Shown here one piece after another: positions 1-64,000 of a stretch of 64,000 nucleotides of DNA. This DNA comes from Symbiodinium natans (taxonomy: Eukaryota > Sar > Dinophyceae > Suessiales > Symbiodiniaceae). Position 1 is the stretch's first letter. Every line of letters starts with the position of its first letter. The notes beneath the pieces were generated by a model that did no database searches, was not told the DNA's origin, and saw only the letters and a list, made by a program, of their open reading frames with translations. Location of the stretch: positions 1,177,501 through 1,241,500 of the forward strand of contig CAJNDS010002501.1 of assembly GCA_905221605.1 (NCBI GenBank), given 5' to 3'. The translations under genes and the position numbers were made by a program.

Positions 1-231
1 GTGTTGTGTTTTGGCCCTGCGATGGGCACAACTCCAAACCCCTAAAACCCTTTACACAGTCTTAAATCCCCATATGCCCTAGGCCCGGCGTTTGGGACAT
101 GCTTCCGGTGGTTTGGGGAGCGTTGTAAAGGCCAGTCTGCCCTAACGACCCAGGACAGCTTCTATCTCCAGGCACCCTTCGAAACGGACTTTGGACAATG
201 TTCCTGGGCTCACCGAACTCAGCTGGCTTGG

Positions 232-335
232 GGTTTAGGGTTTAGGGTTTAGGGTTTGGGGCTTGGGGTTCAGGGTTTGGGGTTCAGGGTTCAGGGTTCA
301 GGGTTTAGGTTTAGGGCTGAAGGGGTTTCAGGGTT
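232..335. repeat. Interstitial TTTAGGG-type array (degenerate)
   Basis: Three near-perfect TTTAGGG units pass into variants with TTTGGGG, TTCAGGG and TTTAGG. A second patch at 428-488 starts in CCCTAA orientation and switches to TTTAGGG, so the two strands meet head to head there. Confidence 0.85.
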
Positions 336-1238
336 CAGGGTTCTCAGTGTTCTCAGACAGAAATTCCAGAGCTGGTGACGAGACCTTCACTCCAGGACTC
401 CAGGATCCCGGAAGAGGAGCCCCAAACCCCATAACCCTAACCCTAAGGGTTTAGGGTTTAGGGTTTAGGGTTTAGGGTTTAGGGTTTAACCTTCAGCCTG
501 CAAACCCTGCGATTCCCTGAGCCGACTGGTGCTTTCTAGGGGAATGAGGGAATTAGGTACCTTGAATCCCCCTAAAAGTAAACCCTTCCAGGGATTCTAC
601 AAGGCACCCCGCTCCCTCATCACCAAGAACCACTAGCTAAATTCCGACATCCCCTTCCTCCCACAACGCGCGACCCGAGGTCCAATGGGGGCGCTCTGGC
701 TTCGTAGAGCGAACGCCTCGTGGGACTTCCTCAACCGCGGCTCGGCCCTGTTCCCGGACAAAGCCTACACCTGAAAGACGCTTTAGGGTTCAGTAGGCTT
801 TAGGGTTTAAAGGTGGCATGGATCTGGAAGATGAGGGCACTGAATCTTTGGGATCTTGCCTATCCGATGGGGTGCTTCAGAGGGTTGCAAAAGGATTTGT
901 GCTTCCAAGGCGCAAGACGCGCATAGGAACAGATTTCGACAGCTCTGTCTCGTTGGAGCAACCTCCGCTGCAGAGGTTCCAAACTGGCTTGCAAGGCTCC
1001 CTTATCGCCACTGCAGTAAACCATTGTTTTGGTGGCTGCCAGCCCCGTCACTCTGTCACTGTCACTCCCCCCCAGGCAGCCTTAGGATGATTGCTTGATG
1101 CGTTGGCTTTGCAAGATCTCCGCCGCGATGGCCCTCCTCCTCAGGTTGTCCAGCGACTGTGCATGCGGCTCTCGTCTCCTCCACATGCTTTGCTTCTTTA
1201 AAGAGAACCATGGGAATCGTTGCGGAATCTCTCGTGCC

Positions 1239-1470
1239 TCCTCCTCCTCCTCTTCCTCCTCCTCAGCCTCTGTCCTCGCAAATCATCTATCCGGAACGAT
1301 TCGACATTCGGGAGGATTGAATCGTAGCACCGATAAAATCATTCCCTACCCGTCCTTTACGCCCCCCACTCCCCCCACCCCCCCCCCACCCCCCACCCCG
1401 CCCTTCCCCCCCCCCCTTCCCCCCCACTCCCGACCCCCAATCCCCCGACCCCCACCCACCCCACCCCGGC
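1239..1470. repeat. CCT-repeat and poly-C rich tract
   Basis: A CCTCCT microsatellite is followed by about 110 bases made almost wholly of C with ACCC and TCCC interruptions. Proline-rich and glycine-rich frames on the two strands are a result of composition and are not genes. Confidence 0.8.
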
Positions 1471-4400
1471 TTCATCTGACGAAATGATTTCGTTCATGAT
1501 CATTATTGAAGAATACTAGTTGTAGAATACGACCGCCCAGGCACCTCCAACTATCTGGAGCTGTACGGCGTCTCGTCAGACATCTCATCTGCCAGATTGG
1601 GTGTGGGCTGCTACGGATCGTGTGCGCGTAGGGTTGACGTCTGGGGCTTGGCCCCAACGTGCAACACTGGCTCTGCACGCATGGTTTGTGCGAATAAGGT
1701 GACCACAAAAAGGGAACACAATTTGAGAAGTCACCGGATATGTACCACAACTACCATCTTGCTTCTGTCTTTTGCACCCCGTCAACCCGCAGCCCTCAAC
1801 TTAGGGCCAGCTTACTTGGGAGAACGAGTATTGCGGATAGTTTATGTTGTAAGCATGCAGGGATGTTGAGGGGATAGTACTGGTTACTTCGGCTCCTTTA
1901 CTAGGGCCGACAGTTCCGCCAGAATGAAAGGTTGCGGTGCTAGGAAATTCGTTCAGCTTCCCCATCGACAAGTTAAGAAATTTCAGGTACACAATAAACT
2001 GAGACGTTTGAAATTCCTGAACCCTAAATTCTAAACCCTAAACCCTAAACTCCAAACTGTTCTCTGGCATCCAACCGCAGCAAAAAGGAGAACGCGTGGC
2101 CTGCCTAAGCGGGGCTCAAGGCGACCTGCTACAAGCTGTCTTTGTCCCTTTGTCGAGCACAGCTGTCAGGGACCTTTAGTGGTGGTGCCCTTTGGATGGT
2201 CTTAGGGGGTTGAAGAAGGGTTTAGGACTGGTTCCTGCTACGATCTTTGTCTGCATAGGCATTTAACATTAGGGTTTCGCCCGATGTGCCCCCGAATTGT
2301 AACCGCTTGCGCGGCCTGGGCAACTGGACCGGCCCGGGGCATGCGCGTCGGCGGTCTTAGCGGTGCACTTCGAAATTTCCAGTCCACACGGTCGGGTTGC
2401 AGATGTGGAAAGCGACCGCGCGTCGAGGAGAAAACGCCGGAGAGCAGCCGAACCGTACACCCGAAACCTTGAGCCAGCAGCGCACGTGAGCTTCGGGGGT
2501 TGGGGGTTTGCAGGGTCTAGGGTTCGGCGTTCAAGTTTGAAAGTTCAGGTTTCATTAGGCTAAGGTTTAAGGTTGAGCAGCAGAAGGATTCATTGAGGGG
2601 TTTGCTTGCGCAAAATAATCCATTACAAAGGTCACACTTGAATGAAATGCAATGCTATATTTTGTTGCAATGCAATGCGTAGACACCCTTTTGCCTTTTG
2701 GCATGATTTCCAATGACACAATGAGTAGATAGATAGGATAGATCCGAATGCAACAGATTATGTGTGCTATGGTCAGCAAACAGAAGTATATAGTCAACCA
2801 ATCTTGGTTCATTGTTGTTTAAACATTTGTTGAGAATACTACGAATATCTTCCACAGTTTGTTATATCACAATATATCAATGTAATTTTAAAGATTCCGT
2901 GCTAAGCGTGTCAAAAGTGATGTAAGTGTGAACGTGTGAGTGACATGTTTGGCCAAAGCGCTCGGTCGGTTCACCTTATCGCTGCAAGAAGCCCCTTTTG
3001 ATGATGAGTAGCATGATGAATCACAAGGACTTCACTTCTAGAGGCCAGCAAGGAAGGAGCGTTGCTGTTCACGTATGCCGGGCCAGAGTCTTGAGAGGGC
3101 GCGACTCTGTGAGTTTACTGGGCTTTCCTAAGGACGTCGGCACGCAGAACATCACGGCCAGCGAGAAGACCACCGACATCGGCAAGGGGATCCAGCACCT
3201 CAGTCGCTGAATGAGCACACTCCCATAGGGGCTGATGCAGTCCACGTCCGAAATCCTCTAAACCGTAAACCCTCAAGAACATGGGCCGCAAAGCCCAAAG
3301 AGTCTTGAATTCTGAAACCCTCCCTAAACCCTACATGTCCCTAAACGAAGCCCCATTCCGATCTATGAAACCTGACCCGTTCTGGCCTTATTTAATGCCG
3401 GAAGTTTCGTTTTTCGGCAGCATCGTGGAGCAAGGGGTCCTTGTCGTGTGGTGTCTTCAAGCCTGACACCCGCCGCTCTCCAGTAAGCCCTAACCCGATC
3501 CCGACAGAATTCTGCGGTAAGGCTCGCACTTCGGAGCCAGAGCTGCATGCAGCCACCAAGTGAGCCCCCTGGCACATGTCGGAGCTGTTTGGGATTTAGG
3601 ATTGACAGTTGGGCCAAAAAAACTTAGAGGGCTTCCTTGAGCATCAAGAGGAAGATGTTTGGGTTGAACCCAACAAGCAACGCTTGCAAGTCTCTGAGAT
3701 TTCGGAATTCGTGGAGTCAGCCTGAGCCATAAATACATACACAAATTCATAGAGGCAAATTTATGTGCATATGTATGTATACACATGTGCGTCTATGTCT
3801 ATCTCCACGTTTATCTATTTAGACTCTGTTATACTTTACAATGCTATGCTACACAAGGTGAATTACTATTAACTTGTTTGAGGCAGACCTTGAGGGCAGC
3901 AGGATGCATTTGTTGTGTCAGGGATCTTGAGATCGCCGCCCTAATCCAGCCTTAGGCGCAAAGCCGATGGTGACGAGCAGGGGGACGAGGATGATGACAA
4001 AGGCTCCGACTCTGCGTCTGCGTCCTCCGATCCCTCTCCGATTCTTTGGGACGACCCTTGGGTAGCCGAAGAGACAGCGCATGGTCTTTCTTTGGACGCC
4101 AAACCATGGTTTTGGAGGAGTTTAAGTTGGTCGCAAGCGCCCATCCCTTGCAATCTTCACATCCCTTGCAATCTTCAAACCTAAACTCAGCAAGTAAGGA
4201 CCCTTCAACCGAGACACCTTACGATTTCAGCCTGCATCCCTGCGAGTGCTTTCCCATGGCCTGGGGAGCGAAGAGCCCGGAGACTTGACCGTGCTTGTAA
4301 CTCTTTACTTGTTTAGGATGTAGGGTTGAGGGTCCTACGGCCAAGTTATTTGTGAGCCATCTTTACTGAAACAAGTCGTAAAGCGAATACCATGTAAATT

Positions 4401-4800
4401 GGGGCCTCAAGAGCAGCGAAGGTAACCTCACAAAGCTTCCAAGACGTTCCGGCGGGTAGTGAGAACCAGTATGTGCCCGCAACTCGGATGAGCCTAAGGG
4501 TGAACCCCGACTTCAGGACAAACCCGGCAGGATGCCCCTTATGTCTCCAGAAGCAGGTCTGGGGAGACCTTGAGGCCACGACGTTTCCTTCTCTCACCGG
4601 CTATATGCAGTCCTGTTTTGGGTGCCGTGGCTTTTTGTTTCGTATGTTGCCACGCATTTCCAAGGCAAGCATCCCCATTGTTCGAGGCTCCTTCGTTTGC
4701 GAGCCTTTGCTCTGCAAGTCCAGCCAAGTCAGCCTTTTGGAGTTCTTGTTGTTAAGTCTTGCTCTGAAACCTCTTCAGGTCTCTTTGCCTAATTATTTCA

Positions 4801-4911
4801 GGGAGGGAGAGAGACCGAGAGGGCGAGAGAGACAGAGAGAGAGAGAGAGAGGGAGAGAGAGAGAGAGAGGGAGAGAGAGAGGGAGAGAGAGAGGGAGAGA
4901 GAGAGAGAGAA
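4801..4911. repeat. GA-rich microsatellite
   Basis: An imperfect (GA)n run broken by GGGA and CAGA units. It gives an Arg/Glu-rich frame on the plus strand that I reject as a gene. Confidence 0.9.
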
Positions 4912-7900
4912 GGAGCAGCGTTACCTCCTCAGCCCCGTTCAGTATGACGGGAGCGCCAGCATGGACGATGACGCATGCCAGGCGCTATGCCGAGGCACCA
5001 GTACCCTGCCTAGCCCTTAGAAGAATTGTGAGCGTTTCGATTTTGCTCGCAACTAGAGCGCCTAAATCTCCCTGCTCAAAGAGAACCTGAACCCTAAAAA
5101 CCGTAGATGTGAATCCGTGATCATTGGACACGTGAGGCAGCTGCGCATTCTACTGGTTTGGACACCTGGGCAATGTCGCTCAGTGCCGGCTGCACCTTGC
5201 CCATGACAGGTTTGACGCGTTCGGTTTTCAGAAAACGGGGGTTCAGGGCTCAACGGGAGGCCTGGGATGTTTTGCCCATCACGGCCAGCGGCTTCGTCTA
5301 CGCAATTTTGCACTTTTGACAGATCTAGGAAGTTCAGGAGGTGTTTAGGGTCGGCCGGAGTTGGGCTCAACCTCCTGAGCCCTACAGGGTTTAGGGTTTA
5401 GGGTTCAGGGATTAGGGTGTAGGGTTTAAGACATTGCCGGTAAAGAGGGCCGTTGGCAGTTGTAGCTCTTGGTCTCGTCGTGGCCTGATGACTTGATCGA
5501 ATGTCACCCGTAGCTTGCGCTTCAACTGAGGCGGTTTAGGGTTCAGGGTTCAGTGTTTAGGGTTATTCGGGTTATTAGGGTTATTAGGGTCATTGGGGTT
5601 ATTGGGGCTTGGGGTTTAGGGTTTAGGGTTTAGGGTTAAAGCTCGTTCATGAAGTAGTTCATGCGAGTTTTGTTGGGGGATTCACAGGTGCCCAGCCACT
5701 TTGCACAGTGGCAAATCTGTGTTGCTCCCGTAGTTATGTGCATCATGCCTTCATTGCAAGCCTGGCTAGCTAACCCTGTGGCAGATCGGCCTAAATCACC
5801 CCCGAAACCTGGAATCTCCACAGAAGGAGCATCCCTGAACCTTGCGAAAGCGTCATCTTCACTTTTTCGTCACATTGGAACCGGCAACCTTGAACCCCAA
5901 AGGCCTAGAAACCGTCATCCGAGACCTTTCACTGGACGCAGCAACCATCCTCAATTTTTTTTGGCTGCTTCGAACCTTCCAGTAGCTTGCTATGTTCAGG
6001 ATGCTTTGTGGATGCGGTTTTTTGGTATCCGGTAGCACTCCAGAGGGGGGGTAGGCGTTCTTGGGCTGCCAGACACTCCAGGGATAGCTGGGAGTTTGGA
6101 GTTTAGGAAGCAGCGTGAAACCAGGCACTTCATCTAAAGGCATCCGAAGTTGATTGAGGCAGGGAGACCCGGGCCCTTTTGACGCGACCGAGGAGAATGA
6201 GAGTGTGGGAAAATCCAGAGCTCTGGAGGTCCCAAGTCCGAGCCAACCGTCCAATCAGAGACTCAATCTCCTAGTCAACCCGCCACCAACAAAAGGTACT
6301 CCGACTGTGATGCCTTGGTCCGTGTCATGGGAGCGTCAGGGACGCTGTCAGCCCTCCCGCCTGCAGCTCGGATGATAATTGGGCTTAGCTGGCTGGGTGC
6401 CGCAGCAGGGTTGAGGGCGTAGGGCTTGCGGCTTGGGAGACCTTTCGGACCATGACTTTGGAGCCTTTCAGGCCCCTGAAAGTTTCAGGCTCCCAAACAG
6501 CGTGAGTAACTGATTCTGCGATCTTGGAAGCATCTGAACATGAAATCCCCTCAGCGCCTGAAAGCATGAGCCTTGAGCTTTCGTCGACCGGAACAACACA
6601 AGCAAGGCCTCAGAAGGCCCCCCAGAAAGCGAAGCAAACCGTGCGATCCAGGATGCTTTCCTCTGCCACAGGGCAGATCCGGAAGTTACCCGGCCTTCTT
6701 TTGTGGAGGGAGGGGGAGGGGGGGGGGGGGGAATCGGAGAGGTCTCCGAGCGCATGAAGAAGAAGTATCGACATCATTGCCAGAAAAAACAGGCATTGCC
6801 AGGAACAAGTATTCCGAATTCCTGAAGCCGTATGAAGAATGGAACCATCACAGCATTCCCTGTGAGAACCCCTTGGCTATGCCAACCCATCCTTCATCGC
6901 TAGGGGATGATTTGGAGGAGAAAGAGACGTCAGAAGTGTCCTTCCAGGAAGCTGGTTGAGTCTTCGGGTTCAGGTGTGCTTCTTGCTCCGGTTGCTTCAT
7001 GCTACCATGAGCAGTTCAACCCAGACAGTGGGAGAGTTCAGGGGGCGGGGGACCGAGTCTTGGGCTCACCTGTGAAGAGACCCCCCTGTCAGCTTACTTT
7101 TGAAACCCTGAACCCTAGGCCTGTTGGGCCATCAGCAAACGTCGAGAGTTTCTGCATGCGCTGCTTGGATCAAGGCATAGCCTGCAACCCCTAAATCCGC
7201 CCCTAAGACCCCGAAAACCCTGAAGCCCTAAACCACTGGTGCCCCGAAACATGGGCTCTGTCATCTAAGTTGGGCCCAAAAAATTAAGGGGCTCAAGGAT
7301 CAAGGGCCCATAGTCGTTTTAGGAACTATGGTCTAGTTCACGCGTGTATAAAACCCGCGGGGGGCATATGCAAGTTGTCTCTTGCACTATGGCTCTAAGA
7401 AAAGTATAGGGGCGATTACATGGTTTTGGAGCGGGCCGCGTCGGCGTCCCTGCGTTTTGGGACTTCTTTCCTCAAACGCCGGCTTTGATTTCTCGAAGCC
7501 CTAAGCGCTAAATAAGCCCTAAACCGTAAACCCTAAACCCTAAACCCTAAACCCCCCCCTAAACCCTGAGCCCGACAGGTGCCCCTGGGCACCTTGAGCA
7601 GCCCAACGTCTGAACCTCTAGGCTTTAGGATTACAACTTTCTGGGGGTTGTTGCAGTGTAGGCACGGGCCTGAGATTTTAAGTTTCTTTCGTCCTCAATC
7701 CTAAGCCCTACACCCCAAGCAAAGCCATTTTTCCCAAGGCAAACTGACAGCTTGGACTCAGACCCCACAGGTGGGGTTTCTTAGGGTGGGTGCAGGATTA
7801 GGGTTCAGTTGAAAGGCCACGGCATGCCTTCCCCGGAGGGCATGTGTGAGGGTGGAGAGCGGCGGGGTGCAGATTTTGAGGGTTGTTGCTCTTCTTGGGG

Positions 7901-8742
7901 GCTGCGGGTTGAGGGTGTCAGGGCGTTCGGCGAATTAAAGGTTTTTTGGGTTTTGGCCTTCCGGATTCCGGGATACTGCGTTACAGCTTTGGGGCTGAAG
8001 GTTTAGGCTTTGTGCTCAGTGGTCGGCACTTCTGTTCGCTGCACCCTGAGGCCACAACCCCGAGCCCGGGATTTAGAGGGTTCAGCGGTCAGGGTTTCTG
8101 GTTTCGGGGTCTTGGGTTGGGGTAAGGTTTGTTGCGGTTGCGTTTGGAAGTCGAACCCAAAGTCTTGCGTAAATCAAGATTCTCGAGCTGGAAGAAGCGC
8201 AACGTCAAGTCGAACAACTCAGCCGCAGTTTCAGCTCCTCATGTGTTGGACCCAAGATGCATACTGTTCTCAGGGCTCAAATCGTTTCCGTCGGGTACTG
8301 GAGGCAAGTCAAATGCCCCAGATGCTCGCAGGCGGTGGCAAGTGCATCTTCCCAAACCTCGTACAGCAGTGTGATGAGAAGCTTCTTTTGGGTGGCCAGG
8401 GTGTGGAAAGGCTGGGGTAGGGATGAAGGATTTCGGGGCATTAGGGCATTGAGGGGTCTTGGACATGGGGTCCATGGGGTTGAGGTACCCGTCTCAGTCG
8501 GAGTTAGCAAAACCTGTAGATTGTAGGCTTGCTAGTTGATCATATGTGAGGTTGATCTAGATGTTTCAGGCCGCAAGTATATGAGGTACGTATATAGGAT
8601 CAGGATATGCACTCACATTTCAATTCTAGGGCTACCCCTATATCCCCAGTCTCTTGCGACACTCATCGGTTAAGGCCGGCTCGGCCAGGGGTTGGACGCC
8701 GGCTAATTTCACACTTGCACTAGCAATAGCGATAAGCATTGA

Positions 8743-8887
8743 CCCTAAACCCTAAACCCTAAACCCTAAACCCTTAACCCTAAACCCTAAACCCTAAACC
8801 CTAAACCCTAAACCCTAAACCCTAAACCCTAAACCCTAAACCCTAAACCCTAAACCCTAAACCCTAAACCCTAAACCCTAAACCCTA
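8743..8887. repeat. Near-perfect CCCTAAA array, about 20 units
   Basis: The longest clean telomere-type array in the window: about 20 tandem CCCTAAA heptamers with one CCCTTAA variant. The sequence on both sides is unique, so this is an interstitial array. About 120 bases later (9010-9105) a degenerate array runs in the opposite TTTAGGG orientation, so the pair faces each other. Confidence 0.95.
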
Positions 8888-9009
8888 GCAGCAGGAGTGG
8901 TAGTAGCAGTAGGGTTCCTCGGCAAGCCTGCCTGCACACTGTTCTCGGAATACAGAGACCGCGCAAGGTGCTTTGGTTGCGCCTACGCCGAGGCCTAGCA
9001 GAGCGTTTT

Positions 9010-9105
9010 GTAGGGTTTAGGTTTTAGGTTTTAGGGTTTAGGGTCTAGGGTTTAGGGTTTAGGGCTTAGGGTTTAGGGTTTAGGGCGTAGGGTTTAGGGT
9101 GATTC
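9010..9105. repeat. Degenerate TTTAGGG array
   Basis: TTTAGGG units with variants such as TTTTAGG, TCTAGGG, GCTTAGGG and GCGTAGGG. Orientation is opposite to the 8743-8887 array. Confidence 0.85.
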
Positions 9106-11545
9106 GGTTTCAGGGGAAGAGGTGATTAGATTTGGGGGGTATTCCAGCTCTGCCTAGTCAGTCTCGGGTTTGTGGCGAAGGGCTTCAAGGTTACAAGGGC
9201 TATGCACGAAGGATGCTTGGGGCTAGGGCGGCAGCTAAGCGAGAAAGGGGGTGGTCGGACGGTCCTAATGCCTAGTGTTTGTCCTAAGTCTTTTTGATGG
9301 CAGCACCTAGAAGACTCCCAGGCCCGGAGCTGAACCCAACCCGAAGCGGGGAAAGCCACGCAGTGTCATCTCGGGCAAGGAAAGGGTTTTGAGGTCTCTT
9401 TCAAGGTTGTTTTGCTTGGGTTTGGGTTTTCTACCCTCCACTGCCTGCAAAGCGCGATCGACACCTGCAAAGGCCGGGGAAGCAGCCTGGCAACACAAAA
9501 GGCTGGGCAGCTTTTGCACTTCAAAGAGCAACCATTACGAAGATAGGAACGCTTCGCATAAGTTCGAGTACCATCTAACCTCAGGTGCATTTGTTCTCAG
9601 CTCGGTTGAAGCTCCTCTTGCGTGGGGTAGGTGTGTGCATTGATCCAGGGCTTGGGGGGAAGCGGGGAGGCGGGGGGGGCGGGGGGGTCTTCCATTTCAG
9701 GTTTCAGGTTTTGGCGGCCAAGCCTCCTGAACCCTAAGCAACCCGAAACCTATCTAGCCCAAGTCAGGGCAGCGTACATTAGTCTCCTTGAGGGGCTTCT
9801 GGTGTTTATGGAACCACAAGTGCAAACAGATGCTTCGGCCCTAGGCTTCATTGCTGCCCTGAAGTCTTTCCAATGACGCTCCAAGCCCAGCATTGAAACC
9901 TATGAAGGGGCTCTCTGTCCTGACTGCTGTTCCTCTGACGACGGGGGGCCTGTTGTGGTCTTCCATGTTTGAGGGGTTCCTGCACCCTCCCCACGCGTAA
10001 AAATAAAGGCTTGGGGTTCAGGGGTCTCAGCCCGAGGGGCCTACCGAGGAGCAGCCCTGTGTTAGGATGCTGTAGCTGGGTCCAGGCTCCCTTTTTTCCT
10101 CTTTCTTGATCAGACTACAGCAGCCTTGCCTTGTTTACCTGAACCCTAAGCCCACATGAAGTCTGCTCCAAGCAGGCCGATGCCTGCTAGCTTCGCCACC
10201 GGAAGCCAGCTCTTGGCAACCCGGAAACGTTTGACACGGGCTTTTTGCTGGTGTTGTTGCTGGTAGTCAGAAGAAACAGATGACAGGGCAGTTGTGGGTC
10301 ATTTTTTGGCTGAATAGAGCTTGTTCGGCTTGCACGCTGTGAGGTTGATCTTGGTTTTTGCCCCGGGACGATGGAGCAATGACCTCTCTCCCCAAGACGC
10401 TACCCCCTGCATAAACGATCCAAGGTATCCTGTTGGCAGCAGCGCTACGCACCAGTAACACACCCAGAGGCTGAGACAGGGACTAGGAGTCTGCTTCAGG
10501 GGTGAGGCGCTCACCAAGGCCCAAATGCCAGATAAGCCCTCTGCCCTCACAAAAGACACCTCTTTCATGGTAAAGGGCTGAGCCAACGAAGGGGCTAAAG
10601 TTGCAGATTGAAGCGGAGCAAACGCGGGTTTAGGCGTTTAAGACCTGAAGGGGTTTAGAGGTTCAAGGTTTAGGGGCCTTTAGGGCTCAGGGTTTTGGGT
10701 CTATCGGTTGACGCGTCTGTTTGAGCAGGTTCCAGGCCTGGCGCCTGCGTCGCCGACCGTGACCTGTGTCGGTGGCAGCTGGCCGTTTGGGAAGCAAGGA
10801 TCAACCCCCCAGGTCGTGATAGAAGTAGCAAAACATGTCGGTCTCAAAAACCCTAAACCCTAAACCCTAAACTAGTAGTGGCACAGCTGCTCGTACAAAT
10901 TCCAAGAAAATATCGAAGAAGAACACAAACCAACCTTCAGACCTTCTCCCCCAAAACCCTAAGCCCAGAGTCCCCCCCCAGACCCCACAGCGCCGACGGA
11001 AACTGTCAAATCCAGGTGGGACGCCGATGGGCACCCAGCGCTCAGCAGCTTTGCCTGCGGCGCATGCGTGCAGGTTGCTTTGGGGTTTCGAGGTTTGGGG
11101 ATTTGGGCTTAGGGCTTGTCGCTAGCGGAGCACATCACCAACAAACCTCAAATCACCGGAACCTCAACCGCTTAAAGCCAAACCCAAATCCAAACCAAAA
11201 GATCTCGAGCCCCAAGCCTTAAACTTGAGTTGCTTGGACCCTAAACCCTGAACTCGAAATCCGCAGGCCCAAAGGCATCCCCGCAGTCCCCCAGGACCCC
11301 CAAATCCAACCCCCCCAAGCTTTTTGAATGTTCACGCCTCTGGGCCTGCCCGGGGAGATCGCAGGTGAGAAGCCTGTTGTGGGCTCATGACAAGACCAGG
11401 CACCCCAAATGTGGGAGTGGCAACACAAGAAAAACCAAGCCATCCGGGATGTTTCAGGGGGCAGGTGGGGGGTGGCCGCGGGTGGGTCCGCCCCTATGCT
11501 CGGGCTGAAACACCCTCTGGTCCTGATGCATTGTCCGCTCCCGGA
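9106..11545. other. Region without recognisable genes
   Basis: Only short frames of weak coding character are present, with isolated telomere-like words (for example 10848-10872). I see no domain, RNA gene or element. Confidence 0.5.
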
Positions 11546-11548
11546 CAC

Positions 11549-11645
11549 CTAGGGTTTAGGGTTTATAGGGTTTAAAGGGTTTATAGGGTTTATAGGGTTT
11601 AGGGTTTAGGGTTTGGGGTTTGGGGTTTGGGGTTTGGGGTTTAGG
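11549..11645. repeat. TTTAGGG / TTTATAGGG / TTTGGGG mixed array
   Basis: Tandem units begin as TTTAGGG, become TTTATAGGG, return to TTTAGGG and end as TTTGGGG. Variant units are clustered by type, which is the pattern local unit-by-unit duplication leaves. Confidence 0.9.
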
Positions 11646-12224
11646 TACCCAGACACTCGGCAGACATCTACCACGGGAATGTTCAGTGAGACGATCTGCG
11701 CTTCCCAGTAAGAGGAGGTTTGTGTTTGCGAGACAGCTGCGCGCAAGCTGCGGGCAATCAATTGGGTACCATCTGTTTTCAAGCTTCAGGGTTTTAGGCT
11801 TGAAGATTCTGAACACCCGAAGCCCTAAACCTTAAAGCGTATGTGCGCACAAGTTACTTTCGCGGAGCGTGGGCGTTGGAGACTTTCCGGGGGGGGGGGG
11901 GGGGGTTGAGGATACGGAGTCTTTGGTTAAGGGCTTAGGGAGAACCAAGTCCGAAAGAATGAGTCTAGAACATTCCTATGTTAGTCATAGGGCCCATGTT
12001 TGGGTGCTCGAAAGAACCAAAAACCCTAAACCCTAAACGGTCCTTGGCTGGTTGCTGGTTGCACTAGTGCGAAGCCTGCTGCCGCAGAGAGTGCTTGCAA
12101 AACAGGTCCTTACTCCTTACGAGTTACTTTAGGCTTAGGTGCAGGGCAGAGTGGCCGCTGATGTCTCAAGCCTTGAATGTTTAGGGCTCAGGCCTGAGGG
12201 GTTGAGGCTGTAGGCTTTGGGGTC

Positions 12225-12415
12225 TAGGTCTAGGGTTTAGGGTTTAGGATTCGTAACGGTTTGGGGTATAGGGTTTATAGGGTTTATAGGGTTTATAGGG
12301 CTTATAGGGTTTATAGGGTTGATAGGGTTGATAGGGTTGATGGGGTTGATGGGGTTGATAGGGTTACAGGGTTTATAGGTTTTAGGGTTTAGGTTTTAGG
12401 GTTTAGGGTTTAGGG
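12225..12415. repeat. Array of TTTATAGGG and TTGATAGGG telomere-like variants
   Basis: An array starting with TTTAGGG, then several GTTTATAGG units, then GTTGATAGG and GTTGATGGG units, then back to TTTAGGG. The 9-bp variants form homogeneous blocks. Confidence 0.9.
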
Positions 12416-12812
12416 GGGCTTCGGGATTCTGGAGCAGGTTGTCAAGGCACCCTACCGCGTCTACGACCAGCAGCCGCCTTGGCTGAGGTTAGGTCTCAAG
12501 TTTGTGTCTGTTAACGTTTTCTTCTCCCCGAACCCCAAGCCCCAACATACCTGGAACTTGTTTCGGGGTTTCTAGTCTTGAAGCCACATCTTGGCAAAAC
12601 AACTCAGCCTGAACTCAAAACTCAAAGCACCAAGCTGCTGTAAAAACATCAAACACTTCAACAACAGTAGCCGGTTGAGTGATGCAAGATCTCAGCTTCA
12701 AGCGAGGAACCGGCAGGAGCTGTACTTCTCTTCCAAGCTGGAGCTGGAGATTCGCGTGGGCTTCATGCATTAAGCAAGGCCTTGAGTTCGGGTGAAGCCA
12801 CTAGTCGTCTAG

Positions 12813-13034
12813 GTGCGACGCCGGGTACCACACAAGAGTTATGTCGCGGACAGAAGATCCGAGAGCAGCCAAAGCCCAGTAGCACTGGTGCAGCACCACC
12901 GCGTAACTGTGGATGACAGGGAGCTTACGGAAAAAAATTTTTGTGAACTGAACACAACTGACCTGCTGACAAAGTCGCGCACAACCGAAGCCGCAGAGCA
13001 GCGCCTGAATGAAACGATTATTCCAGCTTGTTGA
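12813..13034 (+). pseudogene. Possible copia-type pol C-terminal remnant
   Basis: A 73-residue open frame ends with a stretch containing ELNTTDLLTKS. In Ty1/copia elements the end of the RNase H domain commonly has a similar N-x-A-D-L-L-T-K motif followed by a short tail. The flanking sequence does not give a reverse transcriptase frame, so this would be an isolated decayed piece. The assignment rests on one short motif and may be chance. Confidence 0.3.
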
Positions 13035-14560
13035 TGCACTATACTAATGGATGTCAGCTAGAACCGCCGGCCTCCGCCTGAGATAACCTTGGCTGCTAAG
13101 AGCACAAAGGGCTCGTGTTTTGTCTTTTCAGGGAACAATCCGAGTAGTTCTAAACATCAGAGCGCCACCAAAACATAATTTATGCCCATGCTCAGATCAT
13201 CGACATTCCAACCTTGAGCATCTAAAGCCTGACCTACCAACCCAGTCTTAAATTGAGCACACGGTTCATGAGTTGACGTTAGGGTTTAGTTCAAGGTTCT
13301 CGATGTGAACCGGCTTAGCAGCAAAGGCAAAGCGGGAACCATCGAATTCGGAGGGTCTTTTCTTTCTGAAGCAGCCATCGGCATTCACCACGCTTCCCAA
13401 AGCCCAACATAGCTAATAAGGGCTTAGGGTTTTTCGGGCTCCAAAAGCCTTGGGACGACCCCTAGAAGGGACCCTCAATCTTATCCCCCTATATAGCCCC
13501 TCCATAACCCCATATAATATACCTTACATAGTCAGGTGGACCAGTATGATCCTCTGATGGTTGCAGACGACGGGCAGCTGAAGAGCGCCTCCGATCTCAC
13601 GCTGCCCTCAGAGAGGCATCAGAGAAGCTTCGGGGTGGGGGGCGGGGGGGGGGCGCGAAGGAAGGCTCTTCTGTGGAGTTCACAGGGTAAGGGTGAGTCA
13701 TAAAATGGACAACAGCCAAGGATTGAAACGTTCCTTTTCTGCAAAGGTTGGTGGCAGGGCGTCAGCTTTGCATGTCACAGGCGCACATGTCCCTGACCTC
13801 TCACGATGTCAGGCAACTGCAGTCCTAGCATGAAATGGGCCGCCCTCCCACCCACACGCTCGGTTCTTGTGCATGCAGACAGCACCAGTGACTTCTGTTA
13901 CACTTGGGCTTTTACGGCTCCGGTGCAAAAGAAGCATGGGCCCGAAATCTTGCCTGGATCCTTCGCCCTGAGGCCTGGAATCAACTCTGACCGCCTGGGA
14001 TTCTTTGCGTTTAAAACGACGTTTTTTACATTTGTTCCGGTCTTGGGAAGGTAGGGTCTAAGCTTATATAATTAGGGTTCGAGGTCGGCAAGCTTATCCT
14101 TCTCCTTGCAGAACCAAGGTCAGACGGTTTCCGAGACTTCCTTGCAGATGACACTGATGGCGGGCAGCAGCCATTTTCTCAAGTTCGACGGGGTGAAGCT
14201 TCACTACGCAGTGCATTCTTTCTTTCTTGGTGGTCGTGGTGGTCGTGGTGTTTTGATTCTTCGGGTTAGCCCGACTCTGCGTGTTTGAGCCATGAGGAAC
14301 CGACCTGCCACCTTCGGATATCGTTGGGATCCAGACGCCATCCTCAGCGTAGAGGCAAATTGCAAGGGCATGCAGCTCCTTGCCCTCGGAATGTGTGGGT
14401 TCAGGAGCAGCTTGTTTGCTGGGTTCTTGTTCAGGAGCTTCGATTAAGCTACCAACCACTTGCTATGCCCGCTCAACCCAAATCAAAGATCGCAGGTATG
14501 AAGCCTGTTGTAATGAGAGACAGGCACCCAAATTTGGGAGTGGTAAAGCAAGAAAAACAA
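13035..14560. other. Region without recognisable genes
   Basis: Unique-looking sequence with a short poly-G tract near 13,636-13,652. Frames of 60-120 codons occur but have no recognisable motif. Confidence 0.5.
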
Positions 14561-14998
14561 GGGGGGCGGGGTGTGGGGGGGTGGTGGGGGTGGGTTGGGG
14601 TTGGGGGTTGGGGTGGGGTTGGGGTGGGGGTTGGGGGTGGGGGGGTGGGGGTTGGGGTGGGGGTTGGGGGTGCTGGCCAGACCCCTCCGCCAAGAAGGGC
14701 ACCTGGCCAAGGGCCCCCGGGGCCAGGGCCCCCCAAGGGCTGGGCGGCCGCCAAATCGCAAAACCGCGGACCCCACCCCAACCCCCACCCCAACCCCCAA
14801 CCCCCAACCCCCACCCCAACCCCCACCCCAACCCCCAACCCCAACCCACCCCAACCCACCCCAACCCCCACCCCCCAACCGGTTGGGGGTGGGGTGGGGG
14901 GTGGGGGGTGGGCGTGGTGGGGTGGGGGTGGGGTGGGTGGGGTGGGGTGGGGGGTGGGGGGGGTGGGGTGGGGTGGGGGGGTGGGGTGGGGAGGGAAA
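14560..14998. repeat. GGGGTTGGGG-type G-rich / C-rich / G-rich block
   Basis: Three blocks of strong strand asymmetry: G-rich with GGGGTTGGGG words (about 14,563-14,672), a spacer of about 100 bases of ordinary composition, C-rich with the complementary CCCCAACCCC words (about 14,771-14,880), then G-rich again (about 14,881-14,993). The first two can pair into a long hairpin, and so can the last two. The long Gly/Trp/Val-rich and Pro/Thr/Asn-rich frames that run through in all frames come from composition. Confidence 0.9.
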
Positions 14999-14999
14999 A

Positions 15000-15819
15000 T
15001 CCTATCGCGCTTCTGTATGTTGGTTGGCTCGTTTTACTGTCTCCTGCTCCTGATTATCAGGTCGAGGTTCTTTTCTACAAACTCACTGATTCTGTTTCAC
15101 ACCCTGAAATATATCTCGTCGAAGACTACAGCATCATACCCCCATGGAGACATTTTGTTCCGGCCTTTCCTCTCCAACGGCCGTGCCCCAAAAACTTATT
15201 GACTGCAACAGCCTCCTTATCAAATGTCTTAGCCAACCCTAAACCCTGAATCCTGAATCCTGAACCCTGAACGAACATACGACTGGCCCGATCTAGGGAG
15301 CATTTTTGCCTGGTCATCGCATGTTATTGGTTTGCGAATTAAAAGTATCCCTATGATGTCTGGCACATCTTATAATCGTCTTGTCTCTTCAGGGTTTAGG
15401 GTTGAGGGTTGAGGGTTTAGGGTAGTTTAGGGTTTAGGGTTAGGGTAGCGCTCGTTCGCCTTTGGTTCGTATCAGTCGGGTGGAAGCAGTATCACCACTT
15501 CCTTGAGTATCCGCCGGTTCCCGATCCCTTCTGGATGCCAGTTTAGGTTTTGAGGGTTCAAGGCTTCACACCATCAGGTTGGGTGTCGGTTTTTCCCCAT
15601 CCTCCACATGGATGAATCTGAGCAGCCTAGAATCAAACATGGCGACAGCTGCTTGGAAGTGGTGGGTTACACGGCGAACTTTGTGCCATGTGCCCCTTTG
15701 GCTTCGTTAGTTTGGGGAGGGTTTGGGATTTATAGATAGTGCATGCGAGCATTTGCAAAGAATAACATTGTTTCCAATCAACCCCCCCCCCCTCCTTGAT
15801 CTTTTCCGCCTGGGCACCT

Positions 15820-15864
<45 letters not shown>

Positions 15865-18714
15865 CCACCCCCCCAACGACGCACGCCTGGACAGTATTCC
15901 ATCCTTCTTGTTCCTGGCAAGCCCATCGGGAAGAGAAACTTGACAATGAATTCAGATGCCGAATGGATGATCTTGCGCAAATCAACAGTCGCATGAGGCA
16001 ATCACTCGGGTCGAGCTGTCAATCCTTTCCGCGCCACTGAGAGATCGAAGTTGTCCGTTATCATGCACTCAGCCAAGCTTGGCATCCGGGCCAGTTACAG
16101 CATCCAATGTCATTTGTGTTTGCGGTCATGTGTTCGGAACTGTTCGGCGGCCTGCATGTTGAAGAAATTGGTCATTCTGTGAGTCATCCCTGTCATTGGC
16201 AATCCACACGAAGCTTCGAAGGCATTCTGGAGGCTCTTCCTGCATCGCAAGCCCCAGGCCGGCATCGAACCGTCCAATGATACCAATCCCTCCGGACCAT
16301 TCGAGTGACCTAATGACACTTCAGAGCCTGCAGCGGTGACGGCACCAATCGCTCCACTCGTCACAGTGACGTCCACTGAACCTCGGTAATCTACGGGGTC
16401 ATGTACTCAGACACCCGAAGCGACCGGCTCATCCAAATCTTATCTGGGTGACCCTGGCAGTAGCAGACTGTTGAAGTGAACTCAGTCCACTCATTCTCGT
16501 AGATGGCGATACCTTGCCTGGACAGGCATGGGCTGAGGCCTTGGTCTTGCATACTCAGGCATGTTCATGTACACCGTCTGTGAAGGTCTAAACTTGTATA
16601 CCACTTCAGCCACCAAGACTCACCTTCACGCTTTTCCATCGCAGCGTCATCCTCCGAGAAGATGCTCAGAAAGGCTTTGGTCGTCCTAGCAGCCAGAAGT
16701 TGAAAGGGTGCTAAGCACAGTGAAGCAAAAGGCTGTGTCCCTTTGCCATACGCTCTTCGGACTCAGGATTTCAGTAGCGACCACCAGTCCTGGTGCTTTT
16801 CGTCCAAGTCGCAACTCGACTGCTCAGCAGTATGCAGCATTTTACTTCGTTATGAGGGGATTACGCTTGAAACTCCCCTGCGGTGCCCAAGTAGCCCTGC
16901 TAAGACACGCTGACCCCTAAACCCTCTACCACGATGCCTTTTGTTGCACTGGCTATCCTTAACTTTCGCCCTCAGGTCCTCAAACCCAAAGCCACCCAAA
17001 CTCCTGAAGTCCTGCCTAAATTTCATAGCTTCATAAACAGCTCCCTGAAGCCCTGGTCCCCAATAGCCTCACAAGGCCAAACCCAAATCTACACAACAAC
17101 GTTCCGGAGGGATCTGCATTCATTTGCGTATCTTGGAAGCATCTCAGCTTTCTGACTATCTTTTGTCAAGCGTTGTGTAGGGTGCCTAGCCGTTCCAGAT
17201 GACCCCAGCATCTTCAGTGGGCACATTGTGACTTTCGGGTCTTGTTATGTGGTTTGCAGATTCCAGTCTGTTGGTTGCCGCACAAACAAGTTCATGCTCA
17301 TCAATGCTTTGTGTTGCCTCTGCTGCTCATGATTCGTGACGTAAGGCGGATGGGAAATGCTTGTACCCGTCAGGATATACGGAACATTGGGACTGGCAGT
17401 ATTCCCAATCTATTACCTGGGAAGGCGTATTCCAATACAGCCTCATTCCTGGCAAGAATGCTTCGGAAACAGACTCGGATATGGTGCCACTCCTGCAGTG
17501 CAGCTCGGCCGTTCTTCGGGGATGCACATTTCTCTGTCCAACTTTCAATTTCTTGGTTCTTGGTTCTTAAGTACCAGAAAGAGACCATCGAGGCAGGAAG
17601 CCTCGCGCTACACAGGGTACACAGGGCGACTGCCTCTTCTATCAAAAGCCGGACAGATGCACGGATCCCACGCCACCTCTCCCACAGGGCCTCTCAGGGA
17701 CTTTCCTGGCAGAGCCCCTGAACGCAACATCCTACACTTCCTGGCGTCTGCGATCTGCCAGGAGCCTTGGCCACAAAGGGTACACGCGAGGCCCCTTGTG
17801 CTTCTCCAGCTTCAGCATATCGACTCAGCAACTGTGGCACCAAGGAACACCGCAATGTGCTTGGCGGCGGCCGGAGGCATCCTTCAGACTAACGCCTGCT
17901 CTGCAGAGGAGCGCTGGAGCGTGCCGAGTTTCGGGTTTGCGGCCTTTGGGGTTTCGGGTTTCTTGGAAACTTCAACGGCCCAAACCTCAAATACTGGTGA
18001 AGCCCGCACGAACAACCTAGGAGAACTCAACTTTGTAGCTCAACCTTGAAATTTTAAGCAGCTTCTGCCGGCCACAGTTCCAGCAAAGCAATTGTACCCC
18101 TGAAGACGCCCCGTGGAGACGAGTGTCCGTGGAAACAGGTGTTTCAAAGTTGGATTGGGCGGGGGAGGGGGGAGGGGGGGAAAGCGCGTTTTTTCTTCAT
18201 CATACAGTGCTCAAAGTTTAGCTCATCTGTGCTTGTCCACCAACTCTGACTGGTTTGGAGTTGAGGGTTAAAGCACATCTTTGTCAGCCTCAACCCCAAT
18301 ACTCAACCCTAAAACTCGCAATTCAAGCTTTAACCTTTAACCCTTGAAAGCTAAAGGCTTAAACTCTCAACCCCTGAAACCCTAAACCCATGAAACCCTA
18401 AACCCATGAAACCCTAAACCCCTAAACTTAAACCCGAAACCCTAAGCAAAAAACATTGCCTCAAAGGAGCTCCGGATGCTGAGGGCCCGAGATGCCAACA
18501 GCGAGCTTTTCAGCACCCTCGGCCTTCATTGGCCTTTGTTTGCTTCAGGGTTTCAGAAGGTTTCAGAGGGCTTTAAGGGGGTTGATGGGGGTTCAAGGGG
18601 GTTTCCGGGTGTTTCGGGTTTAGGGGCTTTCAACAGTTTTTGGGCGTCAGGGTTTTTTGTTGCATCTTGATTCCTGAGCTCTGAGAGCCCTGCGAAGTCG
18701 GAACTCCTGAACCT
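15000..18714. other. Region without confident genes
   Basis: Holds a 41-base poly-C tract (15,822-15,862), a few telomere-like patches (15,395-15,450) and several mid-length open frames. The longest (17,357-18,049, 230 codons) has no recognisable domain. A different frame over 17,361-17,530 has a more protein-like composition. Real small exons may be present around 16.1-16.4 and 17.3-17.6 kb, but I cannot support a gene. Confidence 0.4.
15822..15862. repeat. Poly-C tract of 41 bases
   Basis: An uninterrupted C run. Comparable G or C homopolymers occur at about 11,890-11,905, 19,610-19,623, 20,217-20,236 and 62,297-62,320, so long G/C homopolymers recur in this genome. Confidence 0.95.
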
Positions 18715-18757
18715 CGAAGCCCTAAACCCTAAACCCTAAACCCTAAACCCTAAACCC
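18360..18757. repeat. CCCTAAA patches, intact and decayed
   Basis: Repeated phrases of CCCTAAACCC followed by ATGAAA (18,376-18,432), then a cleaner CCCTAAA run at 18,719-18,757. The first patch suggests a longer unit made of a telomere word plus ATGAAA. Confidence 0.75.
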
Positions 18758-20270
18758 GAATCAGGCATTCCCGGCATTCACGCCGCCCTCAACGCCACGC
18801 TGGCAGCGAGTGAAGTCCGGAAATCGGCCCAGGATCTGACCTCAAGCCAGACCCTGTCTCCCTTGTGGTTCCTCCGCTGAGTTTGGGGGATTGGGGGGGC
18901 CCGAAGGTCTTAAGCTGCAGTTCTCACACTCTTGGGGTGGGAACTCCGTGGGTCCTTACAGAAACGGTCAAAGACTTCGGGTGCTCAATAAAGCAGCCAA
19001 GAATTCCCAGCAGTTATTGCGCAGAAGAACATCCAATGTCGTGTACAGCTATGAAGTTTTGCCTACGGAGACCTGCACCGCCGAAACTCACCTGGGAATG
19101 TCTGGATCAACTAAATGAGATTCCTGACTACAAGTATTGTGATGGCTGGTGCTCCTTTCCCCTGCGTCCCAAGTCCGTTTCTCCCCCGGAAGTCCCGAAA
19201 CACTGGACTCGACTGGCCAAGTAAGGTATTTGTCCTTCAGCCGGAACTGCGAGAGGAACGCTCTCGGCTCCCTCCGATTCGGGAAAGGGAATTCCTGGGA
19301 GGGCTGTATCCTTGCGCCCACTGGAAAGGATGCCAAGGAGACCAACAAGGGTCGTCGGGTTAGGCTGCGACTTTTGGGGCTTCACACTCACAAGTCACAA
19401 CAATAAGGTTTCGCTTTTGCGAGGAAACGCCGCTGCTCGCACATCAAAGTCAGAGAAATGAGATTAGGAAGAAGTTATTCTTCGCTCATGTTCCCCATGT
19501 GGGAAATGCAGAGTTCAGGGGCAATACCTCCAGACACTAAGCCTGAAACCAGATCCAGTATAGATTGAAAAGCTCCTGGGCCTTTGACACACAAAATTTG
19601 AACACTCAACCCCCCCCCCCCCCTCAACCTTTTTTTTCAGGAGGGGAAGACGATCATTGTGCCCTCCCTGCGCTTTGAGTACCTTCGGCCGCCTTGCAAC
19701 CTTTCTTGGGGTTTATGAGGCTCAGGGTGACCAAAGTACCCATCGGAGGAGTGCAGAAGAGTGCGGCTTCAGCTTCATAAACCCTAAACCCTAAACCCTA
19801 AACCCGTTTTAGGGATCCCTCAACCCTGCAGCGGCCGTTCTGTTGAGGTTAAAGTGCGAAGATGCTTTAACACGTCACCCCACGGCCTGAAGGTATGAGG
19901 GCTCCTGCCTCAGCACGCAGCCATTCTCGAAAGACTACCTCCAGTTCCAGGCTCCACCCTGTGATCCGCCCCTTGGATTACTTACGTGTTCTTACTAGCA
20001 AATTAGGGAACCGGGGTCCCTAAAATAGCCCTTAAGGGGGCGGGAAAGAGGCTTAGAGGTTACAAGGTACTTGTAGCTCCCCACTTCCCGATGAAGAACG
20101 AGTAAGTTCCCTAAAGACCCCGGGTCTCCTAAGGCCTGAAGCCAAAAAAAAATCAGGGGCATCACTAGAGGCCAAAAGTTTGAAGCGTGAAGAGTTATAT
20201 GGGGGTTTCCGAAATTGGGGGGGGGGGGGGGGGGGCTACGAAGGTAGAACATGTACTATTTGGCGCCCCC
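18758..20270. other. Region without recognisable genes
   Basis: Open frames near 18.86-19.4 kb have no identifiable domain. A short CCCTAAA patch lies at about 19,779-19,803. A poly-G run (about 20,217-20,236) ends some 45 bases before the palindromic satellite begins. Confidence 0.5.
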
Positions 20271-20281
20271 CTGTGTGGACT

Positions 20282-23240
20282 TTAATGTGCTAGTGGACTT
20301 TAATATTAAAGTCCACTACGAGACTTTAATCTTTAATGTGCAGCCTGAGACTTTAATATTAAAGTCCCAGCCCGCACATTAAAGATTAAAGTCCAGGTGG
20401 TGGCCCCTCAGGCGTGAGCCCAGAAAGACTTTAATATTCAAATATTAAAGTTTTTAATTATTAAAGTCCCGGCCGAGACTTTAATCTTTAATGTGCAGCC
20501 TGGGACTTTAATATTAAAGTCCCAGCCTGCACATTAAAGATTAAAGTCCAGGTGGTGAGTCCAGGTGGTGGCCCCTCAGCCGTGAGCCCAGAAAGACTTT
20601 AATATTCAAATATTAAAGTTTTTAATTATTAAAGTCCCGGCCGAGACTTTAATCTTTAATGTGCAGCCTGGGACTTTAATATTAAAGTCCCAGCCCGCAC
20701 ATTAAAGATTAAAGTCCACGTGGTGAGTCCAGGTGGTGGCCCCTCAGGCGTGAGCCCAGAAAGACTTTAATATTCAAATATTAAAGTTTTTAATTATTAA
20801 AGTCCCGGCCGAGACTTTAATCTTTAATGTGCAGCCTGGGACTTTAATATTAAAGTCCCAGCCTGCACATTAAAGATTAAAGTCCACGTGGTGAGTCCAG
20901 GTGGTGGCCCCTCAGGCGTGAGCCCAGAAAGACTTTAGTATTCAAATATTAAAGTTGTTAATTATTAAAGTTCCGGCCGAGACTTTAATCTTTAATGTGC
21001 AGCCTGGGACTTTAATATTAAAGTCCCAGCCTGCACATTAAAGGTTAAAGTCCAGGTGGTGGGTCCAGATGGTGGCCTCTCAGGCGTGAGCCCAGAAAGA
21101 CTTTAATATTCAAATATTAAAGTTTTTAATTATTAAAGTCCCGGCCGAGACTTTAATCTTTAATGTGCAGCCTGGGACTTTAATATTAAAGTCCCAGCCT
21201 GCACATTAAAGATTAAAGTCCAGGTGGTGGCCCCTCAGGCGTGAGCCCAGAAAGACTTTAATATTCAAATATTAAAGTTTTTAATTATTAAAGTCCCGGC
21301 CGAGACTTTCATCTTTAATGTGCAGCCTGGGACTTTAATATTAAAGTCCCAGCCTGCGCATTAAAGATTAAAGTCCAGGTGGTGGGTCCAGGTGGTGGCC
21401 GCTCAGGCGTGAGCCCAGAAAGACTTTAACATTCAAATATTAAAGTTTTTAATTATTAAAGTCCCGGCCGAGACTTTACTCGTTAATGTGCAGCCTGGGA
21501 CTTTCATATTAAAGTCCCAGCCTGCACATTAAAGATTAAAGTCCAGGTGGTGGCCCCTCAGGCGTGAGCCCAGAAAGACTTTAATATTAGAATATTAAAT
21601 TTTTTAATTATTAAAGTCCCGGCCGAGACTTTAATCTTTAATGTGCAGCCTGAGACTTTAATATTAAAGTCCCAGGCTGCACATTAAAGGATAAAGTCTC
21701 GGCCGAGACTTTAATAATTAAAAACTTTAATATTTGAATATTAAAGTCTTTCTGGGCTCACGCCTAAGAGGCCACCACCTGGACCCACCACCTGGACTTT
21801 AATCTTTGATGTGCAGGCTGGGACTTTAATATTAAAGTCTCTGGCTGCACATTAAAGCTTAAAGTCACGGCCGGGACTTTAATAATTAAAAACTTTAATA
21901 TTTGAATATTAAAGTCTTTCTGGGATCACGCCTGAGAGGCCACCACCTGGACTCACCACCTGGACTTTAATCTTTAATGTGCAGGCTGGGACTTTAATAT
22001 TAAAGTCCCAGGCTGCACATTAAAGATTAAAGTCTCGTCCGGGACTTTAATAATTAAAAACTTTAATATTTGAATATTAAAGTCTTTCTGGGCTCACGGC
22101 TGAGGGGCCACCACCTGAACTCACCACGTGGACTTTAGTCTTTAATGTGCAGGCTGGGACTTTAATATTAAAGTCCCAGGCTGCACATTAAAGATTAAAG
22201 TCTCGGCCTGGACTTTTAATAATTAAAAACTTTGATATTTGAATATTAAAGTCTTTCTGGGCTCACGGCTGACGGGCCACCACCTGGACTCACCACCTGG
22301 ACTTTAATCGTTAATGTGCGGGCTGGGACTTTAATATTAAAGTCACAGGCTGCACATTAAAGATTAAAGTCTCGGCCGGGACTTTAATAATTAAAAACTT
22401 TAGTATTTGAATATTAAAGTCTTTCTGGGCTCACGGCTGAGGGGCCACCACCTGGACTCACCACCTGGACTTTAATCTTTAATGTGCAGGCTGGGACTTT
22501 AATATTAAAGTCCCAGGCTGCACATTAAAGATTAAAGTCTCGGCCGGGACTTTAATAATTAAAAACCTTAATATTTGAATATTAAAGTCTTTCTGGGCTC
22601 ACGGCTGAGGGGTCACCGCCTGGACTCACCACCTGGACTTTAATCTTTAATGTGCAGGCTGGGACTTTAATATTAAAGTCCCAGGCTGCACATTAAAGAT
22701 TAAAGTCTCGGCCGGGACTTTAATAATTAAAAACTTTAATATTTGAATATTAAAGTCTTTCTGGGCTCACGGCTGAGGGGTCACCGCCTGGACTCACCAC
22801 CTGGACTTTAATCTTTAAATGTGCAGGCTGGGACTTTAATATTAAAGTCCCAGGCTGCACATTAAAGATTAAAGTAAGTCTCGGCCGGGACTTTAATAAT
22901 TAAAACTGTAATATTTGTCTCACGGCTGAGGGGCCACCACCTGGACTCACCGCTTGGACTTTAATCTTTAATGTGCAGGCTGGGACTTTAATATTAAAGT
23001 CCCAGGCTGCACATTAAAGATTAAAGTCTCGGCCGGGACTTTAATAATTAAAAACTTTAATATTTGAATATTAAAGTCTTTCTGGGCTCACGCCTGAGGG
23101 GCCACCACCTGGACTCACCACCTGGACTTTAATCTTCAATGTGCAGGCTGGGACTTTAATATTAAAGTCCCAGGCTGCATATTAAAGTCAATAATTAAAA
23201 GCTTTAATATTTGAATATTAAAGTCTTTCTGGGCTCACGC
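20282..23240. repeat. Palindrome-based satellite forming a 3-kb inverted repeat
   Basis: A tandem array with units of about 150-170 bases. Each unit contains the perfect palindrome GGACTTTAATATTAAAGTCC, flanked by arms that pair with each other (ATGTGCAGCC and its complement), a TATTCAAATATT palindrome, and a spacer with GCGTGAGCCCAGAAAG. Eight units run in this orientation (spacer near 20,411, 20,581, 20,748, 20,916, 21,082, 21,240, 21,409 and 21,560). Ten run inverted (near 21,751, 21,918, 22,085, 22,250, 22,420, 22,587, 22,756, 22,915, 23,080 and 23,228). The switch is near 21,660. No gene lies inside. Confidence 0.95.
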
Positions 23241-23537
23241 CTGAGGGGCCCTTAAAAATCAGGTGATTTGGGTAGGCTAGATATCAGAACTTAGTTTTCA
23301 GGACTTGCGTTGTCAGGAAGTTTTGCATTCGACTCGAGTCACGGAGGATTCGGATAGGCTAGGTAACACAACTGAGGTTTCACAGACTATATTCGAATAT
23401 TATTGTTCAGGTTTACATGACTAGCTGACAGTCCGATACAGGAACCTGAGAGTTAATTGAATCGCCGCAGACCTACAAATGGCCAAGGGCTTCAACAGCG
23501 AAGCCTAGCACGGCTGAAGACGCCGTGTAAAGAAGCC

Positions 23538-24062
23538 ATGCCGCGCAGGAAGTGCACAGGCTGTGGCAAGTACGGCAGAGACAGGTGCACTTGTGATTTG
23601 TGGTGTCTTCACGTCCGCGCACGTTGAACAGAAGAAAGGGAAACGGTGCAAGGCAGACTCTGGCACGCAGTCAGGACAGCCAGCAGCGCCAGCTTTGTCC
23701 ACTCCTCCTGAAGTGTCTACTTCTCCAGAAACCTTGCGGAGTACACCTTCAAGTTCTTCAAAAACACCGACAGGCTCCGAATCGCTTGCGCCCGCGCCCG
23801 CTGTACAGAAGAAAGTGAACGCGTGCAAGGCAGACTCAGGAGTGCAGTCAGGACAGCCAGCAGCAGCGCAAGCTCCGTCCACTCCCCCGAGGCGTTTACT
23901 TCTCCAGGAACTTCCCGGAGTACACCTTCAGCTTCAGAAACACCGACAGTCTCCGGCTCACTTGTGCCCGGCCCCTGTGTGCAGAAGAAAGTGAGAAAAG
24001 GCAATGCAGACGAAGAGGATTTCTATTTGATTATTAAATTATTAAATTCCATCCAAGGATAA
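23538..24062 (+). pseudogene. Small Cys-rich/Ser-Thr-Pro-rich protein gene, broken by frameshifts
   Basis: An ATG at 23,538 opens a short frame beginning MPRRKCTGCGKYGRDRCTC, a CxxC...CxC cluster that looks like a small zinc-binding start. This frame stops near 23,625. A second frame then carries two tandem repeats of about 190 bases, each encoding a QKK-x-KADSG-x-QSGQPAA segment and a Ser/Thr/Pro-rich segment. In the second repeat the reading frame jumps by one base near 23,885, after the STPP motif, and continues in the frame that ends VQKKVRKGNADEEDF. The two breaks could be decay or unrecognised small introns. I do not recognise the protein. It lies about 300 bases past the palindromic satellite. 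Confidence 0.4.
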
Positions 24063-25205
24063 AATTGTCTCCAGATCTGGGCCTGAGTGCTGCAGCAGAA
24101 GGAATTCATAATTTCACAATTTATTTTTCCTGAGAGGGATTTCTATCTAATCATTAAACCCGTACGGGTTGACCGTGCGGTTGGTTGACCGTGCATGAAA
24201 TTGTGCAGTTGAGTGTCCGGCTCCGCGGGGGTTCAGCGAGTCGACGGCCGCAACCCTAAAGCCTCTTCCAAGCCCTCCATCTCCTTTTAAACCTTCTGGG
24301 CCTTAACCAAAAGCCTTTAAGCCGGCTCTGTGTCATGTGGCTCACGTGCTGCTGTGGATGGCCGCGCCGGGTTGCCCAGAACGACCATGCAGGGTTTGGG
24401 TTGTGTAGATGGTTTAGACTTGAATGTCGGGGTTTGGCGGGCCTGCTCGCATGATGGGTTGTTTATAAGCTTCTTTTTCTTCGTGAAGCAAGCCTGCGCC
24501 GCTTAAACGCACGAGGGTGAGGGGTGCACGGCCAACTGGATGTAAGAAATGTCAAGCAATCTATCAAGCAAGCCCCAATCTTTCCAACTCAATCGACCCC
24601 AGGCCCTCCACCATGCAAATGTCGGCACGGTAGACATCTGCAACGTCGAGCCTGGGTAGACGGCTTTGACTCGGAACCCGAAGTCTAAACCCTGAGATCT
24701 TTTTGGAGTTCAGGCTTCCTGAGAAACAGCATGCGTCCACAAAAGGGTTTTAGGGTTCAGCAAAGAAGTCGCAAACCCCCCGCCCTAAACCCTAAGCTGC
24801 GTAGGCCTACCTAAATTCCCGCCGAGGTCTTTGATGGTTTCGGAGGTCCGGAGACTGCCCCGAGAGATACGTCGCGGGATGTGTGGGGTCGCTTCTTGGT
24901 GGCCGTTTTAGAGTTTAGAGTTTCGTGTTTAGGGCGTGGGGTTCAAAGCTCATAGTGTATGGTTGAGAGTCCGTAAACCTGAAGTCCTAAATCCCAAACC
25001 CTAAGCCTTAAACCTCGAACTTTAAGATCTGAGCCCTAGGGGGGAGGTTGTGCGGCTTACGCCGGGTTTACTTGGAAGTTGATATTCGGGTTTACAAGAA
25101 ACAAACATGTCCCATCTTCTTCATCATCCCCATCATCTCTATCATCTCCACTCTTGTCCTTCACATGTCTTCGATCAGCCTTGGCATCAATGATCCCCAT
25201 CAGCT
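24063..25205. other. Region without recognisable genes
   Basis: Ordinary composition with a few telomere-like words (24,785-24,800 and 24,990-25,020). No supported coding region. Confidence 0.5.
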
Positions 25206-25208
25206 TCA

Positions 25209-25323
25209 TCAGCCGCATCATCTTCATCATCTTCATCATCTTCATCATCTTCATCATCTTCATCATCTTCATCATCTTCATCATCTTCATCATCTTCATC
25301 ATCTTCATCATCTTCATCATCTT
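25209..25323. repeat. CATCTT hexamer microsatellite, about 18 units
   Basis: Near-perfect (CATCTT)n. Because the unit is a multiple of three, all frames stay open on both strands, giving Ile/Phe-, His/Leu- and Lys/Met-repeat peptides that I do not take as genes. Confidence 0.95.
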
Positions 25324-25546
25324 AGGGATGCTTGAAAAGAAACAGTGAAGTGAACAGCCTTTCGCCAACCCTAAACTGAAAGCCCTAAACCTTAAATACC
25401 TCGAAACCTAAACCCTAGACAGCAGCTATTTCGGCTCGAGTTGAGAGATATTGCAAGCCTCAACGCGTGCTCTTGTAATTGATGTCTTGAGCTTTCTAGC
25501 CTTCAAAGCTAGCAGCGCCGTCGTAGTCAAACAGCGATCGGGATGG

Positions 25547-26506
25547 AAGCCCTGCACCTTCGCTCGTCACCGCTGCGCCACCTTGGGCTGGGAGTCTGGC
25601 GGCAGCTTCGCCAAGCCAGCTGGCGTTGCTATGTGCTGGCGCTGTTTTTGGGGCTGGCAGAAGGCATGACGTTCTTGGGGCCTGGCGGTGGGAGAAGCTA
25701 CACATCTTGATTATTCTGCCGCCTCGCCATGGACCTGGTACATTGCCACGTTGCAGACTTGCAGATGTTGCGAAGCGTTTGGCCAAGCGTTCTCGGACAT
25801 TTGTCGATATTCCTGAAATGTGCGGCGGTGCGGCCCCGACGGTCGCTACAAGAAGCAGGTGGCCACGCTAGCCGCCCAGTTCGGCTTCTCACTGGCTCGG
25901 AAGAAGATGCGCACCATCCTGGAGCGGGTGGTCGACTACGACGGTGCGCACCACCAGCAGACCCGAAAACGCCTTCAAATCAGCAAGAGACCAAGCGGTT
26001 AGAAGCTAGAGCGCGGAGAATGGATAACCCCGAGCGGCTCGATGCGGACAAGCTTCGGGTCATGGCCGCACGGGTAAGCCGCAGCGCGAATGGTGCAACT
26101 GGCATGTCCCCGCCAGTCGCTGGGAGGAGAGCCCGCGCCAAGCCGAGACATCGAGATCTCCAGCGTACCGACGCACCAGGCCTCTCGCACAGTCAGTCGC
26201 CCGACACACTTGCAGACTGCCAGAGCTCAGTTTGCAGCGGTGCATTGCAGTGCATGCCGCTGGACATTCCGACCTCACACTTTGTTGCCTTCGCACGCTT
26301 GCGCTGGTGCCTCAACTTCTACTCGAGTTTTGCCAAAGCGGAGGCACCGGCGCAACAGATGGTGGAACAAGTAGGTTGTCCTTTCGTGTCCATTGATGTC
26401 GTGGTCTCTCGGTTGCCGGTCGCAGGTGTGTCTCGAGCAGCGCTTGACGTGGAACTTGCTTGGCACGACATGGACCACGGTGAAGATCGTGACCAAAGCG
26501 GCTTGA
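25547..26506 (+). CDS. Possible multi-exon gene, function unknown
   Basis: Composition changes to GC-rich coding-like sequence here, but no single frame runs through. An ATG at 25,547 opens a frame with a hydrophobic segment (CYVLALFLGLAEG). A block at about 25,820-25,995 reads as a basic helical segment (KKQVATLAAQFGFSLARKK). A typical gt-aag donor sits near 26,080. A possible last exon, 26,426-26,506, follows a pyrimidine-rich tract ending CAG and encodes VCLEQRLTWNLLGTTW..., with a TGA stop. The 270-codon open frame across 25,729-26,541 is probably not the protein because it runs through these junctions. I do not recognise a family. Confidence 0.3.
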
Positions 26507-26806
26507 AAGTGCTCGCTGGCACTTATCGTCGTGACCGATAAACCGTGGCTGTGCGAGGCACTACACGCTTAAGTTGCGCGTGTGTTGGTTCACGCTTCTG
26601 GCGAACCGGATGTGCAGAATGAGAATACGTTAACTCATCTGTACTTTGAGACAACTATTATGTCGCGAATGGCTCAAGCATCAGACGGCAGATGCTACAA
26701 CAAATTTTTCGAAATGGTCTACATGATGACATGTGCTCTTTGATCATAATACAGATGATGTTGTTTTGGAGTCTGTGTGGAAAGAAAGAGAAAGGAAAAC
26801 AGAGAC

Positions 26807-27148
<342 letters not shown>

Positions 27149-27149
<1 letters not shown>

Positions 27150-28600
27150 TTCTTCATCATCTTCCACTTCATCATCTTCAACCCGAACATCGACGAGTGT
27201 CGACTTCTTGCATGATCTCCTAGACAGGTCTAGAAAGCACATGCGTGACGAGAAAAAAACCTTAAATCCTTAATCCCTAAGTCCCGCTGTCTTAGTAAGC
27301 GCTGCCCTAATTCACGCAAACCCAAGTCTCAGCTTCCAAACAAACCCTATTTAAGCCGCCACGGGGAGGGGGGGGGAGGGCGGTGCGGGACGACTGAAAG
27401 TTCAAGGCCAGGGCATTCCTGCCAGCCACGCTCACCTAAAAAACTGCATTCGGGTTTAGGTGGGTTTAGGCTTTAGGGTTTAGAGTCCCTAGCAATTAAG
27501 TCTCCATTGCAACAGTAATTGGAGTTTGGTAGGTAGTTACACGTAGGTTTACAGTTTAGGGGTGAGGATTAAGGCTTAGGGTTCAGGATGAGTTTAGGGT
27601 TTTTAGGGTACCGCAGGCTCTTATCAGCCCTAGGGTCTAGGTTTTGTGTATTCTTCTTGGGATAAATCCCGAAACAAGAAGAGGCAGTCGACGACCGCGG
27701 CCCCCAGTTCAAGCTCACAAACGGAAGGGTTTCTTCCAATTCACATAGTTTCGGGCTTCGGGTTTTTCTAGGGCAACTTAGCAGGTATTCTGGTGTGGAG
27801 ACCCAGATGAAATCCAACCACGCACCCCAGCGGTACCCATGCCCGCGACTTTATAGGGTTTAGAGTACTGACACAGAATTGTGAAATACGGGGTCGAATT
27901 TTGTGGTTGGTTTGGAAGTGGAGTGTGAGCTAACTTGAGGCATCATGTTCCTGATCCTTGCCAACATGGTGATTCTTGGCGCGGAGGCAGTCTGCTCGGC
28001 TCCAAAAACCCCCAACCCTAAGCCCTAAACATGCTACAAACCCTGAAACCCGAAACCCTAAACCCCAATCCTAAACCCCAAACAGGGTTCGGTTTGGGTG
28101 TGGAGTTTAAGGCTCAGCTTCTTGGCTCAAGGGGTTGCAGACTCCTAAACCCTAAACCCGAAGCCTGAACCCCAAGGGCTTGTGGACCTCTAAAGCGCTA
28201 GGGTTTATGGGGTTAGGGTATAGGGTTTAGGGACCCTAAAACCCCAAACTCCAAACCCACTTCAAAAAAGTACATATCAAGCCCCAGTGGCTTGTGCTCA
28301 GGTGGACACAGTGCGGTGGCTGCCACCCACTGAAGAGCCGGACAGTTCGCTTTTAGCTTGGTTTGGGGTATAGGGTCTGGGGTTTTGGGCTTAGGGTTTA
28401 GGGTTACCGAACCCGAAGCACCAAACTCCAAACCGTAAACCTTACAAACCCTAAGCCTAAGCCCTTAACTCTTTTTTCGGATATCGTGTCTCATATATCT
28501 TTAGGCTTTAAGCAGAGTTGAACTTGGGGTTTTGGGTGCAGGGTGTATAGAACAAAGAGGATTTCCGTAACCTTGCCGATCACAGGGAAACTGCGGGGCG
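27149..28600. other. Region without recognisable genes
   Basis: Contains many telomere-like words in both orientations (27,440-27,600 and 28,000-28,240) and no supported coding region. Confidence 0.5.
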
Positions 28601-28615
28601 GGCCCAAGAAAGCAA

Positions 28616-28730
28616 GGGTATAGGGTTTAGGGTTTAGGGTTTAGGGATTAGGGGTTAGGGTTTACGGTTTAGGGTTTAGGGATTAGGGTTTAGGGTTTAG
28701 GGTGTAGGGTTTAGGGTTCAGGGTTTAGCA
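28616..28730. repeat. TTTAGGG array with variants
   Basis: About 15 tandem TTTAGGG units with TTAGGG-, TTTACGG- and TGTAGGG-type variants. An opposite-orientation CCCTAAA/CCCCAAA array lies 200 bases away at 28,932-29,095, so the two face each other around about 200 bases of unique sequence. Confidence 0.9.
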
Positions 28731-28931
28731 GCTGAAGACCCTGAATCCCAAGATCTTTTTGTTGTCCCACGCGCTGCTTCTTGCGGTATCCTCTCCAAAC
28801 CAGTCTCGTGCAAGAACGAGAGTTGCTTCCATCAAAAATCTGCTGGCGTTGCGCTGTCAGACTGCGAGGCCAAAACAGATAACAACCCCACAACTTGATG
28901 CTCTGTGCAGTCTACACACCATCCGCAAGCT

Positions 28932-29095
28932 AAACCCTAACCCTAAACCCCAAACCCCAAACCCCAAACCCCAAACCTCAAACCCCAAACCACCCTAAGC
29001 CCTAAACCCTAGACCCTAGACCCTAAACCCTAAACCCTAAACTCTGAACCTAGACCGTAGAATCCAAACCCTAAACCCGAACCGCCGTAAACCCC
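28932..29095. repeat. CCCTAAA / CCCCAAA array
   Basis: Starts with CCCTAAC and CCCTAAA, passes through a homogeneous block of CCCCAAA, then CCCTAGA and CCCTAAA units. Variants are again clustered by type. Confidence 0.9.
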
Positions 29096-29750
29096 AACCC
29101 CAAGGCAGTAAAACTCAAGTCACTGACTCGGACAGACTCAGAGGTCGGCGACATGAAGCTTGAAACCCCCTGCAAGGGGCTCCTTGTCATGCGCTTCGGC
29201 CACACATATGTTGCCTTCGTGTAACCATGGTGCCAAGAAAACAGCATGGCGTAAGGGGGCGCAAGGGCGAGCGCAAGGGCGAAGAACCCCAAGCTCTACA
29301 ATCAGGCCGTCTGCTAGAACTCTACCCAGGCTCTCAAAGCTTCAAGCTCTAGAGTCGTCTATTACTTCCAGTACTAAGCTCGTACTACGAAACAGTGACA
29401 ATCCAGCCAGCCTATGGAAACATCGCGTCTAGTGCTTAGTACAACCTCAGAAAAGCTTGTCGGTACCACGTTTTGTAGTTGGCATGTTTGCCGGCATGGC
29501 CGAACACTAGCACGGCGCAAGGCGGTCGCGTGTAGTGGGGTGGAGTCTTGCAGACGTGGCAGTTTAGTTCGTTAACTTCCACAACAAAAACAGGACATCG
29601 CAGAATCAACGAGAGATCTGTATGCGCCCGTGAATTATTGGCGAGGCACATTCCAGATTCGAAGGACCCGGCTTCAGATGCTATACCTAGCAAGCCTCAG
29701 CGGCATCGCCTCTATATACCGGCCAGTATCACCGGCGTCGCCGCTCTAGC
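29096..29750. other. Region without recognisable genes
   Basis: Unique sequence leading into the minisatellite. Open frames of 70-90 codons on both strands show no recognisable motif. Confidence 0.45.
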
Positions 29751-29754
29751 CACG

Positions 29755-30900
29755 ATGAGAAGGAAAACCGTCGGCGCCGCCCTTAGGAAATACAATGTCA
29801 TCGGCGCCGCCGCTACACGCCAGCAAGCATCATCGGCGCCGCCGCTGTGTCAGCTAGGACCATCAGCGTCGCGAGTATGCCAGCAAGCATCATCGGCACC
29901 GCCGCTATATACAAGCCAGTACCATCTGCGTTGGCGCCGCCACTACATGCCAGCAAGCATCATCGGCACCGCCGCTCTATACCAGCAGACACCGCCGGCA
30001 TCGCCGCTATAGAGGCAAGTACCATCGGCGCCGCCACTTTCTGAAGCATAACCATCGGCCCCACCATTAGGAAACCAAACGTCATTGGCACCACCAGCAA
30101 GCGTCATCGGCGCCGCCGCTGTGTAAGCCCGGACCATCGGCGTCGCAACTACTGAAGCAAGTGTCATCGGCCCCGCCGTTAGGATTTTAAATGTAATGTC
30201 ATCGGCACCGCCACTACATGCCAGCAAGCATCATCGGCACCGCCGCTATATGCCAGCAGACACCGCCGGCATCCCCACTATAGGGGCAAGTACCATCGGC
30301 GCCGCCGCTTTCTGAAGCATAACCATCGGCCCCGCCATTAGGACATCAAGCGTCATTGGCACCACCAGCAAGCATCATCGGCGCCGCCGCTGTGTAAGCC
30401 AGGACCATCAGCGTCGCGAGTATGCCAGCAAGCATCATCGGCACCGCCGCTATATATACAAGCCAGCACCATCTGCGTCGGCGCCGTCGCTACATGCCAG
30501 CAAGCATCATCGGCACCGCCGTCATATACAAGCAAGCACCATCGGCGTCGCCACTACTGAAGCAAGTGTCATCGGCCCCGCCGTTAAGATTTTAAATGTA
30601 ATGTCATCGGCGCCGCCACTACATGCCAGTAAGCATCATCGGCACCGCCGCTACATGCCAGCAGACACCGTCGGCATCGCCACTATAGGGGCAAGTACCA
30701 TCGGCGCCGCCGCTTTCTGAAGCATAACCATCGGCCCCGCCACTAGGACATCAAGCGTCATTGGCACCACCAGCAAGCATCATCGGCGCCGCCGCTGTGT
30801 AGACATACATATCATTGGCGTTGTCACCATAGGAGCAAGTACCACCGGCACCGTGACTTTGAGAAGCAGAACCATCGGGCCTGCCATCAGGAAATGTCGC
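29755..30900. repeat. CATCGGCGCCGCC minisatellite with about 405-bp higher-order period
   Basis: Degenerate units of about 30-45 bases built around CATCGGC(A/G)CCGCC, linked by phrases such as TGCCAGCAAGCAT. A landmark phrase (TTTTAAATGTAATGTCATC) recurs near 30,187 and 30,592, and most units between repeat in the same order, so the array has a higher-order period of about 405 bases. Ala/Gly/Asp-rich frames on the minus strand follow the repeat and are unlikely to be genes. Confidence 0.85.
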
Positions 30901-30925
30901 GTCATCAGCGCAGCTCTACACAAAC

Positions 30926-31510
30926 TTGGTTCTCCGCCCTGGGTAAACTCTCGCAATTTTTTGTAAACTCTCGCAATTTTGTTTTGCAAGAACATTTTCC
31001 GAGTTTCAGTCTGATTTTGCATATGAGTGTAAACGAAATCTTGTGGCCATTGCTTGCGTCTCTTCCCTGGGCGAGCCATCGCGATTCTTGCCATATAGTT
31101 TTGCATATGGACGTGTTTGTCGACATTAACTTCGGTCTCCGCCCTGGGCAATCTCTGGTAATTTTTTTCAACAATAGATGTTCTGAATGCACACAAAAGT
31201 TTTTCAGTATAGCTTTGCATTGCATGGGCATGTGTTTGTCGACACTAACTGGGGTCTCCGCCCTGGGCAAACTCTCGTGTTTTTTCAAGCAGGTTTCAAG
31301 AATGTATAGGCAATCTTGTAGCCGTGGAGTGTCTTCCCTAGGCGAGCCATCGCGAAGTTTTCAATACAATTTTGCTTATGCATGTGTTTGTCGACACTGT
31401 CTCGGGTCTCCGCCTGGGTAAATTCTAGCCATTTGTTTTCCAGGAAGATTTTCTGAATGTAAACGAAGTCTTGTAGAAGTGGCTTGAGTCTCTTCCTCCG
31501 GCGAGCCATC
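30926..31510. repeat. Degenerate tandem repeat with TCTCCGCCCTGGG core
   Basis: The phrases GGTCTCCGCCCTGGGCAAACTC and GTGTTTGTCGACACTAAC recur near 30,930, 31,133, 31,253 and 31,409, with spacings of 120-203 bases. CTTCCCTGGGCGAGCCATCG recurs near 31,062, 31,335 and 31,492. Frames on both strands (up to 175 codons) follow the repeat. Confidence 0.7.
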
Positions 31511-31607
31511 GCGATGCACGAAGCACATTTTCTACGCAAGGTGCTGCTGGAGTTTTTGGCTTCTAGCTTGTTGTTCCATCCAGTCTTACTTGCTTGCCAG
31601 CTGCGAT

Positions 31608-33756
31608 GGCGGCTTTCGCTCAGAACTCGCCTTACAGCGCGCTGCTGGGCCAGCAAGTCCTTTACACTGGGCAGAATGGCCAGGCCACTATGCCCAGCTC
31701 ATCTAACACAGTTCAACATTTTTTTTGTGTCACAACATAGAAACGCGACAGCGCGCCCACCGTGCAGGCCGCCATGTGGACGCCTGGACGGGTACGTGCA
31801 GCTGGGGATCGGTACCAGCATCCACACCAACTACCAAGACAATCTTGGATGGGTCGGTTCGATGCTTAGTAAAATCTTCCAGGTCTAAATTTAAAACGTC
31901 AAAATTCAAAACGTGTGAGGCTGCAAAACCGAAAGGCCGAGAAGACAAAACTCTGTCGAAGGTCCCCATCGGTACCAAGTCCTCGGCGCATCTCCTCTTC
32001 CTGTTCAGCTGGACCTTGCAGCAGGCGAATATATGTAGTGCAGCCCACAAGAGTTTATGTGGTGATGTAGAGTCATTTATGTGTTTCATGTTTATGGTAT
32101 TTTGAGCAAAACCACTTTGGGAGGCTGTTTGTCGGTTTTTATCCATATGAGGTTTGGGTTTCTTAAGTTTTAGGGTTTAGGATGAAGTCTTCAGCAACTC
32201 ATTTTCTTTATTTTGTGTCAATTGCTGATTAGGTTGGTTTGGATGTGTGATTTTGCGAGTATTTTGAGTCGAAACATTCGGGGAGGCTGTTTGTCGAGTT
32301 TTTTTCCATATGAGGTTTGGGTTTCTTAGGTTTTAAGGGTTTAGGATGAAGTCTCCAGCAAGTCATTTTCTTGAATTTGGGACTTTTGGTGATTTAGATT
32401 GGTTTGGATGTGGGATTTTGAGAGTATTTTGAGTCCAAACATTCGGGGAGGCTGCTTGTCGAGTTTTTTCCATATGAGGTTTGGGTTTCTTAGGATGAAG
32501 CCTCCAGCAAGTCATTTTCTACATTTTGGGCCTTTTGGTGATTTAGATTGGTTTGGATGTGGGATTTTGAAAGCATTTTGAGTCGAAACATTCGGGGAGG
32601 CTGTTTGTCGATTTTTTTTCATATGAGGTTTGGGTTTCTTAAGTTTTGTAGGGTTTAGGATGAAGCCTTCAGCAAGTCATTTTCTACATTTTGGGCCTTT
32701 TGGTGATTTAGATTGGTTTGGATGTGGGATTTTGAAAGCATTTTGAGTCGAAACATTCGGGGAGGCTGTTTGTCGATTTTTTTTTCATATGAGGTTTGGG
32801 TTTCTTAAGTTTTGTAGGGTTTAGGATGAAGCCTTCAGCAAGTCATTTTCTTGAATTTGGGACTTTTGGTGATTTAGATTGGTTTGGATGTGGGATTTTG
32901 AGAGTATTTTGAGTCCAAACATTCGGGGAGGCTGTTTGTCGAGTTTTTTCCATATGAGGTTTGGGTTTCTTAGGTTTTAAGGGTTTAGAATGAAGCCTCC
33001 AGCAAGTCATTTTCTACATTTTGGGCCTTTTGGTGATTTAGATTGGTTTGGATGTGGGATTTTGAGAGTATTTTGAGTCGAAACATTCGGGGAGGCTGTT
33101 TGTCGATTTTTTTTCATATGAGGTTTGGGTTTCTTAAGTTTTAGGGTTTAGGATGAAGTCTTCAGCAACTCATTTTCTGTATTTTGGGTTTTTCGTGGAT
33201 TCAATAATACTGTTTTTGTGCGGGATTTTGAGTGTGTTCTGAATAGAGAGGTTCTGAGAGTCAAACCCTGAAATTCGGACTTTGCCGCTATGCTTTTTCT
33301 TTGAGAGGCAGCAGGGTTCCAGTTACTCCGCCAGCAGCACCTCGTCGCGACCGGAGTCGCTCAGCACCCCGAGGCCTTTTGATTTCTCGTGCAAAGGACT
33401 TTTCTCTTAGGACTTAGGAGGTTCTTAAATGCTGGACAGGGCCGCGCACGCTCTTTGTGAGAAACCTTCCCGGGAACGACACCGAGCGACTGACGCGCGA
33501 CTTCAGTTGCAAGGGCGACGTGGAGAGCGTGCAGGCAGCGAATTTTCTTGTCTGCTTGACGTTGCATGACCACGCATACAGCGCTGTAAATCACATGACG
33601 ACACTCTCGAATAAGGTCTGGGACCAGGAGGGCTCCGGCTACGTTGGCCTTGTCAAGTACAAGACCTGCGAGCAAGCCGCGAGTGCCCTGAAAGATTGGA
33701 ACCACAGTTACTATCGGGGACAGCAGCTCAGAATCGAGTACGCTCGACGGGGGTAG
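31608..33756 (+). CDS. RRM-type RNA-binding protein gene (multi-exon)
   Basis: The last exon (33,440-33,756, TAG stop) encodes one RNA recognition motif: RNP2 as TLFVRNLP, RNP1 as SGYVGLVKY, and a C-terminal LRIEYARRG strand. Such domains bind single-stranded RNA; the target cannot be told. The preceding exon (from about 33,312 to 33,396) is Ser/Pro-rich and joins in phase through a GA-AG intron (33,397-33,439, 43 bases) to give FSCKGPRTLFVRNLP. An ATG at 31,608 opens a Gln/Ser-rich piece (MAAFAQNSPYSALLGQQ) that I take as a likely first exon, but the joins between 31,720 and 33,310 are unresolved. About 20 extra residues sit between the two RNP motifs and could be an unspliced mini-intron. 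The intron of about 1.1 kb holds a 165-bp tandem repeat. Confidence 0.6.
32104..33200. repeat. 165-bp tandem repeat, about 6.5 units, inside the RRM gene
   Basis: The phrase CATTCGGGGAGGCTG recurs near 32,276, 32,439, 32,590, 32,755, 32,920 and 33,086, with a diverged first copy near 32,107. Spacing is 165 bases, with one 151-base unit lacking a short stretch around TTTTAAGGGTTTAGG. Each unit carries TTTAGGATGAAG, which includes a telomere-like word. Confidence 0.9.
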
Positions 33757-34340
33757 ATCTTCGTGTTCGTTTAGGATCCCTAAAAATGCAAGGCGTCAGT
33801 GCTCAAGGTACCTTTCGCAAGATCTCATCCCCAGCTGCGCCCACAAGCCGAGCAAAGCCGGTAAACTCGCAGATCCGCGTTTCTCGCCCTTCAGCCACGA
33901 GTGCTGAAAGATGGGTCGTGGTTTTGCGCGTGCAGTCGTGAAGAGCTCGCAAAATCGGGAAGTTCATGTTTGTAGACGTCGCTATGTTTCGCAACAATCT
34001 CTGTCATCCTGAAATCCAAAAAACTGCTTGAAATCCATCTCCGCTCTTGTATCTGCTCTCCACTTTCTTGTTCCCCTGCCCTTTTGCCCCCTATCCTCGC
34101 TCTCGTGTCCTTTCTCTTCACTGTCTTGTCTCACTGCCTTTGTCCCCGCTCTTTTTTCCTCCCCGCTCAATTGTCCACTGTCTCTGCTTTTTTGTCTGTC
34201 GCTTGTCACCCTGTCCCCTGTCACCTGTCCCCGCTCTCTTGTCTCTTGTCCCTTGTCCCCGCTCTCTTGTGTTTTGTCCTTCTCTCTTGTCCCGTTAGTT
34301 CTTTTTCTCTCTAGAGGGGACGGAATTCAGCACGGATAGA
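33757..34340. repeat. CTTGTCCCCGCTCT-rich pyrimidine tract
   Basis: From about 34,060 to 34,310 the plus strand is a loose repeat of CTTGTCCC, CACTGTC and CCGCTCTC words, strongly pyrimidine-rich. It gives Ser/Leu/Pro/Cys frames without a recognisable domain. 33,757-34,050 has no identified feature. Confidence 0.6.
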
Positions 34341-34376
34341 GGGAGCAGCGTTTCTGTTTTTTGTTTACGGTGTGTG

Positions 34377-35216
34377 AAGAAGGTGAATCAAGCACATGTA
34401 TAAGGTCGCGTGAACTTGTTCTGCCCACCTGCCTCCAGCCCTGACATCCACAAGGTGGGATGCAGGGTAGGGGGACAACGCGCAGGGGCAACCGGCTTTC
34501 AAGGGCTGCGGCCACAGCCTGGCTTCAGCACCCCCCTCGGCCTGCCATCCGGAGGCAGGACGCTCTTCACAAGCTGTCCATCCCTTCCGGGGGGCGAGCA
34601 TCTGCACCAACACATGCTGTAGCATCGCATTGCGCTGCTCCCGCCCTGTCCCCGGCAGTGGGCCGGCTACGCAAACTCTGTCCAAGATCCGCCGTCCACG
34701 GGCGTAAACCCAAGCATTTGGCATCACTCAAACGAAAGCGCGCCCGTACACTACACTGCGCCAAGGACCGCTTACGCGCCTGAAGACGATTTCTGCCTTT
34801 CGGCTCCCTCACCTTCCTCCGCCAGGGCAGCCTTCCCTTACAACCAATGTCCCGCGTCTCCTGGAAAATGGTGCCGTCGCCATCGCAGCCCCCCTCCATC
34901 CTTCAGTCCCATCGCAGCAACATTGCAATTGCGGCGGCGTGGAATTTGACGAAGTCCTCCAAGCAGTAAGTCACGTTCTGGCACGGTGTAGCGGACGCGC
35001 TTCTTTGCAGCGCGTAGCTTTTTCACACGCGTCTTCGCGCTTAGGCCATTGGGCATCATAACCTGAAGAAGGTGAATCAAGCACATGCATAAGGTCGCAT
35101 GAACTTGTTCTGCCCACCTGCCTCCCGCCCTGACATCCACAAGGTGGGATGCAGGGTAGGGGCAACGCGCCGGGGCAACTGGCTCTTAAAGGCTGCGGCT
35201 ACAGCTTGGTTTCGAG
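34377..35216. repeat. Pair of about 150-bp direct repeats 688 bp apart
   Basis: 34,377-34,527 and 35,065-35,216 are the same sequence with scattered substitutions and a small gap, both beginning GAAGAAGGTGAATCAAGCAC. The 540 bases between them have no recognised gene. Either a tandem duplication whose second unit is cut short, or direct terminal repeats of a small element. Confidence 0.8.
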
Positions 35217-36349
35217 CAGTGTGGTTTTGGCTTATGCGTTTTCAGCGACAAACAGGCGCAAGGGCTAATCCACTAACGGATTTCATGGGTTGATCGAGTA
35301 ACTGCTGTCTCTGCCGGCTCGGCCGAAAGTTGCTGGCTCGAACCCGCAAGCCCTTAACCGACACAGAATTAGGGTCCAGGTTTCCTTGCTGGAACCTAAA
35401 ACCCTAGAGTATGGCTGCAAGGTGTATTAACTTCTAAACCCCTGTGAACTCAGACCCCTGAAAATCTTCATAAGAGCCTAATGAGTGTTAAGGCAAGATC
35501 GTCAGGTCCCTCATGATACAACGGGTTTCTTGACTGAGTGTCTCATCCTGCGTTCGCCTCCTTTGCGCCTCACAGAGCAACCAAGGCCGGCCGAATAAGT
35601 TTTGCATTGCAGGGCACCGCTCTAATCCTAAACTCTAAGCCTTGTTCTAAAGCATACCGCCCTAACCCGAACCCGAAACCCTACCCCAAACTAAGCCTGT
35701 ACACAGTGGCACCCTTTACTTATCGGCGGTAGCCGACGACAGGATCACTTGCCGGAAGGATGTGTCACATAGGGAAAGATAACCGAAACTTGCACTGACT
35801 TGGCATCTACATGCCATTGTGTTATGCTTTGTCATTGCATCTTTTTATATCTTTTTTATAACTTTCTTTATCTTTTTGAATCTTTTTCTATCTTTTCGTA
35901 TCTTTTTTCTATCTTTTCGTATCTTTTTTTGCAGATTTTTATAAGATTTCTGTGTCATCTCATCAATCATAGATGCACGCATGACATGCGCATAAACATG
36001 TGAGGCGTGAAAAAGAATCTCCACTTCAAGCGCAGGCTGACTTCAACAGAGGTCAAGAAGCTGTACCCAATTAGGATTTAGGATTTAACATTTACGGGAT
36101 TTAAGTCCAGAAACGGAGGGGTCACCAGAACCATCTATCTCTGCACAAGAAAATTGCATTTTTACTATGGATCTAAGCGTCCTCGGACAGCAGGTGCTCA
36201 GCAGCAGCAGGTGCCAAGTCGTTTAGGGTTTAGGGCTTAGGGCTTAGGGCTCTTTTTATCATATATATATATATCTTTGTATCTTTTCAAGTGATTTTCA
36301 CTCAATAAAAAAATGTCTACTTTAATTTTTTTCAAAGCACTTTCGTCAC
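35217..36349. other. Region without recognisable genes
   Basis: Includes an ATCTTTT-type microsatellite at about 35,835-35,940, a telomere-like patch at 36,219-36,250 and an (AT)n run at about 36,260-36,274. No supported coding region. Confidence 0.5.
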
Positions 36350-37130
36350 ACTCTAAGGGCTCTAAGGGCTCTAAGGCCTCTAAGGTCCCTAAAGGCTCTC
36401 AGGGCTCCAAGGGCTTGAAGGGCTCTTAGGGCTCTACGGGCTCTAAGGCCTGTAAGGACTCTAAGGCCTGCAGGGGTGTAAGGGCTCTGAGGACTTTAAG
36501 GGCTCTAAAGACTCGAAGGCCTCTACGGGCTCTGCAGGTTCTAAAGGCCTCTAAGGCTTCTACGGTCTCGAAGGGCTCGAGGGGTTCTAAGGCCTCGAAG
36601 GCCTCGAAGGGCTCCAAGGGCTCTAAGGGCTTACTTTTTTGAATTTTTGGGAACATTTGTTGTATGGATTCCGGGTTCAAGATTGTTCAAGATTGTTCTA
36701 GATTGCTGGTGCTGCCCGGAGCTGCCAGGGCAGCATTTTGCGAAGCTCTCACTGAATCTAGCTGGGTTCAAGATTGTTCAAGATTGTTCAAGATGGGGAA
36801 AACTGGGCTTACCTGGCTGCCCGGACCCGGAGCAGTTTTTAGAGAAAAAAAGTACTTTCCGCCCACTCCCGCCTCGGACACTGGCAGCACGCAGCGTCAA
36901 GCACGCTAAGCACGTTAAGGGCTCTAAGGGCTCTACGGGGCTATAGGGCCCTAAGGCCTGTAAGGACTTCAAGGCCTGCACGGGCCCTAAGGGCTCTCAG
37001 GACTCTAAGGGCTCTAAAAACTCCAAGGCCTCTAAGGGCTCTGAACGCTCTAAAGGCCTCTAAGACTATAAGGGCTCAAAGGGCTCTAAGGCCTCGAAGG
37101 CCTCTAAGGGGGGCTTAAGGTTGCTCAGAC
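36350..37130. repeat. GGGCTCTAA 9-bp minisatellite in two blocks
   Basis: 9-bp units close to GGGCTCTAA, with AGGCCTCTA, GGGCTTGAA and similar variants, fill about 36,350-36,632 and 36,910-37,130. They keep Leu-Glu-Pro frames open on the minus strand. The 280-bp interruption (36,633-36,909) is of another kind and carries its own repeated GATTGTTCAA word near 36,679-36,705 and 36,767-36,794. Confidence 0.9.
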
Positions 37131-38683
37131 GGCCAAGGGGGGCGTAAGGGTGCTTCTAATGGGGCTTAAGGGGGCTTCTGGGGCCTTGAAGGGGCTTACG
37201 CTTTAGAGTTTCGGGTTTAGGGTGCAGCTCAGAAGCACTTATAATGGCGCGCCGGCCTGAGTGGACGTTCTGACGACCGGGCCGTTTTTCAGGGATGCGC
37301 GTGGCCGCGCAAGAGTACTTGTATTCAAAAAAATATTCTACGGGTATAGATCTTGGGGGAGGGGGGCCTGCCCATACCCCCCCCTCTCCCTCGTCTGGCG
37401 TCAAGAAAAAGAGGTGGCAAACATGCAAAAATGAGGAATATTGTGGTCACAAACTATGCATTTCATTTCTGATGCCCAATTCAGCAGGACACAAATGGTC
37501 TTGCTTTCTCATTTTGTTGGCGGAATTCACTCTTTTCGTATCTTTTCGTATCCTTCTGTATCTTTTCCTATCTCTTTTTTATCTTTTCCTATCTTTTATA
37601 TCTTTTTACAATCCTTTTATACCTTGTTATACACTACTTAAGATATCACTTGTTATCATGTTCCTATCTTCCATCAACATGATAGGATCAGATAGCATCG
37701 AAACATCAAGATCCAATAATTTACAAGTAGGTGCAACACATGCTATCAAAGATCCGGCTCCTATCACATAGCATCACATGTAACTGGATGTACAGTGTTG
37801 CATCGTACTGCAAGCACATGCAGGTGGTTGTAAGTGCTTGTAGGCGTGCCTGCAAGTCGTTGCAACCGCTTGCATGTTTATATCTATCATAAGTAATGGG
37901 TGCCACTGTGTATCAACCCGAACCCCTAAGCAAGAGGTCCAGTGAACAGCTTGCGCACTAAACGAGTGGTGAGCTTAAGCCTATGGCAAAAACTTGAAAT
38001 CCCAAAACCTAAAGGCTTTGGAGCTGGGCTTTACGGGCTGTAAAGATCCTTATCAAGGCATCTGCTCCTGCCCCACTTCGCACCCTCGACCCTACACCTA
38101 CAAGTCCCGAAGCTGAAAACCTGAGTTGAGGAAAAAGTACTGAGAGCGGAAAAGCCCCGATGAGACGCCCAGCAGGCCGTAGGCAAGGCTAAACCCCTAG
38201 AAACCCTTTAACAAAATCCTATACGCCCGCCGAGAGGCTTTGTCTGCGAGTGCTCGCGGCGTGGGGATGAGGACGGAGTGGATGAGGGCCCCATGGTGTA
38301 GAAGGTCTGGTTATGACCCCAAAGGTTAACCTTTAGTTCCCCACGGATGCTGGACAACAAACCATCGGAGACTCCAAAGCCCTAAACCCAAAACCCTAAA
38401 CCCCAATGCCCGATCGGGTTTGTCGTGTAGGGCTTGGGGTGAGACATTGCTGTCAGATCTACGGCAGCGCCTTTCCCCTTTCCCTCATACTAAATTCCCT
38501 CACCCATGTACAATACTATAATATGACTATAAAGTTGTGAGTATTTAATAATGGGGGGATTTGTGTTCAGATCTAAATATAGGTCAGCCACCCACTTGCT
38601 GGCGTGCTGATGCTCGGAGGATGTGGGTGGTATGTGCCCGACTTCTAAACCCAACCCTAACCCCACTCCCTTACCCTTAAACT
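37131..38683. other. Region without recognisable genes
   Basis: Holds a second TATCTTTTC-type microsatellite (about 37,533-37,640) very like the one at 35,835-35,940, and telomere-like words near 38,380-38,405. No supported coding region. Confidence 0.5.
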
Positions 38684-39205
38684 CTGTGTTTGACCTTATA
38701 CCTGGTCAATGTATTGTATGCCCACCCGCACTGGCGAGTACAGCCACTCATCAGGCTGCCCCTACCAATGCGACGCGCTGGCCTTAAGGGCTACCAGCTT
38801 CTCACACTCCCCCCGCTCCACAGCTTATGCGAAGGAGTGCTCCCTCCCCCAGGCCCAGCAACCACCAGCAATGGCTGAGAGGTTTGCGCCACCTGGCCTC
38901 TCCATTAGGCGCTCATTGCCCCCAACCATTGGCAATGCCATGCTGTGATGCCACCCATGACCCCGACCGCCCTGGCAAAGCCACCCGCTGTGCCCGCCAG
39001 ACTCTCAGCAGCCGACATGAAGTAACCCCCCACAGCTTTAGGCCACAACCACCAAGCCCACTTCCAAGCGGTGTTTTGCGCAGCAGCCCGTACTTGGGCG
39101 CTCATAACCTGTGTTTGACCTTATACCTGGTCAATGTATTGTATGCCCACCCGCACTGGCGAGTACAGCCACTCATCAGGCTGCCCCTACCAATGCGACG
39201 CGCTG
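38684..39205. repeat. Exact 97-bp direct repeats 425 bp apart
   Basis: 38,684-38,780 and 39,109-39,205 appear identical over 97 bases, beginning CTGTGTTTGACCTTATACC and ending GCGACGCGCTG. The 328 bases between them are GC-rich with no recognised gene. Perfect identity points to a recent event: a tandem duplication with a partial second unit, or a small element with direct terminal repeats such as a TRIM. Confidence 0.85.
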
Positions 39206-40365
39206 CGCACTAAGCCCTGAATCACCTAGGCTGTATCCCGCGAGGCTTCAGAACAAAAACAATGTGCTGAAGTCTTAGTGTAGTTACATGGTTCCTCAGT
39301 ATGGGCCCAGGGGACCTCTTATATCCACCTTATATATTCCCCGATGCAACCCAAGGGCCCCATGTAAAACCATTTCAAGAGGCTAAGGGACCTACTAAGA
39401 GCCCATGAAATTAAACTCTCAAACTTGAAGAGAGTGAAGCCTGTGTTTCGGCTGCGCGTGCGCCGTGGGATGCTTGGGCTGATAAGGGAAGGGTTTTCAG
39501 GTTTAGGCTTTAGGGCGTCTTGTTTAAGGCTTAGTCTTAGGGTTTTGGGTGACAAAATCCTGTAGCCCTAAAATCTCTTGACGCTTGGAACCCTCAAACC
39601 CCCTTCTTATAAGTCACTCAAAACCCTTACTCAAAACCCTTAGAAAGGATCCCAAAAGAGCTCCTTGACGTTAGAGCGTAAGCTCGTCCTGGGTTTAGCT
39701 TTGTCTGGTGGGGAGTTTAGGGTTCATGGAATTTAAGGGCTGAAAGGTTTAGGGTTTATAGGGGTTTAGGGTTTATACGGTTTAGGGTATCCCCACGGCC
39801 CCGACCCATAACCCACACAGTAAGGGTTCAGAGGTGAGGTAGCGATGCACTGGGACAACCGACTCTTAGCTCCCCATGAACACCTCCCACATCGAGACCT
39901 AAACTAATGACAGGGTTTAGGGGTAGGAACAACAGCGAAATTCTGGAGGCATTTTGGAAGGCTGTGCCAGTTAGTGGCAGATGGGCCGAGAAGGCTTGAC
40001 TTCGGACTTGGTGTAATGCAAGCCAAACCCTAAGCCCTAGACCCAAGGACTGTTTGTAATAGTTTGGGTAATGAACTTAGGTTTAGTGTGTATATAGGGT
40101 TTACGGGGATAGAAGATACCTAATTGCCCTTAGAACCCAAAAAGTTCCTATGAGAAACCCCAGCAAGTGTCAAATCTCTAGAAACCCTCCCCAAGAAAAT
40201 CCTGTAAGCCCGCCGGTAGCCCAGTGGTACCCATTCCCCGTCTTCTTAAGCCTTTTTGGGGTTCTAAGTTGTTTGCGAAAAAGAAACCGAGGAGGGGGGC
40301 AAGGTACCCGGAGAAGCTGTCGGAGCTTTGCCAAAGGTTTAGGCTTTATAGGTTTCAAGGTTTAG
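39206..40365. other. Region without recognisable genes
   Basis: Telomere-like words (39,745-39,790) and short frames only. Confidence 0.5.
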
Positions 40366-40369
40366 TGTT

Positions 40370-42005
40370 TCAGGGTTTAGAGGCTGCAGGGTTTAGGGTG
40401 TGGGGTTTTAGGGCTATTGGGCCTCAGCTGCAAGAGCCGGCTCATAGAAAAAGAATGGTTGGGTTGTGAAGATAGAAGTAGCAAGCGAAGGTAAACGCAC
40501 CTACTGGATTCTAAGCCCTTGAGAGTTTTATTGCATAGACTTCTGGCTGTTGGAATGCCGATGCATATGAATGAGATACATATAAGTCCTGATATTCCCT
40601 ATCTTTCTCTCACGACTGGCCGAAGCCAGTAGGCATACTTGGAAGTATGCCTGTCAAGCGATCAGCTGAGCAGGTCGCAGACAGCTTCGCTGGTTGGTGC
40701 GTAGCGAAGCGAAGCACTGCAAGCGTCTCGTTGTTGCCTTGAACACAGGTTGCAGTGTCGTAGCCTTTGCAGCTCGAAGGGTCTGCAAAGGTTCAGGGTT
40801 TAGAGGCTGCAGGGTTTAGGGTGTGAGGTGTTAGGGCTCCAGGGCGCTGGGTTGTGAGGGATTTTGAGAACCGAAAATCACTCAACGTTAATTTCAGTGG
40901 CGTAGGCTTTAGGGTCTACAGTGGTGTGAACACTATCACCCTCAACCCCTTAACAGAACTGCGCGGCATGGAAGAAGACGAAAAAAGCAGCTCGAGGAGA
41001 GCCGGCTCATGGAAAAAAGAATGGTGGGGTTGTGAAGATAGAATTAGCAAGCGAAGGTAAACGCACCTGGTGGGCTCTAAGCCCTTGAGAGTTTTATTGC
41101 ATAGACTTATGGCTGTTTGAATGCCGATATGAATGAAATACATACAAGTCCTGATTTTCCCTATCTTTCTCGACCTCGTTTTGGCCGTATTCATGCATCG
41201 CCACAGCATGGGGGGCATGTCACGACTGGCCGAAGCCAGTAGGCATACTTGGAAGTATGCCTGTCAAGCGATCAGCTGAGCAGGTCGCAGACAGCTTCGC
41301 TGGTTGGTGCGTAGCGAAGCGAAGCACTGTAAGCGTCTCGTTGTTGCCTTGAACACAGGTTGCAGCGTCGTAGCCTTTGCAGCTCGAAGGGTCTGCAAAG
41401 GTTCAGGGTTTAGAGGCTGCAGGGTTTAGGGTGTGAGGTGTTATTAGGGCTATTGGGCCTCAGCTGCCAGGGCGCTGGGTTGTGAGGGATTTGGAAGACC
41501 TAAAATCACTCAACGTTAATTTCAGTGGCGTAGGCTTTCGGGTCAACAGTGGTGTGAACACTATCACCCTCAACCCCTTAGCCGAACTGCGCGGCATTGA
41601 AAGAAGACGAAAAAAAGCAGCTCGAGGAGAGCCGGCTCATGGAAAAAGAGTGGTGGGGTTGTGAAGATAGAATTAGCAAGTGAAGGTAAACGCACCTAGT
41701 GGATTCCAAGCCCTTGAGAGTTTTATTGCATAGACTTATGGCTGTTGGAATGCCGATGCATATGAATGAGATACATATAAGTCCTGATTTTCCCTATCTT
41801 TCTCGACCTCGTTTTGGCCGTATTCATGCATCGCCGCAGCATGGGGGGCATGTCACGACTGGCCGAAGCCAGTAGGCATACTTGGAAGTATGCCTGTCAA
41901 GCGATCAGCTGAGCAGGTCGCAGACAGCTTCGCTGGTTGGTGCGTAGCGAGGCGAAGCACTGTAAGCGTCTCGTTGTTGCCTTGAACACAGGTTGCAGTG
42001 TCGTA
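40370..42005. repeat. Three-unit tandem repeat of about 610-633 bp
   Basis: Unit 1 (about 40,370-40,790) lacks an internal stretch. Units 2 (about 40,791-41,399) and 3 (about 41,400-42,005) are full. Each contains a telomere-like patch and, near its end, the perfect hairpin AGGCATACTT-GG-AAGTATGCCT (40,631, 41,241 and 41,874). Units 2 and 3 also carry a coding-like piece (SLNVNFSGVGFRV...NTITLNPL) ending in a Glu/Lys-rich helical stretch. The third unit runs directly into the retroelement fragment, so the repeat is probably an amplified upstream part of that element. Confidence 0.85.
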
Positions 42006-42081
42006 GTCGAGAACCCTGTATGTGTGGGGTTGAGGAGCAGAAGATCCTGTTGTGGCCCTGTAAACGCTTTGTCCAAGAGCC

Positions 42082-42870
42082 ATGCATACCGGGGAAGGCC
42101 GCAAGTCTTGGCGAGAACTGTATCCGTCCATGCGTAGCAAGTGGCAGCACAGAAAGTGGGTTCGTCATCAGGCCAGAGTACGATGGGAAGAGCAGCATGC
42201 CTCATCCGTGAGGCGTACACAGAAAGCATCGATGAAAGCGATGAACTCCTATGGTGGCATCTTGGAGTTGATTACAAGCAAGCAAGAGCGGTAAAAGGAT
42301 GGAATCAGTGGAACCCGCAAGCGTATGACAATCCTGTTGAAGTGGTGTTGGACAGTGGAGCTGATTGCCATGTATTGCCGATGTGGTACTACGCTGATGA
42401 TCTTGGAACAATAGAATTTCCTGAGTTGAGGATGGTGATCGCAGATGTGATAAGGACAACAGAGTTCTGAGCGAACATCACTTTTGAGTTTGAGAAGGAA
42501 GACGGAAAGAAGATCAAAGTGGTTGATTCTGCAGTGTTTGGAGATGTGACACAACCTTTATTCGCAGTTGGAAAGCGCTGTGGAAATGCGGTTGGGGAAA
42601 AAACATGTCTGAAGAGAGGAAACTCGAGAGCACCAATTCGTTTCCACCGCAACTCGACGGTGACTGAGATGCGGATCTATCGGCTATCGAGCAGCTGAAG
42701 AATCGAAACCCAAAACTGTGGAAGAACCCGAAAGCTTGAAGTGAAGGAGTCGCTGAAAGAAAATCTGGAAAAGGAGAAATGGATTGAAGGATGGTTCTAC
42801 ATGTCCGGGGAAGACCAGCAAGTTTTGACTGGGACTTGTAGTGCACACACGACCCAAGTGGATTAGGATC
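42082..42870 (+). pseudogene. Retroelement fragment with aspartic protease motif
   Basis: One frame (42,141-42,470) contains EVVLDSGADCHVLP, the D-S/T-G-A active-site motif of retropepsin-type aspartic proteases, preceded by an acidic/Trp-rich stretch (ELLWWHLGVDYKQ). An in-frame TGA (42,468-42,470) interrupts it. The same frame then continues with a protease-like stretch (FGDVTQPLFAVGK) to about 42,700, and Glu/Lys-rich coding-like sequence goes on to about 42,840 after another stop. No reverse transcriptase, integrase or RNase H is present nearby, so this is a decayed internal fragment of an LTR-type element. Polyproteins with this protease context are abundant in dinoflagellate genomes. 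Confidence 0.65.
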
Positions 42871-43199
42871 ACAAGTGTTCAAGTATTGAACAACGATAAT
42901 CGGCGCACGAGGACCGCGGGTTTGGTAGCGACTATCCTGGTGAGCGTCCAGGGAGCTTCCAGGAAACCTATATATAGTCATGGTTTATTTGCTGATGCAA
43001 ACAACTGGGTTGACTTGTGCTGGAAGGTCACATGGCACGCTGCAGCCTTTTGCAGTCAAGCAACCCAACGACCAAACGACTCGTCGCCCTTCCGTCGCCA
43101 GCTTCTCAGAGTTTAGCGTGCCGCGCGCCACATGTTCATGGCGACGCGTGTGAGGACGAGATTCTATGATAATCTATGTCTCTGTTTGACCTCATCGTT

Positions 43200-43460
43200 T
43201 GTCAGGGCAGCATGATGAATGTGGCTGAGCAGAGGCCAATCCAGCATTCACACTCGCGCATTCGTTTCGTCGTTGCTTCCTTTGTCAGCAGCCGGCGCCT
43301 GTTCAGCACAGCTGACGCCATGATGATAGGCAGGCAGCCCTTTCGTGTTACGCTGGATGCGCAGCCGTCGGGCAGGATTTTGGTGTGGGCAGACGCCCTG
43401 GACGACGAAGATGACCAAAGCATGCGTCTTGCAGCAAACAGTGCCGCAGTAAGCTCATCT
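43200..43460 (+). CDS. Exon-like block, acidic, function unknown
   Basis: A frame within 43,176-43,520 reads QPFRVTLDAQPSGRILVWAD, then an acidic stretch (ALDDEDDQSMRLAANSA). It may be an early exon of the element's gene. The match of an ACAGCATGCGTCTTG-type phrase (near 49,360) to the end of this block hints at a duplicated segment. Not recognised as any family. Confidence 0.25.
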
Positions 43461-43918
43461 GCCAGCTGCTCTGCAGCCGATGTACATACACATGGAAAGC
43501 TTTGGGGCGCAGACGTGTAGCGCAGCGTGTAGCGCAGTTGTGGTCAAGCATAGCTCAAAGGCTCCATGTACTGTTAAAGTCGATCCCTGGGGTCACTTTG
43601 CTCCAGACGGTGCGTTGGACTTTTTGGGCGCGCGGGGTTTTGCCTGGATTATTGTCTGGCGTTCCATAGCTTGCTAGTTGCAAGGATTCCTGACGTGATG
43701 GCGAACGCTGCTTGGGCAGATGAGTTTTTTGCCTGCACTGCAGTAGTGTAATGCAGGAGTACTGTTCTCGCAAGAGCAGGAGGGATTTCCCCAAACAGCG
43801 CGCCAAGAGGATTAATGTTGCTGGCGTCGTGAATGGGACGTTGGCGCTCGCTGTGCTGTTTTTTTGTTATCTGTTTTTGGCTTGCGAAGGCAACTAATAC
43901 TTGAAGTGGTTTGGCAGG

Positions 43919-44033
43919 TCTACGCTAACGTATTTCGAAGCAGCGAACAACAGGCTGGCCATCAGTCCTCCCGATTATTCTGACGATGAGCCGCCGTATC
44001 TTGGGTGCTTTGGTCGCTGGGTTGGCGGGTAAG
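43919..44033 (+). CDS. Exon-like block, function unknown
   Basis: Preceded by a TTTGGCAG acceptor-like site and followed by GTAAGG. It encodes TYFEAANNRLAISPPDYSDD followed by EPPYLGCFGRWVGG. The clean splice-like borders and protein-like composition support an exon. No family recognised. Confidence 0.3.
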
Positions 44034-44107
44034 GAACAGGAAATGTAGATCGAACCTGGATAGAGCGGGCGCGCTTTCAAACAAGAATTTTGGGTTTTCT
44101 CATTGTC

Positions 44108-44520
44108 ATACTTGGAGTTCCTGGGAAGCTGCGCGAGGCAGGAAGCCTTCAACGACATCACGTCGTGTCTTTGTCGCGCAAGGATCGAGAAGCCATATAG
44201 CTTCGTCGCGCAGACAGTATGTGTTGCGTGCGCAGATGGCATGTTTCCCAGACATGAAATTAGGCGGCAACTTACCATGGCCATCCTGCGCTGCCACTAC
44301 CAGCTTGCAGCTCTCAGGCAAATTCAAAGTCATCGAATGTTAAGTTCATGGCAGTTCATGGTTCATGGCTCACGTGTCATCCCGTTGCAGGCTGTGCCAC
44401 ATGCAATGCAGTGACCCTCGTGCTTGCGCCTACCGCAAAACTGGCCGATTGCGTTGTCGCAGGTGGCGATAGTAAGCTGATTTTGATTGAAACCGAGGCC
44501 ATCACTGCCTTCGAAGTGGG
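44108..44520 (+). CDS. Two exon-like blocks with paired cysteines
   Basis: Block one (about 44,108-44,338) encodes a Cys-rich, helical segment (VCVACADGMFPRHEIRRQ, then LRCHYQLAALRQIQ). Block two (about 44,392-44,516) begins GCATCNAVTLVLAPTAKLAD after a TTGCAG acceptor and ends before GTGTGACG. Together they hold CxxC pairs that could bind a metal. Stops between them in this frame, and splice-like borders, fit two exons of one gene. Function unknown. Confidence 0.35.
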
Positions 44521-44569
44521 TGTGACGTGACCTACTGTGTTCCGGCTGAGCTTTCGATGTGTTGAGCGT

Positions 44570-45055
44570 TGCGTGCAGACGCTTTCTGTAAACTTCAGGG
44601 GCCAACATTGGCTTCGGAAAGAAGCAGCAGACAAGATGCAGCTGCGCGCCACGACACACCTTCGCAAGACCCGACTGGTGCACCCTGACCGGCCAACGTG
44701 TTCGCTCTTTTCTAAAATTTCCGCGCGCGTGGAATACCAAGTGTGTCTGCCTTCATCCCCCCGGCGCACGCGAAGCTCAGGTGACAGCCTTGTCAAAGCA
44801 ATTGTGCGCCGGCAGCTTCGCGCTGATGTGGACATTCTGCCTTTCGATCGCGAGGCAGTACGGTGGTCGCGGCTTTCGCGACGTCAGTGGTACACAGGCT
44901 TCCGCGGAGTGCCAAGGCAACCCATTTGCAATAGGAATGAAGGGACCGGCAAGAAGAAACGTGCACTGCTGCATCGTTTATCAAGCGTAAAGACAATAGG
45001 CCTGGCGGCCAGATGCATCCTTTTATTTACGTTCCAAGAAAAGATTCTGAAGTAG
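44570..45055 (+). CDS. Basic exon-like region, reading frame uncertain
   Basis: An open frame of 172 codons (from 44,537) is Arg/Lys-rich. A second overlapping frame (44,781-44,990) also has protein-like composition, and an AG|GTGACAG-type junction near 44,780 suggests an exon boundary inside. I cannot tell which frame is used downstream of 44,780 and I recognise no family. Confidence 0.25.
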   Translation, partial: CVQTLSVNFRGQHWLRKEAADKMQLRATTHLRKTRLVHPDRPTCSLFSKISARVEYQVCLPSSPRRTRSSGDSLVKAIVRRQLRADVDILPFDREAVRWSRLSRRQWYTGFRGVPRQPICNRNEGTGKKKRALLHRLSSVKTIGLAARCILLFTFQEKILK

Positions 45056-45446
45056 CGTCCGCGTCTGCCGAGCTGGAGTGGAAGGACAACGATTCCGGCA
45101 GCGATGCCAACCGGTGCAGATGGTGATTCTATGGAGAACAATGACGAGGTGCTGCTAACGCCAACGATGTTGCAACCTCAGAAAAGAAGACAGGCGTGCG
45201 CGTCTGCTGTTTAACGCGGGTTCATTTTTTTAAGAGCTGCGTACTAATTCGGTGATCGTGAATCGTGTCTGAAACCACAGAGGTCCCTTGAATGGGCGGC
45301 AACTCAGCGAGTCCAACAGCAACGTGAGCGCGCGGCCTACTGGTCTTGCAGTGACTCTGCGCTGCCTTGCCCTAGGTTGCGTATCGTATATATTAGTTGT
45401 GGAACCCGCAGCAAACTCGCCAAGTGTTGAACATGCATGTTGAAAG

Positions 45447-45720
45447 TTGAGGCGTGGGGAGGACTGGTCTTTGCTTACGAGGCGCCAGCGGAAGCGCCGC
45501 CGCGAGGCAACCTACTGGGATCGGGTCTTGATCCACAATCTGGCGCAGCTTGAGCGCGTCAAGCAGCACCGGTTCATCGTCGCTTACCACATGGACAACG
45601 CCACCTTACAGCAAGCCCTGAGCATGGCTGCGACAGAACCTTGCTGTGCGCGATCAACAACACGAAGAGCCCTAGCTGCAAGAGCTGCGGGTTCAACGTC
45701 GGAAGCGCTGTCGCCGTCGC
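45447..45720 (+). CDS. Exon-like block, helical, function unknown
   Basis: The frame 45,447-45,746 encodes a basic, helical stretch (RRQRKRRREATYWDRVLIHN) and then LERVKQHRFIVAYHMDNATL. Composition is coding-like. The frame probably leaves the exon before its stop. Function unknown. Confidence 0.3.
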
Positions 45721-46049
45721 CGAAGGCAAGCAGTCTTATGAAGTAGTCCTTGCTATAACAAGGAAAGATTCCAGACTTCTCCTGTCCTGGATTTGCCAAA
45801 TGCGACATTGTTCCACGCGCCGTTCGTCCTGCAAAAGCATCATCTTCAACTCTTCGAGGCGACAGTGGACAACTTTTGCGCACGCAGCAGTTCTGAGTCT
45901 CCTGAGACGTCCAAAGTGTCTAGGTGCGTTGCCCGACAACGACAGCGATCAGAGCATCTCGGCAACACAGCGCCGTGGCCACAGCCGGGACCGAAGTTGC
46001 TTGCTGCTGTCAGACTTCAGACCTACTTGTTTTGCGCACGCGTGTGCCT

Positions 46050-46497
46050 ATCTGCCCGAAAGGTACAGTGCGATATGAAGAAGTGTGTCTGGTTGATGCT
46101 TTGCGTGGCCACGGCTTTAAAATTAACTACAAAGCCCATGGGCCCTTCTGGGCAATGAAAGACGGGTCGAAGATGTTGCAGCCTTTCAGGTAGCTTGTTC
46201 AGCTTCAGGCGTCCTGCGAGCTCATGTTGTGTATGTCTAGCGCCACAGCATTCTTCGTGCTGCCAAGGCGCTCAGTCACTGCTGTGCCCCGTGCTGATGT
46301 TCTAATTCCAGGCGATTACATTCTTTGCTTTGACGCGCACTTCGTTGCAGTCCGCAATCGAGAAGCAGATGGCCTTCAGATAAACCAGACCAACCGCAGC
46401 CATGCTTGGCTTGACATGGAGCAGAGCGACGAACATGCAGCGGCATTGACACGTTCGGCGACAACGGGCAAGATGCTTCTGAACTTGAACTTTGTGG
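46050..46497 (+). CDS. Josephin-like cysteine peptidase fragment (two exons)
   Basis: Exon one (about 46,050-46,190) reads GTVRYEEVCLVDALRGHGFK and continues to SKMLQPFR. Exon two (about 46,312-46,495) begins GDYILCFDAHFVAVRN and later has HAWLDMEQSD. The order G-x-Y...L-x-x-AL-x-x-x-G-F, then a hydrophobic strand ending His-(F/W)-x-A-x-R, then an Asp-containing strand resembles the second half of Josephin-type deubiquitinating peptidases, including their catalytic His. The catalytic Cys helix should lie upstream and I did not find it. The exact splice phase also does not close, so the exon ends are approximate. Confidence 0.3.
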
Positions 46498-46818
46498 ATG
46501 GCGTTTTCAAGATTCAGACTTTCCAGGAGCTGGGTTACGTGGACGAGAGCCGGGTTGCAGCAGATCACTGTGGTGGTTCTGGAATGCCGCCGCCGGGAAG
46601 CAATGAGCGTGCTGGTGCTGTTTTGTGTCCCACGGAAGTGCGTTCGCCGCAGGCCGTGGATGAAAAAGATGCTTCACGATGATCTCGTGAGATACAGAGG
46701 TGAAATTCCAGAGCCTTGTGATCTGGAGAAACCTACGTCTAGCTCATTGACGTCACCAGCACGGGCCCCAGCATGAGTGCAGCGCATGCTGTCGAGTATA
46801 TCCCACTGATGTGCACAC

Positions 46819-47049
46819 GTGCCTGCGCATAGCTTTTCTGCGTCGTCTTGCCAGGAGCACGGGCTGAGTTACAGCAGCAGCGCGGCGCTTGTGAGCTACG
46901 CGGTCAGTAAGGCTGGAGATGCCTATATGCGACAAAAGCACATGTACAACTGTGCTTCGCCTGTACATGCTGTCAGGAGGAGAATTGCAACAAGCTGGTG
47001 TCCAGAGACACTTTCCAGTCTAGCTGCAGTGAGAAGGCAGTTGCAATAG
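46819..47049 (+). CDS. Small exon-like frame, function unknown
   Basis: A 76-codon frame with mixed composition just upstream of the F-box/zinc module copy. No recognisable motif. It may be an exon or may be noncoding. Confidence 0.2.
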   Translation: MPAHSFSASSCQEHGLSYSSSAALVSYAVSKAGDAYMRQKHMYNCASPVHAVRRRIATSWCPETLSSLAAVRRQLQ

Positions 47050-47323
47050 CACTTTCAACGCTGCTGCTGCTGCTTCATAAAGTACAGGAGTTTGAGAGCA
47101 GCGTTGCACGGACCTTGTCTTCAGGAAGTCCATGTTGCTTGACCAGGCAAAGATGAAAGACGAAGTGTTGATGAAGGCTTTGAGCGCGCAGGACTGTCGA
47201 CAGGCAATCGGCCGGGTCGATCACAGATAGCTTGCTACGCACGCAGCGGTGTTATGAGCTGCTTGGCACCTCAATGCACATCAGGAGGAATCTGGCATCA
47301 ATGGTTCTCTACAGACCATAGAA

Positions 47324-48770
47324 GTGGACGCGCAGGGAGATTTTGCTGATCGTCCTGAAAATCTTCCGGCCTGTGATTTCTGTCAGAGGCTTGCGCCGCA
47401 ATTCCCACTAATTACATCGAAGCGCCGCTGTTTGCAAGTCTATTCGAACCAAAAAATGTATTTTGTAAGGACAGCGTCTGGGCGCGCGCGGCGATGGGGC
47501 CGTCTCAGACAAGACGGCAGCCGAGAACACGCGCAAGCCTTGCAGCTCGCCGTAACCGTGTATTGTTACGTGCTTGCAACACATCAGCCCAAGCTTTCAT
47601 ATGTGCTATACACATTGAGGCCAGACAGCGAGGGCCGGTTCTGTCGATGGCAGCGAACCAAAGATGTTTTGGCCGGCTCTTTGCCAGCAGACGTTGTCTT
47701 GACGCTACCGAGTTATCACTTCTCCGTCCGGTACCTTCGCAGCATGGCTCTGTGTTCCAGAACATTGTTGCGGGCTGCGAGAGACAACAGAAACTGGTCT
47801 GACGCCATTATCGATGCCACAGGCTCTGAGTTTGGAAGCACTCAAGCTCTTCGTCAAGCCGAGCGACTATGGAGTCGCGCAAGGCATATCATCCTGACAA
47901 TCCCTCAACTAGCCGCTCATTTCCGTGTTCCGGAGAACGTGCTGATTCGTTGGGCAGGGTGGACAAACCAACAACCCAGACGCGCAGGGGACCGAGTCTA
48001 TTCTTGGGAGTCACAGATTCTTCTGGGCTCGGCTCAGTTTGTACTGATAGCTCCATTCTTCACACAGAGCTTGTACATCGGCATCCAATCACCAAATTCC
48101 AACAGGAGAGCATTCTGTTACCTTACTTGGCCTTTCACGAGTGATATGACAGTTCATTTTGGTCTGGACGGCGGCCCCTTCGTTCGACGAACGTCGCCAC
48201 TGCCAAAACTAAATGCCGGGTTACTCCACCACGTTTCTGTGCATTGGAACCCAAGATGGTTCTCCGTCAGCATGGATGGACAGCTGCTGTCCTTTGCTAC
48301 AGTGCTTGACGGAGTTCCTGATGCCCCAGCCGCGCAGGCGAAACTTTTTGTGTGGGCGGTCACTGTTCCATATCCCTTGCTGCGGAGTCCTATGGTCATA
48401 ACGCCTATGCTGACTTCCAGTGTTCACAATCCGATTGTCCGATGCTGCTTGTGCGGATACGAGGGGTTCTCCTGCAGTAATCGTTGGGGCGTCTGTACTC
48501 TCTGCCAGAACTGGGCATGCAGTGACCACGTCCGCCGAAATCCTCTGCGAAGATGCCCAACATGTGTGCTACTCCTGGAAGATTACTTGGCAGGAAAGAC
48601 TCTCGAGACCTCTGCTTCAGAGCGCCTGACAGAGCTGCTGACCAGAGATGACGACATTCATCTGCGCCATCCACAGCCTCACTTCCCACGCCAAGCAAGG
48701 TGGTTCTTGCTTGACGATGGCCACGCGGAAGTTCCTGCTACTGCTACGTGCTTTGGAGCATTAAGTAATT
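47324..48770 (+). CDS. F-box-like / beta-sandwich-like / zinc-cluster protein (second module copy)
   Basis: An open frame of 561 codons starts at 47,324; the real exon may begin upstream. Residues about 118-160 look like an F-box (LPADVVLTLPSYHFSVRYLR, then a Cys-rich helix and a Trp). About 227-350 is strand-rich with WES...LLGSAQF and FSVSMDGQLLSF, like a SPRY/lectin-type sandwich. About 373-413 is a zinc cluster: CxxC, CxxCxxWxC, H, CPTC. The same three segments, in the same order and with matching phrases, sit in the large gene at 51,172-52,103, so the two are paralogous. F-box proteins usually bring substrates to ubiquitin ligases; whether this one does is unknown. The frame's hydrophobic end (48,770-48,935) is probably a pyrimidine-rich intron, not a membrane segment. 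It is followed by an acidic exon (HDSDNESGFWGPP). Confidence 0.6.
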
Positions 48771-48935
48771 TTTTCTCTTTGGTTTTCTTGTGCTACTGTG
48801 TTCTGATTATTTTACTTCTGCCTTCGTCTCTAGGTCTATTCCTCTGTGTTGGTGCTGCGGCTACTCTTGCTTGTGCTGCTCTGGCTGGCCTGTTTGTCGT
48901 AGTTGTCTACTTGATTCTGCGCTTGATTTCAGGCA

Positions 48936-49003
48936 AGGCGCAGGAGGCGATCATGATTCAGACAACGAGTCTGGATTCTGGGGTCCACCCCTTGATCCGG
49001 CGG
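48936..49003 (+). CDS. Acidic exon related to the 5' exon of the large gene
   Basis: After a TTTCAG acceptor the frame reads HDSDNESGFWGPPLDPA and meets a GT donor. The large gene's 5' exon at 49,441 begins DSDNESLSWWP. The shared start shows that exons as well as the zinc module were duplicated between the two halves of the cluster. Confidence 0.4.
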
Positions 49004-49052
49004 TGTTAGGGTCGGCGACCCAGAGCGAGGATGGTACGCAACTTGGACCTAA

Positions 49053-49379
49053 GTGTGTGTGACCATGTCACCATGCCAACGGTTTCTTGCCTACTCAAGC
49101 TCACCGCCCAGGGCCTCGGCCCCATGCAGTTCTCGAGAGCTGCTAGAGGACGACATGTATTCGGCGTCAGGGAGTGAAGAGGACAGTGCGTGCGCTGGAG
49201 GAATTGGTAGCTGTTGGTTGCTGTCGGTGAATTCTGAGTTCGTCCAAGCTGCGCAGCCAAGGAACTCAGTCAATCAAGCCAGCTTCTGGGTCCAGCGCAG
49301 TTACCGCGAAGTGCTGTTGGAGGGCCTTGCTTCTGCAGCGTCAGAAACCGACAGGGACAGCATGCGTCTTGGAATGATG
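49053..49379 (+). CDS. Exon-like frame between module copies, function unknown
   Basis: A frame of 109 codons includes an acidic Ser-rich stretch (EDDMYSASGSEEDSACAGG). It may belong to the exon chain that leads to 49,441. I cannot place its splice sites. Confidence 0.25.
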
Positions 49380-49440
49380 TAGCTGTATTTGCAGCCTGCT
49401 CTTAGCAGAGTTGTAGATGTTCAAGCTTTGCCGCCTTAAG

Positions 49441-49642
49441 GGATTCAGACAATGAATCACTCTCCTGGTGGCCGCGCTGCGATGTGTATGTCCAAGAAGA
49501 CGTTGACAGCGATGGAGAATGGGTCTGTGACGACAACCTCTGCTGGCGTTGGGTTCCGAGCTCACAAGCCTCTCAAAGTTTGCAGCTTAGCATGCAGCGA
49601 GCGAACAAGCGCGTGTACGTGTTCGGAATTTCGACCCTTAAG
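49441..49642 (+). CDS. Large gene: acidic, Trp-rich 5' exon
   Basis: Begins DSDNESLSWWPRCDVY, continues with an acidic stretch and WVCDDNLCWRWVP, and ends STLK at a GC donor (49,643). It joins in phase 0 to RLQASKMEAIQRKARR at 49,716. The ATG at 49,452 lies in another frame and gives a less protein-like N-terminus, so I prefer this exon. Function unknown; similar acidic leaders occur just upstream at 48,936. Confidence 0.5.
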
Positions 49643-52600
49643 GCAACTTGTCGTCAACACGGTTGAGACCGATGTGCTGGGTGGTGCAGACGCTATTTCA
49701 AGCAGTGCACGGAAGCGCTTGCAAGCCTCCAAGATGGAGGCTATTCAGCGGAAGGCGCGGCGGTTGGCCGTGATGCCGGAGAAGGCCTTTCTGCCCGAGC
49801 TGCGTCGTCAAGGGCACATCCGGTTCCCAGCCTCTCCAGCAGACTATGAGGCTGCTACGATGCCTGATGTAGACGTGCTGCGGCTTTTGCACCCCCATGT
49901 GCGAGACCTTCGTATCAGGTTTGAGCCCGGAGAGCACAAGTATTTTGTGGACGGCAAGAGGATGAAATACTCGGTCACGGGCCTGATCCACCAATTCTGT
50001 GCGCCCTTCAACGCTGACGCGGTAATTGGTGCTATGATGAGGGGGCAGAATTGGCCGCGGCCAGGATATCTGCAGCCGGACATTCCTCTTTATGCTTTGG
50101 CTAGACTGCGCCTTCTAGTACCTGAGCTCCTTCCGCTCCTTGCGGACAGTCCCCGGCATGAGCCACGCATATGCGCTTTGCTTCGAGCGCTCCCACGCGG
50201 CGATAACGTGGAAGATGATGTTGCCCGCTTAGCATTATCGCCTGAGCAAATAAAGGCTAAATGGGCAGCTAATGCTCAAGAAGCGGCCGGTTACGGCACG
50301 TACATGCACCACTTATTCGAGGCATACCTCAATGGGCAGGATGTGCCAAGCTGCTCTCCAGAGTTCCACATGCTGCGTGAGTTCCTGGCGACTTTGCGCA
50401 CATCAGCCAAGGCTTGGCGCACAGAGTGGGTTATCTTTGGTGAGGGTGAAAACCTGGCAGGCTCCGTCGACTTCTGCGCCAGAAAGGATGACGGATCGCT
50501 GGTAGTAGTGGATTGGAAACGCAGCGCAGGCCTCCCCAACAAGTGCACTTCGAACAGTAGAATGCTGGCCCCGCTTCGTCATCTGCCTGACTGCACGGTG
50601 ATGCAGTACCAGCTGCAGCTGAATGCGTACAGATACTTGCTGGAGAAGTATTACAACATGAAAGTCTCCGAAATGTACATTGTCTGTTGTCACCCAGAGC
50701 ATGGCACCCGCCCTTGGGTATGCTCCGTGCCCAGGCTTGAGGAAGAGACAGAGCTCATGATGGCTCACTCGCGTGACGTTCAAGGTGGCGCAGTTGCACC
50801 TCGGACAGAAAGTAAACGCTGGGCAGTGCGTCAATCTCTCCTTCAGCGGCACGCAGATCTCCTGCTTCGGTTTCCATGCGTGGCGTCGCTATGCCCGATA
50901 CCGACCGACCATCGTCTGTCCAGCAAACGAAGCTGGGAGCGAGCCATGCGCAATGCTCGAGTCACACTTGCTCTACTCGAGCAAGAGTCCTACTACATAC
51001 TCTACATGTTTCTTCACACACAATACACGACGATTTCCTTGTCTCATCCAATGGTGAACTTCAACGCGGTCCAATGGGTGCCGGAGGCAGTTGCTGCGGT
51101 TCTGGCACACGAAAGCCAGACACCACGAAAAGCTTGCAAACACCAGCCTGAAGACTTGCAGGGTGGATCGCTGACTCTGTCAGATGAGCTGTTTCGCTGC
51201 ATTGTCATCAGCTCTGCCAGCACTGGTCAGCTGTACCAGCTTCAGACTTGCTGCCGTAGATTTCGAGAACTGGTTTTCCAGAGACAGTCGTGGAGAGATC
51301 TTTGCATACATCTGGACAATTTTGCCAGAGAGAGTGACGAAGATTTTGCTCGCGCGATCAGGCTCCTGCCTGTGTGGCAGGATGCCAAGCAAGTTCTTGT
51401 GTCGTATCGGCTTCTCGGTCGGATGCCTCTGTCAGCGCTGCCGTCAAATCTCAGGATGATGTGGTCTCTGCGTGCTGCGGAGCCTGTCACGATCTTCAAC
51501 TACACATGTTTCGCCTGGGAATCAGTGGAAAACCTGTTTGGCTCAGCCCACTTTGCTCTTAGATGCACGGACCCAGGCGCTACTGTCATCGTTGGTGTGA
51601 AGAAACGAGACGACGTGCAACCGTGGCCGATAGCAAGCCAGCCTCGATCGGTCTTCCTCCGGCTTCAAAAGCCATTCGACAGGGACATGCGTGCTAGCTT
51701 TGGCAGAAGCAACGACTTTTACTTGGATGTGCCAGGGGTCTGCGGCCCTTTTCCAGGACGGAATGCTGAACATGATTTTGCTGTACGGCGGGTGGGGCGG
51801 GAGCTGCAGATAACTATTGACGGTGTGCTGCTCCCAATCTTGCGGCTGCGCCCCGATGTTGTCGAGAGCCTTGGTGCTCACACGAAGGTCTTCGTCAGAT
51901 GCTTCGCCTCTTCAGCAGCAACACAGGCTAGCTTCTCCGTGCGGCCGTTTCCCTGCAGGCTGCAATCAAATTCATGCGTCAGTTGCTTCCGATGTCAGGC
52001 GCTGTCTACTGTTGACGCCAGCCACGTGAAACCTTGCGCTCATTGTTTTGAATGGTTCTGCGCGTTGCATCGGGATCAGGTTGGTGACCGAGAGATTTGC
52101 CACGCTTGTGCAGATGTCTGGGCAGATGCTGTCGGAGGTTCCTCAAACGCTGCAGCTCTCGTGGTCGATTCTCAGGTCTCGCAAGACAGCTTTAGCGCAC
52201 GGGCCGAGAAATTGGGGAGTTGAGCAAGATCTACAGGAACAGCTTGCAGCTCAGGATGAGATCTCCCGACAATTGAAGAGCGAATGTATCGAAGAAGCTG
52301 CTGCTGATGTTGATCTTGAGCACCAAGACGATGGTGCCTGGGCAGCCTTGAAGAGAAGGCGCTTGCTGCCTGGCGCTGCCACATCGGACGCTGATTTCCA
52401 CCGCTTGTTCACCAGTTTGGACAAGCACGTAGCTGATCTTGTGCGCGAGGCATCCGACGTGTCGGAAGACCCGAACAGCATTCCCCAGCTGGTGTCGCGG
52501 CACAGGATGCGTATTGCGCGGGTCTATCCAGACATGTCTGAGTACATGTTGAAGCTCATGACAGCCGCAGCGGCCGTGCTTAGTTTGCGCACAGTGGACG

Positions 52601-55600
52601 TCTTCCAGCGCGAGAACGCGATGATGCTGTGGATCATCGACGGAGAGTCGCACATGCGCTTTCACCACGGCGACTGCTACCTTTTGCACCAGAGCGGCGC
52701 CTTTCAACAGTACAAAGGTCTTCCTCTCGACTGCAGCCGCGTCCACTGTTTTCTTCTGCATCTAGAAGGCCGGACATGGGCTCCAGAACATGGACGTTGC
52801 AGTGCTGTGTGCTGCAGTGCTCGGAGGTTCAGGGGTACATATAACCCCCTCAATTAATAAGTCTGAAACCTTGCGCAAAAGTAAGTGGGGTTCGAGGCGA
52901 TTACCCTGAACCTCTAAGTCCTGTAGCGTGCTTTGTGACGCCATGACTGCCGACAATAGAGAGCCGAAGCCGAAGCCTTTAATCGTTCGACTTGGCAGGA
53001 TTGTTCCGACAGCTTCCACAGGGAACCCGCCGCACAGAGCAAGAAGTACTCCAAGCGGTGGCAACATTGCTAGCGAGCGCAGACAGCGAGCAGGACTTCT
53101 TAGATTCCTGCCGTTGCTCTGCCGCGAGCAATACAGGAGACCATTTACTCAAAAGCAGGAAGTCGCATGTCGCGCTGCCAGCAGACGATGGCGATGGTGC
53201 ACTTGAGGGGGAAGGAGAAGCGCACATCAACAACTGGAACATTCATTGCGCTCGCATGATTATTGCATTCAAGCGCAACATCATACGGGACCTGGCAGAT
53301 GAGAAACTCATCTCATACATGATCGAGTTTTGCGAGCAGCCAATGGTGCAAGAGCGCGGATGCTGCTACACTGACTACGCTGTCACATACCCGGAGTCAA
53401 GCCCTGCGCAGCAGGTGCTTCTGCTGCAAATGCGAAGGCAGTTACCTAATGACAGCTGCCTTGCGCTCGTTCTGTTCTGAGCATCTTGTGTTCGCGTTTG
53501 TATGTTTGTGTGTTGAGTGTGGGCGCTTTCGAGGTACGCCGGGAGGCTGCGAAGAACATATATGTCCACATACCCCACAGCATCCAGGTCAAGGCTCCGG
53601 ATCCTGTGATGCAGCGTCTGGTGAAGTTTTATCGGCAGACCTTCTGGAGCAATGTGGCGGCTTTCAAGTGCTGCCAAGCTGCTCAGGCATCCGGGTTGCA
53701 TGTCCGACGTCGTTGTTAATCCCTGCCAAAGTCTGAGCGCAGAATGAGCAGCTGAGGCGCTTGCGAAGAGAGGTCTCAATGTTGCGCGCCTCTTCATAGG
53801 TTTATCATCTGGCGGCGTCGGTCAGTCTCTGTATTCAGCTCATTTGGAGGAGCGCCGGGGCAAGTTACCAACAGCGAGGAATGCAGACATGAGCTGGTGT
53901 GCCCATGTTGAAAAGGAGATGTACGGCCACAATTTCGCGTACTTTGACCCGAACATTTGGTACCATGAGGACGAAATGCGAAAGCAGATTGAACAGCTTA
54001 GTGGTAAATTCATCCTGACAGGCTGGGCAGACATGCGTTGCAAGAAACAAGCTGCTTGCTAGGTGTTTCTGTGCGCTGCAATGTGTGTGTGTGCTATAGA
54101 GGTCAAGAAGCCCCCGGCACCAATCGACGTCTACGGGACGATTTGTTTAAGAAGTTCTTGTCCGGCGAAGGCAGCGCTATGATTGATGCGTCGAAAAAAT
54201 CACAAGCCTAGCAGCCAAACAAGTGTACTGTCTTGCAGCCTCCAGTTGCGCAGGCATCTCCGGCCGAAAGCCGTACGGACTTCGAACACGCATGATCCAG
54301 TGCATAGGCTGGAAACGGCTCGAAGCAAACCGTTTCTTTGTCTTTGCCAATGTCACGAAGCGGGAGTTCAACGCCATAATGCGGCGGGCCTTCGTCTTCA
54401 GGATCAGAGCACGTTTTGAGGACGAAAGAGCAATCGAAAGCACCTTTGCCTGCAAGTCAGCATACTGGAAGTTGAGTAACAATATGTTCGCCTGCCAGGA
54501 GGGTGGGCAGGCTGCTGTATATTTGAAAGTCCTGACAGAACAATGAGGTGCTTACGAAGATATCGACAAAGACGGGATCTTCGCCAAAGATCAAGATCTC
54601 AAGCTTTTCTTGACATCTCCCATGGCAACACGCGCTGCTTTGCAGCTTCAGCATGCGTTCGAAGCTCAACACAATCAACAGGACACGCGTGGCAGATGTA
54701 GATCTCTGTCGATGTAATGTTCAATACTGCTTGCGGCAGACTTGGCTTGTTGCAGGACTGTTCTCAGATGATCGAAGACTACGTTCAGTGGGGCGGAGAT
54801 CAGGGTCTGACTGAAAAAACAATGCGTCAGGCCTGCGGATTGCCTCAGCGTGACGTGAGAGACATGTCCAGCCGTGCGCAAGCAATAATCAACGTTGATG
54901 ATGATGATGAGAACGACGGCGCGGGCCAAGACCCGCAAAAAGAGTGGGACTTGCTACGCAAGTTTCTTGTGAGCCATCTGCTGGGCGTGGGCAGATCAGA
55001 CATCACGAGAAGCATGCTTGTGCGTGTCAAACTTCCTGCTGGGCCGAACTTGACAAAAGAGAATGTAGTCCAGGAGCTTGTGAATAACAAGATCCTGGCA
55101 GAAACGACTGGCCGAGGCAAGACTGCCGAAGTTTACAGGCCTCTGCTGGAATGCGCCAATCTTCAGTCGGTGCTCAAGCTCGAAAAGACGCATGTGCAAA
55201 TGTTTTTTCCCGAAACCCTTCAGATCCGAGACTTTGCAGAGTATGTGCAGGGCTGCCCCGTCCGCCGGGAGAACGCTTTGGTGCTGGGCAAGTTTTTTGG
55301 CGCGGCCAAGAGTCCACCACTGCGGGGCCGACCCTCAAAGACTGACGTCGACTGCTTCGACAAGAGCGACGCACGTCACGAGCGCGGGAGAAAGCTACTG
55401 GAGCAGGAAACTTTGTTCAGCGAAATCCTTGTAGAGGTGACTAAGGCATCAGGCAGCGCCCCTACCGCATCGAGTCAAGATGCTCAACCAGCCAAGCGTC
55501 GGCGAGCGAAATCAAAGGAGCTTCAGAAGGTGAAGGAAGAGTCGGTCGATGTGAAGCCATGCACTCAAGACATAAACGTGGCAAGTGTTCCGGAAACGGC

Positions 55601-58600
55601 GCACGTTCATCGAGCTTACGTGTACTCAGATGAGGTGCCATTTCGATCGCGCAGGACAGTGAGGGGGGCCGGCATGCAAAAGTTTTGCAGACGCGCTGTC
55701 TTGCGCTTGGCCTCGGGAACAGTGGATCTTGATGTGGAGAACTCGGTTTTCACGCTGATGTACCAACTTATCAAGAAGCTAGCTATCCGTCCACCTCCTC
55801 CAGACAACGTTCTCGAGACTCTCCGCCAGTGTGCCGAAGAACGAAGTCGTGTGTGTCAAGATATACTGAAGACCTCCAAGGCCAGGACCAGCCTGCATGC
55901 GTGTCCGTTGGCGCTGCCTTTTTTGTTTAGTTCAGCATGTACAGATGCGCTTGATGGAGTCATTCGCAAGAACTGAGGCGGATGGGAAGGACAAGCTCAT
56001 CAAAGTCTTCAATGGAGGAGGAATTCCTTCATCTGAAGGAGTCGCCAAAAGCTTCTTGGAGGATGTGTCCAAAGTCTCAATTTACTGCCGATGGCTTGCT
56101 GCATCTTGCTTTCCGGACGAGCACGCGAAATTTAAGCAAGAGGGTAAGAAGAAAAACGCAGATTCTTCTCTTCTCTCTTACTTTTACCACGCCGTGGAAG
56201 ATTCTGTGCTGTCAGCAATTGCCGACTATCTCCTGGCTCAGAACCCAAAGCATCTATCCCTGCATTATGACGGCGTCCGTGTTACTCGGCCCGAAGCCGG
56301 CACAACGGAAGAACTGTGTGACAAGTTGCAAGAGCAGGTGCAGCAGGCAACTGGATTTCGAGTAGTTCTGCGGGAGAAGCTTCATCGCACGGTGTTGGAG
56401 ATCATGTCTGAAGCAGGAAATTGTAAGGAGGCATCTGTGCTGGCACCAGACTCCATCTTGCGTGCAAGTGGCAACTGCATTCCAGCTGCAGTGAGTCTGT
56501 TGCTACAGCGTGTGTCAGACGTGGAGCGTGCTGTCGTTGCTGATGGCAACTGTTCCCGGGGCCAAGTCGTCGATCCTGGGGCACCAACAGGCCCGACGAC
56601 GCGGTCATACAGGGAATGCGAAAAGCTTTTGGCCATGAAGTTCCTCCCGTGCTTTCCTGAGCAAGATTCAGCCTCAACACAATGGCAGCCGGGGAATTTT
56701 GTGTTGCACATGGAGAACGGCGGTCAGCCCCACTGCGTGGGACTTCATGTTGCCAATGATCTGGCAGTCAAAGTACTGGACGCAAGCAACACTTTTCAGA
56801 TCGAAGCTTCAATCCTGGATCAAGCAATGCAGGACGGATGCGACAGTCACACTTGCGTTCTTTTCAGTATCGCACGCGCCGCAGAGCAGATCACACCCCA
56901 CGCTTGCTGGGAGCCTCAGGCACTGGAAGCTCTGTTGGACCTGGAAGCTGGTGCTTCCGAAGCCATCGAGGTTCTATCTGACGATGAATGTCCAGAGAGT
57001 GTCGCAAGCAGCGTGTCCGATACTGAGTGGGTTGATGGCGAGCTGTGCTTGGATGAAGATGCCCAGGTGCTCACGGACAGCAATCTTCTTGAGGGCATGA
57101 AGCAAGAGGTGGCCAAAGTGCTAGCCAATAAAGGCGAACAGTGCTTTGAGCAAACAAGGCAAGGACTCAGGTGTCCCTTCTGCCCCTGGCGATGCTTCAG
57201 AAGGTCACGATGCGTTGCGCAGCATGTTCATAGGCGCCACACAAGCAAGAAACAATACTGCTGTTCGGGCACTAAGCAGTTGAAACTAATTCTGGCGTTG
57301 CACGACACCGATGTCATAGCCGGGTTTCCGAAGCGGGACTACCTTCGAAAGAGCGCTGAGCTCCTGCGGCAGCTGCTTCTCTGCAACATCGATACAGTAG
57401 TGTACCACACAACTCGTGCGCGTTTTTTGTTTGTTGCGAGTCTGCAAGGCAAGTGACGCCAGCTCTCAGTCACAAGAACAACGCCATCGACAGACACCTA
57501 CGTCTTATCTTCTCTGCTACAGGACAGGCTGACAACGGTTTGCTAGGCACTCCAATAGTTTGACAGGTGCATTGCTGTTTGCCAAGGACCTTTCTATGCT
57601 CGAGCAGATGCGGTGTTCTCCTTGAAAGCCCGAAGAGCAGGTGATCTCCATTTCACGCACTGCTTTGCCGAGAAGCTTTTTCGCGAAATGTTGTTCAATT
57701 CGGGGAAGGCATGCGCTGCAAGTGATCGCGTGAGTTTGGCAGCGTTGTAGAACCTGAGATGTGAGAATCTTATATCTATTGAAAATCATACTCCTCCGGG
57801 CAGGTGCACACTGCATGGACTCGAATGGTGCTGGATGCTTCAGTGGCTGGGTCCAAGCTGACCAACCTCTTTCCCGTGCACAGCAGGTCCTGGTGGCCTA
57901 TGGTGGAAGACATTTTCAGCTCCAGAGTTTGCCAAAGGCTTGCGCAGCAACTCCTGCTTGAATGCGTGAAGCACAACGAGTTCACTTACCTTTCCGTCGA
58001 TGGTACTGTGAAGTGCACTATGCCGCTTCTCGGCCAGAAGAAGCCTGGTGGAAAGCAAAGGAAGTCTGAGCCACTCTTCATCAACGGGGCAGACGCGATT
58101 CACACTGTAGTGACTGTACGGGGACGCTCTGGAGCAGTCGTCGGCTTTTGGCCGTTACTTTCAGAGAAGGCGGAACACTTGCAGGAGGCATTTCTGTGCA
58201 ACTTGCCTCAGGCAGCTCTTGCCCAAGTCCAGTGCGTGGCCACAGACGCACCGTCTTCTCACATGTTCTCGCTCCTGCAGTCGATTATGCCCAACCTGCA
58301 ATGCTTGTGTCTGGACCCAGTTCATCTAGCCATCAAATATGAGTACGCAACAGGGCGCCGAAGAACGAAAGGTTCCGGAAGATTGCGCGCGTGCTTAGGC
58401 AAGTTCAACGCAACCGACGCAAGTTTTGCTGCGGGGCATTGGGGCCCTTTTTTTTCTGGCGCGAGCGCGACATCATTGTCCGCGCGAGAAGCATGTTTGC
58501 GTGAGCAGATTCGCTCAGGTGGCATGGCCACGAGAAAGGCTTCGTCTATCTTGCAGCAGGTCGAAGAAAAGGTGGTGTGGGCAAACCGAACCGAGTTTGT

Positions 58601-59258
58601 CGAGTCCCTGGCCGCAATCTCCAAGATGTTCCGCCACGAGGTTGAGCGCAAGGGAGAGAAAAAGGGAATGTTTGTGTATGATCATCTCGCTCATGCGGCC
58701 GAAGCGGACAGACTGGAATGGTTGCTGAACAATTTGCGGTTTCGGTCAACACAACCCGGCTCTGTGCTAAGCCTTTTGGCGTCAGGCACAACCTCGAACG
58801 AGGCCTTGCACGCAGAGATGCGCTCGTGGTTCCGGCAAATTCAGTCCATGCATCAGTCGTCTCTTCGTTTGAAGTGTTCCGCATTCCGGCTGCGCAAGCT
58901 GTTGGAGCACAACACTGCTCTTTATCGACCCACTGCCAGACAGATGACACCTGGTCATGTTTTGGCACGACGACTGGGGCAGAAATTGTGGAGCGCAAGA
59001 GCTTGGCAAAGGTTCGTTGAGGGCAGGCCTGAGCAGCTGCCACTCAAGCGGCTTCGGGACCAACATGCACGCAAGCTGGTCTTGCGCCAGGCTGCCGTAA
59101 TCAGACGGCTCACTGGCAAGCAGCGGCAGCCGCCGCCGCAAGCTGAGCAGGCCATTCGCCGACAAAAGAAGCGCACTGCTTTCACATTGTTGCGTGCAGC
59201 TGGAATCATGCGGCAAGGCGTCGCGAAGCGACGTGCGCCAGCACGGGAGCCGTCGTAA
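49441..59258 (+). CDS. Giant mobile-element polyprotein, fourteen exons joined by eye
   Basis: Exons as read: 49441-49642, 49716-52175, 52237-52768, 52999-53437, 53518-53686, 53757-54021, 54102-54170, 54254-54502, 54548-54681, 54756-55880, 55945-57452, 57567-57729, 57804-59258; with at least one more exon upstream because 49,441 starts in phase 2, the model is incomplete at the 5' end. All joins keep phase to the TAA at 59,256. Donors are GT (52,176; 54,503; 57,453; 57,730), GC (49,643; 52,769; 53,438; 53,687; 54,022; 54,171; 55,881) and GA (54,682), all with AG acceptors. The least certain joins are 53,437/53,518 and 54,502/54,548 (a 45-base intron), and the acceptor at 55,945 could be 55,936. 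Product order: acidic leader, PD-(D/E)XK nuclease, F-box-like, sandwich, zinc cluster, SF3-like helicase, family-A-like polymerase, Cys peptidase, C2H2 finger, DDE transposase. Cleavage by its own peptidase is an inference. Confidence 0.65.
49716..51160 (+). CDS. Large gene: RecB/Cas4-like PD-(D/E)XK nuclease domain
   Basis: The domain contains every landmark of the RecB-type nuclease fold. A helix GYGTYMHHLFEAYLNG carries the metal-coordinating His (50,307-50,312). The first catalytic Asp is in AGSVDF (50,469). VVDWKR carries the second Asp and the catalytic Lys (50,511 and 50,517). QLNAY supplies the Q-x-x-x-Y motif (Q 50,616, Y 50,628). Upstream, RFEPGEHKYFVDGKR and SVTGLIHQF resemble the N-terminal strand and helix of this family. 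Such nucleases trim or process DNA ends with two metal ions. In this element it could process replication or transposition intermediates. All key residues are present, so it is potentially active. The stretch 50,760-51,150 links to the F-box-like segment and is less conserved-looking. Confidence 0.75.
51172..52175 (+). CDS. Large gene: F-box-like, sandwich and zinc-cluster segment
   Basis: Starts with LSDELFRCIVISSASTGQLY and a helix with paired Cys and a Trp, an F-box-like pattern. Then comes a strand-rich region with WESVENLFGSAHF and LQITIDGVLLPI (51,517-51,950), and a zinc cluster (51,975-52,103) with CxxCxxC, CxHCFEWFC, H and CHAC. The same three segments form the separate 47,324-48,770 frame. 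F-box domains normally bind Skp1; here the match is by pattern only. A possible role is linking element proteins to the host ubiquitin system. The exon ends at a CAG|GT donor (52,176). Confidence 0.5.
52237..54681 (+). CDS. Large gene: SF3/D5-like helicase exons
   Basis: Eight exons. A helical N-terminal part (52,237-53,437) leads to a P-loop-like motif LFIGLSSGGVGQSL at 53,790-53,831. Next come FAYFDPNIW (Walker-B-like), the spliced motif TGQEAPGTNRR made across the GC-AG intron at 54,022-54,101, then SGRKPYGLRTRMIQCIGWKR and FNAIMRRAFVFRIR (sensor/arginine-finger-like). The order fits superfamily 3 helicases of the D5 type, which unwind DNA at element or viral replication forks. Oddity: the P-loop has Gln (53,823) where the canonical Lys stands, so ATP use may differ. 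The C-terminal exon (54,548-54,681) is DGIFAKDQDLKLFL. It joins through a GA-AG intron to the next module. Confidence 0.65.
54756..56400 (+). CDS. Large gene: helical linker and family-A (TV-Pol-like) polymerase core
   Basis: After a helical, Arg/Lys-rich linker with acidic DDDDEND and a winged-helix-like stretch (54,950-55,150), the frame shows three motifs in the order of family-A DNA polymerases. Motif A-like is DLDVENSVFTL (Asp 55,725 and 55,731, Glu 55,737). Motif B-like is GKDKLIKVFNGGGIP (55,984-56,028). Motif C-like is HLSLHYDGVRV (Asp 56,269). Transposon/virophage polymerases of the TV-Pol group have comparable motifs and are fused to SF3 helicases, though I recall the polymerase lying before the helicase there; here it lies after. 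An intron (GC-AG, 55,881 to about 55,944) separates motif A from B. Likely role: copying the element's DNA. Assigned from motifs only. Confidence 0.5.
56401..57160 (+). CDS. Large gene: papain-fold-like cysteine peptidase segment
   Basis: Contains a Cys in an ASGNCIPAAVSLLLQ helix (56,476), a His in GQPHCVGLHV (56,731, with a second His at 56,746) and an Asp in VKVLDASN (56,779). Cys-helix, then His-strand, then Asp is the arrangement of papain-fold peptidases, including C39-, OTU- and Josephin-like groups. I cannot decide between them. Possible jobs are self-cleavage of the polyprotein or removal of ubiquitin-like tags. An acidic stretch (56,955-57,070) follows. Confidence 0.45.
57161..57452 (+). 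CDS. Large gene: C2H2 zinc finger and linker to transposase
   Basis: CPFCPWRC (Cys at 57,172 and 57,181) with a helix QHVHRRH (His 57,223-57,240) makes one C2H2-type finger, followed by YCCSGTKQLKLILALHD. DNA-binding fingers next to the catalytic domain are usual in transposases. Here it probably recognises the element's ends. The exon ends at an AA|GT donor (57,453), joining in phase 2 to 57,567. Confidence 0.6.
57567..59258 (+). CDS. Large gene: DDE-type transposase domain
   Basis: Two exons, 57,567-57,729 and 57,804-59,258, joined through a GT-AG intron with a GTGAGT donor. The first gives DAVFSLKARRAGDLHFTHCF. The second holds an RNase H-fold triad pattern: Asp in YLSVDGTVK (57,999), Asp in CVATDAPSS (58,245), a further Asp in CLDPVHLAIKYEYA (58,314), and Glu in GTTSNEALHAEMRSW (58,800). 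A basic, Arg/Lys-rich tail (59,040-59,255) closes the protein. DDE enzymes cut and join transposon ends with two metal ions. All acidic residues are intact. I do not place it in a named superfamily with confidence; a KDZ- or MULE-like group is possible. Confidence 0.65.
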
Positions 59259-59573
59259 GGCAGCGCAAGCAAGTCGTGGCAAAAAATGGCAAACGCGTCT
59301 GTGGTTCAACAAGGTCATGGCGTAGACGCCGTGAGGTAGCCCATCCCCAGCAGCGTGCAGTTAAATAAAGATAATATGTACATGTGGCAAGGAATTTCGC
59401 CGAGATTTTGACACAGATTCTGCTTCTGAACTACCCCAGAAGAAGTTGCTTTGTCAAATCGCAAGCGCTATCCCAATGCTGCGTCTCTTCTGCTCTGTAC
59501 AGCCTATAGAGCCTTTGTCCGTCTTTTTCTGTGTAGAGCCAGGCAGGCTCGGGTGCACACATGTCACTTGTGA

Positions 59574-59771
59574 GTGTCCCATGATGCCGTTACGGGATTA
59601 ACTCTGGGAGTTCACGTAAACGGCGTTGAACTGAACTGGCAGTCTGCTGTTGCATTCTTGGCGCACGACTGGCGACTGACTGGAGCTGGACAAGGCATGT
59701 CGTTCATGGCAGTGCTGGACTCGGAACAGCAACACTGGCAGCGCGCGGAGCTGCGCTGCCTTGACTTGTAG
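59574..59771 (+). CDS. Small exon-like frame at the 3' flank, function unknown
   Basis: A 65-codon frame reads as a strand-rich peptide (LTLGVHVNGVELNWQSAVAF) just downstream of the transposase stop. It has coding-like composition and ends about 90 bases before the minisatellite. It could be a separate small protein of the element or a fragment of another copy. No family recognised. Confidence 0.3.
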   Translation: MSHDAVTGLTLGVHVNGVELNWQSAVAFLAHDWRLTGAGQGMSFMAVLDSEQQHWQRAELRCLDL

Positions 59772-59859
59772 TTTCTCACAAGCTATACTGCACAGTCATG
59801 GCGCCTGCAAGTGATTGCTGCTTTTCGTGCTTTCACTGTGGGAGCTGCGCGCCTGGCTT

Positions 59860-60785
59860 AGGAAGGAGGAGTTTGTTCCACGTATATGAAGGGGTCCGGA
59901 GCTCAGACCTGCCCAGGAGGAGTTTGTTCCACCTATATGAAGGGGTCCGGAGCTCAGACCTGCCCAGGAGGAGTTTGTTTATTTTTCTGAAGAGATCCGG
60001 CCCAGGAGGAGCTTGTTCCACGTAAATGAAGGGATTCGGAGCTCAGACCTGCCCAGGAGGAGTTTGTTCCACCTCTCTGAAGGGGTAGGAGTTTGTTCCA
60101 CGTAAATGAAGGGATCCGGAGTTCAGACCTGCCCAGGAGGAGTTTGTTCCACCTATATGAAGGGGTCCGGAGCTCAGACCTGCCCAGGACGAGTTTGTTC
60201 CACCTATATATGAAGGGTCCGGAGCTCAGACCTGGTTAAGAGGAGTTTGTTTATTTCTCTGAAGAAGGGATCCGGCCCAGGAGGAGTTTGTTCCACGTAA
60301 ATGAAGGGATTCGGAGCTCGCCTGCCTAGAAGGAGTTTGTTCCACCTCTCTCAAGGGGTCTGGCCCACAAGGAGTTTGTTCCACGTAAATGAAGGGATCC
60401 GGAGCTTAGACCTGCTCAGGAGGAGTTTGTTCCACCTATATGAAGGGGTCCGCAGCTCAGACCTGGCCAGGAGGAGTTTGTTCCACCTATATGAAGGCGT
60501 CCGGAGCTCAGACCTGCTCAAAAGGAGTTTGTTCCACCTCTCTGAAGGGGTCCGGCCCAAAGGAGGAGTTTGTTCCATGCAAATGAAGGGAGCCGTTGAG
60601 GAGGAGTTTGTTCCACCTATATGAAGGGGTCCGGAGCTCAGACTTGCCCAGGACACCTATATGAAGGGGCCCGGAGCTCAGACCTGCCCAGGAGAAGTTT
60701 GTTCCACCTACATGAAGGGTTCAGGAGCTCAGACCTGCCCAGGAAGAGTTTGTTCCACCTATATGAAAGGGTCCGGAGCTCATAC
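59860..60785. repeat. 51-bp minisatellite, about 20 units
   Basis: Units contain GGAGGAGTTTGTTCCACCTA, ATGAAGGGGTCCGGAGCTC and GACCTGCCCA. Variants include a GTTTGTTTATTTTTCTGAAG type (59,969 and 60,241), a CACGTAAATGAAGGGAT type, and units lacking the GAGCTCAGACCTG part. Because 51 is a multiple of three, repeat frames stay open on both strands, encoding an RRSLFHLYEGVRSSDLP-type 17-residue repeat on the plus strand. I do not take them as genes. Confidence 0.95.
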
Positions 60786-61860
60786 CTGCGCTGGGAAGGA
60801 TCACACCCCTAGTTGGGGAAGCTGGGTCAGCAAATTAGGTTTTCGGTGAGTCGAACACAGGATGATGCAGTGAGTGTGAGATACAACTGGCTTAGGCTCC
60901 CTCGTTGAGGAAGCCGAATCAGTGAAGCCAAGCAGTGCTTTTTTGTGGGTATCTCGGGCTATCTGTTGCGCGAGGTTGGCCGTGTGAGAATCACACTTCG
61001 TCCTTTCGGGGTGCTGCGCACGATGGCATGTGAGAATCACACGTCGTTCTTTCGGGGCGCTGCGCACGACGGCACTTCTGCAGTGTGGAGCACAGGGTTT
61101 TCTCCCAAAAGTGGTTTTCCCTGTGCCCCCATTCACGAAGTCTCAAGGCTTCTAGTGGTTTTGAGCACGGACGTCGACCTTCTAGCAAGGCGTCTTTTAG
61201 AGCTGAGCCAAGATTGATGATTTTGAAGCTTCGGCTTCTAAGGGTTCTTAGAGCCTCTAAGCCCAGGAATTGTTGAATATTGATTTATATGGGAACGTTA
61301 GCATTTATTGGTCAACTTTGCTTGGCCTGGGCGTTGCCTCAGTTTCTATTCAAATACAAGAAGCAGGATATGATTTCAATATGATTTGGGCTCTGGTTTG
61401 CCAAGACTTTCTATTGTTTATGTGGGTATTTGTGACAAAGATGTGATACAAATATGTCGAACATATGAAAAAGATAGCCAATATTATGATTCTATTAACG
61501 AAAGATGCACTTTTACAATTCATGCTCATGCCTTGGGCAATACTTGTCGGCAAGATTTTGCAGATTTTTATGTATTTTCATCATTTGTTTTATTTTGATT
61601 GTTTCTCATATTTCCTATATTTTTGAGAATAACTACATCTGAATTTCATAATTTTGTCATATGTTTTCATAATCGATTCAGGCCATCTCGACGAGATTAT
61701 ATTCCAATCGTCGGAAAGCTGCGGTCCTGCCTCCGAGGGCACCCCTGCCATCCCCTTGCTTGCCCATGATGCACGGCCCGTCCGGCCTTGTTCTCGCACT
61801 TGACCTCCGCTTGGGCTTGTCAAACCCCTGATGGCATGGCGTCCGCTTGGGTCCGTCAAG
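60786..61860. other. Region without recognisable genes, with a short 46-bp duplication
   Basis: Near 60,983-61,075 a sequence of about 46 bases occurs twice in tandem, each copy with TGTGAGAATCACAC, an imperfect palindrome, and TTTCGGGG(T/C)GCTGCGCACGA. The rest has no recognised feature; 61,270-61,680 is AT-rich. Confidence 0.55.
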
Positions 61861-61889
61861 CTCCTTGTGCATATAGCTTGTAGTAAATG

Positions 61890-62186
61890 CTGCTAAGGCC
61901 TATATCGGCAAGCGTGGTGCTGGAGGTCTCGCGGGACGTGGTGTCGGAGTGGACGCATCCTGCATCGCTGGGTGTCGGGCGCAAAAATGTTTGGCAGGAC
62001 ACCAGGACACCGCGGCTTGGCCGTGCCGCGGTTTGTTGGAGCGTGTTCACAAGTAACTTCGGCCTAGCAGGTGCAATTGACACTGCAAGAGATGTGTACA
62101 GTTTCAATGTGACTGCCCACGTCCAAGAAAAGTTCGGACTTGCTCTTGGTTTCATTATGGGGTGCGCAGGGTGCTCTAAACCCTGA
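61890..62186 (+). CDS. Possible exon, function unknown
   Basis: A frame of about 95 codons with protein-like composition, including VVLEVSRDVVSEWTHPASLG and ARDVYSFNVTAHVQEKFGLA, ends in telomere-like words that supply its stop. It may be a real exon or a pseudogene piece. No family recognised. Confidence 0.25.
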   Translation: MLRPISASVVLEVSRDVVSEWTHPASLGVGRKNVWQDTRTPRLGRAAVCWSVFTSNFGLAGAIDTARDVYSFNVTAHVQEKFGLALGFIMGCAGCSKP

Positions 62187-64000
62187 ACCCTAACCCCTAA
62201 GCCCGAAGGCACACACTGGAGCAGTTCATGACACGGCCAGAACCCCTTCAAACCTAGGTATGCGTGCGCTGCATTATACGTATTCTACCGTGCCACGGGG
62301 GGGGGGGGGGGGGGGGGGGGATGCTCCAAAGGGCTGGGGTCGTCGGGCGGGTTGATTGGAGGCTTCCGGACCTACTTGGGCGGGGTTCGGATCTACAGTA
62401 TTTAGTGCAAAACTCTGCAGACAACCCGTATACCAAGGATCAAAACCAAATGGGTGTGGGATGCAAGCCGGCTGCATCCCGCTACAGATCAACATGATTC
62501 TTGGCAGTTGATGCCACGGCTTGGCATCATCTTGGTTTAATTAAAGGTTGGGGTTCAACAAGGTTTTTTGCGCGTGGCTTAATGGAGTTGTAAGACTCTT
62601 TCTAAGTGCGTGCGCAGAAGCGATGCAAGTTTCCCACAGGCACTGTTTTGTCACACTTTTCCCTGCATGTGTTTCGGGATCTGGAGTAGACGTGCTCCAA
62701 ATGCTCGACCTGTTGTGGCACGGCTTTGGCTTGGCTTTGAGTCTCCAAGCCAAGTCTGAGGTTCACCATGAACCAAATCGAGAAATCGGATCACTGAACC
62801 ATTTTCGCATGGGCGGCATCCGTTGAAACGTGAACATGCTAAGCTCTGCCGTTCTTTTAAGGGGTTCGCGAAAACTACGAAAAGAAGTCATGGAATCCCA
62901 GGCTTCAACCTCCAAATTCGCTACGTATGGAGTAGTGCACGGCGCAGTCCCTAAAGGCGTTGGGGGCACTTCAGGCTCCAAGGGGCGCGAGGAAACCTTT
63001 ACCTTTCCCAGTGCATGTAGACAAGTCTGCCACTCTGGCGTTTGAATTCTGTTAAGGCAAGGGTCTGATTGAACCTCTTTGTGGACTCTGTGAAGAAGTG
63101 TGCGCAACGAGAAACTGTTGAAGGAAGAGAGGTGGTTTTACGCTGCAAAAGCTGGCGACATCTCTTTCGCCTAATGGCTCCTAAGCTTCTTCTCAAGCCC
63201 AACACTTGCTGCTTCCACTGCTGCGAAATTCATGCTTCCGATGATGCTTCCGGACGGAATCAGGTTGTTTTCTACACTACACCACTGCCGACAAACCCAG
63301 GAAACCTCCTCTCAACAACTTAAACTGTCTTCACGGCTTCTTATACCCCAAGTAAAACCATCTCCACCGGCATCTGAAAGCACTTGAAGGAGGATCGATC
63401 CCCGTAGGAGCTGAAAGCCGTCTGACGATTTTGTTCCGAACCTTCAGAACCCTCCAAAGACGTTCGAGCTTCTTCAGCCTCATGCAGGTCGTTGAACCAG
63501 CTTAATAAGTTCTTGAGAATGCTTCCGGACCATTGTGACAAGGCACGAAAAAGGAGCTTGAATATCAAAGCCCTCATAGTGAAACAGATTCAAATCCATC
63601 AACTTCTCGAAAGGTTCTACAAGCAACGAAAGTCCCAGACCTTGCCATTTCGGGTGTATGCTTGCTAGTAAAGGCCCACCAGGGATCTTGTTGGATATTT
63701 GTGTTTTGCAGCGCATTCAAGCTGCAAGGCACTCTTACCTGCCCCTGTTGCAGGGTTTATGGTTCAATTCAGTCATACGTGGTGCCTCCAGTTGCCAAGG
63801 ACGAGCGGTACGACTCTCGTAAACCTTGTGAGGCCGATTGAAGGTTGTTATGCCCTATTTACAGCCTTACAGCCGTCTATTGGAAAAGCTTGCGAATCCG
63901 TACACTTTTGAAGCCTACGTACTAAACTATGCGAATGGAACCTTCTAAACACATTTGTTCAAGCCGCCTCAAGTTTTTGTTGGAACCTTCGGAACAGCCT
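62187..64000. other. Region without confident genes; poly-G run near 62,300
   Basis: A G run of about 24 bases lies at about 62,297-62,320. On the minus strand, 63,341-63,716 has two overlapping frames (one with LASIHPKWQGLGLSLLVEPF) that would form one piece with a frameshift. I cannot identify it, and it could be a decayed processed copy of a host gene. Confidence 0.4.

Follow-up and report, generated by a model that had tools for sequence, protein, structure and literature searches.

The self-synthesizing transposons known from eukaryotes either combine a family-B polymerase with capsid genes, as Polintons do, or bring whole virus genomes with them, as Teratorn does, and Polintons in addition carry a cysteine protease. 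According to a review that treats them, Polinton/Maverick elements are typically 15-25 kb long and have their own polymerase and a DDE integrase (PMC6431247). The family described here, found through a window of 64,000 nucleotides of Symbiodinium natans DNA (the whole stretch analysed), resembles them in its size, its own polymerase, its DDE enzyme and its cysteine protease, but its polymerase is of family A and not of the protein-primed family B (no PolB profile matched in the scanned frames), its transposase is IS256-like, its modules are parts of one polyprotein and no capsid was found. The polymerase type that comes closest is TV-Pol, as described in PMC2579912. In virophages (Zamilon, Qinghai Lake virophage) and mobile elements, as here, TV-Pol has a family-A-like palm with two acidic motifs and stands next to a helicase, in our family a putative one; here, however, it lies within a eukaryotic transposon polyprotein with a peptidase and a DDE transposase, the helicase P-loop has a glutamine, and no virus structural gene was seen. 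The review on Polintons suggests that new large elements may arise where such replication genes unite with a transposase (PMC6431247). The MuTAnT group of Mutator-like elements is reported to insert into TA microsatellites (PMC4486113), and MULE and IS256 transposons of this kind share with our family the transposase fold (ISCth4) and the TA-microsatellite insertion, whereas the element on contig C2117 is 21.7 kb long, includes a replication module and a nuclease, and has imperfect inverted ends of about 40 bp. Two further systems are alike in part: Teratorn (piggyBac plus herpesvirus), which in the review's account unites a transposon with a viral replication set (PMC6431247), and the helicase-PolB fusion reported for OmPLV, the Oxyrrhis polinton-like virus, a large replication fusion protein in a dinoflagellate (PMC12721341). 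Our family differs from both in its polymerase family, in its single polyprotein and in that no capsid was found.

We propose, with a probability of roughly 70%, that the window holds one copy of a large family of dinoflagellate nuclear DNA transposons whose main gene is a giant polyprotein and which would be self-synthesizing without a capsid. The polyprotein would run from a peptidase-like domain through F-box/LamG/zinc modules, a phage-type exonuclease, a module that we call X, a helicase, a TV-Pol polymerase, a papain-like peptidase and a C2H2 finger to an IS256/Mutator-like DDE transposase. The family would belong to the known kind of self-synthesizing DNA transposon, built on a virophage-type family-A polymerase and an IS256/Mutator-like transposase, with no capsid seen so far. 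No description of the whole module combination was seen among the papers listed in the literature searches, outside which lie Repbase, Dfam and subscription journals. The family offers a testable case for the joining of virus replication genes with transposases, for polyprotein processing in a DNA transposon and for what fills dinoflagellate genomes.

One reading frame and a recurrent module order

The exons of the window copy were rebuilt by joining open frames, and their borders were then set against homologues and uninterrupted genomic copies (Table 1). The initial annotation had proposed a spliced frame of thirteen exons and about 2.9 thousand residues, and a first join of 49,440-59,258, made before the comparison with homologues, did give 2,895 codons and no stop but the terminal one. 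This model survived in part: no intron lies at the 52.2-kb join, the borders of three further joins had to be shifted and a small intron inserted, while the joins that recreate TGQEAPGT and GEGISGRKPYG agree with the uninterrupted copies. An intron at the 52.2-kb step from the nuclease to the helicase frame was rejected because the homologous proteins P0062 and P0063 carry conserved residues that it would remove, and because in a second copy, on contig C43, a single frame stays open over 232 of the 233 residues of this part. Since the window copy is not open at this point, it has a frame disruption, and open copies exist. The corrected model of 52,255-59,258 has 1,948 codons, one terminal stop and 12 introns of 64-230 nt, with GC (8), GA (3) or GT (1) donors and AG/G acceptors throughout, a uniformity that is partly our own choice since AG/G was preferred when borders were chosen. 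When compared with the uninterrupted frame of contig C391, the corrected model gave one alignment block, 1,490 columns long and 31.5% identical. Rfam at gathering thresholds gave no match in the window.

Table 1. Modules, motifs and exons of the polyprotein gene in the window (positions counted from the first letter of the window).
Feature	Position	Strand	Basis or remark
N-terminal peptidase-like domain, more than one exon	46044..46628	+	C...HFVAV pattern; function by pattern only
First F-box-like / LamG-like / zinc module, 583-aa frame	47258..49006	+	weak Laminin_G_2, E 0.052, below cut-off
PD-(D/E)XK nuclease, phage exonuclease type	49668..50792	+	PHROG_298 exonuclease, E 5.5e-25; Pfam PDDEXK_1, E 2.6e-5, above cut-off
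D-x-x-G-G-A before nuclease, putative cleavage site	49671..49688	+	motif
D-x-x-G-G-A after nuclease, putative cleavage site	50775..50792	+	motif
Module X	50784..51179	+	comparison with homologues and copies
Second F-box-like / LamG-like / zinc module	51144..52142	+	F-box-like, E 0.0035, below cut-off
D-x-x-G-G-S before F-box/LamG/zinc module, putative cleavage site	51153..51170	+	motif
D-x-x-G-G-S between zinc module and helicase part, putative cleavage site	52125..52142	+	motif
Interval that holds the frame disruption of the window copy (intron in the initial annotation)	52150..52254	+	residues kept in homologues; C43 open
Helicase part, SF3/AAA+-like by motif	52255..54681	+	P-loop GG-x-GQS in exon 53757-53849
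Helicase-part exons	52255-52768, 52999-53414, 53534-53686, 53757-53849, 53916-54021, 54102-54170, 54254-54439, 54548-54681	+	
TV-Pol-type family-A polymerase	54756..56415	+	motif A DLDVENS in exon 54756-55880; KDKLIKVFNGG and motif C HYDG in exon 55978-57374
Papain-like Cys peptidase	56430..56900	+	GNCIPAA ... PHCVGL ... D
C2H2 zinc finger and conserved QYCCSGTKQ segment	57165..57374	+	conserved in alignment A1
DDE transposase, IS256/Mutator-like fold	57449..59258	+	exons 57449-57522, 57587-57708, 57804-59258

The fusion of the modules does not rest on splicing, because C391 reads them in one uninterrupted frame of 2,972 residues (C391:117175-126090), which holds, in this order, a portion of the N-terminal peptidase-like domain, two modules of the LamG-like kind, module X, the nuclease, the N part and core of the helicase, the polymerase, the peptidase and the C2H2 finger. 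The transposase (126,173-127,665) follows directly in another frame. On C2117, a 1,731-aa frame runs from the nuclease to the C2H2 finger, the transposase comes next, and the N-terminal modules lie in separate frames. Three protein searches, each with a single exon, gave 15, 46 and 12 proteins, among them P0016, which is the window's own, and P0001, nearly identical to the window; the named relatives are Symbiodinium, Polarella and Skav entries, the last of which we take to be Fugacium. Eight of the 12 nuclease homologues also hold the N part of the helicase (P0062-P0066, P0068, P0070, P0073), P0013 and P0014 fuse the end of the helicase with polymerase and peptidase, and P0033 and P0042 fuse the peptidase with the transposase. 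The nuclease homologue P0062, which agrees with window positions 49,734-52,199 at 72.5%, and the transposase homologue P0018 come from contigs of equal length (104,661), so that the two modules probably lie on one contig there. The frame extends beyond the nuclease on its upstream side, where the initial annotation expected at least one more exon: residues 51-265 of P0067 match the N-terminal peptidase-like segment (E 2e-23) and are fused to a nuclease in that protein, part of the segment stands in the same frame in C391, and the order is the same in C391 and C2117. The F-box/LamG/zinc module of P0062 and P0063 also matches the first such module of the window at 22-25%, and C391 has two tandem copies of it.

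These fusions bear on whether separate neighbouring genes, or nested elements, were misjoined through introns. Such a misjoining would agree with the 52.2-kb join of the window copy, which is indeed no intron, with the separate N-terminal frames of C2117 and with the position of the C391 transposase outside the frame of the 2,972-residue part; but the C391 frame largely refutes it, the proteins with fused modules speak against it too, and we give it almost no weight.

The polyprotein reading is joined by the recurrence of the module order in the own genome, a 759-Mb assembly (the window is in contig C2189) in which only the best candidates were scored. The searches listed 96 transposase, 93 polymerase/peptidase and 122 nuclease rows, which merged to 88, 89 and 109 places. 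Among the matches listed, 69 of the 88 transposase places have a polymerase on the same strand that precedes the transposase by 208-707 bp, and 68 of the 89 polymerase places have a nuclease within less than 16 kb on the upstream side (median 2,956 bp). All three modules are in order in 52 of the 88 transposase places; the initial annotation had looked to homologues whose modules never adjoin as evidence against the fusion, and this count together with the C391 frame points the other way. Because the same order recurs in many places of this genome and in proteins of other dinoflagellates, it is not due to chance. The matches listed show other arrangements for two pairs, on C1065 and C1110, and for one on C1850, with two elements side by side. 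A listed polymerase is missing from 19 of the 88 transposase places and a listed transposase from 20 of the 89 polymerase places, and 24 of the 109 nuclease places have neither. Some of these partners are missing because only the best candidates were scored (the frames on C2333 and C184 place these copies in the C2117 family), and a group of short nuclease frames seems to be truly separate. Internal stops occur in 9 of 96 transposase, 2 of 93 polymerase/peptidase and 11 of 122 nuclease rows.

Identity of the encoded enzymes

The nuclease is recognised by profiles, with PHROG_298 matching in C391 (E 2.8e-16) as well as in the window, a PD-(D/E)XK core, and residues invariant across 13 aligned sequences. 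The F-box-like module of the initial annotation has an F-box-like match that stays below the cut-off, and for the C2H2 finger a weak zf-C2H2_4 match in the homologue P0046 (E 0.016) is also below it. Sequence profiles of Pfam, PHROGs, NCBIfam and the PDB do not recognise the helicase, the polymerase, the peptidase or the transposase, and for these, structure models and conserved motifs were used.

The structure model of the polymerase matches family-A polymerases (best PDB family-A match, E 0.054) and, in the viral library, 11 proteins with E from 3.1e-7 to 7.0e-4, including those of Zamilon virus, Qinghai Lake virophage, Pyramimonas orientalis virus and Catovirus. Virophage replication proteins are its best viral-library matches, a comparison which is indicative, with no tree behind it, as the viral and PDB libraries differ. 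We named the polymerase TV-Pol because its model matches both groups, and this bears out the family-A-like, virophage-like polymerase first proposed from the sequence. The transposase model matches ISCth4, which has an IS256-type DDE fold, in agreement with the DDE transposase of the initial annotation. It had no Pfam match, nor did P0046 have an NCBIfam match, and divergence may explain this.

The assignment of the SF3/AAA+-like helicase is weak, being made by motif. Its core is 42% (C391) and 49% (C2117) identical to that of the window, and the P-loop reads GG-x-GQS in all three aligned copies, with glutamine in place of lysine, and so departs from GxxxxGK[S/T]; the protein may thus have weak or no ATPase activity. 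No family profile was reached in the profile searches, and the structure model of the polymerase, outside which the helicase core lies, lists no helicase fold. In the peptidase, GNCI is nearly invariant in alignment A1, which is consistent with the cysteine peptidase proposed before, while the fold comparison by Foldseek is weak (Josephin-2 at rank 5 with probability 0.99 but E 0.11; USP and AvrRpt2 folds lower).

The polymerase matches raise the question of a viral origin, in which the locus would be an endogenized Polinton-like virus or virophage without its capsid genes and the mobility would be a decaying viral ancestry. Besides these matches, a polinton-like virus has been reported from a dinoflagellate (PMC12721341). 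This origin is nevertheless quite improbable, given the IS256-type transposase and the single polyprotein, the lack of any confirmed relative in IMG/VR with two single-exon queries and one transposase alignment, and the content of the C2117 element: between 3,788 and 25,447, no unassigned capsid-sized frame was seen except tandem-repeat frames (one element of one family, judged by frame size), and four of its frames gave no relevant match in Pfam.

Gly-Gly motifs and putative processing of the polyprotein

Deubiquitinases cleave after Gly-Gly, and the adenovirus protease cuts viral polyproteins after Gly-Gly. In our family the 12 nuclease-exon homologues contain 38 D-x-x-G-G-[S/A] motifs, against a mean of 0.39 and a largest value of 4 in 1,000 shufflings, although the homologues are related and inherited sites are counted more than once. 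The joined window frame has four (shuffled mean 0.07, largest 2). Neither the polymerase set (1 site, mean 0.23) nor the transposase set (2 sites, mean 0.40) is enriched in the motif. Six sites of the form D-x-x-G-G-[SAK] are present in C391, at 113, 237, 558, 875, 1081 and 1449 (shuffled mean 0.09), where they adjoin or separate the N-terminal peptidase-like domain, the two LamG-like modules, module X and the nuclease; the site at 1449 is inside the nuclease by its widest range and at the end of the range based on the window. The motif flanks modules that are not related to each other, so its recurrence is not explained by the inheritance of a single module. In P0064, P0067, C391 and C2117 module X precedes the nuclease, whereas in the window and P0065 it follows the nuclease, and therefore modules move between Gly-Gly sites.

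We hypothesize that the encoded papain-like peptidase processes its own polyprotein at D-x-x-G-G-[S/A], for which the enrichment and the border placement of the motif give about even odds. After translation, one or more peptidases would cut the N-terminal half after the Gly-Gly and release the nuclease and the accessory modules, while helicase, polymerase, peptidase, C2H2 finger and transposase may remain joined. Previous work on a large DNA virus is in line with this possibility, as the African swine fever virus protease pS273R is reported to cut its polyproteins after Gly-Gly (PMC10308890), so that a Gly-Gly-X site cut by an encoded protease would be common to both. Unlike in the viral polyproteins cut at Gly-Gly, the peptidase here has a papain/Josephin-like fold, the motif is D-x-x-G-G-[S/A], the products would be DNA-processing enzymes and the cleavage is putative.

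Copies, ends and mobility

Among the matches listed, 11 polymerase rows share the 1,731-aa frame. When the DNA was compared in parts, the copies on C331, C580, C2389, C1680, C2213 and C2333 showed long blocks 97.2-99.9% identical to C2117. The 3' end falls on the same base in C2117, C331, C580 and C2389, with different DNA beyond it, and C2213 has the same 3' terminal sequence with a different flank; the 5' end is common to C2117 and C2213 only. The copies on C580 and C2389 are not independent, because 9,764 bp upstream are shared at 100%, and each has one 100-N gap, while C331 and C1680 run off the contig ends. The two ends of the element form imperfect inverted repeats set in TA runs, with a layout of TA run, GAG, five differing bases, AACCTTT, two differing bases and GGTCTATTTTG. 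Target duplications of IS256/Mutator-like elements are about 8-11 bp, and here the duplication cannot be told because the copies sit inside TA runs. Much of the 5' part of the C2117 element consists of tandem arrays, and a 5' end near 10.4 kb was rejected, having been misplaced by N gaps. In three copies of a 67% family, no 3' end was found within 4 kb. The near-identical copies with shared ends in different flanks support the transposon nature that had been read from the window, although the window copy itself is not delimited: neither of its ends was located, it lacks the terminal sequence of the C2117 type, and the inverted repeats around its gene were not convincing as element ends. The DNA that the copy on C43 shares with the window starts at 35,658 and stops at a G run at 62,313, so C43 probably represents the second haplotype or a segmental duplication and does not delimit the window element.

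Movement of this sort could also come from an ordinary cut-and-paste Mutator-like transposon that captured a virophage-type cassette, with polymerase and helicase as passengers not needed for movement. The transposase and the insertion into TA runs may suffice for it, as reported for MuTAnT (PMC4486113), and the replaced P-loop lysine of the helicase is in its favour. We consider it unlikely, though it carries more weight than the viral origin, since the order of the cassette is conserved among families with less than half of their residues in common and since passengers should decay, whereas all 72 divergent polymerase pairs had a lower pN than pS (medians 0.49 and 0.77), a coarse sign of constraint as synonymous sites are saturated (median pS 0.77). 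Of 30 loci, 13 were used for this comparison; the 17 dropped were 12 without a usable frame, probably minus-strand matches read unturned, and five without motif C.

In the self-synthesizing transposon that we favour, the transposase would recognise the inverted ends and insert the element into TA microsatellites, the helicase and polymerase would copy it, and the exonuclease would prepare ends or strands for replication or recombination. The self-replicating element of the initial annotation keeps its virophage-like polymerase, its DDE transposase and its transposon nature, and replication by its own enzymes is putative. A bolder proposal, which we hold tentatively and at slightly less than even chances, is that these elements form a separate class of self-synthesizing eukaryotic transposon: a polyprotein of more than 3,000 residues with a virophage-type polymerase and helicase, a phage-type exonuclease and an IS256-like transposase would cut itself at D-x-x-G-G-[S/A] by its own deubiquitinase-like peptidase, its accessory modules would be shuffled as cassettes between Gly-Gly sites, and the class would be abundant and recently mobile in dinoflagellates. 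Annotations of dinoflagellate genomes might list elements of this kind under Maverick, MULE or unknown; in Breviolum, Maverick-annotated repeats are reported to stand out for 5-hydroxymethyluracil (PMC11071213).

Repeats and copy structure around the gene

The blocks of the tandem array in the window are more than 90% identical and its units are partly inverted. In the window copy a minisatellite comes after the gene, whereas in the delimited element on contig C2117 the arrays are found on the 5' side. Comparison of copies revealed a segment of about 1.36 kb, positioned within the gene or just ahead of it, that is present in the window and missing from C43, the second copy of this region. At two loci, L056 (contig C580) and L058 (contig C2389), a shortened C2117-type copy ends a few kilobases upstream of a complete copy, and these shortened copies lie within 9.76 kb of DNA identical between both contigs.

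Antisense frame in the C391 copy

The open frame L039, antisense to the helicase part of the copy on contig C391, is probably a by-product of codon use.

Location of repeats, the segment missing from C43 and the antisense frame
Feature	Sequence	Coordinates	Strand	Description
Tandem array	window	20299-23250		period near 168 bp
Segment missing from C43	window	43240-44595		
Minisatellite	window	59864-60789		directly past the gene
L039	C391	121648-123432	minus	595 aa

Nuclease relatives outside the element

Nine short nuclease frames of 358-454 aa stand alone in the same genome (contigs C429, C1034, C934, C1160, C642, C2492, C1570, C637 and C729), with 36-42% identity to the window nuclease in the own-genome search and with no polymerase or transposase among the matches listed within 20 kb. 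These frames may represent either another gene or a smaller element. In the Skav (EukProt) protein P0072, ankyrin repeats are fused to a nuclease of the window type, which is flanked on either side by D-x-x-G-G-[S/A] motifs.
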